A stretch of DNA of 64,000 nucleotides from Oricola sp. (lineage in GTDB: Bacteria > Pseudomonadota > Alphaproteobacteria > Rhizobiales > Rhizobiaceae): NCBI RefSeq assembly GCF_022763245.1, contig NZ_JALEGV010000041.1, positions 729,223 to 793,222 on the forward strand, read 5' to 3'. The first letter of the stretch is position 1, and each line of letters starts with the position of its first letter. Under the pieces are notes generated by a model. The model did no database searches and was not told the origin of the DNA. It worked only from the letters and a program-made list of their open reading frames with translations. A program made the translations under genes and the position numbers. This document shows positions 1 through 64,000 of this stretch, one piece after another.

Positions 1-185
1 CGCCGATGACCCAACCCTTCTTCGAAGACGAGACGTTTCGGACATCGGTCCTGTCGAAGATCAAGCTCGGACGGCTGGGGCAGGTGGACGACGTCGCCGG
101 TGCGGCGCTCTTTCTGGCCTCCGACGCCGCCTCCCTGATGACCGGCAGCGCGATGATGCTGGACGGCGGCTGGACGGCGGACTGA
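1..185 (+). CDS. SDR-family oxidoreductase, C-terminal fragment (5' end outside window)
   Basis: The first 185 bases read in one frame to a TGA stop and encode the last 60 residues of a short-chain dehydrogenase/reductase. The segment GRLGQVDDVAGAALFLASD followed by a Gly-Gly-Trp ending (LDGGWTAD) is the usual C-terminal signature of classical SDR enzymes, where the first part follows the substrate loop and the last strand closes the Rossmann fold. The catalytic Ser-Tyr-Lys and the cofactor motif lie outside the window, so the substrate cannot be judged. It runs in the same direction as the sugar-acid genes downstream and could supply an oxidation step in that pathway, but that is inference from position only. 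Confidence 0.85.
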   Translation, partial: PMTQPFFEDETFRTSVLSKIKLGRLGQVDDVAGAALFLASDAASLMTGSAMMLDGGWTAD

Positions 186-311
186 GGGAATTGACGTTCG
201 CCGCCGGCCGGGACTTGCGGATCCGGCCCGTCGGCGAGACCATTTCCGACAACTGACACACTGTCGGCCGCGATCGGTTCGGCCGGCCAACGACACAGGG
301 GAAACGCGCCC

Positions 312-1829
312 ATGCTCCAGAACAGTATTCGTCTTCACCCCGACGACAATGTCGAGATCGCCCTGCGCGACCTTGCTGCCGGCGATCTGCTGGCCGATAG
401 CGGCGTTCCGCTTGCCGGGCCGGTCGCGCGCGGGCACAAGATCGCCGCCATCCCGATCGGCCGTGGCGAAAGCGTGCGCCGCTACGGGCAGATCATCGGC
501 GGCGCGACCGGCGACATCGCCGCGGGCGAGCACGTCCATGTCCACAATCTCGGCATGGCCGACCTGTCGCCCGACCATGCCTTCTGCAGCGAGGCCAAAC
601 CGCTTCCCCCGCTCGCCGAACACCACGAATTCCAGGGCTTTCACCGCGCCAACGGCCGGGTCGGCACGCGCAACTATCTCGGCGTGCTGACCTCAGTGAA
701 CTGCTCGGGCAGCGTCGCCCGCTTCATCGCCGAAGCCGCCGAGAAGACCGACTGGTTTGCCGGGTTCGACAACATCGACGGCATTGTACCCATAGTGCAC
801 GGCACCGGCTGCGGCATGTCGGCGAATAACGAAGGCTACGCAGCGCTGTTTCGCACATTGGGAGGATATGCGCGCAATCCGAACTTCGGAGGAATCCTGC
901 TTGTCGGCCTGGGGTGCGAGGTGATGCAGGTGCCGGAGATGGTCGGCCGCGAACAACTGCGGCCGGATGGAAATTTCCGTTACATGACGATCCAGCAAAC
1001 CGGTGGCACTCGGCGGACGGTCGAGACCGGCGTGGCCATGCTGCGTGAAATGGCGGCGCAGGCGAATGCGGTCCGGCGCCAGCCCGCGCCGGCGTCTGAA
1101 CTCGTGATTGCCCTGCAATGCGGTGGCTCGGACGGCTATTCCGGGATCACTGCCAATCCGGCGCTCGGCTACGCCTCCGATCTGCTGGTGCGCTGCGGCG
1201 GCACGACAATCCTGTCGGAAACGCCAGAAATCTACGGCGCCGAACACCTGTTGACCCGACGCGCGATGACGCCGGAAACCGGCCGCAAGCTGGTCGAGCG
1301 CATCGAATGGTGGAAGGACTACACCGCCCGCAACAAGGGCGAGATGAACAACAATCCCACGCCGGGCAACAAGAAGGGCGGCCTGACGACGATCCTCGAG
1401 AAGTCGCTCGGCGCTGTCGCCAAGGGCGGCACCGCGCCCTTGGCGGGCGTCTATGAATTCGCCGAGCCGCTGACGACTCGCGGTTTCGTCTTCATGGACA
1501 GTCCCGGCTACGACCCGTGTTCGGTCACGGGCCAGATCGCTTCGGGCGCGAACCTCGTCGCCTTCACCACAGGGCGCGGGTCCGTCTCCGGCTACAAGCC
1601 GACGCCCTGCGTCAAGCTGGCGACCAATTCCGACATGTACGGGCGGATGTCGGAGGACATGGACATCAATTGCGGAGACGTCCTCGATGAAGGCGTCTCC
1701 ATCAAGGACAAGGGGCGCGAGATCTTCGACATGTTCCTGCGCGTGGCGTCCGGCGAGAAGACCAAAAGCGAGGCGCTGGGATTCGGCGGCGCGGAATTCG
1801 TGCCCTGGCAAATCGGCGCCGTGATGTAG
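312..1829 (+). CDS. UxaA-family altronate/galactarate-type dehydratase
   Basis: A 505-residue protein of the D-galactarate dehydratase/altronate hydrolase family, which dehydrates sugar acids to 2-keto-3-deoxy acids. Visible family features are an N-terminal SAF-like domain opening with LHPDDNV (residues 8-14), the block GRVGTRNYL at 115-123, HGTGCG at 163-168, then GLGCE, QCGGSDGYSG and a C-terminal stretch containing DSPGYDPCSVTG and PTPCVKLATN. Length matches full-length UxaA (about 495 residues), so both domains are present. The start is supported by AGGGGAAA nine bases upstream. It leads into otnK and otnC, a partnership unusual for altronate catabolism, so the true substrate may be a four- to six-carbon aldonate rather than altronate. 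Family assignment is firm; substrate is open. Confidence 0.88.
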   Translation: MLQNSIRLHPDDNVEIALRDLAAGDLLADSGVPLAGPVARGHKIAAIPIGRGESVRRYGQIIGGATGDIAAGEHVHVHNLGMADLSPDHAFCSEAKPLPPLAEHHEFQGFHRANGRVGTRNYLGVLTSVNCSGSVARFIAEAAEKTDWFAGFDNIDGIVPIVHGTGCGMSANNEGYAALFRTLGGYARNPNFGGILLVGLGCEVMQVPEMVGREQLRPDGNFRYMTIQQTGGTRRTVETGVAMLREMAAQANAVRRQPAPASELVIALQCGGSDGYSGITANPALGYASDLLVRCGGTTILSETPEIYGAEHLLTRRAMTPETGRKLVERIEWWKDYTARNKGEMNNNPTPGNKKGGLTTILEKSLGAVAKGGTAPLAGVYEFAEPLTTRGFVFMDSPGYDPCSVTGQIASGANLVAFTTGRGSVSGYKPTPCVKLATNSDMYGRMSEDMDINCGDVLDEGVSIKDKGREIFDMFLRVASGEKTKSEALGFGGAEFVPWQIGAVM

Positions 1830-1904
1830 CCGACGAGGCGGGCGGGCCGGGTGGCGGGCATCCTCCGGCGCGAACGACACGGCATTTCGACAGGGGACGA
1901 CTTG

Positions 1905-3161
1905 ATGCTGCTGGGCATAATCGGCGACGATTTCACCGGATCGAGCGACATAGCCAACATGCTGGCGAAGGGCGGAATGCGGACCGTCCAATATGTCGGC
2001 ATTCCCGACGGCCCGGCGGGAGACGACGTCGAGGCCGGTGTTGTGGCGCTGAAATCGCGTTCGATCCCGGCGGACGAGGCGGTCGCCCAGTCGCTCGCCG
2101 CGCTTGAATGGCTGCGGGGGCAGGGATGCCGCCAGTTCGTCTTCAAATATTGCTCGACCTTCGATTCCACGCCGGAGGGCAATATCGGGCCGGTCGCCGC
2201 GGCGCTGGCCGAAGCCCTTGGGGCGGAGGGCGTGTTGTCCTGTCCGGCCTTTCCGGCCACGGGCCGTTCTGTCTATCAGGGACATCTCTTCGTCGGCGAC
2301 AGGCTCCTGAGCGAAAGCGGCATGGAGCAGCATCCGCTCACCCCGATGACCGATCCGGACCTGCGCCGATGGCTCGCTCTTCAGACACGCGGTCCGGTCG
2401 GCCATGTTCCGGCGCAGACCGTGTGGGCGGGAACCGAAGCGATCCGGCAGCGTGCGTCGTCAGAGGCGGCGCGAGGGTGCCGGCTCGTCATCGCAGACGC
2501 CGTTCGCGACGAGGATCTCGTCGCCCTCGGTGAGGCGGCCGCCAACGATCGCCTGCTGACGGGCGGGTCTGGCATCGCCCTCGGCTTGCCGGAGAATTTC
2601 CGAAGGCAGGGGCTCTTGAAGGGCGGCGGCGACGCGTGGCGTCCTCAGCCCGAAGGGCGGGCGGCGGTGCTGTCGGGGTCGTGCTCCCGGGCCACGCGCG
2701 CCCAGGTGGGCGTCCATGCCGCAAACAGCCCATGCCTTCATGTGACCGCCGACCACCTCGTCAACGGCGAGATGACGGCGGCGACGGCAGTCGAATGGGT
2801 CATGCGGCAAGACGGGCTGCCGCTCGTCTGCTCGTCGAGTGACCCTGCGGCAGTCGCCGCTGCGCAAGCGCGTCATGGCAGCAAGGCCCTGGCCGCGCGG
2901 TTCGAGGCCTTCTTCGCCGCCGTGGCCCGTGGCCTTGTGGAGCGAGGCATCACCCGGCTGATCACCGCCGGGGGCGAAACCTCCGGAGCGGTGGTCGAGG
3001 GCTTGGCGCTTCGGGAGCTGGCGATCGGTCCGGAGATCGATCCGGGCGTGCCGGCGCTGCGTGCCTCTGACGGTCTTACACTGGCGCTCAAATCGGGTAA
3101 CTTCGGCTCCGAGGACTTTTTCGGCAAGGCGGAAGCCATCCTCGCGGGACGGGTGCGATGA
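1905..3161 (+). CDS. otnK: 3-oxo-tetronate kinase (four-carbon acid sugar kinase family)
   Basis: A 418-residue kinase of the four-carbon acid sugar kinase (DUF1537) family, which phosphorylates 3-oxo-tetronates at O4. The N-terminal IGDDFTGSSD (residues 5-14), KYCSTFDSTPEGNIGP further on, and a C-terminal glycine-rich GGETSGAV nucleotide-binding motif are all characteristic. The frame is open from 1851, but the ATG at 1905 begins exactly at the conserved N-terminus and has AGGGGAC upstream, so 1905 is preferred. The stop overlaps the start of the following aldolase gene by four bases (ATGA), indicating translational coupling. The family assignment is strong; the exact stereochemistry of the substrate cannot be read. 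Confidence 0.88.
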   Translation: MLLGIIGDDFTGSSDIANMLAKGGMRTVQYVGIPDGPAGDDVEAGVVALKSRSIPADEAVAQSLAALEWLRGQGCRQFVFKYCSTFDSTPEGNIGPVAAALAEALGAEGVLSCPAFPATGRSVYQGHLFVGDRLLSESGMEQHPLTPMTDPDLRRWLALQTRGPVGHVPAQTVWAGTEAIRQRASSEAARGCRLVIADAVRDEDLVALGEAAANDRLLTGGSGIALGLPENFRRQGLLKGGGDAWRPQPEGRAAVLSGSCSRATRAQVGVHAANSPCLHVTADHLVNGEMTAATAVEWVMRQDGLPLVCSSSDPAAVAAAQARHGSKALAARFEAFFAAVARGLVERGITRLITAGGETSGAVVEGLALRELAIGPEIDPGVPALRASDGLTLALKSGNFGSEDFFGKAEAILAGRVR

Positions 3162-3802
3162 GGGAAACGAGGCTCCGTGAAGACATTTGCTTCTGGGCCG
3201 GTTCCCTGTTCGCCCGGGGGCTGACAGGGGGGGCTTCCGGCAACATCTCGGTGCGGACCGAGGATGGCGGCCTGCTGGTCACGCCGACCGGGACGAGCTT
3301 CGGACGCCTCGATCCGGCGCGCCTGAGCAGGTTCGACGCCGCCGGCAACCACGTCGATGGGGACAAGCCGACCAAGGAGATGCCGCTGCACGCGGCCTTC
3401 TACGAGACGAGGAGCACGGCCGGCGCCGTCGTCCATCTGCATTCGACGCATTCCGTCGCGCTCTCCGTCCTGCCGGATGTCGATGCGGACAACATGCTGC
3501 CGCCGCTCACGGCCTATTCGATCATGCGCCTGGGAAAGGTCGCTTTGCTGCCCTACTACCGGCCCGGCGATCCGCAGATGGGCGAGGCGGTACGCGGGCT
3601 CGCCGGCCGTCGCTCGGCCGTCATGCTGGCCAATCACGGACCGGTGGTCGCAGGAAAGGAACTGGAGGCAGCGGTCTTCGCGATCGAGGAACTGGAGGAA
3701 ACGGCACGCCTGGCGCTTATGCTGCGGGGCGCGGACCCGCGCATGATGGATCCCGCTCAGATCAGGGACGTCGTAACGCATTTCGACGTGGAGTGGGACT
3801 GA
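3158..3802 (+). CDS. otnC: 3-oxo-tetronate 4-phosphate decarboxylase (class II aldolase family)
   Basis: A 214-residue class II aldolase/adducin-fold protein. The zinc ligands expected for the family are visible as H93 and H95 in HLHSTHS and H160 in NHGPV, with the catalytic glutamate E74 in TKEMPLH, and the phosphate-binding GGASGNIS loop near residue 24. In characterised acid-sugar pathways the OtnC enzyme decarboxylates 3-oxo-tetronate 4-phosphate, made by OtnK, to dihydroxyacetone phosphate. Its four-base overlap with otnK fits that sequential role. It is the last gene of the operon: the next gene, the sulfatase, is convergent. No clear terminator was seen in the 54 bases between them. 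Confidence 0.87.
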   Translation: MRETRLREDICFWAGSLFARGLTGGASGNISVRTEDGGLLVTPTGTSFGRLDPARLSRFDAAGNHVDGDKPTKEMPLHAAFYETRSTAGAVVHLHSTHSVALSVLPDVDADNMLPPLTAYSIMRLGKVALLPYYRPGDPQMGEAVRGLAGRRSAVMLANHGPVVAGKELEAAVFAIEELEETARLALMLRGADPRMMDPAQIRDVVTHFDVEWD

Positions 3803-3856
3803 GGGGCCGGACCCGGCGATGTGCTGGGACGGTTTGCGATCCCGAAGGGGACGCCG

Positions 3857-6214
3857 CTATTCGAACGGCCCCATGAGCTTGAGAAGCGCCGCGCGCAACT
3901 CTTCCGGCGACTTGCGAAACGGCGAGTCGGGCGCCAGTTCGCCAGGGGTGTAAGTCACGGAGTCGAGCGCGCCCGTGTAAGGGAAGCAGCCGTGCCGTTG
4001 GCGGATATCCCGGCTGACGGGTGATCGGCGATCGATGCCGACATCGATGCCCTGGAACGGGCTCATGCCCCAGAACAGCTCGAAATCCTGTCCCGAGGCG
4101 ACGTGAGCGCCGTCGACGGAAAGCGTCACCGTCGAAGCGCCGCCCGCCGTCGCCGACACGTCGAGCGTGATCGCCGTCGCGCCCTGCGGAACGGCCCCAC
4201 CGTCGAGGAGCCGGGTCGTGTTGGCGAAAGTGTGGGCGTAGCGGAGGCGACCGTCCTCGACGAAGACCATATATCCGCCGCCCTGGTCGCCATGAGCGAC
4301 GATGACGCCTACATCGCCGGTGCGGTATCCTTGCAGACGCGCGGTGACCGTGTAGGAGCGCAGCTGGATGAGCAGTCGGGACCGGAAACGCGACAGCGTC
4401 GGCGTGCCGGCATAGATCGTCACCGGCTGGACCAGATCATCCTGCTCGCGACTGTGCCAGATCCGCTTCAGGCCGCTTCCGTCATCCAGCGGAAAGACGC
4501 CGTAGCGCTCCGCCAGTTCCTCCCAGGCCTCGGTCAGCGCGCAGAGCCGGTCCGGTTCCAGCGCGGCTAAATCGTTGATCTCGGTCGGGTCGGTGCGCAG
4601 GTCGTAGAGCTCCCAGCGGTCCTTGTCGTAATGCGGGCCACGCTGGTGACGCGCGACGGCTTCCCACCCGTCACGATAGATCCCCCGGTTGCCCTCCAGC
4701 TCGTAATATTGCTCCAGGCGCGATTCTGCGGCCTGCGGATCGGTCAGGCTGGCAGCGAAGCTTCGCCCGACGACGTCTTCGTGGAGCGCGATCTCTGTCG
4801 TATCGCCGGCGCCTCTTGCGAGTTCGAGCAGGGTCGGCAGCAGGTCCGAGACATGCGCATATTGCCGCCGGATGCCGCCTTGGTCGCCGATTCCTTCCGG
4901 CCATGAGATGATGAACGGAACCTGGTGGCCGCCGGCATGGGTGAACTTCTTGAACAGCCGGAACGGCGTGTTGGAGACCCGGGCCCAGCCCCGCGGGTAA
5001 TGCGGCATCGTGTGCTTGCCGCCGATCTCGTCGAGGTTGATCTTGTCGGGCGTGAGCGCGGCCAGTTTCTGCGCGCCGACCGGTTCGCCGTCCAGCTTGG
5101 TGTAGAGGAACGACACTGCGCCCAGATAGCAGGGTGATCCGCCCTGGCCGCCTTCACCGCTTGCGCCATTGTCTGACAGGAACACGAAGATCGTGTTGTC
5201 GAGCTCGCCCATGCGTTGGAGTGTGTCGCACAGCCGGCCGACATTGTCATCGACGCTGGTGATCATCCCCGCATAGGCTTCCATGTAGCGGGCGTAGAGC
5301 CGGCGTTGGTCGTTAGACAGCGTGTTCCAGGCCGGTATCTCGTAGCCGGCTTCCTCGGCTTCCGAACAGGCCACGTCGGGCGCGACGATGCCGAGCGCCT
5401 TCTGGCGCTCCAGTCGGGTCGCCTGCGCCTCGTCCCATCCGGAATCGTAACGGCCGCGGTGCCGGGCCATGTCATCCGCCTTGGCGTGGAGCGGCGCGTG
5501 GACGGCGGCATGCGAGAAATAGAGAAAGAAGGGGCGCCTGGGATTTGCCGCCTTCGTTTCCTTGACCATGCGAATGGCGCGATCGTTCAGGTCGTCGGTG
5601 AGGTAATAGTCCGGCGGAAAGCTGTCGATCGACAGGATCGTGTTGCCCTCGATCAGCTCGTGAGGCTCGTGCAGATTGGTGAAGCCGTCGAGGAAGCCGT
5701 AGAACTGGTCGAAACCGCATTGCAGCGGCCAGGCGTGTCGCGGGCTGGCGGCCGAGGTGTAGAGTTCCTTCGCCAGGTGCCATTTGCCCACCATGAAGGT
5801 CGAATAGCCGCAGCGGCGGAAATATTCGGGCAGGGTAGGGATGTCCGACGGCATCTCGTAGCGCGAATGGGGAAAGCCCGAATCGTAGTGGACGACATCG
5901 GAATATCCGACCGAATGATGGTTCATCCCGGTCATCATCGAGGCCCGCGTCGGCGAGCATTTCGGCGCGACGTGGAAATTCGTGTATTTCAGCCCGCGCT
6001 CCGCCAGGCGGTCGATGTTGGGGGTCGGGATCTCGCTGCCGAAACAGCCGACATCGGAATAGCCCATGTCGTCGAGCAGCATGATGATGACGTTGGGCGC
6101 CTTGTCGCCGGCGACCGGGTCCTGCCGCCAGGACGGCTGCGACTGCGCATAGAGCCGTCCGACATGTCCGTCGGTTTCGGTCGTGTCGGCGTTGTTCGTC
6201 ATCCTGTCCCTCAT
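3857..6214 (-). CDS. Large cytoplasmic arylsulfatase (type I, formylglycine-dependent)
   Basis: A 785-residue type I sulfatase that would hydrolyse a sulfate ester. The activation motif C-S-P-T-R lies at residues 86-90; C86 is the residue converted to formylglycine by FGE. Metal and sulfate ligands are recognisable as D48-D49 (LLDDMGYSD), GKWH at 143-146, H239 in HAAVHAPL and D348-N349 in FLSDNGASG. The last 170 residues form a predicted beta-rich accessory domain often found in arylsulfatases of this size. The N-terminus (MRDRMTNNADTTE) is polar with no signal peptide, so the enzyme should act in the cytoplasm. It is the last gene of an operon with an ABC importer, and an FGE gene lies about 9 kb away. 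The substrate is unknown. Confidence 0.92.
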   Translation of the reverse strand: MRDRMTNNADTTETDGHVGRLYAQSQPSWRQDPVAGDKAPNVIIMLLDDMGYSDVGCFGSEIPTPNIDRLAERGLKYTNFHVAPKCSPTRASMMTGMNHHSVGYSDVVHYDSGFPHSRYEMPSDIPTLPEYFRRCGYSTFMVGKWHLAKELYTSAASPRHAWPLQCGFDQFYGFLDGFTNLHEPHELIEGNTILSIDSFPPDYYLTDDLNDRAIRMVKETKAANPRRPFFLYFSHAAVHAPLHAKADDMARHRGRYDSGWDEAQATRLERQKALGIVAPDVACSEAEEAGYEIPAWNTLSNDQRRLYARYMEAYAGMITSVDDNVGRLCDTLQRMGELDNTIFVFLSDNGASGEGGQGGSPCYLGAVSFLYTKLDGEPVGAQKLAALTPDKINLDEIGGKHTMPHYPRGWARVSNTPFRLFKKFTHAGGHQVPFIISWPEGIGDQGGIRRQYAHVSDLLPTLLELARGAGDTTEIALHEDVVGRSFAASLTDPQAAESRLEQYYELEGNRGIYRDGWEAVARHQRGPHYDKDRWELYDLRTDPTEINDLAALEPDRLCALTEAWEELAERYGVFPLDDGSGLKRIWHSREQDDLVQPVTIYAGTPTLSRFRSRLLIQLRSYTVTARLQGYRTGDVGVIVAHGDQGGGYMVFVEDGRLRYAHTFANTTRLLDGGAVPQGATAITLDVSATAGGASTVTLSVDGAHVASGQDFELFWGMSPFQGIDVGIDRRSPVSRDIRQRHGCFPYTGALDSVTYTPGELAPDSPFRKSPEELRAALLKLMGPFE

Positions 6215-6241
6215 GCGGCGCGGTTCGATACGGTGCTGCCC

Positions 6242-6270
6242 GCCCGGCCGACAGGCCAGACGGGCCGGGC
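6242..6270 (-). other. Intercistronic stem-loop between binding-protein and sulfatase genes
   Basis: An 8-bp perfect GC stem (GCCCGGCC pairing with GGCCGGGC, 13-base loop) lies three bases past the stop of the binding-protein gene. No T-run follows, so it is less likely a terminator than a 3' stabiliser, the arrangement that raises binding-protein mRNA over downstream genes in many ABC operons. That role is inference. Confidence 0.5.
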
Positions 6271-6272
6271 CG

Positions 6273-7367
6273 TTATTTCAGCAGGCGCGTCAGTTCTTCG
6301 CGGGCGGCGTTCTGCATGCCGGCGCGTTCGGTAAGCGCGGGCAGTTCCACGATGTTAGGCACTTTGCTGAGCGGGGGAAGCCCCTCCGGCGTGCCGAGAT
6401 CGCCTTCCTGCGTGCCGTAGAAACCGGCGGCGCCGATCAGCGCCTGGGCTTCCGGCGTGAAGACCCACGATGCGAGCAGTTTTGCGGCAGCCATGTCCGG
6501 CGCGTTCTTGATAACTGCGAAACCGATCGGCAACAGCACGTTGGCGTCGTCAAGCGGGAAGTTGTATTTCAGCGGCGCGCCCTTCTGGATGGCTGTGTTG
6601 ACCATGCCGTAGACCGGGCCGACACCGACGGCGCGCTGACCGGTGAGTACGGTCTGGACCAGCGGTGCCCAGTCGGCGTCGATCTTGGTGTCGTTGGCCT
6701 TCAACTTGCCCAGGTAGTCGTCGGTCATCACGCCCGCATGCATCAGCGTCATGAACAGTTCGGCAGTCCCGCCCGGATTGGTAGGATCGGAAATCCCGAC
6801 CTTGCCGGTCCATTCGGGCCCGACCAGTTCGCCCCAGGAGGTGGGCCTGTCTGCTTCTGACACAAGGTCGGTGTTGTAGAAGTAGCCCGACACGTTGAGC
6901 GACGAGAACACGAAGGCATTGTCCGGTCCGACCCAGTAGGGATCCACCTTGGCGGTTTCCGGAGTGAAGGGCTCGATCTGGTTCGCGTTCAGCAGCGGGA
7001 CCATCGCGGTCGCGCCAACATGGACGATGTCCGCGACATGCTGGCCGCTGGTGAACTCCTGGCCGATGCGGGCAAACAGGGCGGCCCCGAATACGATCTG
7101 CGTCTGGACCTCGATCTCGGGATAGCGCGCCTGGAAGGCGTCGTAGACGCCCTTGTACGCCTTGGCGAGCCCGCCATAGATGACGAGCTTGTTCTCGCCA
7201 TTCGAAATTGCCTGCTGGTAGAGCGCTTCAAGGCTCGCGGCGGCATCCGCGCCGCCGAGCGCGTCCGCATCGGATTGCGCCGAAGCCTGGCCGGCCAGTA
7301 GCAGCATGGTGGCGATGCCCGCCGATGCGATACAGGCTGCGCGTCGTGTGAGGGTCATTCTGGTCAT
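6273..7367 (-). CDS. ABC transporter periplasmic binding protein (iron/polyamine type, family 1)
   Basis: A 364-residue extracellular solute-binding protein resembling the Fe3+/putrescine/thiamine group. A classical signal peptide covers about residues 1-29: basic MTRMTLTRR, a hydrophobic core, and an ASA cleavage site. Family features include KLVIYGGLAKAYKGVYDAF near the mature N-terminus and GKVGISDPTNPGGTAELF in the middle, where iron-binding relatives also have a sulfate/phosphate-like pocket. Related systems carry iron, polyamines, phosphonates or other anions, so ligand cannot be assigned from sequence. Its genes sit between the ATPase and a sulfatase, which suggests a sulfated organic ligand. 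The start is the first ATG of the signal peptide. Confidence 0.87.
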   Translation of the reverse strand: MTRMTLTRRAACIASAGIATMLLLAGQASAQSDADALGGADAAASLEALYQQAISNGENKLVIYGGLAKAYKGVYDAFQARYPEIEVQTQIVFGAALFARIGQEFTSGQHVADIVHVGATAMVPLLNANQIEPFTPETAKVDPYWVGPDNAFVFSSLNVSGYFYNTDLVSEADRPTSWGELVGPEWTGKVGISDPTNPGGTAELFMTLMHAGVMTDDYLGKLKANDTKIDADWAPLVQTVLTGQRAVGVGPVYGMVNTAIQKGAPLKYNFPLDDANVLLPIGFAVIKNAPDMAAAKLLASWVFTPEAQALIGAAGFYGTQEGDLGTPEGLPPLSKVPNIVELPALTERAGMQNAAREELTRLLK

Positions 7368-7410
7368 GTGTTTCGTCCTTTCTCTTGGGAGGGGAGAGTG
7401 GGGCGACCGT

Positions 7411-8517
7411 CTAGGCGGCGGTCACGATGACTTCGTCTGGCGAGAGATGCACCACGGCGCTGTCGCCGGGCCTAGCCTCGGCCAGCCCGGCACGGCCCAA
7501 TTCGGCGACCGGAACAGTGGCGACCACCGTTTGGCCCAGGCACGAGAGGTTGAATTGCTGGGTGTCGCCCAGAAAGGCGACCGCTTCGATGGTCGCGTCG
7601 AAATCGTTCGCGGCGCGGTCGGCCGAGGTCGCTGCCGTCAGGGCCACGCGGCTGGCGCGCAGCGCGACGCAGACGGTTTCGCCGACGGCACGGGGTTCGC
7701 CGCCTTTCGCCTTGAGCGCCTGCCCGCCATTCATACGGATGGCGCAGGAATCCGGACCGTACTGTTCGACGGTTCCGGTCAGCAGGTTCTCGAACCCGAC
7801 GAAGTCGGCGACGAAGCGATTGCGGGGCTGGCGGAAGATGTCGGCCGGTGTGCCGATTTGCATGACTTCGCCCTTGTTCATCACAAGCACGCGATCCGAC
7901 ATCGCCAGCGCTTCCAGCTGGTCATGGGTGACATAGACCGCCGTGATCCCCAGTCGCTGCTGCAGGGCGCGCAGTTCGGTGCGCATGCTGGCGCGCAGCT
8001 TGGCGTCGAGATTGGAGAGTGGCTCGTCGAAAAGGAGGAGGCCTGGATGGGCGGAGACCGCCCGCGCCACCGACACGCGCTGTTGTTGGCCGCCGCTCAG
8101 CATTGAGACCGACCGGTCGGCATAGTCGGCGAGCCCGACGAGGCGCAGCGCGTCCTGCACCTTCTGCGCGATGTCGCGTTTCGCCGCCCGGCGCATGCGC
8201 AGCGGATAGGCGACATTGTCGAAGACTGTCATGTGCGGCCAGAGTGCGTAGCTCTGAAAGACCATGCCGAGATTGCGCGATTCGGGCGCGACGAAGACGT
8301 TCTGGTCGGGCGACGCGACGATGCGGTCTCCGAAACGGATTGTTCCACCCGTCGGCTTTTCGAGTCCGGCGATCATCCGCAGGGTCGTGGTCTTGCCGCA
8401 GCCGCTCGGACCGAGAAGGGTGAGGAACTCGCCTTCGGCGACATCGAGCTCAAGGCAGTCGATGATGGATTTCGATCCGTAGCTCTTTGCAAGGCTGCGA
8501 ATGTGGATGTCAGTCAT
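7411..8517 (-). CDS. ABC transporter ATP-binding protein (PotA/FbpC type)
   Basis: A 368-residue ATPase that would energise the adjacent importer. Walker A is GPSGCGKT (residues 36-43), the signature is LSGGQQQR, Walker B is LLLFDEP with the D-loop SNLD and the H-loop YVTHDQLEA; a C-terminal TOBE-type domain follows. The frame is open for 13 further codons upstream, but the ATG at 8517 matches the conserved N-terminus and has GGAGG five bases away, so it is preferred. This start overlaps the end of the permease gene by eight bases, implying coupling. It belongs to the group serving iron, spermidine/putrescine and phosphonate importers. Confidence 0.92.
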   Translation of the reverse strand: MTDIHIRSLAKSYGSKSIIDCLELDVAEGEFLTLLGPSGCGKTTTLRMIAGLEKPTGGTIRFGDRIVASPDQNVFVAPESRNLGMVFQSYALWPHMTVFDNVAYPLRMRRAAKRDIAQKVQDALRLVGLADYADRSVSMLSGGQQQRVSVARAVSAHPGLLLFDEPLSNLDAKLRASMRTELRALQQRLGITAVYVTHDQLEALAMSDRVLVMNKGEVMQIGTPADIFRQPRNRFVADFVGFENLLTGTVEQYGPDSCAIRMNGGQALKAKGGEPRAVGETVCVALRASRVALTAATSADRAANDFDATIEAVAFLGDTQQFNLSCLGQTVVATVPVAELGRAGLAEARPGDSAVVHLSPDEVIVTAA

Positions 8518-10312
8518 TGCGGCCTCCGGTCCGGGAGTCGGTGAGCGAGGGAGCAAGGTCTCCGGTGCCGACCTTGCGGCGGGCGTTCAGTCCGGCGAAT
8601 GCGCGGATCAGCCCGACGGCGATGAGCGCGACCAATATGCCGCCGAGCTGGATGCAGAAGATCGCGGCCGTCTGGCTCACCTCCCCGGCGATGTAGAGAT
8701 CATAGGCCTGGACCGGCACGGTCTGGCTGGTTGCGGACGACAGCATGACCGGGATGGCCAGATTGCCGGAAATCATGATGCCGGCCACCGTCCATCCGGC
8801 GACGAAGCTCGGCGCGATCAGCGGCAGGACGATGCGGAAGAATGTCGCGATCCGGCCGCCGCCGGCGACCCGCGACGATTCCTCCAGTTCCGGCCCGATC
8901 TGCACGAGAGCGGCGTCCGAGACGCGCGACACCACCGGGATCACGGCGACGATCAGCCCGATCATCAGGATCCAGATCGTCGAATAGAGCAGTTTCAGCC
9001 CCGGAAGCGAGATGTAGGCCCACAGCATGGCAAGCCCGAGCACGACGCCGGGCAGTGTCCAGGGCAGCCACGTCGTGAATTCGAGCACGTGACGCGTCGT
9101 GCGCCCGGAATGCCGGCCGACATAGCCGATGATCACCGCCAGCGTCATCGCGACGAAGCCGCCGATGACGGCGACGATGGCGGTGTTGACGAGCGACCGG
9201 ACGATCTGGGAATCGTCCAGCACGGCCAGGTAATTGTCGAGCGTGAAACCACGATAGAGGCCGAAGACCGGCTGCAGCGATCCGACGAGCATCTGCACCA
9301 GCGGCAGGATGACGGCCAGCAGCGCATAGACCAGGATCAGCCCGGTCGCAACGAAGCGCCAGCCGCCGATGTCGGCTGGTTCGGTCTTGTGGCCCTTGCC
9401 TGAAATCACGGCATAGCTGCGCCCCGCCATGATGCGCGACCGGACGAGCACCAGCGCCATGACGGTCAGCGTCAGGAGCAGGGAGAGTGTCCCGGCGGCG
9501 GCGTAGTTTGGCGGCAGGGTCTTGTTCACCGCGTCGTAGATCTGCGTCGCCAGCACGCCGATCCCGGCGGGCAGGCCGAGAAGCAACGGAATGTCGAAGG
9601 ATTCCAGCCCGTTGGTGAAGACGAGGATGGCGACGCCCGCGACGGCCGGCGTCAGGACGGGTATCGTCACGCGGAAGAAGGTCCTGACGGCGCCCGCGCC
9701 GGACGTTCTCGACGCCTCCTCAAGCGTGCGGTCCATCGATCCGAAGGGCCCCACCATCAGGAGGTAGCCGAAGGCGGTGACCTTCAGCGTCAGGACGAAG
9801 ATGATGCCGGACCAGGATTCCACGTTGAACGGGCTCCACGACGTTCCGGTCACGGTGCGGATCGTGTAGTTGATCAGGCCGGCGCTCTCATTGCCGAGCA
9901 TCGCCCAGCTGAGACCGAAAAAGAGCTGCGGCGTGGCCAGCACGACGACCATCAACGGCGTTACCAGCCAGCGCAAGGGCGTGTTCGTCCTCGCCACGAC
10001 CCAGGAGAAGAACACCGCGAGCAGGGTCACGAAGATGGTCAGGAAGAACGACAGGAACAGCGTGTCCTGCACACCTTCGGCAATACCCGGGTTCGTGAAG
10101 AGATTGCGAACGCCGTCCAGTGTCCAGTCGCCGGCCGCGCCGGGTGGCGTGGTGCGGAAACTGCCGATCGCCAGCATCAGGACCGGCCAAACGAAAAGAA
10201 CGAACATGGCGAACGCGAAAGCAAGCCAGATCGCCCGACCGAACGCGCGCTGCGCAATCACGCTCATGTCCGGTTCAATGGCTTTGATGCCGGCATCGGC
10301 GCGGTCAGGCAT
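8510..10312 (-). CDS. Fused ABC transporter permease with two MetI-type domains
   Basis: A 600-residue inner-membrane protein that carries two complete permease domains in one chain, as in the iron(III) AfuB/FbpB permeases. Each half has an EAA-type cytoplasmic loop that would dock with the ATPase: the first reads LEEASRTSGAGAVRTFFRVTIPVL and the second ELEESSRVAGGGRIATFFRIVLPLI, shown here only as landmarks. About twelve hydrophobic spans are visible. The ATG at 10312 overlaps the preceding amidohydrolase gene by eight bases, matching the coupling seen at the next junction; ATGs at 10336 and 10267 are alternatives, and none has a strong ribosome binding site. Confidence 0.9.
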   Translation of the reverse strand: MPDRADAGIKAIEPDMSVIAQRAFGRAIWLAFAFAMFVLFVWPVLMLAIGSFRTTPPGAAGDWTLDGVRNLFTNPGIAEGVQDTLFLSFFLTIFVTLLAVFFSWVVARTNTPLRWLVTPLMVVVLATPQLFFGLSWAMLGNESAGLINYTIRTVTGTSWSPFNVESWSGIIFVLTLKVTAFGYLLMVGPFGSMDRTLEEASRTSGAGAVRTFFRVTIPVLTPAVAGVAILVFTNGLESFDIPLLLGLPAGIGVLATQIYDAVNKTLPPNYAAAGTLSLLLTLTVMALVLVRSRIMAGRSYAVISGKGHKTEPADIGGWRFVATGLILVYALLAVILPLVQMLVGSLQPVFGLYRGFTLDNYLAVLDDSQIVRSLVNTAIVAVIGGFVAMTLAVIIGYVGRHSGRTTRHVLEFTTWLPWTLPGVVLGLAMLWAYISLPGLKLLYSTIWILMIGLIVAVIPVVSRVSDAALVQIGPELEESSRVAGGGRIATFFRIVLPLIAPSFVAGWTVAGIMISGNLAIPVMLSSATSQTVPVQAYDLYIAGEVSQTAAIFCIQLGGILVALIAVGLIRAFAGLNARRKVGTGDLAPSLTDSRTGGRND

Positions 10313-11684
10313 GGGCGAGGCCGTCCAGTTCGGCATAGGCGGGGAGAGTGGTGTCGAGCGGCGCTCCGTCGCGCACGACGATGCGGTCGCTTTCGGACCG
10401 GGACAGGATTTCTGACCAGGAGCGGCCTTCGAACAGAATGAAATCAGCGCCGCATCCGGCTTTCAGCGTACCCGTCTGATCCATTCCCATGGCGCGCGCC
10501 GGGTCGGTCGTGACCGACGCGATCCAGTCGCCGCTCGGATGGTCGAGATGCGCGATCCGCGTGCCCAGCCGGAACGCGTCGAGCATGTCGAGATCGCCAT
10601 AGGCGTGAAAACTGTCGCGGGTGTTGTCGGAGGCGAGCGACACGGAAATGCCGCGACGGCGCATCTCGTGAAGCAGCGTCACACCACGCCAGCGCGGCGT
10701 CGTGCCGTCCGTGCGCCGGTCCTGGAGGTAGAGATTGCAGGCCGGCAGGCTGACGATGGCCAGTCCCGCGGCGGCGACCGCATCGAGCGTTTCGTCCGCC
10801 GTCGCTTCATCCTGCACGGCCAGCGAGCAGCAATGGCCGACGAGCACGTTCCCCTGATAGCCGTTCCGCAACACGGCGTCCGCGACATGACGCAGCACGT
10901 CGGAGGCCGGGTCTGCGGTTTCGTCGGCGTGGAAATCGAGGTCGAGACCGTGCCTGTCCGCAGTCTGTATTATCACGTCGAGACAATGGTCGATCTCCGG
11001 ATCAGGATACACCGCCGCGCCGAGCACGCCGTCCGCCGCTTTCACATGGGTGACGACGCGGTCCAGAAAGTCGCGATCCCGGACCATCTGCACCGGGAAC
11101 AGGCTGGAGCCTTGTATCTCGATGCGCCCCTGCCATTCCTGCCTGATGCGGGCGAGAACCGGCCATGAAATGCCATCCTGCGGCGGATGGGAGTCGATAT
11201 GGGTCCGCAACGCGCGCGTGCCGTGATGAAACGCCGAGCGCAGGGCGAAGTCCATTCGCGCATGGACGTCCTCGGCAGTCCAGTGCGCCTCGCGATCCTT
11301 GCGCATGGATGCGGCTGCGCCCGCAAAGGTGCCGTCGGCGGGTTCCGCCCGACCCAGAATCTGCGCCTTGTCGATATGAGTGTGGCAATCGACGAAATTC
11401 GGGATCATCACGCGCCGTCCGGCATCGATGGATGCCGTTTCCGCGCCGGCTTCCGTGGCGCCGGCCGGGCTGATCGTCTCGATCCGCCGATCGCAAATCC
11501 TCACGTCGGCGAGAGCAAAGTCGTCGGGCGCGTCTACACCAAGTGGCGGATACGTCACGCTGTCATGCAGTCGCACATTGCGCAGCGTGAAGCTGCCTTG
11601 AGATGCGGCCGCGACCGCCTTGCGCAACTGCGCCTGGTCTGAAGGGAAAGATGCGGAAGGCTGCAGGGTTTGCATAGCGGTCAT
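10305..11684 (-). CDS. Cytosine-deaminase-like amidohydrolase
   Basis: A 459-residue metal-dependent hydrolase of the amidohydrolase superfamily, closest in motif layout to CodA-type cytosine deaminases. The first metal motif is H101-x-H103-x-D105 in CHTHIDKA, followed by DFHADET, VGHCC and the terminal aspartate in LASDNTRD. These support one metal and hydrolysis or deamination of a cyclic amide, imine or N-substituted compound. CodA relatives are functionally diverse, so cytosine is not assumed. It is the first gene of the ABC-transporter/sulfatase operon and overlaps the permease gene by eight bases, suggesting that it processes the imported compound. The ATG at 11684 has AGGTGG six bases upstream; the frame is open to 11756. 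Confidence 0.85.
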   Translation of the reverse strand: MTAMQTLQPSASFPSDQAQLRKAVAAASQGSFTLRNVRLHDSVTYPPLGVDAPDDFALADVRICDRRIETISPAGATEAGAETASIDAGRRVMIPNFVDCHTHIDKAQILGRAEPADGTFAGAAASMRKDREAHWTAEDVHARMDFALRSAFHHGTRALRTHIDSHPPQDGISWPVLARIRQEWQGRIEIQGSSLFPVQMVRDRDFLDRVVTHVKAADGVLGAAVYPDPEIDHCLDVIIQTADRHGLDLDFHADETADPASDVLRHVADAVLRNGYQGNVLVGHCCSLAVQDEATADETLDAVAAAGLAIVSLPACNLYLQDRRTDGTTPRWRGVTLLHEMRRRGISVSLASDNTRDSFHAYGDLDMLDAFRLGTRIAHLDHPSGDWIASVTTDPARAMGMDQTGTLKAGCGADFILFEGRSWSEILSRSESDRIVVRDGAPLDTTLPAYAELDGLAHA

Positions 11685-12113
11685 GGCAGCCACCTGGTCG
11701 TCATGTCCCTCAATCCCGCGACTCAGACAATCGGTCGAGCCGCATCGCGCCGGCATTGGCCTTGCGCGTCGGGTGCGAACGAAGGCCGCGGCCGTCGGCG
11801 GAGTTCTCGTTCGACACGATCGCCGCCGGCATCATCGCGCAAGTCTCGCGCTTTCGATCGTGAACCGTTTCATCCATTTCCTGTCCGCAATGCCCCATGT
11901 TCCTGCGCCAACGATCAGGTCTGAAAAAAACCTACCAAATGATCAGAGCAGATGCTATGAAAAATTTCAAGACTGAATCGGGAGGTGCTGAATGGCAGGT
12001 GCCAAGCAGCAGTTGGCGGCATCGCCGAAACGGAAATGCACAAATTCGTCTCTGCGCGGATGTGCTGAGCCGGGGCATCGCCTCGTGGCGCGCGGACAGA
12101 AGAGGGATTGCCC
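11685..12113. promoter_or_regulatory. Divergent intergenic region between the amidohydrolase and FAD-oxidase operons
   Basis: This 429-base gap separates two divergent operons and must hold promoters for both. No coding region was recognised. The part around 11915-11965 is distinctly AT-richer than its surroundings. Within it, 11931-11945 read on the minus strand as TGATCATTTGGTAGG, a partial match to the TGACCA-N2-TGGTCA palindromes bound by RutR-type TetR regulators. A TetR gene lies downstream of the FAD oxidase, so an operator here is plausible but unproven. Confidence 0.45.
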
Positions 12114-13490
12114 ATGACAACGTTAGAAGCACCGGACGCGGAATCGCGGTTGGATGCGTTCAAGGCTCTGATCGAGGGCATTCGCTGGCACGGCGAGCCG
12201 CAATATCTCCAGCTTCGGTCACGCGACTATTATTGGTACAGCCCGATCCTCAAGGAACAGCTCGACGACAAGCGTGCCGACATCATCGTGCTGCCGTCCA
12301 CCGAAGACGAGGTAGAGCGTGTGGCGGCGGCGGCCGTTCGCTGCCATTTGCCCCTGACGTTGAGAGGCGGCGGGACCGGAAACTACGGGCAGTGCGTGCC
12401 GCTGGAAGGCGGTATTGTGATGGACCTGACGCGCCTCGACAAGGTGCTGTCGATAGAGGACGGGCATGTGCGCGTTGAGGCCGGTGCCCGCATCGCGCGC
12501 CTGGACAACGCGGTGCAGGAGACCGGGCAGGAATTGCTGATGTACCCTTCGACCCGCACCATCGCGACGATCGGCGGCTTCGTCGCCGGCGGATCGGGCG
12601 GCATCGGGTCGCTGCGCCACGGTATGCTGCGAGACGCAGGCAACGTCGACTACGTCAAGGTTGTCACCCTGGAGGCTGAGCCTCGCTGCATCGAGTTGCG
12701 CGGCACCGATGTCCAGAAGGTTCATCACGCCTATGGCACGAACGGCATCATCCTGGAGGTTGGGCTGGGGCTGGCGCCTGCAACCGACTGGATCCACACG
12801 GCCGCGCTGTTCGACGGCTACGATCGGGCACTTCAATTCTGCCTGGATGCCTGCGATACCGGGCTCGATCTCTATCTGCTGACCTGTGTCGAGCGTCGCT
12901 TCTCGCCCTATTACCGGAAGTTCGGCGATCGATTTCCGCCCGACCGGGATGCGGTGATCGCCATGGTCGCCCCGCAGCACATGCAGGCATTCCGAGACGA
13001 GGTGGAGAAACGCGGCGGATCGGTTTCGTTTTCGCTTCGCAAGCCCGAACTGTCGGATGCGGGCCTTCAGCCGGCCTATGAATACGGGTGGAACCACACC
13101 ACGCTCCAGGCGCTCAAGGTGGACAAGAGCTGGACCTATCTGCAGGTCGCCTGTCCGGCTCCGTTCGATCCCGCGCTGGCGATGCGCCAGATGGAACGCT
13201 ACGGAGACGAGATATACTGGCACCACGAATTCGCGAGGATGGGCGGGCATCTTCAGGTTTTCACGCTGCCCTTGGTAAGATGGCGCGGGGCGGACCGCAT
13301 CGAGACAGTGATGGCCGAGATCGAGGACGATGGCTGCACGGTCTTCAATCCGCATGTCGTGACGATCGAGGAGGGGGGCATGAAGCAGATCGACGAAGCG
13401 CAGATCGCGTTCAAGCGGCAGGCCGACCCCCACGGCCTCATGAATCCCGGCAAGACACTCGGCTGGACCGAGGACATGGCGCGCCTCTAG
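12114..13490 (+). CDS. FAD-binding (PCMH-type) oxidase/dehydrogenase
   Basis: A 458-residue flavoprotein of the FAD-linked oxidase family with a PCMH-fold FAD domain in the N-terminal half. The expected blocks are seen: ADIIVLPSTEDEVERV, then LTLRGGGTGNYG binding the pyrophosphate, GGIVMDLTRLDKV, and a glycine-rich GGFVAGGSGGIGSL lining the flavin. The C-terminal end HGLMNPGKTLGW matches D-lactate dehydrogenase and glycolate oxidase GlcD-like enzymes that oxidise hydroxyacids or alcohols. No signal peptide is visible. The ATG at 12114 follows GAGGG at eight bases; a TTG two codons earlier is less likely. It is divergent from the sulfatase operon and cotranscribed with a TetR regulator. Substrate unknown. 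Confidence 0.85.
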   Translation: MTTLEAPDAESRLDAFKALIEGIRWHGEPQYLQLRSRDYYWYSPILKEQLDDKRADIIVLPSTEDEVERVAAAAVRCHLPLTLRGGGTGNYGQCVPLEGGIVMDLTRLDKVLSIEDGHVRVEAGARIARLDNAVQETGQELLMYPSTRTIATIGGFVAGGSGGIGSLRHGMLRDAGNVDYVKVVTLEAEPRCIELRGTDVQKVHHAYGTNGIILEVGLGLAPATDWIHTAALFDGYDRALQFCLDACDTGLDLYLLTCVERRFSPYYRKFGDRFPPDRDAVIAMVAPQHMQAFRDEVEKRGGSVSFSLRKPELSDAGLQPAYEYGWNHTTLQALKVDKSWTYLQVACPAPFDPALAMRQMERYGDEIYWHHEFARMGGHLQVFTLPLVRWRGADRIETVMAEIEDDGCTVFNPHVVTIEEGGMKQIDEAQIAFKRQADPHGLMNPGKTLGWTEDMARL

Positions 13491-13537
13491 ATGATCGGAT
13501 TTCGCAGCCGAACCATCGACCGGAAAGTGAAGCGAGG

Positions 13538-14197
13538 ATGACGACGACGCACAGCACGCCCGCCAAGGGGCAACCGGAAGAGCAAAGCGTGGTCAAGCGC
13601 AAGCGTCTGGCGATGTTCAGGACCATTCGCGAGGCCGCCATCCGCGAATTTGGCAAGAACGGCCTGTCGGGGACATCGACCCAGGCGTTGGCCGATGCCG
13701 CCGGGATCACCAAAGCCCAGTTCCACTATTACATCACGTCGAAGGAGGACCTCTATCGCGAGGTGCTGAACTACATCATCGCGGAATGGTCCGACATGTT
13801 CTTCGCGTCTGCGACCGCGGACGATCCCGCGACGATCATCGCCGATTACCTGCGGATGAAGATCCGCCACTCGGTTGAGCATCCGGACATGACGCGGCTC
13901 TTTTCGCTGGAGATGGCGCGCGGCGGCATCGACCTCGAAAACCATTGGGCGGACATCCTGGGAAGCGCCGGCAAGGCCATCAAGATGATCGGCGGATGGT
14001 GCGAGGCGGGCCTGATCAAACCGGTCGATCCTGTCCTGTTCCTGATGAACATGTGGGCCGTGAGCCAGTATTACGCGGAATACGAGGTCCAGGCCCGGGG
14101 CCTGATGGGTACGGCGGAAGGCGAGCCGCTCGACGCCGAGCGGATCACGCAAGAGGCGATAGAGCTCTTCCTCGCCAGGGCCGGCCTTGCCGGCTGA
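13538..14197 (+). CDS. TetR/AcrR-family transcriptional regulator
   Basis: A 219-residue one-component repressor. The N-terminal helix-turn-helix is clear: residues 26-40 form the first helix (FRTIREAAIREFGKN), and TSTQALADAAGITKAQFHYY (47-66) gives the recognition helices, followed by the usual K-x-DLY boundary. The C-terminal ligand-binding half resembles RutR/YcdC-type regulators, where ligands are often catabolic intermediates. It starts 47 bases after the FAD oxidase and probably controls the divergent promoter region at 11685-12113. The long upstream extension of the frame is inside the FAD gene and is not used; GAGG lies just ahead of the ATG at 13538. Confidence 0.88.
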   Translation: MTTTHSTPAKGQPEEQSVVKRKRLAMFRTIREAAIREFGKNGLSGTSTQALADAAGITKAQFHYYITSKEDLYREVLNYIIAEWSDMFFASATADDPATIIADYLRMKIRHSVEHPDMTRLFSLEMARGGIDLENHWADILGSAGKAIKMIGGWCEAGLIKPVDPVLFLMNMWAVSQYYAEYEVQARGLMGTAEGEPLDAERITQEAIELFLARAGLAG

Positions 14198-14237
14198 GAC
14201 GGCGGGCAAACGCAAGCGACAAGGACGAAGCGCCGAC

Positions 14238-15563
14238 ATGACCGAACCCGCAGAAGACGCCGGCTGGATGGCGCGCCGCTATTATCGCCGTGCGGTCGAG
14301 GCTGCCATTTGGGGCATGCCGGCCGCCTCCACCCAGGCCATGATCGAGGCGTTCCACGATTGCGGGGCGCGGTTTGGCGACATCGTCTATTTCTCGCGTC
14401 TGCCGGATTGGCGCTGGCAGATCACCACGCCGAACGCGACGACTTACTACGCGTTCTCGTCACTGCGTCTCACGGACCGACCGGTGATCCTGACCTTGCC
14501 GCCGACGGAGGGATCGGGGCTCTACGGAAGCATCTTCGATTGCTGGCAGAATGCGCTCGCCGATGTCGGGCCTGCCGGAGAGGATGCCGGCCGGGGTGGT
14601 GTCTACGCCATCCTGCCGCCTGGCTATTCGGGCCCTGTTCCGGATGACGCGGCGATCGTCCGCTGTCCGACGCGCAACGCCTACATCCTCTTCCGCGCCA
14701 TTCCGGCCGACTATGGAGACGAAGGCGTGGCGCGCACGCAGGCGCATATTCACGGCCTCAGGATCGCTGAAATGGACGCGACCGACGAGCAGCGGTTCAT
14801 CGACATTGCGGGCAAGCCTTTCGAGGCGTTTCCGGAGATGGACGACACCTTCTTCGACCGGTTGGCCGCGATCCTGCGTGACGAACCGGTGGGCCGGACG
14901 GACCTCGTCGCGATGGGCATGGCGCACACGCTGGGGATCGGGCGGGACAAGCCCTTCGAACCGGACGCGTCGCAGCGAGAAACGCTCGCCCGCGCCGCGC
15001 GTGAAGCGCAAGCGCAGATGCTGGCGGACAATCTTGAAATCAATCCGCTCTGGCCCGATCGCCGCTGGGGATCGCCGACCTACATCCAGCATGCCCAGAC
15101 AGCCAAGCCGATCCTGAGCGACGAGCGCCTTGACTACGATCGGCGCGCGGCGCTTGCCTATCGCATGTGCGGCGTGCCGAAGACGGCCGGCGCCGCGCGC
15201 TTCTTTCATGTCGTCTGCGATTCTGCGGGCGATCCCTTGCGTGGCGACGAGACCTACCAGCTCTCGATCCCGACGCCGGTGCCCGCCCGCCAGTTCTGGG
15301 CGCTCGCGATCTACGATGCGGTGACCTTCCGGTTCATTCGTGGCGCGCAGGCCGTCGAGTTCAATTCCCTGGCGCTGCCGGATGACGGCACCGGCCGGCC
15401 TGTCGAGATCGTATTCGCTCCCGAGCGGCCGGCGGGTGCGCAGCATTGGATGGAAACCGCGCCGGGCCACAATTGGGCGGCGATCTTTCGCCTCTACGGA
15501 CCCGACGTGGCGGCGCTCGAGGCGGGATGGAAGCCCGAGGACATCGTCAGGCTCGCGCCCTGA
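14238..15563 (+). CDS. DUF1254/DUF1214-type protein without a signal peptide
   Basis: A 441-residue protein of the DUF1254/DUF1214 family, whose members have no established enzymatic role. Landmarks are IWGMPAASTQAM near the N-terminus, FSRLPDWRWQITTPNATTYYAFSSL region, VILTLPPTEGSGLYGSIFD, and a C-terminal part ending in YDAVTFRFI and NWAAIFRLYGP. Most family members are exported, but this N-terminus (MTEPAEDAGWMARRYYRRA) has no hydrophobic core, so the protein is expected in the cytoplasm. It follows the TetR gene by 40 bases and stops directly against the convergent FGE gene. The start was chosen at 14238 because earlier codons lie within the TetR gene. Confidence 0.75.
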   Translation: MTEPAEDAGWMARRYYRRAVEAAIWGMPAASTQAMIEAFHDCGARFGDIVYFSRLPDWRWQITTPNATTYYAFSSLRLTDRPVILTLPPTEGSGLYGSIFDCWQNALADVGPAGEDAGRGGVYAILPPGYSGPVPDDAAIVRCPTRNAYILFRAIPADYGDEGVARTQAHIHGLRIAEMDATDEQRFIDIAGKPFEAFPEMDDTFFDRLAAILRDEPVGRTDLVAMGMAHTLGIGRDKPFEPDASQRETLARAAREAQAQMLADNLEINPLWPDRRWGSPTYIQHAQTAKPILSDERLDYDRRAALAYRMCGVPKTAGAARFFHVVCDSAGDPLRGDETYQLSIPTPVPARQFWALAIYDAVTFRFIRGAQAVEFNSLALPDDGTGRPVEIVFAPERPAGAQHWMETAPGHNWAAIFRLYGPDVAALEAGWKPEDIVRLAP

Positions 15564-16568
15564 TCACGCGTCCGCGGCCACCCGGAACCCGCCATTACCG
15601 GCCGAGCTGTCGGGATCGTTCTGCGTGCGCGAATGGACGTGATACCGGTCGCAATAGCTGACATGGCAAAGATAGGAGCCGCCGCGCTGGACGCGGGCAT
15701 AGCCGCCTGCGGGGCCGACCGGGTCCGTCGCTGGCATCACGCCCGCCTCGGGCAGGGCGCCGAAGAAGTCCTGCACCCATTCCCAGACGTTGCCCGTCAT
15801 GGTGTAGAGGCCGTAGCCGTTCGGTTCGAACGCGTCCGCCGAGGCGGTTCCGATCCACCCGTCATCGCCGGTGTTGACCTTTGGAAACTCGCCCTGGAAC
15901 GTGTTCATCGCATAACGCCCGCCCGGCATCATGTCGTTGCCCCACGGAAATTTCTTGTTCTTCAGGCCTCCGCGCGCCGCGAACTCCCATTCGGCTTCGC
16001 GCGGCAGGCGCAATCCGCCCCACCGCGCATAGGCGACAGCGTCGTACCACGTGACATGCACGACAGGATGGTCCGGGCGAGACGTGACGTCGCTGCCCGG
16101 CCCCTCGGGCGCGGACCAGCGGGCCCCGTCGACCTTGCGCCACCATGGCAGCCCGGGAGGGCTCTCCGGCCAGTTTGCCAGATTGTCGCCCAGCAGCAGG
16201 TGGAAGACGTAGCTCCACCCCTCCTCTTCGGCGACGGTGCTGTATCCGGTCGCTTCCACGAAGCGGGCGAAGTCGCTGTTCGTCACGGTGGTCGGCGCCA
16301 TGAGGAACGGCGAGACCTTGACCTTGCGGCGCGGACTGTCGAGGTCGGCCGGAAAGGTTGATCGCCGTGCGCCCATTTCGAAAATGCCGCCTGGAATACC
16401 CTTCATGCCGGCGCGCAGTTCGTCGGTCAGCGCCGGGCCGCCGGGCGTGACGGCCATGGATCGGGCGATGTAACGCGCATGCGTCGCCACGGGATCGTAT
16501 GCGGCAGCGTTCGTGGACGAGGGTTTTCCGGCCTTGCAGCAAGAGTCGGACGTGTCGGTTCGTGTCAT
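15564..16568 (-). CDS. Formylglycine-generating enzyme (sulfatase-activating)
   Basis: A 334-residue FGE-sulfatase-domain protein that oxidises the cysteine of C-x-P-x-R in sulfatases to formylglycine. The catalytic cysteine pair is intact: C301 and C306 in SYLCHVSYCDRYHVHSR, matching the paired cysteines that distinguish true FGEs from related EgtB or SUMF2-like proteins. The core also shows FEMG, PVVHVTWYDAVAYARW, LPREAEWEFAARGG, FPWG, and TGNVWEWV. There is no signal peptide; the N-terminus MTRTDTSDSCCK holds two extra cysteines. AAGGAAACG precedes the start at 16568. The longer open frame extending to 17543 overlaps the neighbouring gene and is not coding. The likely client is the arylsulfatase at 3857-6214. 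Confidence 0.93.
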   Translation of the reverse strand: MTRTDTSDSCCKAGKPSSTNAAAYDPVATHARYIARSMAVTPGGPALTDELRAGMKGIPGGIFEMGARRSTFPADLDSPRRKVKVSPFLMAPTTVTNSDFARFVEATGYSTVAEEEGWSYVFHLLLGDNLANWPESPPGLPWWRKVDGARWSAPEGPGSDVTSRPDHPVVHVTWYDAVAYARWGGLRLPREAEWEFAARGGLKNKKFPWGNDMMPGGRYAMNTFQGEFPKVNTGDDGWIGTASADAFEPNGYGLYTMTGNVWEWVQDFFGALPEAGVMPATDPVGPAGGYARVQRGGSYLCHVSYCDRYHVHSRTQNDPDSSAGNGGFRVAADA

Positions 16569-16741
16569 CGTTTCCTTGGCCCGATTGGGACTTGCCGGCG
16601 ACGATGGTCCGACAGCGGACCCGCAGCATGCCGAAACGGCACTCCGCAAGGCCCGGATTCCGTTCGAACTGCGCGGCCTGCGATTGTTAGAGCAAGGCCG
16701 CGCGAGGGTCCACCGGGATGATGGGCAACGCGCCAGCGGCC

Positions 16742-17704
16742 TCAACCGCAGAGCGCGGCCTTGGCCTCTGCATACTCGCCCTTCAATCGGCCGACGAGAT
16801 CTGCGACGGGAACGACGTCCTTGACCGCGCCGATACCCTGGCCCGAACCCCAAATGTCCTTCCAGGCCTTGGCGCCCGGCGTCGCCGCCTTGTCGAAATC
16901 CATCTTCGACGGGTCGGCCTCCGGCAGGTTGTCCGGATCCATGCCGGCATTGGCGACGGACGGCTTCAGGTAATTGCCGTGGATGCCGGTGAAGAAGTTG
17001 GAATAGACGATGTCCTTGGCTTCGCTGTCGACGACCATCTGCTTGTAGTCGTCCGTCGCGCGTGCCTCGGGCGTGGCGATGAAGGGGGAGCCGATATAGG
17101 CCATGTCCGCGCCCATCGCCTGCGCCGCCAGGATCGAGCGTCCGTTTGCGATCGCGCCCGACAACAGCAGAGGCCCGTCGAACCATTCGCGGATCTCCTG
17201 CACCAGGGCGAAGGGCGAGAGCGGCCCGGCATGGCCGCCGGCACCCGCCGCCACCGCGATCAGGCCGTCGGCACCCTTGCGAATCGCCGAATGGGCGTGA
17301 CGGTTGTTGATCACGTCGTGCAGCACGATGCCGCCATAGGAATGGATCGCGTCGTTGACCTCCGGCACCGCGCCGAGCGACGAGATGACGATCGGAACCT
17401 TGTATTTCACGCACATGGTCAGGTCGTGCTCCAGCCGCCTGTTGGACATGTGCACGATCTGGTTGACGGCGAAGGGGGCCGCCGGCCGGTCCGGGTTCTT
17501 GGCGTCGTGATCGGCCAGTTCCTCGGTGATCTGGGCAAGCCATTCGTCAAGCTGGCTTTCCGGCCGCGCGTTCAGCGCCGGAAACGAACCGACGACGCCC
17601 GCCTTGCACTGCGCGGTGACGAGAGGAGGATGGGAAATGATGAACAGCGGCGCTGCCACGACCGGCAATTGGAGATTGTCCTGCAGGATTGACGGCAATG
17701 CCAT
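16742..17704 (-). CDS. NAD(P)H-dependent flavin oxidoreductase / nitronate monooxygenase family
   Basis: A 320-residue FMN TIM-barrel protein of the nitronate monooxygenase/2-nitropropane dioxygenase family. Features are LQLPVVAAPLFIIS at the N-terminus, VNQIVHMSNRRLEHDL, the FMN-phosphate segment AAGAGGHAG, and SGAIANGRSILAAQAMGADMAYIGSPF. Members oxidise alkyl nitronates or act as NADH:quinone or enoyl reductases, so the activity is not fixed. The start ATG at 17704 is preceded by AAGGGAGGAAACG, a very strong ribosome binding site; an upstream open frame to 17944 is rejected. A palindrome lies 21 bases upstream. Confidence 0.88.
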   Translation of the reverse strand: MALPSILQDNLQLPVVAAPLFIISHPPLVTAQCKAGVVGSFPALNARPESQLDEWLAQITEELADHDAKNPDRPAAPFAVNQIVHMSNRRLEHDLTMCVKYKVPIVISSLGAVPEVNDAIHSYGGIVLHDVINNRHAHSAIRKGADGLIAVAAGAGGHAGPLSPFALVQEIREWFDGPLLLSGAIANGRSILAAQAMGADMAYIGSPFIATPEARATDDYKQMVVDSEAKDIVYSNFFTGIHGNYLKPSVANAGMDPDNLPEADPSKMDFDKAATPGAKAWKDIWGSGQGIGAVKDVVPVADLVGRLKGEYAEAKAALCG

Positions 17705-17724
17705 CGTTTCCTCCCTTGATTTTG

Positions 17725-17740
17725 ACGTTTTCGTAAACGT
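17725..17740. promoter_or_regulatory. Palindrome ACGTTT-N4-AAACGT upstream of the flavin oxidoreductase
   Basis: The perfect 6-bp inverted repeat ACGTTT/AAACGT with a 4-base centre lies 21 bases ahead of the start codon at 17704. Its ACGT-rich form resembles operators of MerR- and TetR-type regulators of fatty and branched-chain acid catabolism (for example LiuR). No regulator gene is adjacent, so the binding protein is unknown. Confidence 0.45.
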
Positions 17741-17922
17741 AAGGCCTATCAGAATGCGTGCCGGAGGCAAGCCGCCGCCGTGAACGCATCTCGCAACTTC
17801 GCCATATACCGGCATTATCGTCGCAAGCGCTTTTCTCCGGCTGGCGATTATGCCAAATCGGTACGGATTGCAAAGAAAGACAAATCCGGTGGGCGAGGCG
17901 CCGGCACCCGGGGCTGATATTT

Positions 17923-19086
17923 GTGAACGAACTTGAACAAGCACTGAGAAGCAGGCTGTCCAAGGGCGACGCGTCCGATCCGGCGTATCGTCAGCAGGTC
18001 TATCGCTCGGCGATCGAGGCGATCGAACGCGTCACCGCGACCGAGGCAGACCCCGAGCGACGCAAACGCCAAAAGCAGCGGCTGGCGCAGGCGATCCGCA
18101 CCACCGAAGCCGAATATGAGGCGCTCTACAGCGATCCCGGTGCCCTGAACATCGCGCCCGACCTGCGCGCTGACGGCCGCGTCGCGCCGCCGCGCGAGCG
18201 GCCTGGCAGGATCCGCCCGGAACAGCGCGAACCCGTGATTGCAGCCGAACGTCGCGACACCGGCCGCCGCCAGCAGCGGAGAAAGCCGGCGCAGGCTGCC
18301 CCCGAGCCCGACACCGCCGCCCATCTGCGCGCCGAACCGCGCCGAAGGCCATCCGAACAATTTGACGATTTCGCGGGTGATGACCGGGCTTCCCGAGGCT
18401 CCCGCGTCAGACCGCGTCGTGCGCCGTTCGCGATGCTCCTGACAGTGGCGGTTCTCGTTGCGCTGGTCGGCGCGGGCGCCTGGTGGGTGATGTCGACCGG
18501 GGCGCTTCAAACCGAGGCCGAGCGCGACACCTCGGTGCCCAACCCGCCGCTCGAGCTGGAAAACGAGAGTTTCCCCGGCGCCGGCAACCCGGGGACGGCG
18601 TCATCCGGCCCGGCCCGCATCGCGGCGGCCGGAGAGGTCGAGAGCGGCTGGATCACCCTGTTCGAGCCGTCCGATCCGACAACGATCTCGCTTCAGGGCA
18701 ACGCCAGCGCGGCCATCGACGGCGACCCGTTCGGTCGTTTCGCCCGCATCACCTCGCCGGACGCCGACAGCGTGGTCGGCATCGAGGTTCCGCCGGGAAC
18801 GCTGGAAATGCTGGCCGGCAAGACGGCGCAGTTCTCCATCACCGCGCGTTCCGACGACGATGCCGAGACGCAGATGTCGGTAACCTGCGACCTCGCCAGC
18901 TTCGGCGATTGCGGCCGGCTGCGCTTCGACGTGATCCCGAGCGACAACGAATTCCTGTTCCGCGTCGATCTGCCCTCCGGCGTCGGCGTGTCCGGTCCGG
19001 GCCGCCTGCTGATCGTCACCGACCTGGAAAACCGCGGCCGCTCGGTCAAGCTTTCGGGCGTGCGGGTGCGCGAACTCGAGCAGTAA
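17923..19086 (+). CDS. Conserved-looking hypothetical protein with one transmembrane segment
   Basis: A 387-residue protein that I do not recognise. Residues 1-70 are helical and charged (NELEQALRSRL at the start, then IEAIERVTATEADPERRKRQ), followed by a long Arg/Pro/Glu-rich, probably disordered cytoplasmic stretch. A single hydrophobic span (AMLLTVAVLVALVGAGAWWVM) lies near residue 170-190. The roughly 190-residue C-terminal part is acidic with alternating hydrophobics, beta-like, and has two cysteines in CDLASFGDCG. The topology is probably N-in with a periplasmic sensor or carbohydrate-binding-like domain. GTG at 17923 is chosen because it begins the charged helix; the frame is open from 17758. 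It is convergent with ppk2. Confidence 0.7.
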   Translation: MNELEQALRSRLSKGDASDPAYRQQVYRSAIEAIERVTATEADPERRKRQKQRLAQAIRTTEAEYEALYSDPGALNIAPDLRADGRVAPPRERPGRIRPEQREPVIAAERRDTGRRQQRRKPAQAAPEPDTAAHLRAEPRRRPSEQFDDFAGDDRASRGSRVRPRRAPFAMLLTVAVLVALVGAGAWWVMSTGALQTEAERDTSVPNPPLELENESFPGAGNPGTASSGPARIAAAGEVESGWITLFEPSDPTTISLQGNASAAIDGDPFGRFARITSPDADSVVGIEVPPGTLEMLAGKTAQFSITARSDDDAETQMSVTCDLASFGDCGRLRFDVIPSDNEFLFRVDLPSGVGVSGPGRLLIVTDLENRGRSVKLSGVRVRELEQ

Positions 19087-19092
19087 CCGGGT

Positions 19093-19971
19093 CTATCGCT
19101 CCAGCGCCATCGGGCCGGGGCCGATGATCTTGGGGTCGGGGCTGCCGATGGCGTCGGCGTCCTTGCCCTCGAAATCGGTGTTCATGAGGATGTGGCGCAG
19201 CACTTCGATGCGGCCGCGTCGCTTGTCGTTCATCTTGACGACCGTCCACGGCGCGTGGCTGGTATGCGTCGCCTGGATCATCGTGTCGCGCGCCAGCGTG
19301 TAGTCGTCCCACTTGCGCATGCCCTCGATGTCGATGTCGGACAGCTTCCAGTATTTCAACGGGCTGTGGCGACGGTCGTGAAACCGCTTCAATTGCGTTT
19401 CCTGGCCGATGTTCAGCCAGAACTTGAAGAAGATGATGCCTTCCTCGACAATCATTTTCTCGAATTCCGGAACGTCGTGCAGGAAGGCCTTGTGCTGTTC
19501 GGGCGTGCAGAAACCCATGACCGGCTCCACGCCGCCGCGATTGTACCAGGACCGGTCGAAGCTCACCAATTCGCCCGTCGTTGGAAAGTGCTCGACATAG
19601 CGCTGGAAGTACCATTGGCCGCGTTCGGTGTCGGAGGGCTTCGACAGCGCCACGTTGCGCGCGGTACGCGGATTGAGGAACTCGTGCAGCACGCTTATCG
19701 AACCGCCCTTGCCGGCCGCGTCGCGTCCCTCGAACACGGCGATCATGCGCTTGCCCGTGTTGCGCATGTGGGTGTGCATGTCCACGATCTGGATCTGCAG
19801 CGCCTCCAGCGTGTCCTCGTAGTCGCCCTTGTCCATCCGCTTCTTGTAGGGATAGTCGCCTGCAGTTATGTCATTGTCGTCCACCCAGTCCGGCAGTTTC
19901 GGATCGTCAATGTCGAAGACCCGTTTCTTGCCGTCGACGTTCAATTCAACCGCGCGTGATTCCGTTGTCAT
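19093..19971 (-). CDS. ppk2: Polyphosphate kinase 2
   Basis: A 292-residue PPK2-family kinase, which transfers phosphate between polyphosphate and nucleotides. The Walker A-like motif is [11 protein letters not shown] at residues 80-90 and the Walker B region is [13 protein letters not shown] at 137-149; the lid region holds FFKFWLNI and [13 protein letters not shown]. Length fits a one-domain class I enzyme, which typically uses ADP or GDP. Its location next to the phosphate regulon suggests a shared theme of phosphate storage, though the gene is in the opposite direction to phoR. The chosen ATG at 19971 begins the usual acidic N-terminal extension; the much longer frame upstream is antisense to phoR. 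Confidence 0.93.
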
Positions 19972-20076
19972 GTCCGATCGCCGTCGTATTTGCTTTCGTA
20001 AGGCCGGCCACACTATGGCGTCGTGTCGGTGGCGTCCAGACGCTCCGCTCGCGCGTCCCGCAGTCGGACGTGCCCG

Positions 20077-21435
20077 ATGACTGAGATGCGCAGCGGACCT
20101 CCTGGCGACGGGGAGTGGGCGTCGCCGCCGGCACCCGAAAGCTTTCACAGCGCCCTGCGCCGCCGGCTTTTTTCCAATCGCTCGCCGCTGATCGCGTCTT
20201 TCGGACTGTTCGCGCTGTTTGCCGTCTCCGGTTATCTGCCCTGGAAGCTGGCGCTGGGTGGCATGGCCGTGATGACGGCCGTGGGCATGTTCGCGCCCGT
20301 GCGCAGCCGCGAGGAGCGCAAGGCGGTCCTGTCGCAGCAATCCACGGCGGCCCAAGGCTGGGAGCGCGCCGACGCCATTCTCGACAGCCTGCCCGATCCC
20401 GTCGTTCTGCTCGACCGGAGCGGCACCATGCGGGTGATCAACAAGGCATGCGTCCGCTATTTCGGGGACACGCTGGAGCGCGACACCTCGGTCCTGCTGC
20501 GCTTTCGCAGCCCCGAATTGATCAAGATGATCAATGACGCGCTGTCGGGCGGGAGCCCGGGTCCCGTCGAGGTCGCGGAGCGCTACCCGATCGAGCGCTG
20601 GTTCGAGGCGACAATCAGACGCCTTCCGCCTGAGATCGGCGGCGAGACGCCGTTTCTCCTGCATTTCCACGACCTGAGCGAAATCCGCCGCATCGGCCGT
20701 ATGCGGGCCGATTTCATCGCGAATGCGAGCCATGAATTGCGCACTCCCCTGGCGTCGCTTTCGGGCTTCATCGAAACGCTGTCCGGTCCGGCACGCAACG
20801 ACGCGGCCGCCCATGAGCGGTTCCTGCCGATCATGAAGGAGCAGGCCGACCGCATGTCGCGCCTGATCGACGATCTCCTGTCGCTCAGCCGCCTTGAGAC
20901 GGCGCTCGCCAGCACCGATTTCGAGCCGGTCGATGTCGCCGAGGTGCTGCGCCACGTGAGGGTCGCATTGACTCCGACGGCCGAGGAGGCAGGCGTCAAG
21001 CTGATCGAGGAGATCGCCGCCATCGACGAGCCGGCTTGCCGGGTCTGGGGCAGCCGCGACGAGCTGATCCAGGTGTTCACCAATCTGATCGAGAACGCCA
21101 TTCGTTACGCGGCGACCGGAAAGCGCATCGACATCGTCGCCGAACGCGCGCAGGATTCGGGTGTGGACAGTCTGCGCGTGACCATTCGCGACCACGGCCC
21201 GGGCATCGAGGCCGACCATATCCCGCGACTGACCGAGCGCTTCTACCGCGTGGATGTCGAGTCGAGCCGCGCCAAGAAGGGAACCGGTCTGGGGCTGGCG
21301 ATCGTCAAGCATATTCTTACCCGCCATGTCGGCCGCCTGACGATCACCTCGCAGGTCGGCAAGGGTGCGTCCTTCATTGTCACAATCCCCGTCTGGATTG
21401 AGAAATCGCGCACAGACGTTCAAGATATCAGTTAA
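20077..21435 (+). CDS. phoR: Phosphate-regulon sensor histidine kinase
   Basis: A 452-residue membrane histidine kinase. Two hydrophobic spans lie at about residues 37-54 and 56-73 with almost no periplasmic loop, the usual PhoR topology. A PAS domain covers about 95-205, the dimerisation/phosphoacceptor motif is ASHELRTPL with H219, and the ATPase domain shows the N box ([10 protein letters not shown]), DHGPGIE, the F box (ERFYRVD) and GTGLGLAIV. It senses phosphate status through the Pst complex and PhoU and phosphorylates PhoB, whose gene is at the far end of the same block. The start at 20077 is the first ATG after the divergent ppk2 region; 20086 is an alternative. Confidence 0.93.
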
Positions 21436-21451
21436 AAATCAGATACTTAAT

Positions 21452-21495
21452 GTGTCACATAACTGTATTCTTGCTGTCATAAAAGCTCTATCCCG
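21452..21495 (+). promoter_or_regulatory. Pho box upstream of pstS
   Basis: Four consecutive 11-base units can be laid out from 21452: GTGTCACATAA, CTGTATTCTTG, CTGTCATAAAA and GCTCTATCCCG. The third is a perfect match to the CTGTCATAAAA half-site of the PhoB box and the first matches 8 of 11 positions. The array ends 69 bases before the pstS start, a normal location for PhoB-dependent activation. Confidence 0.82.
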
Positions 21496-21564
21496 TAGGC
21501 GATAGAACGCCGTTGTCCGGCGAGTGCCGGTCAGAGCTCACACATGCCCAAACGGGAGAACTTC

Positions 21565-22602
21565 ATGAAAACCCTCAAGATTGCACTTGTCGCAGCTCTC
21601 GGCGCGACGGCGCTGACGTCTGCTGCCGTGGCCCAGTCGCGCGACAACGTCCAGATCGCTGGTTCGTCCACCGTTCTGCCCTACGCTTCGATCGTCGCTG
21701 AACTGTTCGGTGAGAACACCGACTTCCCGACCCCGGTCGTTGAGTCCGGCGGTTCTTCCGCTGGCCTGAAGCGCTTCTGCGAAGGCGTCGGCGAAAACAC
21801 CATCGACATTGCCAACGCCTCTCGCGCCATCCGCGAAAAAGAAGTCACCGCCTGCGCCGAAGCTGGCGTCACCGACATCATCGAAGTCCGCATCGGCTAC
21901 GATGGCATCGTCTTCGCTTCGCAGAAAGACGGCCCGGCCTTCACCGCTTTCGAGCCGGCTGACATCTTCAACGCCATTGGCGCCAAGGTTCTGGTCAACG
22001 GCGAAGTCGTCGACAACCCGTACAACAACTGGGCCGAGTTCAACTCGGACTTGCCGGACGTCGGCATCGCCATGTTCATCCCGGGCACCAAGCACGGCAC
22101 CCGCGAAGTCTTCGAAGAGAAGGTTCTGCTGATCGGTTGTGAAGCGACCGGCGCTTTCGAAGCCATGGTTGCTGCCGGCATGTCGGAAGACGACGCTGAA
22201 GACGCTTGCCTCGACGTCCGCACGGACGGCGGCAAGTCGGTCGACATCGACGGCGACTACACCGAGACCCTGGCCCGCATCGACGCCAACCCGAACGGCA
22301 TCGGCGTCTTCGGTCTGGCCTTCTACGAAAACAACACCGACAAGCTGAAGGTCGCGACCATGTCCGACATCCAGCCGTCCACCGAGACCATCGCTTCCGG
22401 CGAGTATCCGGTTTCGCGTCCGCTCTTCTTCTACATCAAGAAGGCGCATATCGGCGTGATCCCGGGCCTGAAGGAATACGCCCAGTTCTTCGTGTCTGAC
22501 GAAATCGCCGGCCCGTCGGGCCCGCTGGCCAACTACGGCCTCGTCTCCGACCCGGAACTCGCCAAGACCCAGGAAATGGTCGCCGGCGAACAGGCAATGT
22601 AA
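21565..22602 (+). CDS. pstS: Phosphate ABC transporter periplasmic binding protein
   Basis: A 345-residue phosphate-binding protein. The signal peptide is residues 1-23, ending AAVA before QSRDN. The mature N-terminus carries IAGSSTVLPYAS, the phosphate-binding loop of PstS, and the ligand-contact segment SSAGLKRFCEG follows. It captures periplasmic phosphate for PstCAB. Start at 21565 has GGGAG eight bases upstream; an ATG seven codons earlier lacks one. Codon choice is visibly different from neighbours, with many GCT and GTT codons, as expected for a very highly expressed protein. A terminator-like hairpin separates it from pstC. Confidence 0.94.
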   Translation: MKTLKIALVAALGATALTSAAVAQSRDNVQIAGSSTVLPYASIVAELFGENTDFPTPVVESGGSSAGLKRFCEGVGENTIDIANASRAIREKEVTACAEAGVTDIIEVRIGYDGIVFASQKDGPAFTAFEPADIFNAIGAKVLVNGEVVDNPYNNWAEFNSDLPDVGIAMFIPGTKHGTREVFEEKVLLIGCEATGAFEAMVAAGMSEDDAEDACLDVRTDGGKSVDIDGDYTETLARIDANPNGIGVFGLAFYENNTDKLKVATMSDIQPSTETIASGEYPVSRPLFFYIKKAHIGVIPGLKEYAQFFVSDEIAGPSGPLANYGLVSDPELAKTQEMVAGEQAM

Positions 22603-22623
22603 TCAGGTCTCGGCCTGACTTCG

Positions 22624-22653
22624 GGGCGGTCCCTCACTCGGACCGCCCTTTCT
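22624..22653 (+). terminator. Hairpin with T-rich tail between pstS and pstC
   Basis: A perfect 9-bp stem, GGGCGGTCC pairing with GGACCGCCC around a 7-base loop, is followed by TTTCTCTT. It sits 22 bases after the pstS stop and would partly terminate transcription, keeping pstS mRNA above that of the permease genes. Confidence 0.8.
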
Positions 22654-22689
22654 CTTCCATCACTAACACAGAGCTGTGGGGTAAGCGCG

Positions 22690-24162
22690 ATGCCTGTGCA
22701 CTGGATCGTGTTGATCGTATTGGCATTGGCCGTCATCGGCTATGTCATGGGCCGCCAGAAAGCGCTGGCCAGCGCGGGCGGGAATATCCGTGATCTGCAT
22801 TCGCTGCCGAGCTACTACGGCTCGAGCGTCGCCATCTTCACGATGGTGTTTTCGTTTCTGGTCCTCATCGTCTGGCTGATCGCACAGCCCATCGTCATCG
22901 AAAACCAGGTCGCAGGCAGCATTCCGCCTGAAGCGGTTCGCGAAGGCAGCACCCTCGGGCTGATGATGTCGGACGTGCGGCGCGTCGCCGACGGCCTCGA
23001 CCAGGCGGTCTCTCAGGGCGCGATGACGTCCGAGGATGCCGCCAGCATCCGCTCCGAATTCACCGATGTGCGCGATCGTCTCGGCGCCATCGGCGTGGCG
23101 CTGGGCTCCGACGTCGGTCCGGCCGTTCTGCGCGCCGCGCAGCACTATCGCGCGCTCAACGCCACCGGCAACCTGTTCATGACGATCGTCGTGCTCGGCG
23201 TGGCGCTGGCCGGCTTCGGCTTCGCCCTCATGCGCTCGCACAAGGACTTCCGGGCGCGCAACGTGGTCGAGACGACGATCCGCTACATTCTCATCGGCGC
23301 GGCGTCGATCGCGATCCTGACGACGATCGGCATCGTCCTCTCCCTGATCTTCAACACCGCCGAGTTCTTCCGCCTCTATGCGTGGACGGACTTCTTCTTC
23401 GGCACGACATGGGCGCCGAGCTTCTCCGGCCGCGGCGGCTCTTCGGAACTTGGTTTCGTTCCGCTTCTGTGGGGCACGCTCTACATCTCGCTCATCGCGC
23501 TGGCCGTATCGGTGCCGATCGGGCTATTTGCCGCGATCTACCTGTCCGAATATGCAAGCCCGCGCATGCGCTCCTTCGCCAAGCCGCTGATCGAGGTGCT
23601 GGCCGGCATCCCGACCATCGTCTACGGCCTGTTCGCGCTTCTGACGGTCGGTCCCCTGCTGCTGAGCGTCTTCGGCGACGGCGGTCTGGGCTGGATGAAG
23701 GCGGGCACCGCCGTGATGACGGCGGGCCTCGTCATGGGCATCATGCTGATCCCCTTCGTCTCGTCGCTCTCCGACGACATCATCAACGCCGTGCCGCAGG
23801 CCATGCGCGACGGCTCGCTGGGTCTGGGTGCGACGCATTCCGAAACGGTGCGCCAGGTCGTTCTACCCGCAGCGTTGCCCGGCATTGTCGGCGCCATTCT
23901 GCTGGCCGCCTCTCGTGCCATCGGTGAAACGATGATCGTCGTGCTCGGCGCCGGCGCGGCCGCCAAGCTGTCGCTCAATCCCTTCGAGGCGATGACCACC
24001 GTCACGGCGAAGATCGTCAGCCAGCTCACGGGCGACAGCGACTTCGCTTCGCCCGAGGCGCTCGTCGCCTTCGCGCTGGGCATGACCCTCTTCATCATCA
24101 CGCTTGGGCTGAACATCCTCGCCCTCTACATTGTCCGCAAATATCGGGAGCAGTACGAATGA
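22690..24162 (+). CDS. pstC: Phosphate ABC transporter permease, long form
   Basis: A 490-residue inner-membrane permease, about 170 residues longer than E. coli PstC. The extra N-terminal part has spans near residues 3-20, 48-70 and 160-180 and an intervening helical loop that may face the periplasm. The canonical permease domain occupies roughly residues 250-480, with the EAA-like loop (RDGSLGLGATHSETVRQVVLP) that contacts PstB. Long PstC proteins of this kind are typical of alphaproteobacteria. Its stop overlaps the pstA start by four bases. Start at 22690 is preceded by GGGGTAA. Confidence 0.92.
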   Translation: MPVHWIVLIVLALAVIGYVMGRQKALASAGGNIRDLHSLPSYYGSSVAIFTMVFSFLVLIVWLIAQPIVIENQVAGSIPPEAVREGSTLGLMMSDVRRVADGLDQAVSQGAMTSEDAASIRSEFTDVRDRLGAIGVALGSDVGPAVLRAAQHYRALNATGNLFMTIVVLGVALAGFGFALMRSHKDFRARNVVETTIRYILIGAASIAILTTIGIVLSLIFNTAEFFRLYAWTDFFFGTTWAPSFSGRGGSSELGFVPLLWGTLYISLIALAVSVPIGLFAAIYLSEYASPRMRSFAKPLIEVLAGIPTIVYGLFALLTVGPLLLSVFGDGGLGWMKAGTAVMTAGLVMGIMLIPFVSSLSDDIINAVPQAMRDGSLGLGATHSETVRQVVLPAALPGIVGAILLAASRAIGETMIVVLGAGAAAKLSLNPFEAMTTVTAKIVSQLTGDSDFASPEALVAFALGMTLFIITLGLNILALYIVRKYREQYE

Positions 24163-25499
24163 CCGACGCGACTGCAGTCACTGGCGCCTCCGCCGAAGCC
24201 CGTCGTCCGTTTGTGTCGTTGCTGGCGCAGGACGATCACACCAAGCGCCGCAACGCCGCTGAAGCCCGGTTCAAGGCCTATGGCCTGGGTGCGGTCATCA
24301 TCGGCCTGTTCTTCCTGGTCGTGCTGTTCGTCTCGATCATCGCCAATGGCCTTCCGGCGTTCACCCGGATGGTCGTCCAGCTGGACTTCACGCTCACGCA
24401 GGAGCAGTTCGACGACGCCGAGAGCAAGCTCCTGAAGACGGGTGCCTATCAGGCCTATTTCGTCGAAGGCTTCGACAAGGCGCTTTCCGAGCGCGGTGTC
24501 GAGGTCGAGTATGACGCGGCAGCACTCGACCGCCTGATCGGCAAGGTCGGCAGCATCATGCGCGACTTCTATCTCGCCAACCCGGACAAGCTCGGCGAGG
24601 AAGTGGTCTTCGACCTGCCGACCTCTTCGCGCGTCGACGGCTATTTCAACGGCCGCCTGAAGCGGGAAGATGTCAGCGACAGCCGCTTCCTGCAGGTGAC
24701 AGATCTGGACCTCGCCGACGAATTGCACGAGGCGGGGATCATCAAGAGCGACTTCAACTGGACCTTCATCACCGGCACCGACTCCGGCGTGGACAATCCG
24801 GGCGGAGCAGGCATCGGCGCCTCGGTGATCGGCTCCTTCTTCATGATGGTCGTCGTGCTCGTGCTCAGCCTGCCGATCGGCGTGGCCGCGTCGATCTACC
24901 TGGAGGAATTCGCGCCGAAGAACTGGTTTACCGACCTGATCGAGGTGAACATCTCCAACCTCGCCGCGGTGCCCTCCATCGTGTTCGGCATTCTCGGTCT
25001 GGCGGTCTTCATCCAGTTCGCCGGCCTGCCGCAATCCGCGCCGCTGGTGGGCGGCCTCGTGCTGACGTTGATGACGCTCCCGACCATCATCATCTCGACG
25101 CGCGCGTCTTTGAAGGCGGTCCCGCCGTCCATTCGCGATGCCGCTCTCGGGGTCGGCGCGTCGAAGATGCAGTCCGTGTTCCACCACGTGCTGCCTCTGG
25201 CGATGCCCGGCATTTTGACGGGCACCATCATCGGCCTGGCGCAGGCGCTGGGCGAAACCGCGCCGCTGCTGCTGATCGGCATGGTCGGCTTCGTCGCACG
25301 CGGCTATCCGGACAACTTCCTGACCGGCTTCACCGAGGCCAACTCGGCCATGCCGGCCCAGATCTACACCTGGGCGGCGCGCGCCGATGCGAGCTTCTAC
25401 GAGAAAGCCTGGGGAGGGATCATTGTCCTCCTGCTCTTCCTCATGACAATGAACATCATCGCCATCATTCTACGCCGCCGCTTCGAGCGCCGCTGGTAA
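24159..25499 (+). CDS. pstA: Phosphate ABC transporter permease, long form
   Basis: A 446-residue partner permease of PstC. After a first span near residues 45-65 there is an insert of about 150 residues, acidic and probably periplasmic, before the core permease domain (about residues 220-440). The EAA-type loop contains RDAALGVGASKMQSVFHHVLP. E. coli PstA is about 296 residues, so this is a matching long form to pstC and the two inserts may interact. It begins within the pstC stop codon (ATGA overlap), and pstB follows after 11 bases. Confidence 0.92.
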   Translation: MTDATAVTGASAEARRPFVSLLAQDDHTKRRNAAEARFKAYGLGAVIIGLFFLVVLFVSIIANGLPAFTRMVVQLDFTLTQEQFDDAESKLLKTGAYQAYFVEGFDKALSERGVEVEYDAAALDRLIGKVGSIMRDFYLANPDKLGEEVVFDLPTSSRVDGYFNGRLKREDVSDSRFLQVTDLDLADELHEAGIIKSDFNWTFITGTDSGVDNPGGAGIGASVIGSFFMMVVVLVLSLPIGVAASIYLEEFAPKNWFTDLIEVNISNLAAVPSIVFGILGLAVFIQFAGLPQSAPLVGGLVLTLMTLPTIIISTRASLKAVPPSIRDAALGVGASKMQSVFHHVLPLAMPGILTGTIIGLAQALGETAPLLLIGMVGFVARGYPDNFLTGFTEANSAMPAQIYTWAARADASFYEKAWGGIIVLLLFLMTMNIIAIILRRRFERRW

Positions 25500-25510
25500 G
25501 GAGTTAGACC

Positions 25511-26329
25511 ATGAAAACGATGCAGACCGAAGCGGCTGAAGCCAGATTGGGCGCCACCATGAATGCAGCGAAAGAAACGAAGATCAGCGCGCGCAACGTG
25601 CAGGTCTATTACGGCGACACCCATGCTCTGAGAGACGTGGACGTCGACCTCGAATCCCGGACCGTGACCGCCTTCATCGGCCCGTCGGGCTGCGGCAAAT
25701 CGACCTTCCTGCGCTGCCTCAACCGGATGAACGACACCATTGACGTCGCCCGCGTCGAAGGCGAGATCAAGATCGACGGCGAGGACATCTACGACAAGCA
25801 GGTCGATCCGGTGCAGCTGCGCGCCAAGGTCGGCATGGTCTTCCAGAAGCCGAACCCGTTCCCGAAGTCGATCTACGACAACATCGCCTACGGCCCGCGC
25901 ATCCACGGCCTCGCCCGCTCCAAGGGGGATCTCGACGAGATCGTGGAGCGCGCTCTGCGCCGTGGCGCGATCTGGGAAGAGGTCAAGGACCGCCTCAACG
26001 CCCCCGGCACCGGCCTTTCCGGCGGCCAGCAGCAGCGCCTGTGCATCGCGCGCGCCGTTGCGACCGAACCGGAAGTCCTGCTGATGGACGAGCCCTGCTC
26101 GGCGCTCGACCCGATCGCGACGGCGAAGGTCGAGGAGCTGATCGACGAACTGCGTGAGAATTACACGATCGTCATCGTCACCCATTCCATGCAGCAGGCC
26201 GCCCGCGTCTCGCAGCGCACGGCGATGTTCCACCTTGGCGAACTCGTCGAGTTCGGCGACACCAAGACGATCTTCACCAACCCGAGCGAAAAGCGCACGC
26301 AAGATTACATTACCGGCCGCTTCGGCTGA
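25511..26329 (+). CDS. pstB: Phosphate ABC transporter ATP-binding protein
   Basis: A 272-residue ATPase that drives phosphate import through PstCA. Walker A is GPSGCGKST (57-65), the signature is [14 protein letters not shown], Walker B with D-loop is [12 protein letters not shown], and the H-loop lies in [26 protein letters not shown] is a PstB-specific stretch, and the protein ends in the family-typical DYITGRFG. The start at 25511 has AAGGAGT upstream. PstB also links transport to PhoR signalling through PhoU, encoded 79 bases downstream. Confidence 0.96.
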
Positions 26330-26408
26330 TGCTAATAGTAATTGGCGGAGAAGAAGCTCTCACGGGCTTTCCGTTTGAAGGTTGAATGTACAACCCGGAG
26401 TGAATTCG

Positions 26409-27131
26409 ATGGCTGAAATGAGTCATACCATGACGGCGTTCGACGAGGACATGAAGTTCCTCGCCCACAAGATCGCCGAGATGGGCGGTCTGGCGGAACG
26501 CATGGTGGAAAATTCCATACGCGCGCTGGTCAAGTCCGACATCCCGCTCGCGCAGAAAGTCATCACCGATGACCTGCTGCTCGACGAGGCCCAGGCGACA
26601 TTGGACGAAAAGGTCGTGCTGATCATCGCCCAGCGCCAGCCTGTCGCCAGCGACCTGCGCGAAGTCTTCTCAACCATCCGCATCGCCGGTGATCTGGAAC
26701 GCGTTGGCGATCTCGCCAAGAACATCGCCAAGCGCGTCGTGGCGATCTCGGAACGCGGCCACTCGGTTGCCCTCGTCAGGGGCATTGACCATCTTGGCGA
26801 TCTTGCGCTTGCCCAGTTGAAGGAAGTGCTCGACGCCTTCGGTTCGCGCTCCGTCACGCGGATCAACATGGTCCGCGACCGCGACGACGAGATCGACGCG
26901 ATGTACACCTCGCTGTTCCGCGAACTCCTCACCTACATGATGGAGGATCCGCGCAACATCACGACGTGCACGCATCTCCTGTTCTGCGCCAAGAACATCG
27001 AGCGGATCGGCGATCACGCCACGAACGTCGCCGAGTCGGTCTATTACATCGTCACCGGCGAACACCTGTCGGCCTACCGACCCAAGGAAGACAAGACGCA
27101 CCGGATCGTGGTCGAGCAGTCGGATGACTGA
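26409..27131 (+). CDS. phoU: Phosphate signalling complex protein
   Basis: A 240-residue all-helical protein with two PhoU repeats. Metal-binding-like E/D motifs recur in both halves: DLERVGDLAKNIAKR in the first and NIERIGDHATNVAE in the second. PhoU mediates the inhibitory signal from the Pst transporter to PhoR when phosphate is plentiful. ATG at 26409 with GGAG eight bases upstream is preferred over the in-frame start nine codons before. Its stop overlaps a possible phoB start, indicating cotranscription with phoB. Confidence 0.95.
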   Translation: MAEMSHTMTAFDEDMKFLAHKIAEMGGLAERMVENSIRALVKSDIPLAQKVITDDLLLDEAQATLDEKVVLIIAQRQPVASDLREVFSTIRIAGDLERVGDLAKNIAKRVVAISERGHSVALVRGIDHLGDLALAQLKEVLDAFGSRSVTRINMVRDRDDEIDAMYTSLFRELLTYMMEDPRNITTCTHLLFCAKNIERIGDHATNVAESVYYIVTGEHLSAYRPKEDKTHRIVVEQSDD

Positions 27132-27148
27132 TGCATGGGAGCATACGC

Positions 27149-27841
27149 ATGGGCAATCAGCCAAAGGTGATGGTTGTCGAGGATGAAGAGGCGCTCAGCG
27201 TTCTGCTGAAGTACAATCTGGAATCGGAAGGCTATCGCGTCGATACCGAACTGCGCGGCGACGAAGCGGAAATCGCGCTAAGGGAATCCGTCCCCGATCT
27301 CTTGATCCTCGACTGGATGCTGCCCGGCTTGAGCGGCATTGAGCTGTGCCGCCGGTTGCGTGCGCGTCCCGAGACCCAGCGGCTCCCGATCATCATGCTG
27401 ACAGCACGCGGCGAGGAGAGCGAGCGCATTCGCGGGCTCTCCACGGGCGCGGACGACTACGTCGTCAAGCCGTTCTCGACGCCGGAGCTGATGGCGCGTG
27501 TGAAGGCGATGCTGCGGCGCGCCCGTCCGGAAATCGTCGCCAGCGTTCTCAAGGTCGGCGAGTTGGAACTCGACCGCGAGACACATCGCGTCTACCGCAA
27601 TGGGCGCGAGATCAAGCTTGGTCCGACCGAGTTTCGCCTGCTGGAGTTCTTCCTCCAAGCCCCCGGCCGCGTCTTCTCGCGCGCTCAGTTGCTCGACGGC
27701 GTCTGGGGCGAGGACATCTACGTCGACGACCGCACAGTCGACGTTCATATCGGCCGGCTGCGCAAATCGATCAATATCGGCAAGATGCGCGATCCCATCC
27801 GCACCGTGCGCGGCGCGGGCTATTCGCTCGAGGCCGTCTGA
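27149..27841 (+). CDS. phoB: Phosphate-regulon response regulator
   Basis: A 230-residue OmpR/PhoB-type response regulator. The receiver domain (about 1-120) carries the acidic pocket EDE near residue 11, the phosphoacceptor D55 in LILDWMLPG, and the conserved lysine in VVKPF. The winged-helix domain ends in RTVDVHIGRLRK and VRGAGYSLE, close to E. coli PhoB. It binds Pho boxes such as the one ahead of pstS. The start at 27149 has GGGAG eight bases upstream; an ATG at 27131 overlapping the phoU stop is an alternative that adds six residues. Confidence 0.95.
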   Translation: MGNQPKVMVVEDEEALSVLLKYNLESEGYRVDTELRGDEAEIALRESVPDLLILDWMLPGLSGIELCRRLRARPETQRLPIIMLTARGEESERIRGLSTGADDYVVKPFSTPELMARVKAMLRRARPEIVASVLKVGELELDRETHRVYRNGREIKLGPTEFRLLEFFLQAPGRVFSRAQLLDGVWGEDIYVDDRTVDVHIGRLRKSINIGKMRDPIRTVRGAGYSLEAV

Positions 27842-27866
27842 CGGTTTTCGCAGGATCGGAAATCAG

Positions 27867-27893
27867 AAAGGGCGACCGATTGGCCGCCCTTTT
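27867..27893 (+). terminator. Rho-independent terminator between phoB and gcrA
   Basis: AAGGGCG pairs with CGCCCTT around a 10-base loop, followed by TTTT on the plus strand. It lies 26 bases after the phoB stop; the complementary A-run makes it potentially usable by the convergent gcrA gene too. Confidence 0.75.
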
Positions 27894-27922
27894 GTCATTT
27901 CCGGATGGAGTCGGTCAGGCGC

Positions 27923-28489
27923 TCAGCGCGCGCGCCGGCGATCCGACGAGGGCTGATAGGCGAGCTTTGCGTGGTACTTGCAATAGGGCGAGCCCTCATC
28001 CGACGCATGGCCGCAGAAGTGGAATTCCTCGCTCAGCGGGTCGCCCTGCGGCCATTTGCAGGTGTTCTCGCTCAATTCCACCAGCGTCAACTGCTTCGAA
28101 ATGGGAACGACGACATCCTCGATCGGCCGCGTGTCGGCTTCCGCCAGCGCCTGCGCGCCGATTTCGTTCTTCATCACGGTGGCGCCAACCGTGTGGGTCA
28201 CGGTAGTGACGGTGCGTCCGATGGCGTTGCCGACGCCGCCGGCGCTGCCGCCGAAACCGCCGCCGCGGGAGGCCGGCGGCCGCGGCGCGGGATTGCGTTT
28301 CGTCTTCGGCGCGCTCGACGTGACGGATTTCGCGCGACCGGAGAGTTTCAGACGATGAACCTTGCCGATAACGGCGTTGCGGCTGACTCCTCCAAGCTGC
28401 GCGGCGATCTGGCTGGCGCTCTGGCCCTCGCTCCACAGTTTCTTCAAGAGCTCCACGCGTTCGTCAGTCCAACTCAATGTCATCTCCAT
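27923..28489 (-). CDS. gcrA: GcrA-family cell-cycle regulator
   Basis: A 188-residue sigma70-associated regulator of cell-cycle genes, restricted to alphaproteobacteria. The N-terminal HTH is nearly invariant: SWTDERVELLKKLW, then SASQIAAQLGG and SRNAVIGKVHRL. A long Gly/Pro/Ala linker leads to the C-terminal part with TCKWPQGDP, FHFCGH and SPYCKYH, where C144, C159 and C170 are conserved. GcrA recognises GANTC sites methylated by CcrM. Length fits rhizobial members (about 175-190). Translation probably begins at the first or third codon (MEMTLSW), since the family usually begins with M(T)LSWT. It is divergent from argD. Confidence 0.95.
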   Translation of the reverse strand: MEMTLSWTDERVELLKKLWSEGQSASQIAAQLGGVSRNAVIGKVHRLKLSGRAKSVTSSAPKTKRNPAPRPPASRGGGFGGSAGGVGNAIGRTVTTVTHTVGATVMKNEIGAQALAEADTRPIEDVVVPISKQLTLVELSENTCKWPQGDPLSEEFHFCGHASDEGSPYCKYHAKLAYQPSSDRRRAR

Positions 28490-28718
28490 GTGTTGTTCTC
28501 AGCGCAGAATCCGTCTCCGTTGCTCGGTCTTCCCTTGGGGAAAACCGGCGCCTGAACGCGAAACTTGGGATATCTACTCTGCGCAGCCCGCCGCCACAGC
28601 GCCAAATTACTATGCCCGTTGACTCGCTGACAAGAGTCCGCCGTCTCTCGCGAATCGGATTTTCCGGTTTTCAACAACTTGCGTTTTTCAGGCGCGCCGG
28701 GCCGGAATCCGCTTGTGA

Positions 28719-28746
28719 TTGACGTTTGGTCGGCCAGAACATAAAA
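28719..28746 (+). promoter_or_regulatory. Candidate sigma70 promoter for argD
   Basis: TTGACG at 28719-28724 and ATAAAA at 28741-28746 are separated by 16 bases. Initiation a few bases later would place the terminator-like hairpin at the very 5' end of the argD transcript. Confidence 0.45.
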
Positions 28747-28753
28747 CCGAAAT

Positions 28754-28777
28754 GCCGCCGCAACAGGCGGCTTTTTT
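28754..28777 (+). terminator. Strong intrinsic terminator hairpin 28 bases ahead of argD
   Basis: GCCGCC pairs with GGCGGC around a 6-base loop and is followed by six T residues. The neighbouring gene on the other side, gcrA, is transcribed away from it, so it does not serve a known gene. It could end a small RNA or act as an attenuator for argD. Confidence 0.75.
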
Positions 28778-28804
28778 CGTTTTCAAGCCTTGCGGGACTG
28801 TCAG

Positions 28805-29992
28805 ATGACCGAACCATCGCCGCTTTTCGAGACTTATGCACGCGCCGACATCGCCCTTGACCATGGTGAGGGCTCCTGGATCGTCGACACGCGCGGCGAG
28901 CGATATCTCGACTTCGGCGGCGGCATTGCCGTCAGCGCGCTCGGACACGCCCATCCGCATCTGGTCGAGACGCTCCGTGAGCAGGCAGGCAAGCTCTGGC
29001 ACACCTCCAATCTCTACGAGGTGCCGCTGCAGCGCCGTCTGGCCCAGCGTCTGGTCGATGCCACCTTCGCGGACAAGGTGTTCTTCACCAATTCCGGCGC
29101 CGAGGCGATGGAATGCGCGATCAAGACGGCACGCCGCTACCATTTCGCCAATGGCCATCCGGAACGGTATCGCATCATCACCTTCGAGGGCGCGTTCCAT
29201 GGCCGGACGCTCGCGACGATTGCGGCCGGCGGACAGCCCAAATACCTCGAGGGCTTCGGACCGAAGGTCCAGGGCTTCGACCAGGTTCCCTTCGACGATC
29301 TCGACGCATTGAAGGCAGCGATCACCGAGGAAACGGCGGCGATCGTGATCGAGCCCGTTCAGGGCGAGGGTGGCATCCGCCCGGTGCCGATCCGGTTCCT
29401 GCGTGATCTGCGCGCCCTTTGCGACGAGAAGGGCCTGTTGCTGGTTCTCGACGAGATCCAGAGCGGGATGGGGCGTACCGGCCGGCTGTTCGCGCATGAA
29501 TGGGCGGGTATCAAGCCGGATATCATGGCTGTCGCCAAGGCGATCGGCGGAGGCTTCCCGATGGGTGCCTGCCTCGCAACGGCGGAGGCCGCGAAGGGCA
29601 TGGTGCCCGGCACGCACGGCACGACCTATGGCGGCAATCCGCTTGCCATGGCCGTCGGCAATGCCGTTCTGGACGTCGTCCTCGAGGACGGCTTTCTGGA
29701 TGCCGTCAACGAGAAGGCGCTTCGGCTGAAGCAGGGCCTTGCCTCGGTCGTCGACCGCTATCCCGACGTGTTCGCGGAAGTGCGTGGCGAAGGCATGATG
29801 CTGGGCCTCAAATGCGTCGTGCCCAACACCGTTTTCGTGAAGGCGCTCTACGCGCAGCACATGCTGACGGTTCCCGCCGGCGACAATGTGGTGCGCCTCC
29901 TGCCTCCGCTGAACGCCACCGACGAAGATATCGCCACCGCTTTGGAGCGCATCGAAGCCGCCGCTGCCGGCCTTTCGGGCGGCAACGCTTGA
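28805..29992 (+). CDS. argD: Acetylornithine/succinylornithine transaminase
   Basis: A 395-residue class III PLP aminotransferase converting N-acetylglutamate semialdehyde to N-acetylornithine in arginine synthesis. PLP contacts are NSGAEA (96-101), FHGRT (131-135), D216 in LVLDEIQSG and the Schiff-base lysine K245 in [22 protein letters not shown] and [11 protein letters not shown] are typical of the ArgD/AstC group. The ATG at 28805 aligns with the conserved N-terminus; a TTG five codons upstream is less likely. argF follows after 49 bases, so the pair forms an arginine-biosynthesis operon. Confidence 0.93.
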
Positions 29993-30041
29993 CCGGCGCG
30001 CCTCCCGCGCCTTTGATGAAAATCGCATTTGGATCGAAACC

Positions 30042-30968
30042 ATGAGTGTTCGCCATTTTCTGGACATAGCCGCCATTCCGGCCGACGAACTGCGCGCCAT
30101 TCTCGACGGCGCTCGCCAGCGCAAGGCCGCCCTGAAGGCAGGCGAGGCCGACAAGCCGCTTGCCGGCAAGGTGCTCGCGATGATCTTCGAGAAACCCTCG
30201 ACACGCACCCGCGTCTCCTTCGACGTTGCGATGCGGCAGCTCGGCGGCGAGACGATCATGCTGACCGGGACCGAGATGCAGCTGGGGCGTGACGAGACCA
30301 TCGCGGATACGGCGCGCGTTCTGTCGCGCTATGTCGATGTCATCATGATCCGCACCAAGGAGCACGAGCGCCTGCTCGAACTCGCCGATGCCGCGACGGT
30401 GCCCGTCATCAACGCGCTCACGGACGACACGCATCCCTGCCAGATCATGGCCGACGTGATGACCTTCGAGGAGCATCGCGGACCGATCACGGGTCGCCGG
30501 GTCGCCTGGTCGGGTGACGGCAACAACGTGCTGCACTCCTTCATCGAGGCGGCGCCGCAATTCGGCTTCGATCTTTCCGTCGCCGTGCCCGAGGGCAACG
30601 AGCCGCAGCAGCGTTACCTGGACTGGGCGCGTGCGCAGGGTGCCGATGTCAAGGTGGGCCATGACGCCGAAGCTGCCGTTGCCGGTGCCGACGCCGTCGT
30701 GACCGACACCTGGGTTTCCATGGGGCTTGAGGATCGCGCGCGCGGCCACAACGTCTTCATGCCGTATCAGGTCAACGAGCATCTGATGGGCCAGGCCAAG
30801 GACGACGCCCTGTTCATGCATTGCCTGCCGGCCCACCGCGGTGAGGAGGTCACCGACGCGGTGATCGACGGCCCGCAATCGGTGGTCTTCGACGAGGCCG
30901 AAAATCGGCTGCACGCCCAAAAGGAGATCATCGCCTGGTGCATGGGGGCGGGGATCGTCGCACGATGA
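30042..30968 (+). CDS. argF: Ornithine carbamoyltransferase
   Basis: A 308-residue cytoplasmic enzyme condensing carbamoyl phosphate with ornithine to citrulline. The carbamoyl-phosphate motif STRTR is at residues 53-57 ([10 protein letters not shown]), followed by HPCQ in [11 protein letters not shown], the ornithine-loop-like VTDTWVSMG and the catalytic cysteine in [10 protein letters not shown]. Length is normal for an anabolic OTC. Its stop overlaps the start of hslO by four bases, an arrangement suggesting one argD-argF-hslO transcript. Confidence 0.95.
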
Positions 30969-31960
30969 GCGAGCACATCGCGTTTTCCGGCATGCGCGAC
31001 ACCGATCCCATCGACGCTGTGATCCCGTTCCGCGTCGATGCGCTCGATGCGCGCGGCCGTGCCGTCATGATCGGGCCGCTGCTCGACGACATCCTTGACC
31101 GACACGCCTATCCCGAGCCGGTGGCGCGCCTGCTTGGCGAGATGATCGTGCTGACGGTGCTACTCGGCACGTCGCTGAAATTTGAAGGCAAGTTCATCGC
31201 CCAGTGCCAGACGGAGGGAGCCGTCTCGCTGCTGGTCGTTGAACTGACGACCCCGGATGGCGTGCGCGCCTATGCGCGCTGGGACGATACGGCTCTCGAG
31301 GCCGCGGTTGCAAATGGCACCGCCGATCCCGCCGGGCTTCTCGGCAAGGGCGTTCTGGCGCTGACTGTCGACCAGGGTGCCTATATGAGCCGGTATCAGG
31401 GCATCGTGGCGCTTGACGGATCCTCGCTGGAGGAGGTTGCGCGCAACTATTTCCGCCAGTCGGAACAGATCCCGACGGAACTGCGCCTTGCCGTGGGCCG
31501 GCTGACCCTGCGCGGCGAGGACGGTGGCGCCAGCACGCATTGGCGCGCCGGCGGCATCCTCGCGCAGTTCCTGCCGGAAGCGCCGGAACGCATGCGCATG
31601 GCCGATCTGCATCCGGGCGACGCGCCCGAAGGCACGGAACTGCACGAAGTCGACGAGGACGACGCCTGGCGGGAAGTTCGGGCATTGCTCGACACTGTCG
31701 CTGACGACGAACTCGTGGACGAAGGCGTCGGCGTGCACACGTTGCTCTATCGGCTGTTTCACGAGCGCGGCGTGACCGCAAGCGAACCGGCGCCCGTGGT
31801 CAGCCGCTGCACCTGCTCGCGCGAACGCGTGACCGACATGCTGCGGTCCCTGTCGCCGGAGGAGCGGGCGGAATCGGTCGAGAACGGCGAGATCGTGGTG
31901 AAGTGCGAATACTGCTCAACGGTCTATGCCTTCGAGCCGTCGGATTTCGACGCTCCCTGA
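30965..31960 (+). CDS. hslO: Redox-regulated chaperone Hsp33
   Basis: A 331-residue Hsp33 holdase chaperone activated by oxidative unfolding. The C-terminal redox switch is intact: CTC in [10 protein letters not shown] and CEYC in [10 protein letters not shown], the four cysteines that bind zinc in the reduced state. The N-terminal chaperone domain has the usual [19 protein letters not shown] region. ATG at 30965 overlaps the argF stop. The frame is open nine codons earlier, but those lie in argF. Linkage of a stress chaperone to arginine genes is a known gene-order habit in rhizobial genomes rather than a functional link. Confidence 0.95.
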
Positions 31961-32016
31961 CACCTCCGGCCTCGATTGAATGGCGGGGTCGCGTTTCAGT
32001 GCAACCTTGACCGGCC

Positions 32017-33480
32017 CTAGCTGCGCCAGAAGCGCGGCAGGAACAGCACCAGCACGGTGAACAGTTCCAGCCGCCCGAGCAGCATGCCGAAGGACAGCAG
32101 CCATTTCGCGGTGTCGGGCAGGTCCTGATAGGTGCCGGCCGGACCGATCATGTGTCCGAGACCCGGGCCGACATTGGAGATCGCCGAGCCCGCGCCCGAT
32201 ATGGCCGTGAGCAGGTCGAGACCGGCCAGGCGCAGGGCGATCGAGAGGATCGCAAAGGCGGCGAAATAGAGGAAGATGAAGGTCGTCACCGCGAGCGGAA
32301 CGCGCTTGTCGAGCGGGCGCCCGTTGAAACGCTTCACGAAGACGCCGTGGGGGTAGAGCACCTTGGCGAGCCGTTCGCGCACCTCGGCGAACAGGACCTG
32401 GAAGCGGAAGATCTTGATCCCGCATGAGGTCGAGCCGGCGCAGCCTCCGATGAACATGATGAAGAAGAAGAAGGCGATCGATTGCGCCCCCCACAGGCCG
32501 TAGTCGGCGGAAGCGTAGCCTGTACCGGTCATCACCGAGACCGTGTTGAAGGCGGCGGCGCGGAACGAGTCGGATTCGCGGGTGAACCCGGCCTGCGAGT
32601 GATCCGCCACCACCCAGCCGATCACGATCAGCGCGCCAAGCAGGCCGAGAAAGACGCGCACCTGCTCGTCGCGCCACAAAGCGACCGGCCGGCCCTGCAG
32701 CGCCTGGACATAGAGCAGGAAGGGGATCGATCCGGCGATCATGAAGAAGATCGCGATCCACTCGATCGCCGGATCCTGATAGAAGCCGAGCGAGGCGTCG
32801 CGGGTCGAAAAGCCGCCGGTCGCCACGGTCGTCATCGCATGGATCAGCGCGTCGCCCGGTTTCATGCCGGCGACGATATAGGCCGCCGCGCAGGCCGCCG
32901 TGAAGGCGACGAAGATCAGCGTCATGGACCCGGAAATCTGGGTCGCGCGCGGCAGGATCTTTTCCGGCGTTTCGAAAGCCTCGGCCTTGAACACCTGCAT
33001 GCCGCCGATCTGCAGCATGGGCAGCACAGCGACGGCCATGACGATGATGCCGAGCCCGCCAAGCCATTGCAGCATGCCGCGCCACAGGAGAATGCCGGGC
33101 GGAGCGTCGTCGAGCCCGGTGATCACGGTCGCCCCGGTCGTCGTCAGGCCCGACATCGCCTCGAAGAAGGCATCCGCGTTGCTGGGCACGATGCCCGACC
33201 AGCGGAACGGCAGCGCGCCCGCCGTCACCAGCGCCAGCCAGACCACGACGGTCATGAGCATGGCCTGGCGGGTGGAGAGGCTGCGCGACATGCCGCGCGT
33301 CGCCGCGTAGAAGGTCACGCCGACAAGCGTGGTCGCCGCCGAGGACCCCGCGAAGATCTGCCAGTCGGAGTTTCCGGCCACCGCGTCGACCAGCGCGGGG
33401 ATGAGCATCGCCCCGCCGAGCGTCGTCAGCAAGATGCCGGTGACCAGGATGACCGGCCGAAGATCGAGAACCGCGCTCAA
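32017..33480 (-). CDS. trkH: Trk-type potassium transporter membrane subunit
   Basis: A 487-residue K+ translocating subunit. Four pore-loop motifs, one per repeat, are recognisable: [29 protein letters not shown] and [10 protein letters not shown], with the conserved filter glycines. About ten to twelve membrane spans are visible, and [15 protein letters not shown] lies between the third and fourth units. It works with a TrkA NAD-binding subunit, not encoded in this window. The start at 33480 overlaps the end of apaG by four bases. The gene is convergent with hslO, with a 56-base gap lacking a clear hairpin. Confidence 0.93.
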
Positions 33481-33869
33481 TTCAGCGTCCGGGCGATATC
33501 GGGAATGTCGAGGGAGAATGGCGGAATTCGCACCTCGAAGCAGATGCCGTCGTCGCGACGCATCACATAGTGCCCGACCATCGTGCCCGACGGCGTGTTG
33601 AGGGGGCAGCCCGACGTGTACTGATAGCTGTCGCCCGGCGTCAGCACGGGCTGCTCGCCGACCACGCCTGGCCCCTCGACCTCCTCGACCTGGCCGATTG
33701 CATTGGTGATGCGCCAGTGGCGCGTTTCCAGTTGCACGGTGTGGTCGGATCCGTTGGCGATCACGATCGTATAGGCCCAGACGTGGCGATGGGCCTCGGG
33801 CTCCGACTGCTCGTCCAGATATTGCGGCTCGACGGTGATCTCGATGCCGCCTGTCGTTTCGCGATACAT
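33477..33869 (-). CDS. apaG: ApaG-domain protein
   Basis: A 130-residue ApaG (DUF525) protein, a small fibronectin-III-like fold of uncertain function. Motifs are [48 protein letters not shown] and [10 protein letters not shown]. The usual length is about 125-130, so the ATG at 33869 (MYRETTGG) is the right start although the frame stays open to 33968. In rhizobial chromosomes apaG commonly lies near hslO and metZ, as here. It is cotranscribed with trkH through an ATGA overlap. Confidence 0.94.
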
Positions 33870-34018
33870 GGCGCGAGATTTACCCGATGTTCCCGGTCGT
33901 GAGAAGGCGCCCAGATGCGGCAAACACGCTCCCGTGAACGGAAATGAGCGTTTGTGGCATGACAGCATCGGCCGGACGGCCTAATCCCGTCGCTCAAACG
34001 CCGCATCGGGAGGCCGAC

Positions 34019-34633
34019 ATGCTGGATGGCGCAGTGCGCGCGAGAATAGAACCGGCGATAGACGCCATGGGGAGCGGGATCGCGCGGGCCGGTATTCCGG
34101 CCAACGCCGTGACCCTGTTCGCCTTCGGGCTCGGCCTGGCCGCCGCCGGGCTGGTCGCGCTCGAAAGCTATCTTGTCGGGCTCGTTCTTCTGCTTGTCAG
34201 CCGACTGTGCGACGGGCTCGACGGGGCCGTCGCGCGCGTCAGGGGCAAGACCGACTTCGGCGGGTTTCTCGACATCGTTCTGGATTTCGGCGTCTACGGC
34301 GCGATACCCGTCGGTTTCGTGCTCGCCGATCCGTCCGCGAACGCTGTTGCCGGCGCTGTCCTGGTGTTCTCCTTCTATGTCAACGGGGCGAGCTTTCTCG
34401 CCTTCGCGGTGATGGCCGAAAAGAATGGCCTGACGACCGACAAGCGCGGCGAGAAATCCTTCTTCTTCACGACCGGCCTCGCCGAGGCGACCGAGACGAT
34501 CGCCGTCTTCGTCCTTGCCTGCGTTTTCCCGTCGATTTTTCCGGTACTTGCATGGATTTTCGCTGTGATATGCTTCTACACGGCCATGTCGCGAATCGTC
34601 ATGACCGCAAGAGTGCTGCGACAGGCAGGGTGA
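34019..34633 (+). CDS. CDP-alcohol phosphatidyltransferase family membrane enzyme
   Basis: A 204-residue integral membrane enzyme of phospholipid head-group transfer. The catalytic signature D-G-x2-A-R-x7-G-x3-D-x3-D is complete in DGAVARVRGKTDFGGFLDIV and the following L-D. About six hydrophobic spans surround it. The acceptor alcohol (glycerol phosphate, inositol, serine or other) cannot be told from the motif. The ATG at 34019 is preceded by GGGAGG; earlier in-frame starts overlap the divergent apaG region. An M20 amidohydrolase gene starts five bases after its stop. Confidence 0.88.
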   Translation: MLDGAVRARIEPAIDAMGSGIARAGIPANAVTLFAFGLGLAAAGLVALESYLVGLVLLLVSRLCDGLDGAVARVRGKTDFGGFLDIVLDFGVYGAIPVGFVLADPSANAVAGAVLVFSFYVNGASFLAFAVMAEKNGLTTDKRGEKSFFFTTGLAEATETIAVFVLACVFPSIFPVLAWIFAVICFYTAMSRIVMTARVLRQAG

Positions 34634-34637
34634 CTTA

Positions 34638-35810
34638 TTGGACTACAACAGGGTTTTCATCGCGAGGTTGACGGCGCTGCGCCGCGATCTCCATCGCATG
34701 CCGGAGGTCTCAGGCAAGGAGATGGCGACGGCGGCGCGGATCGCCGGCTGGCTTGAGGGGTGCGGCGCCGACGACGTGTTGACCGATCTGGGCGGGCACG
34801 GCGTCGCCTGCGTCTTCGACAGCGGACAGCCGGGGCCGACGGTTCTGTTCCGCAGCGAACTCGACGGGTTGCCGATCCACGAAACCGGTCAGCCGGATTG
34901 GCGCTCGATCATCCCCGGGGTCGGCCACATGTGCGGCCATGACGGGCACATGGTGATCCTGTGCGGCCTCGCCAAGCGCATGCAGGAGCGACGACCCGCC
35001 CGTGGCCGCGTCGTGCTGCTGTTCCAGCCGGCGGAGGAAACGGGCGCCGGCGCGCGGGCCGTCATCAGCGACGCGCAGTTCGAGCGCATTCGCCCGGATT
35101 TCGCCTTCGGGCTGCACAACCTGCCGGGCATGCCGCTCGGGCGTGCAGCCACACGCGACGACTCGTTCTGCTTCGCGTCGGAAGGCATGACGATCAAGCT
35201 GACCGGCTGGACTTCGCATGCCGCCCATCCGGAGGACGGCCGCAGCCCGGCCGACGCGATGGTCGATCTGGTAATGAAGCTGCCACGCCTGCCCAAGCAT
35301 CTCGGTTTCGCGGCGGGCGAGGCGCTGGTGACACTGTCCCACGTTCAGATGGGCGAGGCGGCCTTCGGCATTTCGCCCGGCGAGGCGCGCATCATGGCGA
35401 CGATCCGAGCGCGCACCGACGACATGCAGGCGGCCCTGATGGACGCCGCTCGCAAACAGGCCAACGAAGTCGCCGAGGAGGCCGGGCTTCAGGTCGGCAT
35501 CGAGACCGCGGAGCGCTTCATGGCCTGCTACAACGACCGTGCGGCGACCGCGATCCTGCGCGATGCGATGGGCGCCACGGGTGTGGAGAGCGCCGAACTC
35601 GGCGGGCCGTTCCGCTGGTCTGAGGATTTCGGCGTCTTCTCCAGCGTGGCGCCCTCGGCCTTCTTCGTGCTCGGCGCGGGCAAGGATCACCCGCAGTTGC
35701 ACAATCCCGACTACGATTTTCCCGACGAGATCATCCCGACCGGCCTGGCGATCTTCGAGGCGATCGCAAGGGCGCAATGCGGGGCGCTGGAATCTTCGGG
35801 CGGTGCCTGA
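34638..35810 (+). CDS. M20-family amidohydrolase (hippurate/N-acyl-amino-acid hydrolase type)
   Basis: A 390-residue metallopeptidase-fold amidohydrolase. The N-terminus ALRRDLHRMPEVSGKE is characteristic, with the metal-site residues C99, H101 and H104 in MCGHDGHM and E133-E134 in QPAEETGAGA; GLHNLPGMPLG and WTSHAAHPEDG follow. Members hydrolyse N-acyl amino acids, hippurate or indole-amino-acid conjugates. The start is a TTG at 34638 with AGGG eight bases upstream, because no ATG precedes the conserved N-terminus. It is cotranscribed with the phosphatidyltransferase gene and its 3' end overlaps the next gene by eight bases. Confidence 0.9.
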   Translation: MDYNRVFIARLTALRRDLHRMPEVSGKEMATAARIAGWLEGCGADDVLTDLGGHGVACVFDSGQPGPTVLFRSELDGLPIHETGQPDWRSIIPGVGHMCGHDGHMVILCGLAKRMQERRPARGRVVLLFQPAEETGAGARAVISDAQFERIRPDFAFGLHNLPGMPLGRAATRDDSFCFASEGMTIKLTGWTSHAAHPEDGRSPADAMVDLVMKLPRLPKHLGFAAGEALVTLSHVQMGEAAFGISPGEARIMATIRARTDDMQAALMDAARKQANEVAEEAGLQVGIETAERFMACYNDRAATAILRDAMGATGVESAELGGPFRWSEDFGVFSSVAPSAFFVLGAGKDHPQLHNPDYDFPDEIIPTGLAIFEAIARAQCGALESSGGA

Positions 35811-36450
35811 TCTCTGCTCATTCAGGGAATTCCTGAAGACAGGGTGCCTTGGCGCTTTGACGCCAGAACAGAACCTGATGGATGTGGCGAGGCTTCTGGG
35901 TACGCCACAATACTGGATGATCGAAGAGAGCGATGCGCCGTTTCCCCTCTACTGGGGGTATGACGACAGGCACAGCCGGGGCGGGCCGAGCCTGGAAATA
36001 TCCTTCGACAAGAAGCCCCCGCACGCCATGAACTGGTTTCAGCTTGAGCATGCTGATTACATAGCGGATGAAGTGCATTCCTTTGGTCAGAGGCTTGCAG
36101 TTGCGATGGACGGTTTTGTTGCAGAGACCCGAGCCTCGGAATTGCTTCAGAGTGGTGTTTGGGAGCCGCGCGCAGCCACAGTGCAATACAATGCAGAAAT
36201 TGACATGCTTCTGGTGACCTTCGGACGCGTTGAGGTCGCATATATGCTAGAAGAGACAGAGGCCGAAAAGCTCGACAAAGCACGCAGAGCGGCGATGCAG
36301 GCCGCATTCGGTCAGACCGCTGTCTTTGCCGAGATGGATGCAAGATTCATCCTGAACAGCATCTACTCTCGACCCGCACCAGTGGACGCCGAGCCTCCGA
36401 ACGTGAGCGTGTGTTCCGGAGAACAATACCTCATGTCTCTTCTTGCTTGA
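35803..36450 (+). CDS. Hypothetical protein, compositionally atypical
   Basis: A 215-residue protein with no assigned function. The N-terminal half (FREFLKTGCLGALTPEQ, DVARLLGTPQYW, then FPLYWGYDD) resembles small proteins of unknown function with a 'lG.P....YG.l...f' pattern, found scattered near toxin-immunity and other accessory genes. The C-terminal half contains a helical EETEAEKLDKARRAAMQ segment. The gene is visibly less GC-rich than its neighbours and uses codons such as ATA, AGA and CTA, suggesting recent acquisition. The GTG at 35803, overlapping the end of the M20 gene, is chosen because the motif begins immediately; an ATG at 35878 would remove it. Confidence 0.7.
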   Translation: MPDLCSFREFLKTGCLGALTPEQNLMDVARLLGTPQYWMIEESDAPFPLYWGYDDRHSRGGPSLEISFDKKPPHAMNWFQLEHADYIADEVHSFGQRLAVAMDGFVAETRASELLQSGVWEPRAATVQYNAEIDMLLVTFGRVEVAYMLEETEAEKLDKARRAAMQAAFGQTAVFAEMDARFILNSIYSRPAPVDAEPPNVSVCSGEQYLMSLLA

Positions 36451-36480
36451 TCGCACACGCTGCCGCGATCCGTTCCGTGC

Positions 36481-37671
36481 TCAGCGCGCCTTCGCCAATG
36501 CCTGATCGAGATCGTTGAGCAGGTCGTCGGCGTCTTCCAGCCCGACCGACAGGCGCAGCGTGCCGTCGGAGATGCCGAGTTCGGCGCGCGCTTCGGGCGT
36601 CAGGTTCTTGTGCGTCGTCGTCGCCGGATGGGTGATCAGGCTCTTTGCGTCGCCGAGATTGTTGGAGATCTTGACGAGCTGAAGCGCGTTCTCGAACGCG
36701 AAGGTCTCGCTCTTGCCGCCCTTCAGTTCGAAGCAGACCAGCGTCGAGCCGCCCTTCATCTGGTTGGGAATGATGTTGGCCTGCGGATGGTCCGGCCGGC
36801 CCGGATAGATGACGCGCTTGACTTCGGACCGCTCGGCCAGGAAGTCGGCGACCCGGCCGGCGGCCTCGGTCTGCGCCTTGACGCGCAGGGGCAGCGTCTC
36901 CAGCCCCTTGAGCATCACCCAGGCGTTGAACGGGCTCATGGACGGACCGGTGTGACGGTAGAAATCGTGCAGGTTCTCGTCGACCCATTCCTCGCTCGCC
37001 AGCACGACGCCGCCGAGACAGCGGCCCTGTCCGTCGACATGCTTGGTCGTGGAATAGACGACGACATCGACGCCGAGTTCCATCGGCTTCTGCAGGATCG
37101 GTGTCGCGAAGACATTGTCGATCACGACCTTCGCGCCGACGGAACGCGCGACCGAGACCACATGGGCGATGTCGATCACCTCGAGCGTCGGATTGGTCGG
37201 GCTCTCGAAGAAGAACACCTTGGTGTTCGCACGGGTCGCCTGTTCCCAGGCGGTCGGATCGGTGCCGTCGACCAGCGTCGTCTCGACGCCGTAGCGCGGC
37301 AGGAGCGTCTCGACGATCCAGCGACACGAGCCGAACAGGGCGCGCGCGGCGACGACGTGATCGCCCGCGCTGACCTGGCACAACAGCGCGGCGGCGACGG
37401 CGGCCATGCCCGAAGCGGTCGAGCGAGCCGCTTCCGCACCCTCCAGGAGGCGCATCCGCTGTTCGAAGATCTCGTTGGTCGGGTTGGCGTAGCGCGAATA
37501 GATGAAGCCGTCTTCATCGCCCTTGAACCGGGCCTCGGCCGCCTCGGCGGTGTCATAGACGAAGCCCTGCGTGAGGAACATCGCCTCCGACGTCTCGCCG
37601 AATTGCGAACGAAGCGTGCCGCCGTGCACCATCTGGGTTGCGGCAGAGAATTTCGACCAGTCCGAGGCCAT
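36481..37671 (-). CDS. metZ: O-succinylhomoserine sulfhydrylase
   Basis: A 396-residue Cys/Met-metabolism PLP enzyme making homocysteine from O-succinylhomoserine and sulfide. The PLP lysine is K210 in STTKHVDGQGR; YSRYANPT, ASGMAAV and FFESPTNPTLEV are typical. The N-terminal stretch TQMVHGGTLRSQFGETSEAMFLTQGFVYDTA is the MetZ rather than MetB/MetC pattern. A SAM-II riboswitch precedes it, so its expression should fall when S-adenosylmethionine is abundant. Start at 37671 has GGAGACG upstream on the minus strand. Confidence 0.95.
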   Translation of the reverse strand: MASDWSKFSAATQMVHGGTLRSQFGETSEAMFLTQGFVYDTAEAAEARFKGDEDGFIYSRYANPTNEIFEQRMRLLEGAEAARSTASGMAAVAAALLCQVSAGDHVVAARALFGSCRWIVETLLPRYGVETTLVDGTDPTAWEQATRANTKVFFFESPTNPTLEVIDIAHVVSVARSVGAKVVIDNVFATPILQKPMELGVDVVVYSTTKHVDGQGRCLGGVVLASEEWVDENLHDFYRHTGPSMSPFNAWVMLKGLETLPLRVKAQTEAAGRVADFLAERSEVKRVIYPGRPDHPQANIIPNQMKGGSTLVCFELKGGKSETFAFENALQLVKISNNLGDAKSLITHPATTTHKNLTPEARAELGISDGTLRLSVGLEDADDLLNDLDQALAKAR

Positions 37672-37682
37672 GTTGCGTCTCC

Positions 37683-37722
37683 AAAAACAAAAAAACCGGC
37701 ATGCGTCGCCGCAAAACCGGTT
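37683..37722 (-). terminator. Terminator hairpin between SAM-II element and metZ
   Basis: On the minus strand AACCGG pairs with CCGGTT around a loop that itself holds a GCG/CGC mini-stem, followed by a run of seven T and a second T-rich stretch. It lies in the leader about 15 bases ahead of metZ and could be the expression platform of the riboswitch or a competing structure. Confidence 0.65.
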
Positions 37723-37748
37723 GCTCCACGCCCCATGACGTGCCGCGC

Positions 37749-37805
37749 GGCCTTTTAGCGACTTTTTTTACGTGGCTGCAAGCCGACCGGCCAAATCACC
37801 ACGGA
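37749..37805 (-). ncRNA. SAM-II riboswitch
   Basis: The minus strand shows the full SAM-II core: CGTGGTGATTTGG, a variable segment, GCTTGCAGCCACG, TAAAAAAAGTCGCTAAAAGG. CGTGG pairs with CCACG to form P1, and the purine-rich AAAGTCGCTAAA forms the pseudoknot strands as in known alphaproteobacterial examples. It lies about 80 bases upstream of the metZ start and senses S-adenosylmethionine. Confidence 0.93.
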
Positions 37806-37887
37806 TGAAACCTGTCCATAAGGCTTCTCGGCGCTTGCGTCAACGAAACGCCTCGTCAAAGGTGCCGGCCATGTTGGGGAATGACTT

Positions 37888-38979
37888 GTGACGAGCGGCG
37901 GGATCCTGCCGGACAGCGCCATTCGCGCGCTGTTCGAGGGCGCGGCGCTGTCGTCCGGCCGCGCGCTCGACGCCGACCAGATCCAGCCGGCGAGCCTCGA
38001 TCTGCGCCTCGGCGAGAAGGCGTTTCGCGTGCGCGCGAGCTTCATGCCGGGCAAGGGCTGCACGGTCACCGACAAGCTTGAACAGTTGAAGCTCCACGAG
38101 ATCGACCTGGCGGCCGGCGCGGTGCTGGAGACGGGCTGCGTCTACATCGTGCCGCTCCTCGAGACCTTGGCCCTGCCGGCGGATATCGCCGCCTCGGCCA
38201 ATCCGAAGAGTTCCACCGGCCGGCTCGACATCTTCACCCGCGTGATGACCGACCACGGGGTAGAATTCGACAAGATCCCCGCCGGCTATCGCGGGCCGCT
38301 CTATCTTGAGGTCAGCCCGCGCACGTTCCCGATCGTGGTCCGCACCGGGTCGCGCCTCTCCCAGGTGCGGTTCCGCTCCGCCGTCACGGTGCTTGGCGCC
38401 GTGGAGCTCGCGGCTCTGCATGAGGCCGAGACGCTGGTCGCGGGCGACGAGCCGATCATCAACCAGGCCGGCATTGCGGTTTCCGTGGACCTTTCCGGAG
38501 ACGCCGACGGCCTCGTCGGCTATCGCGGCAAGCACCACACCGCCGTCATCGACGTCGACAGACGCGACGCGCTCGACGTCCTCGATTTCTGGGAACCGCT
38601 GCATGTGCGCGACCGCAAGGAACTGATCCTCGATCCCGACGAGTTCTACATTCTGGTGAGCCGTGAGGCCGTGCATGTCCCGCCGCTCTATGCCGCAGAG
38701 ATGACGCCTTTCGATCCGCTGGTCGGAGAGTTCCGCGTTCACTACGCCGGTTTCTTCGACCCGGGCTTCGGCCACAGTGCCGCCGGCGGTTCGGGCAGCC
38801 GTGCCGTGCTCGAGGTGCGCAGCCACGAGGTGCCCTTCGTTCTGGAGGACGGGCAGACCGTGGGCCGTCTCGTCTACGAGCGCATGCAGGCGCGGCCCGA
38901 ACATCTCTATGGCGCCGATCTCAAATCCAACTACCAGGCGCAGGGTCTGAAACTGTCGAAGCACTTCCGCTCACAGTGA
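37888..38979 (+). CDS. dcd: 2'-deoxycytidine 5'-triphosphate deaminase, double-length form
   Basis: A 363-residue Dcd-like protein, about twice the length of E. coli Dcd (193). The first half carries DQIQPASLDLRLGEKAFRV, SANPKSSTGRLDIFTRV and YLEVSPRTFPIVV, motifs of the dCTP deaminase/dUTPase fold. The second half shows DEFYILVSREAVHVPPLYAAEM and EVRSHEVPFVLEDGQ, a second divergent copy of the same fold. Such fused forms are common in rhizobia. The enzyme deaminates dCTP to dUTP for thymidylate synthesis. GTG at 37888 is the first codon of the conserved N-terminus. The gene overlaps the convergent ion-channel gene by nine bases. Confidence 0.88.
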   Translation: MTSGGILPDSAIRALFEGAALSSGRALDADQIQPASLDLRLGEKAFRVRASFMPGKGCTVTDKLEQLKLHEIDLAAGAVLETGCVYIVPLLETLALPADIAASANPKSSTGRLDIFTRVMTDHGVEFDKIPAGYRGPLYLEVSPRTFPIVVRTGSRLSQVRFRSAVTVLGAVELAALHEAETLVAGDEPIINQAGIAVSVDLSGDADGLVGYRGKHHTAVIDVDRRDALDVLDFWEPLHVRDRKELILDPDEFYILVSREAVHVPPLYAAEMTPFDPLVGEFRVHYAGFFDPGFGHSAAGGSGSRAVLEVRSHEVPFVLEDGQTVGRLVYERMQARPEHLYGADLKSNYQAQGLKLSKHFRSQ

Positions 38980-39762
38980 ATCGCGCCGCGCCCCGAGCGC
39001 GCGGACTTCCTCGCGCAGGAGCGTGATCTCCTGAAGGATGGCGGCCTGGTCGTCATGCAGCGTCGCCCGATCGGTCGCGGCTTCTTCCTCGTGTTCCTTC
39101 TGCATGGCGGAAACGACCACGCCGATGAACAGGTTGAGGACCGTGAAGGTAGTGCAGAGGATGAACGGGATGAAGAAGGCCCACGCCCAGGGAAAGACCT
39201 CCATCACCGGCCGGACGATGCCCATCGACCAGCTTTCCAGCGTCATGACCTGGAACAGCGTGTAGGCGGAAGCCGCGATCGAGCCGAACCATTCGGGAAA
39301 GCGCTCGCCGAAGAGCTTCGTCGCCATCACGGAGAAGACATAGAAGAACAGGCCGAGCAGCAGCAGGATCGAGCCCATGCCGGGCAGGGCGTTGAGCAGC
39401 CCGCCGATCACCCGCCGCAGCGACGGCACCACGCTGACGAGGCGCAACACGCGCAGGATGCGCAACGCGCGCAGGACGGCGAATGCGCCGGCCGAGGGGA
39501 TCAGCGCGATGCCGACGACGGTCAGGTCGAAGATGCGCCACGGGCTGCGGAAGAAATCGAACCGGTAGACGCCCAGCTTGAGCGCCAATTCGACAACGAA
39601 GACCGCGAGGATCGCATGGTCGAATGCGGTGATCAGCGCCCCGTAATCCCGCATCACCGCCGGCATGGTTTCAAGGCCGAGGGTTATTGCGTTCACGATG
39701 ATGATTGCGACGATCACCTGCTCGAAGCGCGGCGATTCGACGAGGGCCTTGAGGCGGTGCAT
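38971..39762 (-). CDS. NaChBac-type voltage-gated sodium channel
   Basis: A 263-residue six-helix ion channel subunit expected to form a homotetramer in the inner membrane. The selectivity filter reads TLESWSM at 174-180, the same as in sodium-selective NavAb. The S4 voltage sensor has arginines at 98, 101, 104 and 107 with three-residue spacing (LRALRILRVLRLV). A C-terminal coiled coil (QAAILQEITLLREEVRAL) would hold the tetramer together. S1-S3 and pore helices are all present, so the channel looks intact. It is convergent with dcd and stands alone. Confidence 0.92.
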   Translation of the reverse strand: MHRLKALVESPRFEQVIVAIIIVNAITLGLETMPAVMRDYGALITAFDHAILAVFVVELALKLGVYRFDFFRSPWRIFDLTVVGIALIPSAGAFAVLRALRILRVLRLVSVVPSLRRVIGGLLNALPGMGSILLLLGLFFYVFSVMATKLFGERFPEWFGSIAASAYTLFQVMTLESWSMGIVRPVMEVFPWAWAFFIPFILCTTFTVLNLFIGVVVSAMQKEHEEEAATDRATLHDDQAAILQEITLLREEVRALGARRDSL

Positions 39763-39836
39763 GGAATGCGCTCCAGGGTCCGGGTGGCGGGACGGTACGA
39801 GTGCAATATGGGGGGCGCAGACGGTTTTGCGAGGCC

Positions 39837-41813
39837 TCAGGCGCTATGGCTTTCGCCGCTTGGATCATGCGGCCCGTGCGGCGTCTTCTCCCACAGGAAG
39901 GGGCGCGTGAAATACTGCCGCATCGCCCGCCAGCCAGCGACCGAACCCAAGAGCCAATAGGCCGGCAGCGCCGGCAGCATCCGCAATGCGAGCAGGCGCC
40001 GGCGCCGGTCGACGGCGCGCAACGCCAGAAGCGCCTGGGCGGCGAAGGCCAGTGCGATATTCGTCCAGCAGATCAGGGACAGCCAGTCCAGACCGACCGG
40101 CACCTGTCCGGTCGCAAGGCCCCAGCCGGAAACGACCGCGATGACGAAAAGCGTGAGCGGGAAGAACAGCGAGCAGACCACCGTGCCGGCGAGCAGCGTG
40201 TGCATCACCGCGGCACCGCTCCACCGATGGCTGTGGGGCAGCGATCCGCCGGGGCGCGTGTTGACGAGCCAGGTCTGGAACCAGCCCTTGATCCAGCGTG
40301 TGCGCTGCCGCAGCCAGACATCGGCGGTATGCGGCGCGTCTTCCAGCGTGGGACGTTTCAAAACGCCGATGCGATATCCCGCGCGCCACAGGCGAAAACC
40401 GAGATCGGCGTCCTCGGTGACGTTGTGCGGATCCCACAGGCCGCACCGCTCGATCGCGTGCCGGCGGAAATGGGTCGAGGTGCCGCCCAGCGGGACGGGC
40501 ATGCCGAGCCGCGTCAGGAACGGCAGCAGGCCGCGGAATTGAGCGGCATATTCCAGATGGAAGAGCGCGGAAATCCAGCTTCGGCGCGGATTGGCCATGA
40601 CCAGCGGCGCCTGCAGCGCGGCGATCCGGCCCGACGAACGCCGGAAGGTCTGCCAGGCTTCCTCCAGTTGGTCGGGATGCGGCCGGTCCTCCGCGTCGTA
40701 GAGCGTGACGAGCGAGCCGCTGCAGAAGGGCAGGGCGAAATTCAGGGCCTTGGGCTTGGTTCTCAGCGCGGCCCGAGGAACCGTGATGATCTCGAAGCGG
40801 GGATCGAGCCGCTGGGCAGCCAGTGCGGCGAGGGTTTCCGCGTCGTCCTCCTCGCAGACCAGCTTGATTTCGAGCTTCGTCCGGGGCCAGTTCAGGAGCT
40901 TCAGCGCGGCCACAAGATCCGCCACGACCGGCGCTTCCTGATAGAGCGCGACGATGACCGAATAGACCGGCCGCTCGGTGTTCGGGTAGCGGCGCAGCGG
41001 CGCGGGAGACTGCTTGCGATAGTCGATCGCTGCGGCGAGCCGCAACCCGGCATTGGCCAGGAAGAAAAGCGCGACGAAAGCCTGGATGGCATGGAACGTC
41101 GTGACCGGGGCGCTGACGATCCCGATCAGGCTCGCGGAAGCCACGACCGCCAGGGCGAAGCCGTGCCAGGCGCTGGCGCCGTGCTTGGCGGAAAGCCGGG
41201 GCATGTCATTGGCGAGCCGGTTGGCCGCCTCCGCGCCGAGCCGTTCGCGCAGGCGGCGCATCTCCATCTTTCGCAGGGCGGACGGGGTGGTCAGGGCAAG
41301 CCCCTCGGGCACGGCCGCCCGGCCCTTGTGCAGCAGGTCGCGGGTCAGTGACGATCCGGGCGAGGGCGCGGCCACGGCCCGGATTGCGCCGTTCTCCAGG
41401 CGGCACCACGCCGCCGTGCTCAACACGGGATGCCCGTCATCCTGCCGCTCGCCGCCCAGCGTTTCGGCGATACTGTCCGGCGCGACGAAGGCGAGACGGG
41501 CATGCGCGGCGAGCAGGCGGTAATAGGTTTCCTCGCTGACAAGGTCATGGGCAAGCAACTCGTCTGCGCCGGTCGTGCCGTTGCGCTCGGCCTGCCGGCT
41601 GGCGCGCCGGAGCAGGAGATCGGGAATCCGGTGGCCGGACAGGAAGGCGACGGTCTCGCACAGGACTTTCTTGCCGGCTCGCGGCGCGACATCCGCTTCG
41701 CGATGCGGCTTGGGCATGCGCCGGGTGCGGGGCTCATGGCGCAGTGGTTCGTCCGGCCGGCTTGGCGCCGAATCCGGTCGTTGAACGACGATGGTCGCAC
41801 CCGCGGTACTCAC
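39837..41813 (-). CDS. Membrane glycosyltransferase family 2 (cellulose-synthase-like)
   Basis: A 658-residue processive-type GT2 enzyme. The GT-A domain, roughly residues 285-510, shows SVIVALYQEA at its start, DAED as the D-x-D region, TEDADLG as the acid catalyst and RQRTRWIKGW as the acceptor motif. Two hydrophobic spans precede it (about 220-265) and three or four follow. The first 200 residues, soluble and Arg-rich, may be an MshEN-like domain linking activity to a regulator. Such proteins in rhizobia make surface polysaccharides. The start is uncertain: GTG at 41813 gives the longest form, while ATG at 41717 would remove 32 weakly conserved residues. Confidence 0.85.
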   Translation of the reverse strand: MSTAGATIVVQRPDSAPSRPDEPLRHEPRTRRMPKPHREADVAPRAGKKVLCETVAFLSGHRIPDLLLRRASRQAERNGTTGADELLAHDLVSEETYYRLLAAHARLAFVAPDSIAETLGGERQDDGHPVLSTAAWCRLENGAIRAVAAPSPGSSLTRDLLHKGRAAVPEGLALTTPSALRKMEMRRLRERLGAEAANRLANDMPRLSAKHGASAWHGFALAVVASASLIGIVSAPVTTFHAIQAFVALFFLANAGLRLAAAIDYRKQSPAPLRRYPNTERPVYSVIVALYQEAPVVADLVAALKLLNWPRTKLEIKLVCEEDDAETLAALAAQRLDPRFEIITVPRAALRTKPKALNFALPFCSGSLVTLYDAEDRPHPDQLEEAWQTFRRSSGRIAALQAPLVMANPRRSWISALFHLEYAAQFRGLLPFLTRLGMPVPLGGTSTHFRRHAIERCGLWDPHNVTEDADLGFRLWRAGYRIGVLKRPTLEDAPHTADVWLRQRTRWIKGWFQTWLVNTRPGGSLPHSHRWSGAAVMHTLLAGTVVCSLFFPLTLFVIAVVSGWGLATGQVPVGLDWLSLICWTNIALAFAAQALLALRAVDRRRRLLALRMLPALPAYWLLGSVAGWRAMRQYFTRPFLWEKTPHGPHDPSGESHSA

Positions 41814-41943
41814 ACGGCCCCCAAACTCAACAACCCACCCGCGTCAAGCTTATCGGCGATCGGGCGATTTGCAAGTCTGGGTTGTCGCGCGCGGCGCGAC
41901 AAATCTCTCTGGCATGGCGCGCCGGCATGGTCTAATCGAAGCC

Positions 41944-42870
41944 ATGCGCTTGTTGGCACGCCCCACCGACCTGTTGATGCTTCTGGCCCTCGTTGCGAGC
42001 CTCGTTGTGCCGGCCGGTTCTGCGATGGCGGGCGATCCGCCGCGCCTGTCCGATCCCAACAACCGGATCGCGCGCAGCGATCTGACGGGCCTCCTGCGCC
42101 TGCGTTTCCTGACCTCGCTCGATTTTCCGCCGTTCAATTTCGCGGACAAGTGGAACCGGCCCGCCGGCTTCAATGTGGAGATCGCGCGTGCGATCTGCGC
42201 CGAATTGAAGATCGAGGCCAAATGCGAGATCCAGGCGATGCCCTGGGAGGAACTTGATCCCGCGCTTGACGGATTGCGCGGCGAGGCGATCATCGCGGGC
42301 CACGGCATCACCAAGGAGTTGCGCTCGACCCGGGCCGTCTCCCGGCCCTATTTCAAGTTTCCGGCGCGTTTCGTCGCGCGGTCGGGCTTCGCGGCCAGAA
42401 GCACCGACATGGACACGCTCGCACGCGGACGCAAGGTCGCCGTGGTGGAGGGCAGCGCGCACGCGCAATTGCTGAAGGTCTGGTTTCCGGAGGCCGAGGC
42501 GGTGGCGCTGGACGACGAGGCCGCGACTTATTCTGCGCTCCTGAAGGGCGAGGCCGATCTGATCTTCGGCGACGGGGTGGCGCTTTCGTTCTGGCTTGCC
42601 TCTCCGAACGCCGACAATTGCTGCGGCTTCGTGTCCGGGCCGTTCCTGTCGGATCATTTCCTGGGCGACGGCATGGTGATCGTCATGCGCCAGGACAGCG
42701 CGCAGATCGTGAAGGCCCTGAACGCTGCGCTGAACGCGCTGGAGGAAAAGGGCGTCTACCGCGAGATCTATCTGCGCTACTTCCCGCTCGATCCCTTCGC
42801 CGACGGGATCGGCATGCCGAAGTCAGAGCCGCGTGAACGGCAGGCGGAGCGCCCACAGCAATCCGGCTGA
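41944..42870 (+). CDS. Orphan amino-acid-type (family 3) periplasmic binding protein
   Basis: A 308-residue solute-binding protein. The signal peptide covers residues 1-29 (MRLLARPTDLLMLLALVAS and an SAMA cleavage site). The mature domain has the family-3 landmarks FLTSLDFPPFNFAD, GFNVEIARAICAEL and VAVVEGSAHAQLL, with a DLIFGDGVALSFW hinge segment. No permease or ATPase gene is adjacent, so it either feeds a transporter encoded elsewhere or has a sensory role. The ATG at 41944 is the one that begins the signal peptide; the frame is open to 41791. Its 3' end overlaps the convergent sterol-desaturase gene by 48 bases. Confidence 0.85.
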   Translation: MRLLARPTDLLMLLALVASLVVPAGSAMAGDPPRLSDPNNRIARSDLTGLLRLRFLTSLDFPPFNFADKWNRPAGFNVEIARAICAELKIEAKCEIQAMPWEELDPALDGLRGEAIIAGHGITKELRSTRAVSRPYFKFPARFVARSGFAARSTDMDTLARGRKVAVVEGSAHAQLLKVWFPEAEAVALDDEAATYSALLKGEADLIFGDGVALSFWLASPNADNCCGFVSGPFLSDHFLGDGMVIVMRQDSAQIVKALNAALNALEEKGVYREIYLRYFPLDPFADGIGMPKSEPRERQAERPQQSG

Positions 42871-43626
42871 GACCGGACCGCGAAACTCCTTCAGGCCGAT
42901 CTGCATGCCCTCATGGCCGAGTTTCGGCTGGGCGACATAGGTGCCGAAGAGGCGATCCCAGAAGGCAAAGTTGAAGCCGTAATTGGAATCCGTCTCGCGC
43001 GGGGTCGAGGAGTGATGCACCCGGTGCATGTCCGGCGTCACGATCAGCCGCCGCAGGACACGGTCGACCGGCTGCGGCAATGCGATGTTGGAATGGTTGA
43101 ACATCGCGCTGCCGTTCAGCACGATCTCGAAGACCAGCACCGCGATGACCGGCGCGCCGAGCGCCACCACGATCGCCGCCTTCCAGACCATGGAGAGCAC
43201 GATCTCGACCGGGTGGAACCGCAGCGCCGTCGTCACGTCGAAACCGTTGTCGGCATGGTGCATGCGGTGAAAGCGCCAGAGGATCGGGAATTTGTGGCTG
43301 GCGACATGCTCCAGCCAGACTGCGAAATCGAGGATCACGAAAGCGAGCACGCCTGCGACCGCGCCCGGCAGGCCGATCGCGCGGAACAGGCCCAGGCCCT
43401 GCGCCTCCGCCCAGATCGCGGAGCCGACCGCGGCGGCGGGAAAGACGATGCGCAGCGCGACCGACGACAGGATCACGATCGACAGGTTGGTGAACCAGCG
43501 CCTGGATTTCCAGGCGCCGCGCATTTCCTCACGCTCCAGCCGTGGAGACCATAATTCATAGAGCGCCATCGCGAAAAAGATCGCGAGGAAGGCCAGCAGT
43601 CGGATTGTCGCTTCGGAAAATTGCAT
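42823..43626 (-). CDS. Sterol desaturase/fatty-acid hydroxylase family membrane protein
   Basis: A 267-residue di-iron membrane oxygenase. The histidine boxes are H107-x3-H111 (EHVASH), H120-x2-HH (HRMHH) and a later HRVHH, with further histidines in FNHSNI. Four or so hydrophobic segments surround them. Bacterial members hydroxylate or desaturate lipids, hopanoids or carotenoids; the substrate here is unknown. The 48-base tail-to-tail overlap with the binding-protein gene is larger than usual. Confidence 0.9.
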   Translation of the reverse strand: MQFSEATIRLLAFLAIFFAMALYELWSPRLEREEMRGAWKSRRWFTNLSIVILSSVALRIVFPAAAVGSAIWAEAQGLGLFRAIGLPGAVAGVLAFVILDFAVWLEHVASHKFPILWRFHRMHHADNGFDVTTALRFHPVEIVLSMVWKAAIVVALGAPVIAVLVFEIVLNGSAMFNHSNIALPQPVDRVLRRLIVTPDMHRVHHSSTPRETDSNYGFNFAFWDRLFGTYVAQPKLGHEGMQIGLKEFRGPVSAGLLWALRLPFTRL

Positions 43627-43715
43627 CGTGGTCAGCGCGCGAAGCGCGGGTCGGTCCGTGTCAGATCTGCCAACTACATGGCGGCCGCGGTCGTCACGGA
43701 CAACTCACATTCCCG

Positions 43716-44126
43716 TCAGGCCAGCCGGAAGCGGGCCCGTGCCGAGCGCTCGATCGCGGCGGAGACGAGCGCGTCGATCTCCAATTCGTCGCGCAGCATC
43801 TGCAGGAAGCGCAGTTCCTCCTGCTCGATGCGCAGGTCGGCGGCCGCGACTTCCGTGCCGACGGCATAGGCCGTGTCGTAGAAGCGTTCCGGCAGGTTCT
43901 CCTTCACCATGGCGAGGATGTGGTCGATGCCGGCCGGCTCGTTGAGCAGCGCGGTGCAGCGATTGGCGGCGTCCACCAGCTGGTCGCGGGTGAAGTCCTT
44001 GAAGACCGGCAGCGTGTCGACCACATGGCCGATCCGCTCGAGTTCGCGTTCCGCCAATGCCGCGTCGGCGGCCGCCGTCGTGACCATGACGAAAGCCAGC
44101 GCTTCCTGCGGGGTAAGCGTTCTCAT
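43716..44126 (-). CDS. TerB-family (tellurite-resistance-like) protein
   Basis: A 136-residue helical protein of the TerB family. It begins with [29 protein letters not shown], where acidic residues typical of the TerB metal site occur, and ends with a second helical motif [21 protein letters not shown]. TerB proteins bind divalent cations and are usually not tellurite-specific when alone. The ATG at 44126 is the family-typical start; an upstream extension of the frame to 44354 overlaps the divergent lysS leader. Confidence 0.82.
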
Positions 44127-44278
44127 TGGCGCCCTCTTCGATCCATTTTGCCGTTTCGGCAGCACAGGTAGTGCTCCCCGCTTGGCTTCGCAAGCGCGAA
44201 GCGTTAAAGGCAGGCGGTTATGCGGCCGCTGCGACAATGCGCGTCGCGACGGACATCCAACGAACAGGACAGGAACCA

Positions 44279-45952
44279 ATGAGCGCCAACCCGGCCTTGC
44301 CCCAACTCGAACTGACACCGGAGCTTCTCGAGGCTGCGGCGAAATCGAAAGCATGGCCGTTCGAGGAAGCCCGCAAGATCGTCAAGCGCTACGAGAAGAC
44401 CGGCTTTCCCGAGGTGGTTCTGTTCGAGACCGGCTACGGCCCGTCGGGGCTGCCGCACATCGGCACCTTCGGCGAGGTGGCCCGCACGACCATGGTGCGC
44501 ACCGCTTTCCGCGTGCTGACCGAAGACAAGGTCGCCACCAAGCTCCTGTGCTTTTCCGACGACATGGACGGCATGCGCAAGATCCCGGACAACGTCCCTG
44601 ACAAGGCGTTCCTGGAACCGCATCTGCACAAGCCGCTGACCTCGGTGCCGAACCCGTTCGGCGGGGATTACGAGAGCTTCGGCCATCACAACAACGCGAT
44701 GCTGCGACGCTTCCTCGACACGTTCGGCTTCGACTACGAATTCGCCAGCGCGACGGAGTATTACAAGTCCGGCGCCTTCGACGAGATCCTGCTGCGCGTC
44801 GCCGAACGCTACGACGCGATCATGGACATCATGCTTCCGACGCTGGGCGAGGAGCGCCGCGCGACCTATTCGCCGTTCCTGCCGATCTCGCAGGAGACCG
44901 GACGGGTGCTCTACGTCCCGATGAAGGCGGTCGACGCGAAGGCGGGCACGATCACCTATGTCGGCGAGGACGGCCAGGAGGTGACGCAAGGCATCACCGG
45001 CGGCAAGGTCAAGATGCAATGGAAGCCGGATTTCGGCGCCCGCTGGGCCGCGCTCGGCGTGGACTTCGAGATGTTCGGCAAGGATCACGGACCCAACATG
45101 CCGGTCTATGACCGCATCTGTTCGGCGCTGGGCGGCCGGCCGCCGGAGCACTACGTGTACGAGCTGTTCCTCGACCAGAACGGCGAGAAGATCTCCAAGT
45201 CGAAGGGCAACGGGCTGACCATCGACGAGTGGCTGACCTATGCGCCGACGGAGAGCCTCGCGCTCTACATGTTCCAGAAGCCGCGCACGGCCAAGCGCCT
45301 CTATTTCGACGTGATCCCCAAGGCCGTGGACGAGTATTCCACCTTCCTTGCGGCCTATCCGAGGCAGGACTGGGCGGCGCGGCTGAACAATCCGGTCTGG
45401 CACATCCATTCCGGCAAGCCGCCGGTCTCCAACGTCGCGTCGGTGCCGTTCTCGATGCTCCTCAACCTGGTCAGCGCCTCCAACGCGCATGACAAGGCGG
45501 TGCTGTGGGGCTTCATCTCGCGCTATGCGCCGGGGGTGACCGCCGAGAGCAATCCGAAGCTCGACGAACTCGTCGGCTACGCGATCCGCTACTTCGACGA
45601 TTTCGTGAAGCCGGGCAAGACGTTCCGCGCCCCCGACGAGGTCGAGCGCGCCGCGCTGGAGAAGCTCGCCGCGGTCTTCGAGGCTCTGCCGGAGGACGCC
45701 GATGGCGCGGCGATCCAGGATGCCGCCCTCGATGTCGCGCGCGGCTTCGAACGCTACCAGGACACCTCGAAGACGGGGCCGGACGGCGGTCCGGCGGTCA
45801 CCGGCGAGTGGTTCCAGATGCTCTACCAGGTGCTGCTCGGACAGGATCGCGGCCCGCGCTTCGGGTCATTCGCGGCCCTCTACGGCATCGCCGAGACGGT
45901 TGCGCTGATCCGCGCCGGGCTCGCCGGCGAACTCGTCGCCGAGAACGCCTGA
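44279..45952 (+). CDS. lysS: Class I lysyl-tRNA synthetase
   Basis: A 557-residue class I LysRS that charges tRNA-Lys. The HIGH-type motif is H60-I-G-T within [11 protein letters not shown] and the KMSKS-type loop is KISKS at residues 304-308. [13 protein letters not shown] and [16 protein letters not shown] are further class I LysRS segments. This form is structurally unrelated to the class II LysRS of most bacteria and is characteristic of archaea, spirochaetes and alphaproteobacteria. The ATG at 44279 has AGGA five bases upstream; the longer frame to 44126 lies over the divergent TerB promoter. Confidence 0.95.
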
Positions 45953-45959
45953 CCCCGAC

Positions 45960-46631
45960 CTACTGGCTGGCCCAGATGATCCGGGCCATCCACTCCACAT
46001 CCGCCGCCGGCATGCTGCGCGGCGGATGCTCGGGATTGACCGATTCCAGTTCCACCCGCAGCGCCGAACTGCGCAGCAGCGTCTTGGCCATCACCTCGCC
46101 GTCGCGCGTCTTGACCACGACGCGGTCGCCGCGCCTGATCTGCGCGGTCGGCGAGACGATGATCGTGTCGCCCTCGCGGTAGAGCGGCAGCATGCTGTCG
46201 CCGGTGATCTTCAGCGCATAGGCGCCGTCTTCCAGGCTGGCCCCGGGCACCGCGACCATGTCCCAGCCCTGACCGGCCGGAAAGCCGGCATCGTCGAAGA
46301 AGCCGCCGGCGCCGGCCTGCGCCATGCCGATGATCGGGACTTCGCCAAGCGCGATCGCGGCCGGATGCGGCATGGCCGGTGAGGCGGACGGGGCCGCATC
46401 CTCGCCGCGCACCAGCACCATGAACTCGTCCACCGAAGAGCCGGTCGCCTCCATGATCTTGGCGAGCGATTCCGTCGAGGGCCAGCGCGGCCGGCCGTCG
46501 GCGGCGATGCGCTTGGACTTGTTGAAGGTGGTGGAATCCAGGCCGGCGCGCTTCGCCAGCCCCGAGGCGGAGAGGTCGTGGCGCGCGGCGAGCGCGTCGA
46601 TCGCATCCCAGATGCGTTTGTGGGAGAGCAT
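45960..46631 (-). CDS. LexA-like S24 transcriptional regulator with N-terminal HTH
   Basis: A 223-residue repressor with an HTH domain (about residues 10-70, LSASGLAKRAGLDSTTFNKS) and a C-terminal S24 peptidase-like domain. The catalytic serine is in GDSMLP and the partner lysine in GEVMAKTLL; an Ala-Gly bond in MAQAGAGGF is in the right place for self-cleavage. Such proteins respond to stress or DNA damage and may autoregulate through the palindrome just upstream. The ATG at 46631, with CAGGA seven bases upstream, is preferred over 46646. Targets are unknown. Confidence 0.88.
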   Translation of the reverse strand: MLSHKRIWDAIDALAARHDLSASGLAKRAGLDSTTFNKSKRIAADGRPRWPSTESLAKIMEATGSSVDEFMVLVRGEDAAPSASPAMPHPAAIALGEVPIIGMAQAGAGGFFDDAGFPAGQGWDMVAVPGASLEDGAYALKITGDSMLPLYREGDTIIVSPTAQIRRGDRVVVKTRDGEVMAKTLLRSSALRVELESVNPEHPPRSMPAADVEWMARIIWASQ

Positions 46632-46648
46632 GGCGCGTCCTGACATTT

Positions 46649-46664
46649 CAGGAATAAATACCTG
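46649..46664. promoter_or_regulatory. Candidate operator for the S24 regulator
   Basis: CAGGAATAAATACCTG, with CAGG/CCTG arms around an AT-rich centre, lies 18 bases upstream of the regulator's start. Phage-type repressors bind such dyads next to their own promoters. It is not an alphaproteobacterial LexA (GTTC-N7-GTTC) box. Confidence 0.45.
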
Positions 46665-46691
46665 TTTGGCGACCGCTCCGCAAGGTCCGCC

Positions 46692-47318
46692 TTAAGCCTC
46701 CGGCACCGTGAAGGGCGCGCGGCCGCTGGTCAGCATGCGGTCGATCATCTCGATGCGGTCCTGGCCCCAGAAGGGTTCGCCGTCGATCACATAGGCGGGC
46801 GCGCCCATGGCGTCGGCGGCGACCGAGTCTTCCGTGTTCTTCGCCCGGATGGCCGCCACGGCCTCGGACTTCGCCGCTTCCAGGATGGCGGAAGCATCGT
46901 GCCCGGCCCCTGCGAGAAGTTCGGCGAGAACCTCTTCCTCGGTGATGTTCATGTCCTCGACCCAGATCGCCCGGAACACCGCGTCCAGATAGTCGGCGGG
47001 ATCGCCGCCGGCCTCGATGATCGCGATGACCGTGTGGTCGGGCAGGGTGGCGTCGACGGGGAAATGAGCCGGGATGAGGGTGAGCGGAAGTCCGCGCCAG
47101 TCGGCGGCGCGCTGCAACTCGATCAGCCGGTAGCGCTGGCGCATCGGCGAGCGTTTCGGCAGCGGCAGGCCGCCGGATTCGGCCCACAGCCCGCCGAGAT
47201 TGATCGGCTTGACCGCCAGCGTCGCGCCGTGTTTCGCGGCGAGATCGATGATCGCCCGATGGCCGAGATAGCTGTACGGAGAGATGGTCGTGAAATAGTA
47301 GTCGATCGTGCGCGCCAT
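46692..47318 (-). CDS. DsbA-like 2-hydroxychromene-2-carboxylate isomerase family protein
   Basis: A 208-residue thioredoxin-fold protein of the HCCA isomerase/kappa-GST group. The N-terminus DYYFTTISPYSYLGHRA places serine where DsbA has its first cysteine, and the cis-proline motif is GAPAYVIDG near the C-terminus. Such proteins use glutathione in isomerisation of aromatic intermediates or act as GSTs. No aromatic catabolic genes are nearby, so the substrate is not assigned. It is separated by 60 bases from the S24 regulator. Confidence 0.85.
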   Translation of the reverse strand: MARTIDYYFTTISPYSYLGHRAIIDLAAKHGATLAVKPINLGGLWAESGGLPLPKRSPMRQRYRLIELQRAADWRGLPLTLIPAHFPVDATLPDHTVIAIIEAGGDPADYLDAVFRAIWVEDMNITEEEVLAELLAGAGHDASAILEAAKSEAVAAIRAKNTEDSVAADAMGAPAYVIDGEPFWGQDRIEMIDRMLTSGRAPFTVPEA

Positions 47319-47436
47319 GTGCGAGGTCCCCCATTGAATGCCGTGCGGGGAACAGAGGGCGGGGGAGGCTTCGCGTCAAGGTTCAAACGGCAAACGCACG
47401 CAACCGTGACCGCGAAGCCCCGTCCCGGGTCGATCG

Positions 47437-47862
47437 TCAGCCGAACGCCGTCGCCAGCGTGTCGAGGATCGCCGTCCAGCCGCCCTTGTGATTGTCGCGC
47501 GACTCTTCGCTCGGAAATTTCACATGGGTGAGCGCGATGTCGGTCGCATCGTCGCCGGCCGCGGTGAAGTCCAGCGTGACGGTGGAATCGTCCGTCGAAT
47601 AGGGCGATTCCCAGGTGAAGACGATCCGGCTGTGCGGCGTCACCTCCAGATAGGTGCCGGCATGCGGGATCTCCTTGTCGCCCGCCAGCATGAGGATGCT
47701 GAAACGGCCTCCCTCGCGCGCGTCCGTCTCGGCTTTCGGAACGCTGACATCGGTTCCGGGCCGCATGAATTTCGCCAGCATGCGGGCGTCGAGCCAGGCG
47801 TCGAAGACTTTCTCTTGCGGGGCGGGGATCGTCCTTTTGACGGTCAGGGTCAGCTCACTCAT
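47437..47862 (-). CDS. AHSA1/SRPBCC-domain protein
   Basis: A 141-residue START-like beta-grasp protein. It opens with LTVKRTIPAPQEKVFDAWLDARML, continues with REGGRFSILM, and has the signature HSRIVFTWESP and a terminal GGWTAILDTLATAF. This family is usually encoded next to an ArsR regulator, as here, with an 8-base overlap. The function is generally unknown; some members bind hydrophobic ligands. The ATG at 47862 begins the conserved domain, and earlier codons fall in the ArsR gene. Confidence 0.9.
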   Translation of the reverse strand: MSELTLTVKRTIPAPQEKVFDAWLDARMLAKFMRPGTDVSVPKAETDAREGGRFSILMLAGDKEIPHAGTYLEVTPHSRIVFTWESPYSTDDSTVTLDFTAAGDDATDIALTHVKFPSEESRDNHKGGWTAILDTLATAFG

Positions 47863-48202
47863 CGTTCTCGTGTCCTTCCTCGAACAACTCACCAAGGCGT
47901 TCCAGCCGCAGGTCCCAGATCGAGCGGAGTTGCCCGAACCAGGCGTCCACCGCATGCACCGGATCGAGATTGGCCTCGATCAGATGCACCCGTCCGTGCG
48001 TCTTGCGCGTCACCAGTCCCGCCGCCTCCAGCACCTTGATGTGCTTGGACACGGCGTTCAGCGACATGTCGTAACGCCCGGCCAGTTCGGTGACCCGAAG
48101 CGGGCCCTCCTGCACCAGCGTGGTCAGAAGGGAGCGCCGGGTCTGGTCGCTGACGGCCTTCAGGATCTCCGAAAGCCGATGCTCCTGCAGATGTTCACCC
48201 AT
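47855..48202 (-). CDS. ArsR-family transcriptional regulator
   Basis: A 115-residue winged-helix repressor. The DNA-binding part is SEILKAVSDQTRRSLLTTLVQEG then RVTELAGRYDMSLNAVSKHIKVLEAAGLV. No CxC metal motif is present, so it is not a metal sensor; it belongs to the group paired with AHSA1 proteins. The two genes overlap by eight bases. Repeats upstream at 48204-48251 are likely its operator. Confidence 0.92.
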   Translation of the reverse strand: MGEHLQEHRLSEILKAVSDQTRRSLLTTLVQEGPLRVTELAGRYDMSLNAVSKHIKVLEAAGLVTRKTHGRVHLIEANLDPVHAVDAWFGQLRSIWDLRLERLGELFEEGHENDE

Positions 48203-48606
48203 TTGGTTGAATAATACTCCGGCCCCTAATTGTCAACTATATGGTTGAATATAGGATTCGCCGAATGGCGGCAAGCCGGACGCTTGCGCTTGACATTGCA
48301 CTGCACAAGGCAGATATGCGGGCTGTGAAAGCGCTTCGGCTGCCGCGTGAGCAGCCTGCGGGTGATCAAGACGATCCGAGGATCGCTGCTCCGCATGACG
48401 CGTTTCTTCCGGCCGGTTCAAGCGCCGGACACTCCAACAGGTTCCCAATTCACGCGGGGTGCTGACGATCCGCCGATCCGCGAGGCAATGAGGTCCCGGA
48501 GAGCGGCTGGGTCGCAACCGCATGACGCGCCGGTCCCGACGAACGGGCCGGGCGCGTTCGTTTTGGCATGCGCGATCGCAACATCGCCGCGCGTGCCTCG
48601 AAAGGC
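48203..48606. promoter_or_regulatory. Intergenic region between arsR and the DEAD-box helicase gene
   Basis: A 404-base divergent gap. No protein is recognised. It holds the probable ArsR operator near 48204-48251 and a sigma70-like promoter (TTGACA at 48290-48295, 17-base spacer, GATATG at 48313-48318) reading toward the helicase. This leaves a 5' leader of about 280 bases ahead of the helicase start, long enough for regulation such as cold-responsive RNA structure or autoregulation. Confidence 0.5.
48204..48251. promoter_or_regulatory. Repeats likely bound by the ArsR-type regulator
   Basis: TGGTTGAATA occurs twice as a direct repeat, at 48204-48213 and 48242-48251. The second copy also forms an inverted repeat with TCAAC at 48233-48237 (TCAAC-N6-GTTGA). 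The elements lie directly upstream of arsR, as expected for autoregulation. Confidence 0.6.
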
Positions 48607-49986
48607 ATGACTTTGACCGAATTTTCATCCCTCGGGCTCTCCGAACGCATTCTCCATTCCGTCGCGGCCGCCGGCTACACCTCGGCGACGCCGATCCAGG
48701 CGGCGGCGATCCCGGCGGTGCTCGAAGGCCACGACATCATGGGCCTCGCCCAGACCGGCACCGGCAAGACCGCCGCTTTCGGCCTTCCGCTGATCGAGAA
48801 ACTGCTCGCCAATCCGCAACGTCCTTTCCCCAAGAGCGTCCGCGCGCTGATCCTCGCGCCGACGCGTGAACTGGCCAACCAGATCACGACCAACCTCAAG
48901 GGCTACGTGAAACGCTCCAAGCTGCAGATCGCTACCGTCGTCGGCGGTCAGTCGATCAATGTGCAGATGCGCGATCTCGGCCCCGGCAAGGACATTCTAG
49001 TCGCGACGCCGGGCCGGTTGATCGATTTGATGGAGCGCGGCGCGATCATTCTCGCGCAGACCCATTTCCTCGTGCTCGACGAGGCCGACCAGATGCTCGA
49101 CCTGGGCTTTATCCATTCGCTGAAGCGCATCGCCAAGGCACTGCCGAAGGAGCGCCAGACGCTGCTCTTCTCCGCGACCATGCCGGCCGAGATCGAGAGC
49201 CTGTCGAAGACCTATCTGAACGATCCCGTCCGCATCGAGGTTTCGCCCGCCGGCAAGACCGCCGACAAGATCGACCAGTCGGTGCATTTCGTCTCGCAGC
49301 GCGCCAAGGCCGACCTTCTGAAGAAGCACCTGTCCGAGCGCGACAACGACCTGTCGCTGGTCTTCGCCCGCACCAAGCACGGCGCCGAGAAGCTGATGAA
49401 GCATCTCGTCTCGCATGGCTTCGAGGCGGCTTCGATCCACGGCAACAAGAGCCAGGGCCAGCGCGACCGCGCCATCCGCGAATTCCGCGCCGGCAATGTC
49501 CGCATCCTCGTGGCGACCGACGTCGCGGCGCGCGGCATCGACATTCCGGGCGTCAGCCACGTCTACAATTTCGACCTGCCGCAGGTGCCTGAGAGCTACG
49601 TCCACCGCATCGGCCGCACGGCGCGCGCCGGGGCGGAAGGCCGCGCCATCAGCTTCTGCTCCGAGGAAGAGACGAAGATGCTGCGCGACATCGAGAAGCT
49701 GACCGGCGTGTCGCTGACCATCGCCAGCGGCGAGCATCCGGGCTTCGGCGCCGGCGCACGCAAGGACAATCGCGGCAAGCGCGGCCAGTCCTCGGGCCGG
49801 CCGCAGGGCGAGAAGCGCAGCGATCCGTCCGCCGACAACCAGAACCGCACGAAGCGCCCGCATCGCGGCAAGCGCCCGCAGAGCGCGGCGCAGCCGTCCC
49901 GTTCGCGCGACGAGGGCGCCTCGGCTGCACCGGGCCGTTCCGCCAAGCCGAAATGGCGGCGCAACCGCAAGAGCCGCGCCGCCTGA
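48607..49986 (+). CDS. DEAD-box ATP-dependent RNA helicase (RhlE type)
   Basis: A 459-residue RNA helicase. The Q motif (FSSLGLSERIL and TPIQAAAIP), motif I AQTGTGKT, Ia PTRELANQI, II DEAD in VLDEADQML, III SAT, and VI HRIGRTARAG are all present. The C-terminal 80 residues are Arg/Lys/Ser-rich and disordered, as in RhlE proteins, and would bind RNA. The ATG at 48607 aligns with the family N-terminus. It probably helps rRNA maturation or RNA turnover, particularly in the cold. A long leader precedes it. Confidence 0.93.
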   Translation: MTLTEFSSLGLSERILHSVAAAGYTSATPIQAAAIPAVLEGHDIMGLAQTGTGKTAAFGLPLIEKLLANPQRPFPKSVRALILAPTRELANQITTNLKGYVKRSKLQIATVVGGQSINVQMRDLGPGKDILVATPGRLIDLMERGAIILAQTHFLVLDEADQMLDLGFIHSLKRIAKALPKERQTLLFSATMPAEIESLSKTYLNDPVRIEVSPAGKTADKIDQSVHFVSQRAKADLLKKHLSERDNDLSLVFARTKHGAEKLMKHLVSHGFEAASIHGNKSQGQRDRAIREFRAGNVRILVATDVAARGIDIPGVSHVYNFDLPQVPESYVHRIGRTARAGAEGRAISFCSEEETKMLRDIEKLTGVSLTIASGEHPGFGAGARKDNRGKRGQSSGRPQGEKRSDPSADNQNRTKRPHRGKRPQSAAQPSRSRDEGASAAPGRSAKPKWRRNRKSRAA

Positions 49987-49989
49987 TCC

Positions 49990-50982
49990 TCAGTCGCGCG
50001 TTTCGGCGATCACCGCCACGCAATCCCCGGCCTTGACCAGGCCGGGGAAATGCCGCGCCGCCAGGACGCCGGAGCGTTTGGCGTGGCAATCCACCGGCGC
50101 CGCGCCGGTGCGGTCCACCGGCCAGACCCGCGCCAGCCGGGCTCCCTTTTCCACCGTGTCGCCGAGATCCAGGCACGGTTCGATCATCCCGTCATGCATC
50201 GCAAAGACGAAGCAATCGTCATCCGGCATGTCGAGATGGACGCTTCTAGCGGTCTCGGGCTCGCCCTGCAGGATGCCGGCATGGATCAAGAGGTTGCGGG
50301 CGCCCTTGCGCGCGATCGCGATCGAGCGCGCCGTCGCCGTGCCGCCGCCGCCGAGTTCGGTCGTCACGAACACCTTGCCCTGTTCCTCCACGGCCGTATC
50401 GAACATCCCGACGCTGTCGATCTCCCGCATCATCATCGAATAGGGCGCGTTGAACGCCTCCATCGCCGCGACGCAGGCGTGCTGCTGCATGGAATCGTCA
50501 AGGATGTGCGCCGCCGCGAAGGGCAGGAAATCGAGCGTCTTGCCGCCCGAATGGAAGTCGAGAATGAAATCGGCGCGCGGCACCAGCACGGTCGCGAAAT
50601 AGTCCGCGATCTTCTCGGTCACCGTGCCGTCCGGCCGGCCCGGAAAGATGCGGTTGAGATTGCCCTTGTCGATGGGCGAGGTGCGCGTGCCCGCCCGGAA
50701 CGCCGGATAGTTGAAGAAGGGCACGATGATGACCCGGCCGGAGACGTCTTCGGCCGACAGCGTCGCGGCCAGCTCCTGCAGCGCGACCGGTCCCTCATAC
50801 TCGTCGCCGTGATTGGCGCCGGTCAGCAGCGCCGTCGGCCCGTCGCCGTTCTTGACGACGGTGATCGGGATCATCACCGAGCCCCAGGCGGAATCGTCGC
50901 GGCTGTAGGGCAGCCGCAGGAAGCCGTGATGCACGCCGTCGTCGTCGAGCGGGATGGTCGGCTGGATCGGGTTGGTCGCCAC
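49990..50982 (-). CDS. doeB: N-alpha-acetyl-L-2,4-diaminobutyrate deacetylase
   Basis: A 330-residue zinc hydrolase of the succinylglutamate desuccinylase/aspartoacylase family. Zinc ligands are H58 and E61 in ANHGDEYEG and H144 in LDFHSGG. In ectoine degradation DoeB removes acetate from N-alpha-acetyl-diaminobutyrate to give diaminobutyrate. The assignment rests on the family plus its position directly after doeA, with four bases between them, and the doeX-doeC-doeD genes beyond. Both are on the minus strand and likely cotranscribed. Confidence 0.92.
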   Translation of the reverse strand: MATNPIQPTIPLDDDGVHHGFLRLPYSRDDSAWGSVMIPITVVKNGDGPTALLTGANHGDEYEGPVALQELAATLSAEDVSGRVIIVPFFNYPAFRAGTRTSPIDKGNLNRIFPGRPDGTVTEKIADYFATVLVPRADFILDFHSGGKTLDFLPFAAAHILDDSMQQHACVAAMEAFNAPYSMMMREIDSVGMFDTAVEEQGKVFVTTELGGGGTATARSIAIARKGARNLLIHAGILQGEPETARSVHLDMPDDDCFVFAMHDGMIEPCLDLGDTVEKGARLARVWPVDRTGAAPVDCHAKRSGVLAARHFPGLVKAGDCVAVIAETRD

Positions 50983-50986
50983 GGCC

Positions 50987-52168
50987 TCAGTCCTTCACGA
51001 AGAGCTGGCGCGGCGTCGTGCAGAAGCATTCCGCCCCGGTCTCGGTGATCAGGATCGGCTCGGTGATCTCCAGCCCGCCGTCGTCCAGCCACAGCGCCGG
51101 CATGAAGTGGAAGGTCATGCCGGGCTTCAGCACCGACATGTCGCCGCGGCGGAAGCTCATCGTCCGCTCGCCCCAGTCCGGCGGATAGGACATGCCGATC
51201 GAATAGCCGCAGCGATTGTCCTTGATGAAGCCGAACTTGTTGAGCGTCGCGTTGAAGGCATTGGCAATGTCCTCGCAGCGATTGCCCGGCTTCGCCTTCT
51301 CAAGGCCGGCCTCGACCGATTCCAGCACGGCCTTCTCGGCGTCGAGATAATTCTGCGGCGGCTTGCCGATGAACAGCGTCCGTGATTGCGGGCAGTGGTA
51401 GCGCCGATGCGCCCCGGCGATCTCGAAGAAGGTGCTCTCGTTTTTCTGCAGGGGCTGGTCGTCCCAGGTCAGATGCGGCGCGGTCGCGTCCATCCCGGAC
51501 GGAGCCATCGGCACGATCGCGGTGTAGTCGCCCCAGTGCCCGTCCGCGCCCGCGACGCTGGTCCGGTAGATCTCAGCGACGAGGGCGTTCTTGGGGAGGC
51601 CCGGCTCCGCCTTTTCGAGGATTGTCGCGTGCATCGCTTCGACGATGCGCGCGGCCCGGCGCATATATTCGATCTCGGTGGCGCTCTTGATGGCGCGCTG
51701 CCAGTTCACCAGCCCCGTGGCGTCCTCGAACCGCGCGTCCGGCAGCTGTTCCGTCAGCGCGAGATGCGCCTTGGCCGAGTAATAATAGTTGTCCAGCTCG
51801 ACGCCGATGCGCGCCGTCTCCCAGCCGCGCTCGCGGATCAGCTCCGCCAGCGTCTCCATCGGGTGCTTCAGCGGGTTCTGGACGTAGGAATCCTCGTAGC
51901 CGACGATGTTGTCGTCCGCCATCGACACGGTCCGCCGCGCCCCCAGCGCATCGATCCCGCGGCCCCACCAGACCGGCTCGCCCTCCATGCCGAGAAGGGC
52001 GGCCTGGTGCGTGTAGAAGGACCAGCCGTCATAGCCGGTCACGTAATGCATGTTGGACGGATCGGAGATGATCAGCAGGTCGATGCCCTTCTCGGCCATC
52101 ACGGCGCGAATCCGGCCGAGCCGCTCCTGATATTCCTCGGGCGTGAAATCGCGTCTCGGTTCGACCAT
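50987..52168 (-). CDS. doeA: Ectoine hydrolase
   Basis: A 393-residue M24 (creatinase-like) hydrolase that opens the ectoine ring to N-alpha-acetyl-diaminobutyrate. The N-terminal domain opens FTPEEYQERLGRIRAVMAEKGIDLL and SNMHYVTGYDGWSFYTHQ. The C-terminal pita-bread domain has HWGDYTAIVP, GAHRRYHCPQSR and GYSIGMSYPPDWGE, landmarks seen in DoeA/EutD proteins. Creatinase-type members lack some metal ligands of true aminopeptidases, in keeping with this group. It is the first gene of the minus-strand doe operon and divergent from its probable regulator doeX. Confidence 0.92.
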   Translation of the reverse strand: MVEPRRDFTPEEYQERLGRIRAVMAEKGIDLLIISDPSNMHYVTGYDGWSFYTHQAALLGMEGEPVWWGRGIDALGARRTVSMADDNIVGYEDSYVQNPLKHPMETLAELIRERGWETARIGVELDNYYYSAKAHLALTEQLPDARFEDATGLVNWQRAIKSATEIEYMRRAARIVEAMHATILEKAEPGLPKNALVAEIYRTSVAGADGHWGDYTAIVPMAPSGMDATAPHLTWDDQPLQKNESTFFEIAGAHRRYHCPQSRTLFIGKPPQNYLDAEKAVLESVEAGLEKAKPGNRCEDIANAFNATLNKFGFIKDNRCGYSIGMSYPPDWGERTMSFRRGDMSVLKPGMTFHFMPALWLDDGGLEITEPILITETGAECFCTTPRQLFVKD

Positions 52169-52225
52169 GCCCTGACTCCCTGGACGTTGGCGCTATGATG
52201 GGTCACAGGCTGATTTCGCAGACGG

Positions 52226-52244
52226 CATTTCGTCAAGCGGAATG
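52226..52244. promoter_or_regulatory. Imperfect dyad in the doeA-doeX intergenic region
   Basis: CATTTCG (52226-52232) and CGGAATG (52238-52244) are inverted with one mismatch around a 5-base centre. Its position between divergent doe genes makes it a candidate site for the AsnC/Lrp-type DoeX. Degenerate Lrp-type sites are common by chance. Confidence 0.35.
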
Positions 52245-52371
52245 TTTGCGCCGCAACATGCCCCCATTGTTGACGAAACCGGCGCCGGCGCTTGTCGGCG
52301 CGCGCCATCCCCGCGTATGAATTCCGACGCCGGCGGGTCGCCGGTCGGAAAGGTTGGACCGGGAAGCGAAC

Positions 52372-52857
52372 ATGCTGAAGCTCGACGAAAGGGACATCAG
52401 GATCCTCTCGATCCTGTCGCGCGACGGCCGCATCTCCAAGACCGAGCTGGCGCGCCGCATCAACCTCTCGCCGACGCCCTGCTGGGAGCGCCTGAAGCGG
52501 CTGGAGGAAGCGGGCGTGATCCAGGGCTATCGCGCCGAGATCTCCTTGAAATCCCTGGCTTCGCACGTCGTGGTCTTCGTGGTCGTGGAGCTGGAAAACC
52601 ACCGCGCCGAGGCCTTCCAGGCCTTCGAGAAGGCGGTCGGCCAGCATGACGAGATCACGGCCTGCTGGGCGCTGGGCGGGGGCTACGACTACCTCCTGCA
52701 GGTGGTCGCGCGCGACATTGATTCCTACCAGCGGCTGATGGATGCGCTTCTGGAGAAGAAGGCCGCCATGGCCCGCTATTTCACCTATATCGTGACCAAG
52801 GAGGTCAAGGCGCCGACAGGCCTCCCGCTGGCCCTGCTCGCCGGCACGCCGGAGTAG
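52372..52857 (+). CDS. doeX: AsnC/Lrp-family regulator of ectoine catabolism
   Basis: A 161-residue Lrp/AsnC protein. The N-terminal HTH reads LDERDIRILSILSRDGRISKTELARRINLSPTPCWERLKRLEEAGVI, cited as landmark blocks LDERDIRILSIL and LSPTPCWERLKRLE. The RAM-type effector domain follows with LGGGYDYLLQVV. In known ectoine-degraders DoeX activates the doe operon in response to pathway intermediates such as N-alpha-acetyl-diaminobutyrate. The ATG at 52372 with GGGAAG upstream is preferred over a TTG six codons earlier. Confidence 0.92.
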   Translation: MLKLDERDIRILSILSRDGRISKTELARRINLSPTPCWERLKRLEEAGVIQGYRAEISLKSLASHVVVFVVVELENHRAEAFQAFEKAVGQHDEITACWALGGGYDYLLQVVARDIDSYQRLMDALLEKKAAMARYFTYIVTKEVKAPTGLPLALLAGTPE

Positions 52858-52977
52858 GATCGTCTGTTTCCGCGCCGATAAAAAGAGAGTTCCTCTCCCT
52901 GCGGGCGGGCCTTCGGAGGCTCTCTCGCCGGGCCGGCTGATAGGCTTGCGCCATCCGTCACTCCGTGGAGCCCAGCC

Positions 52978-54459
52978 ATGGCCGAAGCCGCGCTGCATCT
53001 TGATTCGCCCATCGACCTCGCCGACCCCCGGCTGCTGCGCCAGCTCGCCTATATCGGCGGGCGCTGGACGATGGCCGACGACGCCCGTTTCGTGCCGGTG
53101 ACAGATCCGTCCGACTGCAGCCCGATCGGCGAGGTCGCGCGGATCGGCAGGGCCGGAGCCGAGGCGGCCGTCGGCGCGGCGCATGAGGCGTTTGCCGCCT
53201 GGTCCGGCCTGCTGCCGCAGGAGCGCTCCGCCATCCTGCGCCGCTGGTTCGACCTGATCGTCGCCAACCGCGAGGACCTCGCCACCGTCATGACCCGCGA
53301 GCAGGGCAAGCCGATTTCGGAGGCGCGCGGCGAAATCGACTACGGCGCCTCCTTCATCGAGTTCTATGCCGAAGAGACCAAGCGTCCGAACATCGAGAGC
53401 GTCACCTCGCATCTGGGCGACGCCGAGGTGGAGGTCTGGCGCGAACCGGTCGGCGTCGCCGCTTTGGTCACGCCGTGGAACTTCCCCTCCGCCATGATCA
53501 CCCGCAAGACCGCGGCCGCGCTGGCGGCCGGCTGCACGGTGGTCGTGCATCCCTCGGTCGAAACGCCGTTCTCCGCCCTGGCGCTGGCCGAACTCGGCGA
53601 GCGGGCAGGCCTGCCGGCGGGCGTCTTCAACGTCGTCACCGGCGACGCGCCCGAGATCGTCGGCGCCTGGATGGCGGACCAGCGGGTGCGGGCGCTCTCC
53701 TTCACCGGCTCCACCGAAACCGGCAAGCTGCTTTACCGCCAGGGCGCCGACACGGTGAAGCGGCTGGTGCTGGAACTGGGTGGCCACGCGCCGTTCCTTG
53801 TCTTCGACGACGCGGATCTGGACCGGGCCGTCGACGAGGCCGTGAAGGCAAAGTTCGCGACATCGGGCCAGGATTGCCTCGGCGCGAACCGCTTCCTCGT
53901 CGCCCGTCCGGTCTATGACGCCTTCTGCAAGGCCTTTGCCGAGCGGACGAAAGCGCTGACGATCGGGCCGGGCATGGACGATCCCGACATCGGCCCGCTG
54001 ATGAACGAGAAAGCCGTCGCCAAGCAGGTCGAGCATGTGGGCGACGCCATGGCGAAGGGCGCGACGCTGCTGGCCGGCGGCGCGCGGCATGCGGCGGGGC
54101 GGCTCTTCTTCTTGCCGACCGTGCTGGCCGACGTGCCCGCCGACGCGCTGATCATGCGCGAGGAGACCTTCGGCCCGGTTGCCGCCATCGCCCCCTTCGA
54201 CACCGAGGCGGAAGCCTTCGCGCGCGCCAACGACACCGAATACGGCCTCGTCGCCTATCTGCACACGCAAGACCCGCGCCGCATCTACCGGGCCTCGCGG
54301 GCGCTTGCCTTCGGCATGGTCGCGGTCAACCGCACCAAGGTCACCGGCGCGCCGATCCCCTTCGGGGGCATGAAACAGTCCGGGCTCGGCCGCGAAGGGT
54401 CGCGTCTGGGGCTCGAGGCCTTTACGGAGGTCAAATATGTCTGCCGGGACTGGAGCTGA
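52978..54459 (+). CDS. doeC: Aspartate-semialdehyde dehydrogenase of the ectoine pathway
   Basis: A 493-residue NAD(P)-dependent aldehyde dehydrogenase. The fold motifs are VTPWNFPSAM, FTGSTETGK, catalytic glutamate in LELGGHAP and nucleophile cysteine in SGQDCLGANR. In the doe pathway DoeC oxidises aspartate semialdehyde to aspartate; related enzymes act on succinate semialdehyde. The assignment depends on its place between doeX and doeD. It begins 120 bases after doeX. A ribosome binding site (GGAG) lies nearby. Confidence 0.88.
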   Translation: MAEAALHLDSPIDLADPRLLRQLAYIGGRWTMADDARFVPVTDPSDCSPIGEVARIGRAGAEAAVGAAHEAFAAWSGLLPQERSAILRRWFDLIVANREDLATVMTREQGKPISEARGEIDYGASFIEFYAEETKRPNIESVTSHLGDAEVEVWREPVGVAALVTPWNFPSAMITRKTAAALAAGCTVVVHPSVETPFSALALAELGERAGLPAGVFNVVTGDAPEIVGAWMADQRVRALSFTGSTETGKLLYRQGADTVKRLVLELGGHAPFLVFDDADLDRAVDEAVKAKFATSGQDCLGANRFLVARPVYDAFCKAFAERTKALTIGPGMDDPDIGPLMNEKAVAKQVEHVGDAMAKGATLLAGGARHAAGRLFFLPTVLADVPADALIMREETFGPVAAIAPFDTEAEAFARANDTEYGLVAYLHTQDPRRIYRASRALAFGMVAVNRTKVTGAPIPFGGMKQSGLGREGSRLGLEAFTEVKYVCRDWS

Positions 54460-54507
54460 CGCTTTGGACCGGAAAACCGAAACCACGAAAACGGGACACC
54501 AGGTAAC

Positions 54508-55884
54508 ATGCTGAGAAACGATCCGCTGGAGCAGTGGGACCGCGAACACTTCATCCATCCCTCCACCCACCTCGCGCAATTCGCCCGCGGCGAGATGCCC
54601 GAGCGGATCGTCACAGGCGCGTCGGGCGTCTATATCGAGGACCGCGACGGCAACCGCCTGCTCGACGGCTTCGCCGGGCTCTATTGCGTCAATATCGGCT
54701 ACGGCCGCCAGGAGGTAGCCGAGGCGATCGCCGCCCAGGCGAAGGAACTGGCTTACTACCATTCCTATGTCGGCCACGGCACGGAAGCCTCGATCACGCT
54801 CTCCAAGATGATCGCCGACCGCGCGCCGGAAGGGCTGAACCGGGTCTATTACGGCCTCGGCGGATCCGACGCCAACGAGACCAACGTCAAGCTGGTCTGG
54901 TACTACAACAACGTTCTCGGCCGGCCCGAGAAAAAGAAGATCATCTCGCGCTGGCGCGGCTATCACGGCTCGGGCCTGATGACCGGTTCGCTGACCGGGC
55001 TCGGCCTGTTCCACAAGCAGTTCGACCTGCCGCTGAGCCAGGTGATCCACACCGAGGCGCCCTATTATTTCCGCCGCAGGGAGGCGAGCTGGAGCGAGGA
55101 GGAATTCTCCGCCCATTGCGCCGCCGAGCTGGAAGCGCTGATCGCGCGCGAGGGCGCCGAGACGATCGCCGCCTTCATCGGCGAGCCGGTGCTCGGCACC
55201 GGCGGCATCGTGCCGCCGCCGGCCGGCTACTGGGAGAAGATCCAGGCCGTGCTGAAGAAGCACGACATCCTTCTGATCGCCGACGAGGTGGTGACCGGGT
55301 TCGGCCGTCTCGGCACCATGTTCGGCTCCGTCCATTGCGGCATCGAGCCGGACATCATCACCATCGCCAAGGGCCTGACCTCGGCCTATGCGCCGCTCTC
55401 CGGATCGATCATTTCCGACAAGGTCTGGAGCGTGCTGGAGCAGGGCACCGACATGTTCGGCGCGATCGGCCATGGCTGGACCTATTCCGCCCACCCGATC
55501 GGGGCCGCCGCCGGCGTCGCCAACCTCAAGCTGATCGACGAACTCGGCCTGGTCCAAAATGCCGGCACGGTGGGCGCCTATCTGAAAGCGAAGATGACCG
55601 AGGCGCTGGGCGATCATCCCAATGTCGGCGAGGTGCGCGGCGAGGGCATGCTCTGCGCCGTGGAACTGGTCGCCGACAAGGCGGGTCGCACCCTGTTCGA
55701 GCCCGGCAAGACGGTCGGCGCCAAGGCCGTCGCCGGCATGCTGAGGCGCGGCGTCATCGGCCGGGCCATGCCGGAGGGCGACATCATCGGTCTCGCCCCG
55801 CCGCTTTGCCTGACGCAGGACGAGGCCGACACGATCGTCAAGGCGACGAAAGAGGCCGTCGAGGAGACCTGCGCCGCGCTCTGA
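54508..55884 (+). CDS. doeD: Diaminobutyrate transaminase of the ectoine pathway
   Basis: A 458-residue class III aminotransferase. PLP contacts include GLGGSDANETNVKLVW, RWRGYHGSG, ADEVVTGFGRLG and the lysine in ITIAKGLTSAYAP. In ectoine degradation DoeD converts L-2,4-diaminobutyrate to aspartate semialdehyde, the substrate of DoeC. Class III enzymes are similar to one another, so the specific role is drawn from the full doe cluster around it. It starts 48 bases after doeC. Confidence 0.9.
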   Translation: MLRNDPLEQWDREHFIHPSTHLAQFARGEMPERIVTGASGVYIEDRDGNRLLDGFAGLYCVNIGYGRQEVAEAIAAQAKELAYYHSYVGHGTEASITLSKMIADRAPEGLNRVYYGLGGSDANETNVKLVWYYNNVLGRPEKKKIISRWRGYHGSGLMTGSLTGLGLFHKQFDLPLSQVIHTEAPYYFRRREASWSEEEFSAHCAAELEALIAREGAETIAAFIGEPVLGTGGIVPPPAGYWEKIQAVLKKHDILLIADEVVTGFGRLGTMFGSVHCGIEPDIITIAKGLTSAYAPLSGSIISDKVWSVLEQGTDMFGAIGHGWTYSAHPIGAAAGVANLKLIDELGLVQNAGTVGAYLKAKMTEALGDHPNVGEVRGEGMLCAVELVADKAGRTLFEPGKTVGAKAVAGMLRRGVIGRAMPEGDIIGLAPPLCLTQDEADTIVKATKEAVEETCAAL

Positions 55885-55911
55885 GGCGGCCGCCGACGAA
55901 GGAAGGGCGCG

Positions 55912-57120
55912 TCAGCCGCGCCTTTCCGCCACCGCGAAATAGGCGAGCGCCGTCAGCGGCAGCAACCCGCCGAGCAGGCAGATGCCGGTCCAGCCGAACA
56001 GCGTCAGCACCGGGCTGGTCAGCGCCGAGGCGACGGCGCCGCCGAGGAAGAACGTCGTCATGTAGGCCGCCGTCAGCCGGCTGCGGATCGCCTCGTCGAG
56101 CTGATAGAGTTCGCGCTGGCTGAGCACCATGTTGCCCTGCACGCCGAAATCGATGAGCACGCCGGCGACCATCAGCGCCCAGAAATTCGCCTGGCTGATC
56201 CACGCGATCAGGAAGGTGATGAGGCCGAGGCCGATGGCGACGGCGGTGCCTGGACGGGCGAACCCCCGGTCGGCCATGCGGCCCGCGACCGGCGCGGCGA
56301 AGACGCCGGAGACGCCGGCCAGCGCGAAGAGCGCGATCTCGCTCGGCGTGTATCCCTGCCGCAAGAGCACGATCGGCGAGGCCGTCCAGAAGACAGTGAA
56401 GGCGCTGAACATCGCCGTCTGGTAGGCGGTGCGCCGGCGCAGCACCGGTTCCGTCGCCATCAGATGGGCCAGCGAGCCGATCAGCCGCAGATAGGCATGC
56501 CGGGCCTGCGGCACGCGGCGCGGAATGGCGAAGGCGCCCCAGATCGTGAGCCCCGTCACCAGCACCGCCGACAGGGCGAAGACGCCGCGCCAGCCGAGAT
56601 GGTCGGCGATGAAGCTTGAGGCCGGTCGCGCCAGGAGGATGCCGACGAAAAGCCCGGTCATGACGTTGCCGACCACCGCGCCGCGCCGCGCGGCGGGCGC
56701 CAGGCTGGCGGCCAGCGGCACGATCACCTGCGCCGCGGTGGAGGTGAAGCCGACGACGAGGATCATCGCAAACAGCGTCGACAGGCCCGGCGCCAGCGCC
56801 AGCCCGGCGAGGCTGGCGACATTCATCACCATCACGGCGAGGATGAGCCTGCGGTTCTCGAACAGGTCGCCGAGCGGCACCAGGAACAGGAGGCCGATGG
56901 CGTAGCCGAACTGCGCGGCCGTGAAGATCAGGCTTTCCGCCGTGGTGGACAGCCCCATGGACTGCGCGATCAGCGCGACCAGCGGCTGGGCGTAATAGAG
57001 ATTGCCGGCAAGCGCGCCGCAGGCGACGGCGAACAGCATCGTGGTGGCGAAACCGATCGGCGCGGGCGCGTCGTCACGGGGCGTCGCTGCGGGAGCGGAA
57101 CTGTCATTCATGGTGCGCAT
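55912..57120 (-). CDS. MFS transporter (DHA1-like)
   Basis: A 402-residue major facilitator with twelve predicted spans. GNLYYAQPLVALIAQS after the first span and GDLFENRRLILAVMV as the loop-2/3 motif are typical of DHA1-type efflux or sugar exporters. It is convergent with doeD with 27 bases between. The start could be the ATG at 57120 or 57111; neither has a good ribosome binding site, and the further open frame to 57267 is not conserved-looking. Whether it exports a doe-related compound is unknown. Confidence 0.87.
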   Translation of the reverse strand: MRTMNDSSAPAATPRDDAPAPIGFATTMLFAVACGALAGNLYYAQPLVALIAQSMGLSTTAESLIFTAAQFGYAIGLLFLVPLGDLFENRRLILAVMVMNVASLAGLALAPGLSTLFAMILVVGFTSTAAQVIVPLAASLAPAARRGAVVGNVMTGLFVGILLARPASSFIADHLGWRGVFALSAVLVTGLTIWGAFAIPRRVPQARHAYLRLIGSLAHLMATEPVLRRRTAYQTAMFSAFTVFWTASPIVLLRQGYTPSEIALFALAGVSGVFAAPVAGRMADRGFARPGTAVAIGLGLITFLIAWISQANFWALMVAGVLIDFGVQGNMVLSQRELYQLDEAIRSRLTAAYMTTFFLGGAVASALTSPVLTLFGWTGICLLGGLLPLTALAYFAVAERRG

Positions 57121-57400
57121 GTCGGTTGGATCGGAGCCCGTCGGAAAAAGAAATCGGCCTCCCGCGGCGCAACATAAACCCCGCGCCGGAAAAGGGAAGG
57201 GTGTGTGAGGACGGGAAGGTGCCTTCTCCCATCGCGGGGGCCTCCAGATCGAGCGCCCCGCATCCACCTGCCCGGGGTCGAGCCGCGGGTCTCGACCCCT
57301 TCGTCGGGCCTCACAAGCAGAGAAGGAAGGCGGGCGTGCTTGGGCGGCCGGTGCCTCGTTGCCGAAGCCGGCTGCGGTTCGATGGAACGGACAAGGGCCG

Positions 57401-58093
57401 TCACGACGAATTCCACGCGTCGAGGGCGAGGAAGTGGCATTCCTTGAGCACCTCCGCGACGCCGGTCTTCGGCTTTTTCACCCAGCCGGGCGGCCGGCCG
57501 GGGCGGATGGGATTCCAGCGCTTCGGCCAGGCGCGTCCGGCGTCGCGGCGCGCGCGCCAGCGGGCAAGACGCTGCGCCTGGCCTTCGAGGTCGGAGAGTG
57601 CCGCCGCCAGTGCGCGGATGCGCCGGCCGAGCGCGCGGGCATCGACCGGCTCGCCCGGCGGCAGGTCGAAGTCCAGGTCGTAGCGCAGGTCGTCGAAATC
57701 GAAGCCGGCGGACGCGCCGGGATCGAGAAACGGGTCGCCATGCTGCTTGAACGGGTCGAAGAGCTGGAAGGCGGGGATGCGCGGCTCGGGCTTCGCGTCG
57801 GCGGGCTTCTCCGGCGCGGGCGCCGCCTTCCGATTTGCCGCCGGCGACGCAGCGGCCGCTTTCGGCGGGGGCATGCGAAACGGGAGCTCCAGCGTGCAGG
57901 CGGCCATGACGATCAGCCGACGCGCGGCATATTCGGCGGGACGCAGCAGGGCGAGGACGCGCCGGTAGAGCCGGCGCGGCAGGGTCTCGACGTCGTGGCC
58001 GGCCTGCAGGCCCGCCATGAGGATCAGCCGCGCGGCGATGGCGCACAGCGCCTCGCAATTGCAGTCGATCGCCTTGCGCCAGTCGAATTCCAT
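57401..58093 (-). CDS. Hypothetical protein, probably conserved in Hyphomicrobiales
   Basis: A 230-residue protein with no assigned function. Residues 1-75 are helical with CNCEALCAIAARLILMAGLQ and RRVLALLRPAEYAARRLIVMAAC; a Pro/Ala-rich linker follows. The C-terminal part contains acidic aromatic FDFDDLRYDLDFDLPPGEP and basic ARWRARRDAG, ending in VLKECHFLALDAW. Codon use is GC-rich like neighbours. The 280 bases upstream to the MFS gene show nothing recognisable. I infer only that it is a real gene because the hydrophobic and charged pattern is coherent across the frame. Confidence 0.65.
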   Translation of the reverse strand: MEFDWRKAIDCNCEALCAIAARLILMAGLQAGHDVETLPRRLYRRVLALLRPAEYAARRLIVMAACTLELPFRMPPPKAAAASPAANRKAAPAPEKPADAKPEPRIPAFQLFDPFKQHGDPFLDPGASAGFDFDDLRYDLDFDLPPGEPVDARALGRRIRALAAALSDLEGQAQRLARWRARRDAGRAWPKRWNPIRPGRPPGWVKKPKTGVAEVLKECHFLALDAWNSS

Positions 58094-58304
58094 GCCGTGC
58101 CTGTCTCCGTTGCGGCCGTGACGTGTCGCAAAGTGTGCGGGCGGTGGCGGGGCGGGGGACAGGAAACGGGGAGAAAACCGGGAAAAGCCAGGCGGGGCAG
58201 GGCTTTGGGCGGCCTGGGGCGGCGGCTGTGTCCACCGCCGGAACGGCGGCGCCCGGGCCCGGGGCGCCCGGATGCGCCCTCGGACAATCGCGCGGGTCGG
58301 GGCG

Positions 58305-58598
58305 TCAGTTCCAGCCCGACATGATGCCGTCGAGCACCGTGCGGATGCAGACCGCGTGATACTTGCCGTTCTGGTCGCGGGTGACGCAGGCGCGGCGGCT
58401 GTTGCAGACGTCGAACTTGTGCACGCCGCCGCCGAGCTTGCGGCATTCGGCCGAGCTGAGTTCGGCGACGCCGACGATGGGCGACATCGGCCCGGTGTTG
58501 TTGGCGGGGGTGCGGTGGTCGCGAATGACGCTCGCCGCGTTCGAAGGCACGATCGCCGTGCCGAGCAGGATGACTGCCATGATGATCTGCGTTTTCAT
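58305..58598 (-). CDS. Small secreted four-cysteine protein (paralogue A)
   Basis: A 97-residue protein with signal peptide MKTQIIMAVILLGTAIV ending near SNA-AS. The mature part contains VIRDHR, then four cysteines in the pattern C-x12-C-x5-C-x12-C, beginning at AECRKLGGGV. It is a tandem paralogue of the adjacent upstream gene. Two intramolecular disulphides are likely in the periplasm. Function is unknown. The ATG at 58598 has AGAGGCG upstream; it starts eight bases from the stop of the paralogue. Confidence 0.8.
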   Translation of the reverse strand: MKTQIIMAVILLGTAIVPSNAASVIRDHRTPANNTGPMSPIVGVAELSSAECRKLGGGVHKFDVCNSRRACVTRDQNGKYHAVCIRTVLDGIMSGWN

Positions 58599-58606
58599 GA
58601 TCGCCT

Positions 58607-58951
58607 CTAGTTCTTTTCCGGTTCGTCGCCGATGAGGGTGTCCTGCGCGACCTTCTCGTCGATGCAGGCGACGTTGATGACGCCGTCGCTGTTGACCGTC
58701 GCGCAGGTTTCCTGGCCGAGCTTGGAGCATTTCACCGTGGTGGTGACCTTGCCGCCGAGCCCCTTGCATTCGGGCTTGGTGAGCGTGGAGGTCCAGGTGA
58801 GCCGGCGCTGAAGCCGCGACGCCGTCGGGGCGTTGGACTGCAATCCGCCGCGGTGGTCGCGTATCGTCGTGCCGCCTTCAGCCGCAATGGGCGCGGCCAC
58901 CATGAACAGCGTGGCGACGAGACCGATTTTCCTGATCGATATGGTTTTCAT
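58607..58951 (-). CDS. Small secreted four-cysteine protein (paralogue B)
   Basis: A 114-residue exported protein. The signal peptide runs MKTISIRKIGLVATLFMVA to about AAEG. The mature part has TIRDHR, then C-x12-C-x7-C-x12-C starting at PECKGLGGKV, the same framework as the downstream gene. The acidic tail (IGDEPEKN) differs. GGAGAG lies upstream of the ATG at 58951. A tandem duplication gave rise to the pair; they share few other residues, so the duplication is old. Confidence 0.8.
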   Translation of the reverse strand: MKTISIRKIGLVATLFMVAAPIAAEGGTTIRDHRGGLQSNAPTASRLQRRLTWTSTLTKPECKGLGGKVTTTVKCSKLGQETCATVNSDGVINVACIDEKVAQDTLIGDEPEKN

Positions 58952-59286
58952 TACGCTCTCTCCTTCTCGTTAACCAAAGACTAGGTGCGGCTTTCATCTG
59001 CCCCTGTGTGATCGATCACAGGGCGGGAAGCCGATGACTTTTGGGGAAGGTGACGGAGAAGACTGGAGATGCGGCTGCGATTGCTTGGGGAGGTCAGTCG
59101 GCCCGGCTTGGAAAGGCAGGCACGCTGGTGACGCAGAGGGGGGCGCCACCAGCGACCTGGGGCCGGCATCCGGGGGGAGAGATGCCGGGGCCTGGAGGCC
59201 GCGGGCGAAGGGGGGAGGGCTTCGCGCGGCATGCGTCCAGGATCGGTCGATGCGGATGGTGCGAACCTGTCAGGTCGCATCCTGCA
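58952..59286. other. Intergenic stretch with no recognised feature
   Basis: About 335 bases between the two-paralogue operon and the YHS gene. Frames here are short or lack recognisable protein character. No hairpin with T-run or repeat was seen. A promoter for the paralogue operon presumably lies near 58960-59050 on the minus strand, where a TGTGATCGATCACA-like dyad occurs at 59006-59019. Confidence 0.35.
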
Positions 59287-59784
59287 TCAAAGGCCGTTCA
59301 CGTCCTCCACGGTGCGGTGTTCCATGCCGGGCCAGTTGGCTTCGGCCTTGGCGATCGTGCCGGCCTTGTCCTTCTTGTAGGCCTCGAAGACATCGGCGTT
59401 GAGGAAGAGGTAGAGCTTGCCGTCGACCACGTCTGCGAAGCGCGGGCTGCCGTCCAGTTTCAGGCCCTTGGCGACGCCGAAGGCGCAGAAGCCGCCATAT
59501 TGCGGGATGAAGGCGGCCGGGTCGGCCGAGAACTGCTTCATCGTCTCCCTGGAGGAGAAGTAGTAGGCGACATTGTCGTGCACGACGGTGAACTTGGCAT
59601 GGCCGGGGGTCACGTCCAGGCCGGTGAACAGGGCGACGGAATCATTGCCGCGCAGCGCGACGCCGTGGCCGTCGACGGTGGTGCCCGTCGAGACGTTGTA
59701 TTCGTCGGCGGCAAAGGCGGCGGAAGCGCCGGAGATCGTGCCGATGACGCAGGCGATGGCCATGATGGCGTTGAGGTTCTTCAT
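59287..59784 (-). CDS. Exported YHS-domain protein
   Basis: A 165-residue periplasmic protein. The signal peptide is about 30 residues (MKNLNAIMAIACVIGTISG and an AFA-A type site). The YHS domain follows: AYYFSSRETMKQFSADPAAFIPQYGGFCAFGVAKG, cited as the blocks YYFSS, FSADPAAF and YGGFCAFG. Such proteins are suspected metal or heme-related binding modules. GNDSVALFTG stands where the family often has GYDPVAYF. The ATG at 59784 follows GGAAG; the frame is open to 59949 without start support. Confidence 0.86.
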   Translation of the reverse strand: MKNLNAIMAIACVIGTISGASAAFAADEYNVSTGTTVDGHGVALRGNDSVALFTGLDVTPGHAKFTVVHDNVAYYFSSRETMKQFSADPAAFIPQYGGFCAFGVAKGLKLDGSPRFADVVDGKLYLFLNADVFEAYKKDKAGTIAKAEANWPGMEHRTVEDVNGL

Positions 59785-60006
59785 GTCAGTCTTCCTTTCA
59801 AGTCGGCGCCGCGCAGGCGCCGGGTTGGAGCCGCAGGCCCCATGCCGGCGGCTGCGACGTGCAATCGAAGCGCCCCGATGGGCGATTGCGACGTCGACCT
59901 GTCTGGATCGGCCGGAAATCGGCACGATCGATCCCATGACCGCGAGCAAGGGCTCGCGGATCGAGGCGGCCTTGAAGGCCGCGAAACGAGTGATGTCCGG
60001 GTGGCC

Positions 60007-60480
60007 CTAGAGGCCGAGTTCGCTCAGGCCCGGGTGCTCTTGCGGCCTCGGTCCGAGCGGCCAGTGAAACTTGCGGTCGGCAGCGCCGATCGGCGCGTCG
60101 TTGATGCTGGCGACGCGGCGGCGCATCAGGCCGTGGGCGTCGAACTCCCACAATTCGTTGCCGTAGGAGCGGAACCAGTGTCCGCTGTCGTCGCGCCACT
60201 CATAGGCGAAGCGGACCGCGATGCGGTTCTCGCGAAACCCCCAGATCTCCTTGATCAGCCGGTAGTCGAGCTCGCGGTCCCACTTGCGCGTCAGGAAGGC
60301 GACGATGGCGTCGCGGCCCTCGAAGAATTCCGCGCGATTGCGCCACCGGCTGTCCGGCGTGTAGGCCAGCGCGACACGCTCGGGGTCGCGCGTGTTCCAG
60401 GCGTTTTCCGCGAGCCGGACCTTGGCGACGGCGTCCTCCATCCCGGTGAAGGGCGGCAGCGGCGGGCGTTCGGTTTCCAT
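60007..60480 (-). CDS. NTF2-like protein (DUF1348 family)
   Basis: A 157-residue SnoaL/NTF2-fold protein of the DUF1348 group. Landmarks are [55 protein letters not shown] and FHWPLGPRP. Members have no established function and often accompany oxidative-stress genes. The stop of the upstream pyridoxamine-oxidase-like gene is two bases before its start, so it is in the same operon. Confidence 0.9.
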
Positions 60481-60482
60481 CG

Positions 60483-61106
60483 TCAGTCTCCTTTGCTGCT
60501 GGCAAGCTTGGCTCGCAGCTGTTCGTTTTCCGCTTCGAGAACGGCGAGCCGGTCTCGCAGCGGCGTGACCGCAGCGGCGACGTCCGCCTCGGTGAAACGG
60601 GGGGTGATGTGTTGTGCGCAGTTCCAGTCGAAGGCCGCGAGGCGGAGCACGAAGACGCGCTCAAGCCTTGCCTCGTAGGCCGGCTCGGCGACGAGCGCGG
60701 CGAGGTCGTCGTCGATCGCAACCGCCTCGACACGCGCATAGATCTTCAGGCGGGCGCGGGCCGGATAGTCGACGAGGATCAGCGCGGCGCGGGCCTCGGC
60801 GGCGAGGTTGCCGACGCTGATGTACTGGCGGTTTCCGCGGTAGTCGGCAAAGGCCAGCGTCTGGTCGTCCACCAGCTTCAGGAACCCTTTCGGACCGCCG
60901 CGGTGCTGGACATAGGGCCAGCCGGTCTCCGAAACGGAGGCCATGTAGAAGCTGTCGCGCGCCGCGATGAAGGCGGCTTCGTTCGGCGTGAACCTGTCGA
61001 AGGCGCGGTCGCCCCTGAAGTTGCGGTAGGCCCGGTCGCTGCCCATGGCCCGTTGCGCCGCGCGGACGCTTGGCGTCGATGCGATGTCGAGAAATCCGTA
61101 GGCCAT
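60483..61106 (-). CDS. FMN-binding pyridoxamine 5'-phosphate oxidase-like protein
   Basis: A 207-residue split-barrel flavoprotein. The N-terminal FMN segment is [27 protein letters not shown] and the next strand is [19 protein letters not shown]. The C-terminal helical part ([22 protein letters not shown]) is a coiled coil not typical of PdxH, so pyridoxal synthesis is unlikely. Such proteins are often induced with redox operons. It lies between the AhpD-like gene and the NTF2-like gene. Confidence 0.88.
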
Positions 61107-61173
61107 GGCTTGGGTTCCTGGCGGGGTCCTGGTGGGTGTCGAGCGGGCCGGGCGAGCCCGCCCGTCTTGCGTG

Positions 61174-61719
61174 TCAGGCGGCGCGGTTGGCCTGGACGAC
61201 GGGGAAGTCGATGTCCGTCTGCGCGACCACGTTGAGCAGGTTGGTGAAGATGTTCTCGGCGACGACGGCGACGATCTCGACGATTTGGCCGTCGGAGAAG
61301 CCGGCGTCGCGAAGCGCCGCGATGTCGAGGTCGGTCACGCGGCCACGGTCGCGAACCACGCCGGTGGCGAACCGGACCGCCGCGTCGGCCTTCGGATCGC
61401 CCGAACGGCCCATGCGGTTGAGCGCGATCTCCTCGCCGCTGATCTTCGCCATGTTCATGCCGAGATAGCTGTGCGCGGACAGGCAGTAGTCGCAGCCATT
61501 CACCTCGGCGACGGCAAGCGCGATGCGCTCGCGCGTCTTGACGTCCAGCGTCTTGGCGAGGGCGGCGTTGTTGGCGGTGTAGCCCTGAAGGGCCGCGGGG
61601 CTCGAGGCGATCAGCCGAAACATGTTCGGCACGACGCCGAGCTGCTTTTCGACGGCGTCGAGGATCGGCTTGGAGCCGGCGGGGACGTCGTCACGGGCGG
61701 GGATGGCGAGGCGGGGCAT
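61174..61719 (-). CDS. Carboxymuconolactone-decarboxylase/AhpD-like protein
   Basis: A 181-residue helical protein of the CMD family. The redox motif C-x2-C is in EVNGCDYCLSAHSYLG, the AhpD-type arrangement with a downstream histidine, implying alkylhydroperoxidase activity. ERIALAVAEVNG and VVAENIFTNLLN are further family blocks. The ATG at 61719 is the conserved start with GGAGAA upstream; the frame is open to 61788. It is divergent from a LysR gene and heads a three-gene operon. Confidence 0.92.
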   Translation of the reverse strand: MPRLAIPARDDVPAGSKPILDAVEKQLGVVPNMFRLIASSPAALQGYTANNAALAKTLDVKTRERIALAVAEVNGCDYCLSAHSYLGMNMAKISGEEIALNRMGRSGDPKADAAVRFATGVVRDRGRVTDLDIAALRDAGFSDGQIVEIVAVVAENIFTNLLNVVAQTDIDFPVVQANRAA

Positions 61720-61773
61720 GATGTCTTCTCCTGTGCGGTTTCGAACCCGGTGCGGTTCGTTCGCAGGGAGGAG

Positions 61774-61838
61774 TATTCCATTCCACATCGAGAGATAATT
61801 CTGTAAGATTGGAAATCAGTATCTCGAATTTTGGAATA
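61774..61838. promoter_or_regulatory. Nested inverted repeats in the divergent LysR promoter region
   Basis: Two concentric dyads lie between the AhpD-like and LysR genes: TATTCCA (61774-61780) with TGGAATA (61832-61838), and GAGATA (61792-61797) with TATCTC (61820-61825). Both are centred near 61806-61808. They are likely LysR binding elements controlling both directions. Confidence 0.6.
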
Positions 61839-61841
61839 ATG

Positions 61842-62747
61842 ATGGACCGGCTCGAAGCGATGAGACTGCTGCTGAAAGTGGCCGAGAGGGGCAGTTTCTC
61901 GGCCGCCGGCCGCGACCTTGGCGTGCCGCTCGCGACCGTCAGCCGCAAGGTGAACGAGCTGGAGGGGCATCTGGGCGCGAAGCTCCTGATCCGCACCACG
62001 CGCAAGGTCGCGCTGACCGACACCGGCGCCGCCTACCTGGCGTCGGCCAGACGGATCCTGGAGGATGTCGAAGAGGCCGAACGCATCGCGGCGGGCGAGT
62101 TCCACGCGCCGCGCGGCGAACTGACGCTGACGGCGCCCGTGCTGTTCGGCCGGCTGCACATCCTGCCGGTCGTCACGCAATTCCTCGCCATCCAGCCGGA
62201 CATCAACGTTCGCCTCGTCCTGTCGGACAGCAATCTCCATTTGCTCGACGAGCATGTGGACATGGCGGCGCGGATCGGCCGGCTGCCGGACAGCACGATG
62301 ATCGCCACCACGATCGGCGCGATGCGAACCGTCGTCTGCGCAAGCCCGAAGCTGATCGAGCGATGCGGCACGCCGGAAAGGCCGGAGCGGCTGGCCGCGC
62401 TGCCAGGCGTCAATTTCGAGTTCCTGTCGCCGGCTTCGAGCTGGTTCTTCCGGTCGCCCGACACCGGCGAGGCGATCGACGTGCCGATATCGCCGCGCCT
62501 TGCCGTCTCGACCGCGGAAGCCGCCGTCGAGGCCGCCGTGCAGGGTGTCGGCGCGACGCGCGTGCTTCACTATCAATGCGCCGAGCGGGTGCGCGACGGC
62601 GCGCTCAGGATCGTGCTGGAGGAATTCGAGGTGGATCCGCTTCCCGTCCACCTGATCCATGCGGCGCGCGGTGCGCTGCCGTCGAAGATGCGGGTCTTCC
62701 TCGATTTCGCGGTTCCCATGCTGAGGGCGAGACTGAAATCGCTGTGA
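61842..62747 (+). CDS. LysR-family transcriptional regulator
   Basis: A 301-residue LysR regulator. The HTH is at residues 1-60 (AMRLLLKVAERGSFSAAGRDLGVPLATVSRKVNELE in blocks), followed by the linker helix and the effector domain. It resembles AaeR/DmlR-type regulators that sit divergent to redox operons. The ATG at 61842 (MDRLEAMRLL) is the usual start for this group; the frame is open to 61809. It probably controls the AhpD-like, FMN and NTF2-like genes in response to an oxidant or electrophile, inferred from position. Confidence 0.92.
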   Translation: MDRLEAMRLLLKVAERGSFSAAGRDLGVPLATVSRKVNELEGHLGAKLLIRTTRKVALTDTGAAYLASARRILEDVEEAERIAAGEFHAPRGELTLTAPVLFGRLHILPVVTQFLAIQPDINVRLVLSDSNLHLLDEHVDMAARIGRLPDSTMIATTIGAMRTVVCASPKLIERCGTPERPERLAALPGVNFEFLSPASSWFFRSPDTGEAIDVPISPRLAVSTAEAAVEAAVQGVGATRVLHYQCAERVRDGALRIVLEEFEVDPLPVHLIHAARGALPSKMRVFLDFAVPMLRARLKSL

Positions 62748-62825
62748 GACGGCTGCACCGGCCGCGCGGTCTCGTGGTAAGTTGCGGCTTTCACAGGCCA
62801 TCGCGATGAGTGGGGCGTTCGATCC

Positions 62826-63860
62826 GTGACTGACACCGGCAGGGGACTGATCGCGCTGGAAATGCGCCTCTTGTGCGACCTCGCGGATCCGCAGGCGGCG
62901 CCGGTGGGCATCGAGGCGTTCGACGGGGCCGATGTCGGCGTGCTTCTCGACGCGGCGCGCGATCACAATGTCGAGCCGGTCGTGCTGCGCAAACTGAAGG
63001 GGCTGCGCTTTCCCGAGGCCGAGGGGTTCGAGGACGCGCGGCGCGCGGCGTCACGCGACCGGATGTATCTCGCCGCCGTCGCGCTGGCGCTGAGCGACCA
63101 GGCCGCGCGGGTGATGGCGGCGTTCCGCAAGGCCGGCGTGCCGCACGCGCTGGTCAAGGGCCAGGCCTTCGCCCGCGACCTCTATGACGAGGCCTCGGAC
63201 CGGCCGTTCACCGATATCGACCTTATTCTGCCGGCAAGCGCCGCGGCGCGGGCGGGGGAGGTCATGGCCGAACTCGGCTATGTCCAGTTCAAGCGGGAGC
63301 GCTTCGACAAGTCCGAGCAGAACGAGGAGCAGAAATGGGGCCTGCAGGGCGACCGGCTGATGCTGGTCGAATTGCACGGAAACCTGGTGCATGTGCCCGC
63401 GCTGAGGCGCCGGATCTCCTTCGGCTACGCGGAGCATGCCGACGCCTGCGCCGGCGGTGACCGGCCGGTGGCCGGGCATTTCGTGACGGCGGTGATCCAC
63501 GCCGCCGCCGGCCACAAGTTTCACCAGTTGCGGCTGCTGGTCGACGTGATGCAGGCGATGCGACGGCTGACCGGCGACGATCTCGACCATCTGGCCGGCG
63601 TGGTCGCGCGGCTGCGGATCCAGCCGGAGGTCGCCATGTCGCTCCAGCTGGTCGACGCGCTGTTTCCGGCGGTCCGGGCGACGGGCCGCGCGGGCGACAT
63701 TCGCGAGAGGCTGCGGCTCAGGCCGGTCCCGCCGATCGTCGACGCGCGGTCGGTGCTCGACGCGCCGGGCGGAGCGTTCTGGCGCTCGAAGGTCAGGCGC
63801 CACGCCTTCCGGCTCTACCAGATGTCGCTGGCGCGCCGCAGAAGCCTGCCGCGGGCCTAG
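62826..63860 (+). CDS. Nucleotidyltransferase-like protein (NTP_transf_5 type)
   Basis: A 344-residue protein of the uncharacterised nucleotidyltransferase family. The core motif is LVKGQAFARDLYDEASDRPFTDIDLIL, seen as VKGQAFARDLY with D-x-D in FTDIDLIL, plus LVELHGNLVH and HAAAGHKFHQLRLLVDV. Members occur in natural-product and exopolysaccharide clusters. The start is a GTG at 62826 since no ATG precedes the conserved region. The C-terminus is Arg-rich. It overlaps the next, convergent, gene by a few bases. Confidence 0.82.
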   Translation: MTDTGRGLIALEMRLLCDLADPQAAPVGIEAFDGADVGVLLDAARDHNVEPVVLRKLKGLRFPEAEGFEDARRAASRDRMYLAAVALALSDQAARVMAAFRKAGVPHALVKGQAFARDLYDEASDRPFTDIDLILPASAAARAGEVMAELGYVQFKRERFDKSEQNEEQKWGLQGDRLMLVELHGNLVHVPALRRRISFGYAEHADACAGGDRPVAGHFVTAVIHAAAGHKFHQLRLLVDVMQAMRRLTGDDLDHLAGVVARLRIQPEVAMSLQLVDALFPAVRATGRAGDIRERLRLRPVPPIVDARSVLDAPGGAFWRSKVRRHAFRLYQMSLARRRSLPRA

Positions 63861-64000
63861 GCGCTTGCGGCAGTTGCCGCCTGGAGCCTGACCGCACCGG
63901 AGCGCGCGAAAAAGCGGTCGAGGCCGCCTTCGGCATCAAGCCATTGCGCCATCGCCTCGGGCGTCGCAGGAAGCGCCGCCAGCAGCCTGCCGAAATGCGG
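63857..64000 (-). CDS. C-terminal fragment of an unidentified gene (5' end outside window)
   Basis: The minus strand stays open from the window edge to a TAG that overlaps the stop of the preceding gene, giving 47 residues. The part reads FGRLLAALPATPEAMAQWLD, then GGLDRFFARSGAVRL and an Ala-rich end. Amphipathic helices are plausible. The protein is not identified. Confidence 0.45.
   Translation of the reverse strand, partial: PHFGRLLAALPATPEAMAQWLDAEGGLDRFFARSGAVRLQAATAASA

Follow-up and report, generated by a model that had tools for sequence, protein, structure and literature searches.

A conserved mosaic locus in Oricola sp. for the predicted use of a sulfated, nitrogen-containing small molecule

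Introduction

Discussion of bacterial sulfatases centres on their roles with polysaccharides and in sulfur scavenging. In the 64,000-nucleotide stretch of Oricola sp. DNA analysed here (the window), a sulfatase gene shares a block with genes for its predicted activating enzyme, an ABC importer, an amidohydrolase, an FAD oxidase and a regulator. Does this block serve a single pathway, and if so, for what kind of compound? Our best reading is a mosaic locus for carbon and nitrogen use of a predicted sulfated, nitrogen-containing small molecule.

Organization and conservation of the locus

Open reading frames and profile searches (Pfam, NCBIfam) confirmed nine neighbouring genes at 3857-16568 and their families, listed here with one further feature.

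3857..6214, minus strand: FGly-type sulfatase (PF00884, 207 bits; 781-785 aa; C86-S-P-T-R; without signal peptide; C-terminal extension beyond PAS)
6273..7367, minus strand: periplasmic solute-binding protein (SBP_bac_11/1/8/6; signal-like start; nearest AEP/PLP/iron-type binding proteins)
7411..8517, minus strand: importer ATPase (PF00005 and TOBE_2; nearest PhnT2/PotA models, below cut-off; start 8517 by gene calling)
8510..10336, minus strand: fused two-domain permease (two BPD_transp_1 stretches; nearest PhnU2 model, below cut-off)
10305..~11714, minus strand: cytosine-deaminase-like metal-dependent amidohydrolase (PRK07583 group; start between 11627 and 11756)
11924..12003, plus strand: predicted conserved divergent promoter region and creatininase start (ATG 11992; 85% identity to Ahrensia locus L081)
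12150..13490, plus strand: FAD-dependent oxidase/dehydrogenase (start 12108 or 12150; PF01565, FAD_binding_4; nearest solved chain 6v42)
13538..14197, plus strand: TetR regulator, RutR-like (TetR_N and TetR_C_3; below RutR cut-off)
14238..15563, plus strand: DUF1254/DUF1214 protein (Pfam domains)
15564..16568, minus strand: formylglycine-generating enzyme, FGE (PF03781, 235 bits; CHVSYC cysteine pair)

As called, the ATPase and permease genes overlap by 8 bp and the permease and amidohydrolase genes by 32 bp, so the latter two are probably co-transcribed. An initial annotation had described overlapping genes along the minus strand, which holds for these three; gaps of 58 bp and 43 bp separate the sulfatase from the binding-protein gene and the latter from the ATPase gene. 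The FAD oxidase, TetR and DUF1254 genes had been placed facing this operon and are in fact divergent from the amidohydrolase gene, back to back with it at a spacing of ~400-520 bp by the starts chosen.

The whole block, from sulfatase to FGE, recurs in identical order in a metagenome-assembled genome (MAG) of Ahrensia sp. SAT55, with 72-91% protein identity (91% for the binding protein; 79% for the FGE across residues 8-333). All nine genes are under purifying selection, with dN/dS of 0.075-0.21 (for the FGE on 74 residues only). Synteny ends at both block limits, the sulfatase and the FGE, and this recurrence of the same order within those limits argues for more than chance. Neighbours that had been candidates for membership, UxaA/OtnK/OtnC (312-3802) and a nitronate monooxygenase (16742-17704), were rejected because they lie beyond the sulfatase and FGE ends of the shared stretch, respectively.

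The proposal that the block is one functional unit is supported, and the whole set co-occurs in one relative, Ahrensia. The outcome named as counting against it, a lack of conserved co-occurrence among relatives, applies in part: across 151 family genomes, the window is alone in having the sulfatase next to the amidohydrolase or oxidase. At the 38 sulfatase places in those genomes, an amidohydrolase or FAD oxidase near the sulfatase was found in the window only (0 of the other 37). Evidence for the combination therefore comes from two genomes, including one MAG. The pairing of amidohydrolase with FAD oxidase, also pointed out earlier, is recurrent: the two are adjacent at 59 of the 61 FAD-oxidase places.

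Probable import and desulfation

The binding protein opens with a signal-like segment, MTRMTLTRRAACIASAGIATMLLLAGQASA, judged by eye, and a hydrophobicity scan found no signal peptide at the sulfatase N-terminus, in agreement with the initial annotation. In a family sample of 20 sulfatase genes, an ABC ATPase lies within 5 kb of 6 of the 8 signal-less sulfatases versus 1 of the 12 with a signal (Fisher p 0.004, or 0.02 once the window and a near-duplicate are removed), a split made by the hydrophobicity scan, not SignalP, at a dividing value picked after seeing the numbers. Scan values in the genes counted were at least 1.65 with a signal and at most 0.64 without; L075 (1.02, unclear start) was dropped beforehand. 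The exceptions are two signal-less sulfatases without a nearby ABC ATPase (L070, L071) and one signal-bearing sulfatase with one (L073). Because the window sulfatase has no signal peptide and is linked to a binding-protein importer, import likely precedes desulfation in this system. Bacterial FGE acts in the cytosol, so an FGE without a signal peptide is no evidence of topology.

Older experiments on the ats genes reportedly address sulfatase location as well. Cysteine-type bacterial sulfatases have been reported, by inference from sequence, as typically cytosolic, and passages of PMC5870055 add nothing on location. The Pseudomonas ats cluster (PMC3596284) already ties an ABC importer to an FGly arylsulfatase, and the window shares with the ats system a signal-less arylsulfatase linked to such an importer. 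The signal-less, importer-linked sulfatase of the earlier topology stands, and its description as an inversion of the normal periplasmic arrangement is not supported.

The residues C86SPTR90, D48 D49, K144, H146, H239, D348 N349 and K422 of the sulfatase align with PAS (1hdh), so that the C-x-P-x-R nucleophile, the D/D/D/N metal ligands and the catalytic K and H residues of an FGly (type I) sulfatase are intact. In the FGE, CHVSYC aligns to CHESYC of 6s07 (E 3.5e-99), a cysteine pair that is presumably copper-binding. We take the aligned residues other than the counterparts of PAS Cys51, Arg55, His115 and Asp317 to have the active-site roles of their PAS equivalents. For those four, roles are described in PMC5066984, which also assigns AtsA to SulfAtlas family S1_4. 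PAS/AtsA (1hdh, 6.2e-82) and 7all (1.8e-93), both arylsulfatases, are the nearest solved relatives of the window enzyme.

An alternative is that the locus only scavenges sulfur in the manner of ats clusters, importing broad aryl or alkyl sulfate esters as a sulfur source, while the amidohydrolase/oxidase half serves an unrelated nitrogen compound and came to lie on the same divergent promoter through chance assembly. Clusters of this type are described in PMC3596284, at three family loci (L061, L063, L064) a signal-less sulfatase adjoins a common regulator and importer gene set (in L061, where those genes were scanned, LysR and an NMT1-type binding protein), and the sulfatase-amidohydrolase link is missing at the other 37 sulfatase places. 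The ats cluster, however, comprises a LysR regulator, a sulfonate-type binding protein, a second alkylsulfatase and a TonB receptor (PMC3596284), whereas the window has a RutR-like TetR, an AEP/PLP-type importer with fused permease, its own FGE, an amidohydrolase and an FAD oxidase. Unlike L061, the window lacks the ats pairing of sulfonate/NMT1 binding protein with LysR, having SBP_bac_11/1/8/6 and TetR in their place. Given also the overlap and probable co-transcription of the permease and amidohydrolase genes, and two halves still joined across 9-28% protein divergence to Ahrensia, we consider scavenging alone unlikely.

A plasmid of Rhodococcus sp. USK13 (L096) encodes a comparable signal-less sulfatase (scan 0.09), 48.5% identical over 97%, and likewise has FGE and ABC importer genes within ~4 kb of it. 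It differs in its NMT1_2-type binding protein, phosphotransferase and SDR, and its 18-kb stretch gave no amidohydrolase or FAD-oxidase match.

By sequence, the window importer resembles the aminoethylphosphonate/PLP type, not the ats type. Its three parts stay below the NCBIfam equivalog cut-offs for PhnS2, PhnT2 and PhnU2 (37.1/392.75, 350.3/457.7 and 119.6/593.25 bits). In a weak alignment (E 6e-5) with the iron-binding chain 7w3w, whose Tyr pair we assume to be the iron ligands, NYYL aligns to VYGM in the window, with one Tyr kept and one Gly; the binding protein may still bind iron or a polyamine. A structure model of the binding protein from a two-sequence alignment (mean pLDDT 32.4) was not used. 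An importer whose parts score best or near best against aminoethylphosphonate models would fit an FGly enzyme acting on a phosphonate monoester or phosphodiester, and the FGly sulfatase family includes phosphonate monoester hydrolases, according to PMC5066984. This we regard as highly improbable, as the nearest solved relatives are the two arylsulfatases, the sulfatase scores 66.7 bits with the PehA model (cut-off 900 bits), and PhnS2/T2/U2 scores stay below their cut-offs, as given above.

Predicted degradation of the desulfated core

The amidohydrolase scores 552.4 bits against PRK07583 (cytosine deaminase; NCBIfam cut-off 403). Its metal ligands HxH, H/E, H and D align with 4r7w and 1r9z, so that the catalytic residues, in the roles we presume for them, are kept. 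The catalytic Asp is followed by N, versus S or D in three compared chains, and "cytosine deaminase" is here the annotation name. The enzyme belongs to a different clade from the amidohydrolases paired with its oxidase's relatives.

Those relatives lie in a recurrent alphaproteobacterial cluster of creatininase, NMT1 importer, cytosine-deaminase-like amidohydrolase, FAD oxidase, RidA and TetR, in part with an NAD(P)H oxidoreductase and ferredoxin, found at L042-L046 and on plasmids of Leisingera, Alloyangia and Mameliella. The window FAD oxidase clades with the oxidases of L042-L046, L092 and L093 (99/98 support in a nine-row set) and is 62-70% identical to those of the cluster; a structure model of it from a two-sequence alignment (mean pLDDT 40.7) was not used. 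The window TetR is 44-59% identical to TetRs of creatininase/RutR clusters, and both it and the Ahrensia copy (115.1 and 107.3 bits) fall below the RutR equivalog cut-off of 368 bits. OtnK/OtnC genes also occur near the FAD oxidase/amidohydrolase cluster in L044 and L045.

Compared with this cluster, the window has a replaced importer and an amidohydrolase of another clade, while its FAD oxidase and TetR are closest to the cluster's; conversely, L042-L046, L092 and L093 gave no sulfatase or FGE match. No creatininase, RidA or ferredoxin match was found in the window, so its pathway may be missing steps or depend on paralogues for them. Ahrensia locus L081 has all three, together with the same importer as the window. 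Window positions 11924-12003 are 85% identical to L081 5110-5030 over 81 columns, L081 creatininase starts at 5041, and the window remnant shares its first four residues, MAGA, followed by an unrelated 37-residue tail. Judging from this alignment, the creatininase gene is otherwise gone from the window, with its start and promoter region kept. The initial annotation had matched the gene combination to no familiar pathway; this is now partly answered, because the oxidase and TetR, and likewise the creatininase, RidA and ferredoxin of Ahrensia, are related to components of a recurrent cluster. Within the open-licence literature, we found no described function for that creatininase/amidohydrolase/FAD-oxidase/RidA cluster, whose chemistry may be in print elsewhere, no paper naming 6v42 or 6v43, and none that mentions formylglycine, a sulfatase, an ABC transporter, an amidohydrolase and a gene cluster together. 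Import ahead of desulfation has precedent; the present set of parts, maintained together in a second bacterium, appears to be new.

A biochemical parallel is the acesulfame route of Shinella, in which, as PMC11500405 describes, an FGly sulfatase acts first and the C-N (amide) bond of a small heterocycle is then hydrolysed. The window substrate might by analogy be an N-sulfonated or cyclic sulfamate heterocycle in place of an O-sulfate ester. The same source, however, describes a shorter sulfatase (502 aa, compared there with BetC), an amidase of the amidase-signature family, a cluster with LysR and a TauE/SafE exporter, and FGE genes elsewhere in the genome, and "ABC transporter" is absent from its main text. 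None of these features matches the window, which makes a sulfamate substrate improbable.

A proposed pathway and its implications

We lean toward reading the block as a single catabolic unit whose substrate, a small nitrogen-containing molecule bearing a sulfate group, is imported, desulfated inside the cell and degraded at its core. From the anatomy of the importer, the signal-bearing binding protein and fused-permease ABC system would deliver the sulfate ester intact to the cytosol, where the FGly sulfatase, its active-site residues intact and activated by the block's own FGE, would remove sulfate from the predicted substrate. The cytosine-deaminase-like amidohydrolase may then hydrolyse a C-N bond of the freed core, and the FAD oxidase, by its kinship, could carry out an amine- or alcohol-type oxidation of the core as in the creatininase cluster. 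The probable ligand of the RutR-like TetR is the substrate or a pathway intermediate, in which case expression would follow carbon/nitrogen supply, not sulfur starvation. The DUF1254 protein has no step in this scheme.

More tentatively, the block might be a dedicated, self-contained route for sulfated N-heterocycles (pyrimidine, hydantoin or cyclic guanidine), with candidate substrates such as a uracil- or guanidine-bearing sulfate ester of algal or cyanobacterial origin. If so, a phosphonate/PLP-class importer would have taken on a new role in sulfate-ester uptake, and desulfation would gate a ring-opening route under the control of a pyrimidine-type regulator.

For the broader reading, as a catabolic unit for a small sulfated nitrogen compound, uptake of an intact organosulfate tied to nitrogen-compound catabolism would make the fate of small sulfated metabolites open to experiment. 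The same locus may also help to explain what DUF1254 proteins and the common amidohydrolase/FAD-oxidase cluster do.

Gene content and layout of the block

The candidate organosulfate gene block picked out by the initial annotation was confirmed, with ORF calling and Pfam and NCBIfam scans bearing out nine genes at 3857-16568:

Minus strand, in reading direction: amidohydrolase, fused permease, ATPase, binding protein, sulfatase
Plus strand, divergent from the minus-strand set: FAD oxidase, TetR, DUF1254/1214
End of block, convergent orientation: formylglycine-generating enzyme (FGE)

The permease gene, as called, overlaps its neighbours on both sides (amidohydrolase and ATPase); gaps of 43 bp between ATPase and binding protein and 58 bp between binding protein and sulfatase follow. 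No clear step in G+C content was found at either block end. Convergent with the block, at 312-3802, are genes for a UxaA-type dehydratase, a 3-oxo-tetronate kinase and a 3-oxo-tetronate 4-phosphate decarboxylase; the last two score above NCBIfam cut-offs, and together the set would handle a four-carbon sugar acid. In two comparison loci, L044 and L045, relatives of the kinase and decarboxylase (OtnK/OtnC) are found some 4 kb away from the creatininase gene that belongs to the FAD oxidase/amidohydrolase cluster.

Conservation and rarity

The genome collection was scanned with the binding protein by a method that matches exact short peptides, can overlook distant copies and may leave out records close to the window's own genome. 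The scan returned one relative (91% identity), in an Ahrensia sp. MAG (L081). At this locus all nine genes keep the window's order and relative orientation, with identities of 85% for the sulfatase, 86% for the ATPase, 87% for the permease, 72% for the amidohydrolase, 79% for the FAD oxidase, 89% for TetR, 76% for DUF1254 and 79% for the FGE (residues 8-333). The common stretch runs from sulfatase to FGE; beyond it (7.5 kb at one end, 15 kb at the other), only ABC ATPases and one Lrp-type regulator matched window genes, in unrelated places. The block is one unit, and dN/dS values of 0.075-0.21 across the nine genes (that of the FGE from 74 residues) indicate that its genes have been kept by selection. 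Outside the window's own genome, the binding protein found no relatives in a family sample of 151 genomes (E 1e-40) or an order sample of 397 genomes (E 1e-30), and with so few matches the block is rare. The own genome encodes a paralogous importer (L087, G000 C37), with ATPase, fused permease and binding protein 46%, 40% and 31-33% identical to the window's.

A probable mosaic around a common catabolic core

The FAD oxidase has relatives at 61 places (E 1e-60) in the family sample. Among the matches listed, compared by eye, an amidohydrolase relative lies within 400 bp at at least 59 of the 61, and at the exceptions (G043:C417 and G051:C16) the two are about 11.5 kb apart. In the fetched loci and named plasmids, the usual surroundings are a creatininase, an NMT1/THI5-type importer and RidA, in many cases joined by an oxidoreductase (flavodoxin-like or NAD(P)H type), TetR and a 2Fe-2S ferredoxin. 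We found no described function for this common N-compound cluster in the open-licence literature. The own genome has a second amidohydrolase/FAD-oxidase pair (L041, G000 C19 7001-26000), which shows the common arrangement and is accompanied by importer, RidA-like and creatininase genes. On a Mameliella plasmid (L094), a gene annotated betC choline-sulfatase (22901-24439) sits beside an amino-acid importer, about 6.5 kb past the last gene of the common cluster.

The window's oxidase and TetR are kin to this cluster: the oxidase, called at 12150-13490, groups with a TetR-bearing subset (L042-L046, L092, L093; support 99/98). The amidohydrolase groups with a different subset (L050-L052; 100/100). 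The Ahrensia locus has a creatininase (L081 4166-5041) between amidohydrolase and FAD oxidase, and also a ferredoxin and RidA; no match to any of these was found in the window. At 11924-12032, the window retains the divergent promoter stretch and the first four creatininase codons (ATG at 11992), the rest of the gene being gone; the absence of the ferredoxin and RidA could reflect either loss from the window or acquisition by Ahrensia. Three creatininase-family genes occur elsewhere in the own genome, one near the second pair on C19. The block therefore looks like a mosaic in which parts of an N-compound catabolic core are combined with an importer of another kind and with a sulfatase and its FGE. 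Among the matches listed, the window is the only one of 38 sulfatase places in the family sample with the amidohydrolase or FAD oxidase nearby, and the combination is rare. In a class sample of 385 genomes, the top sulfatase matches from outside the own genome share 40-41% identity.

Sulfatase location and active sites

No hydrophobic segment was found at the sulfatase N-terminus, and the protein lacks a signal peptide. The comparison covered 21 sulfatase genes that fall into a single similarity cluster: the window's own and 20 others taken from 18 fetched loci of the family. One of the 21 was dropped as unclear. An ABC ATPase lies within 5 kb of 6/8 sulfatases without a signal versus 1/12 with one (Fisher p 0.004, rising to 0.0095 when a near-duplicate is left out and to 0.02 when the window is left out as well). 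Beside the sulfatase, loci L061, L063 and L064 have a set of regulator and importer genes in common; in L061 these include a LysR regulator and an NMT1-type binding protein, as in the Pseudomonas ats cluster. Within the plasmid collection, the nearest relative of the window's sulfatase (48.5% identical) is on a Rhodococcus plasmid, close to FGE and ABC importer genes. Sulfatases that lack a signal and neighbour an importer are therefore recurrent. Cysteine-type bacterial sulfatases are reported to be typically cytosolic, and the suggestion that this layout is the opposite of the usual periplasmic scheme does not hold. DUF1254/DUF1214 genes lie within about 0.6 kb of the sulfatase in 4/18 fetched loci (L067, L071, L072, L075), and the two also occur together in the window's block.

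The sulfatase catalytic domain aligns with the arylsulfatase PAS (1hdh) and with 7all, keeping D48, D49, C86, R90, K144, H146, H239, D348, N349 and K422. By alignment, the FGE retains the cysteine pair of 6s07 (CHVSYC, against CHESYC in 6s07), and the amidohydrolase retains the residues seen in cytosine deaminases (HxH, H/E, H and D); all three enzymes look active. A second FGE in the own genome (L090, G000 C14 85001-105000) is 63% identical to the window's, and about 7.5 kb from it is a gene start resembling, by eye, another sulfatase.

Proposed function and substrate

The solved relatives of the binding protein are all distant (best 3.6e-10) and include iron-type, PLP-binding and putative aminoethylphosphonate-binding chains. 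In a weak alignment, Tyr-Gly stands where the iron-binding chain 7w3w has a tyrosine pair, which would make iron a less likely, though still conceivable, ligand. Aminoethylphosphonate- and PLP-binding members carry anionic phospho-compounds, which makes a sulfate ester plausible as the ligand.

The intact ester would be imported and desulfated in the cytosol, with C-N hydrolysis and flavin-dependent oxidation to follow. The RutR-like regulator may impose carbon/nitrogen-type control rather than the sulfur-type control of a LysR. That the relatives carry RidA hints at an enamine or imine as intermediate, and such an intermediate would fit amine oxidation by the flavoenzyme. As judged from the predicted enzymes, a small nitrogen-containing ring or amide with a sulfate ester is favored as the substrate. 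Sulfamates are possible by analogy, as an FGly sulfatase processes acesulfame in Shinella (PMC11500405).

Among solved structures, the FAD/FMN-containing dehydrogenase 6v42/6v43 is a member of the common cluster's oxidase family (782 bits to the L055 oxidase). No paper was traced for it in the open-licence literature; the ligand in its structure, or a publication on it, may identify the pathway. The initial interpretation was partly right: import before desulfation is likely, and the supposed reversal of the usual scheme falls away. The block would couple a system that imports first and desulfates afterwards to the breakdown of an N-compound.
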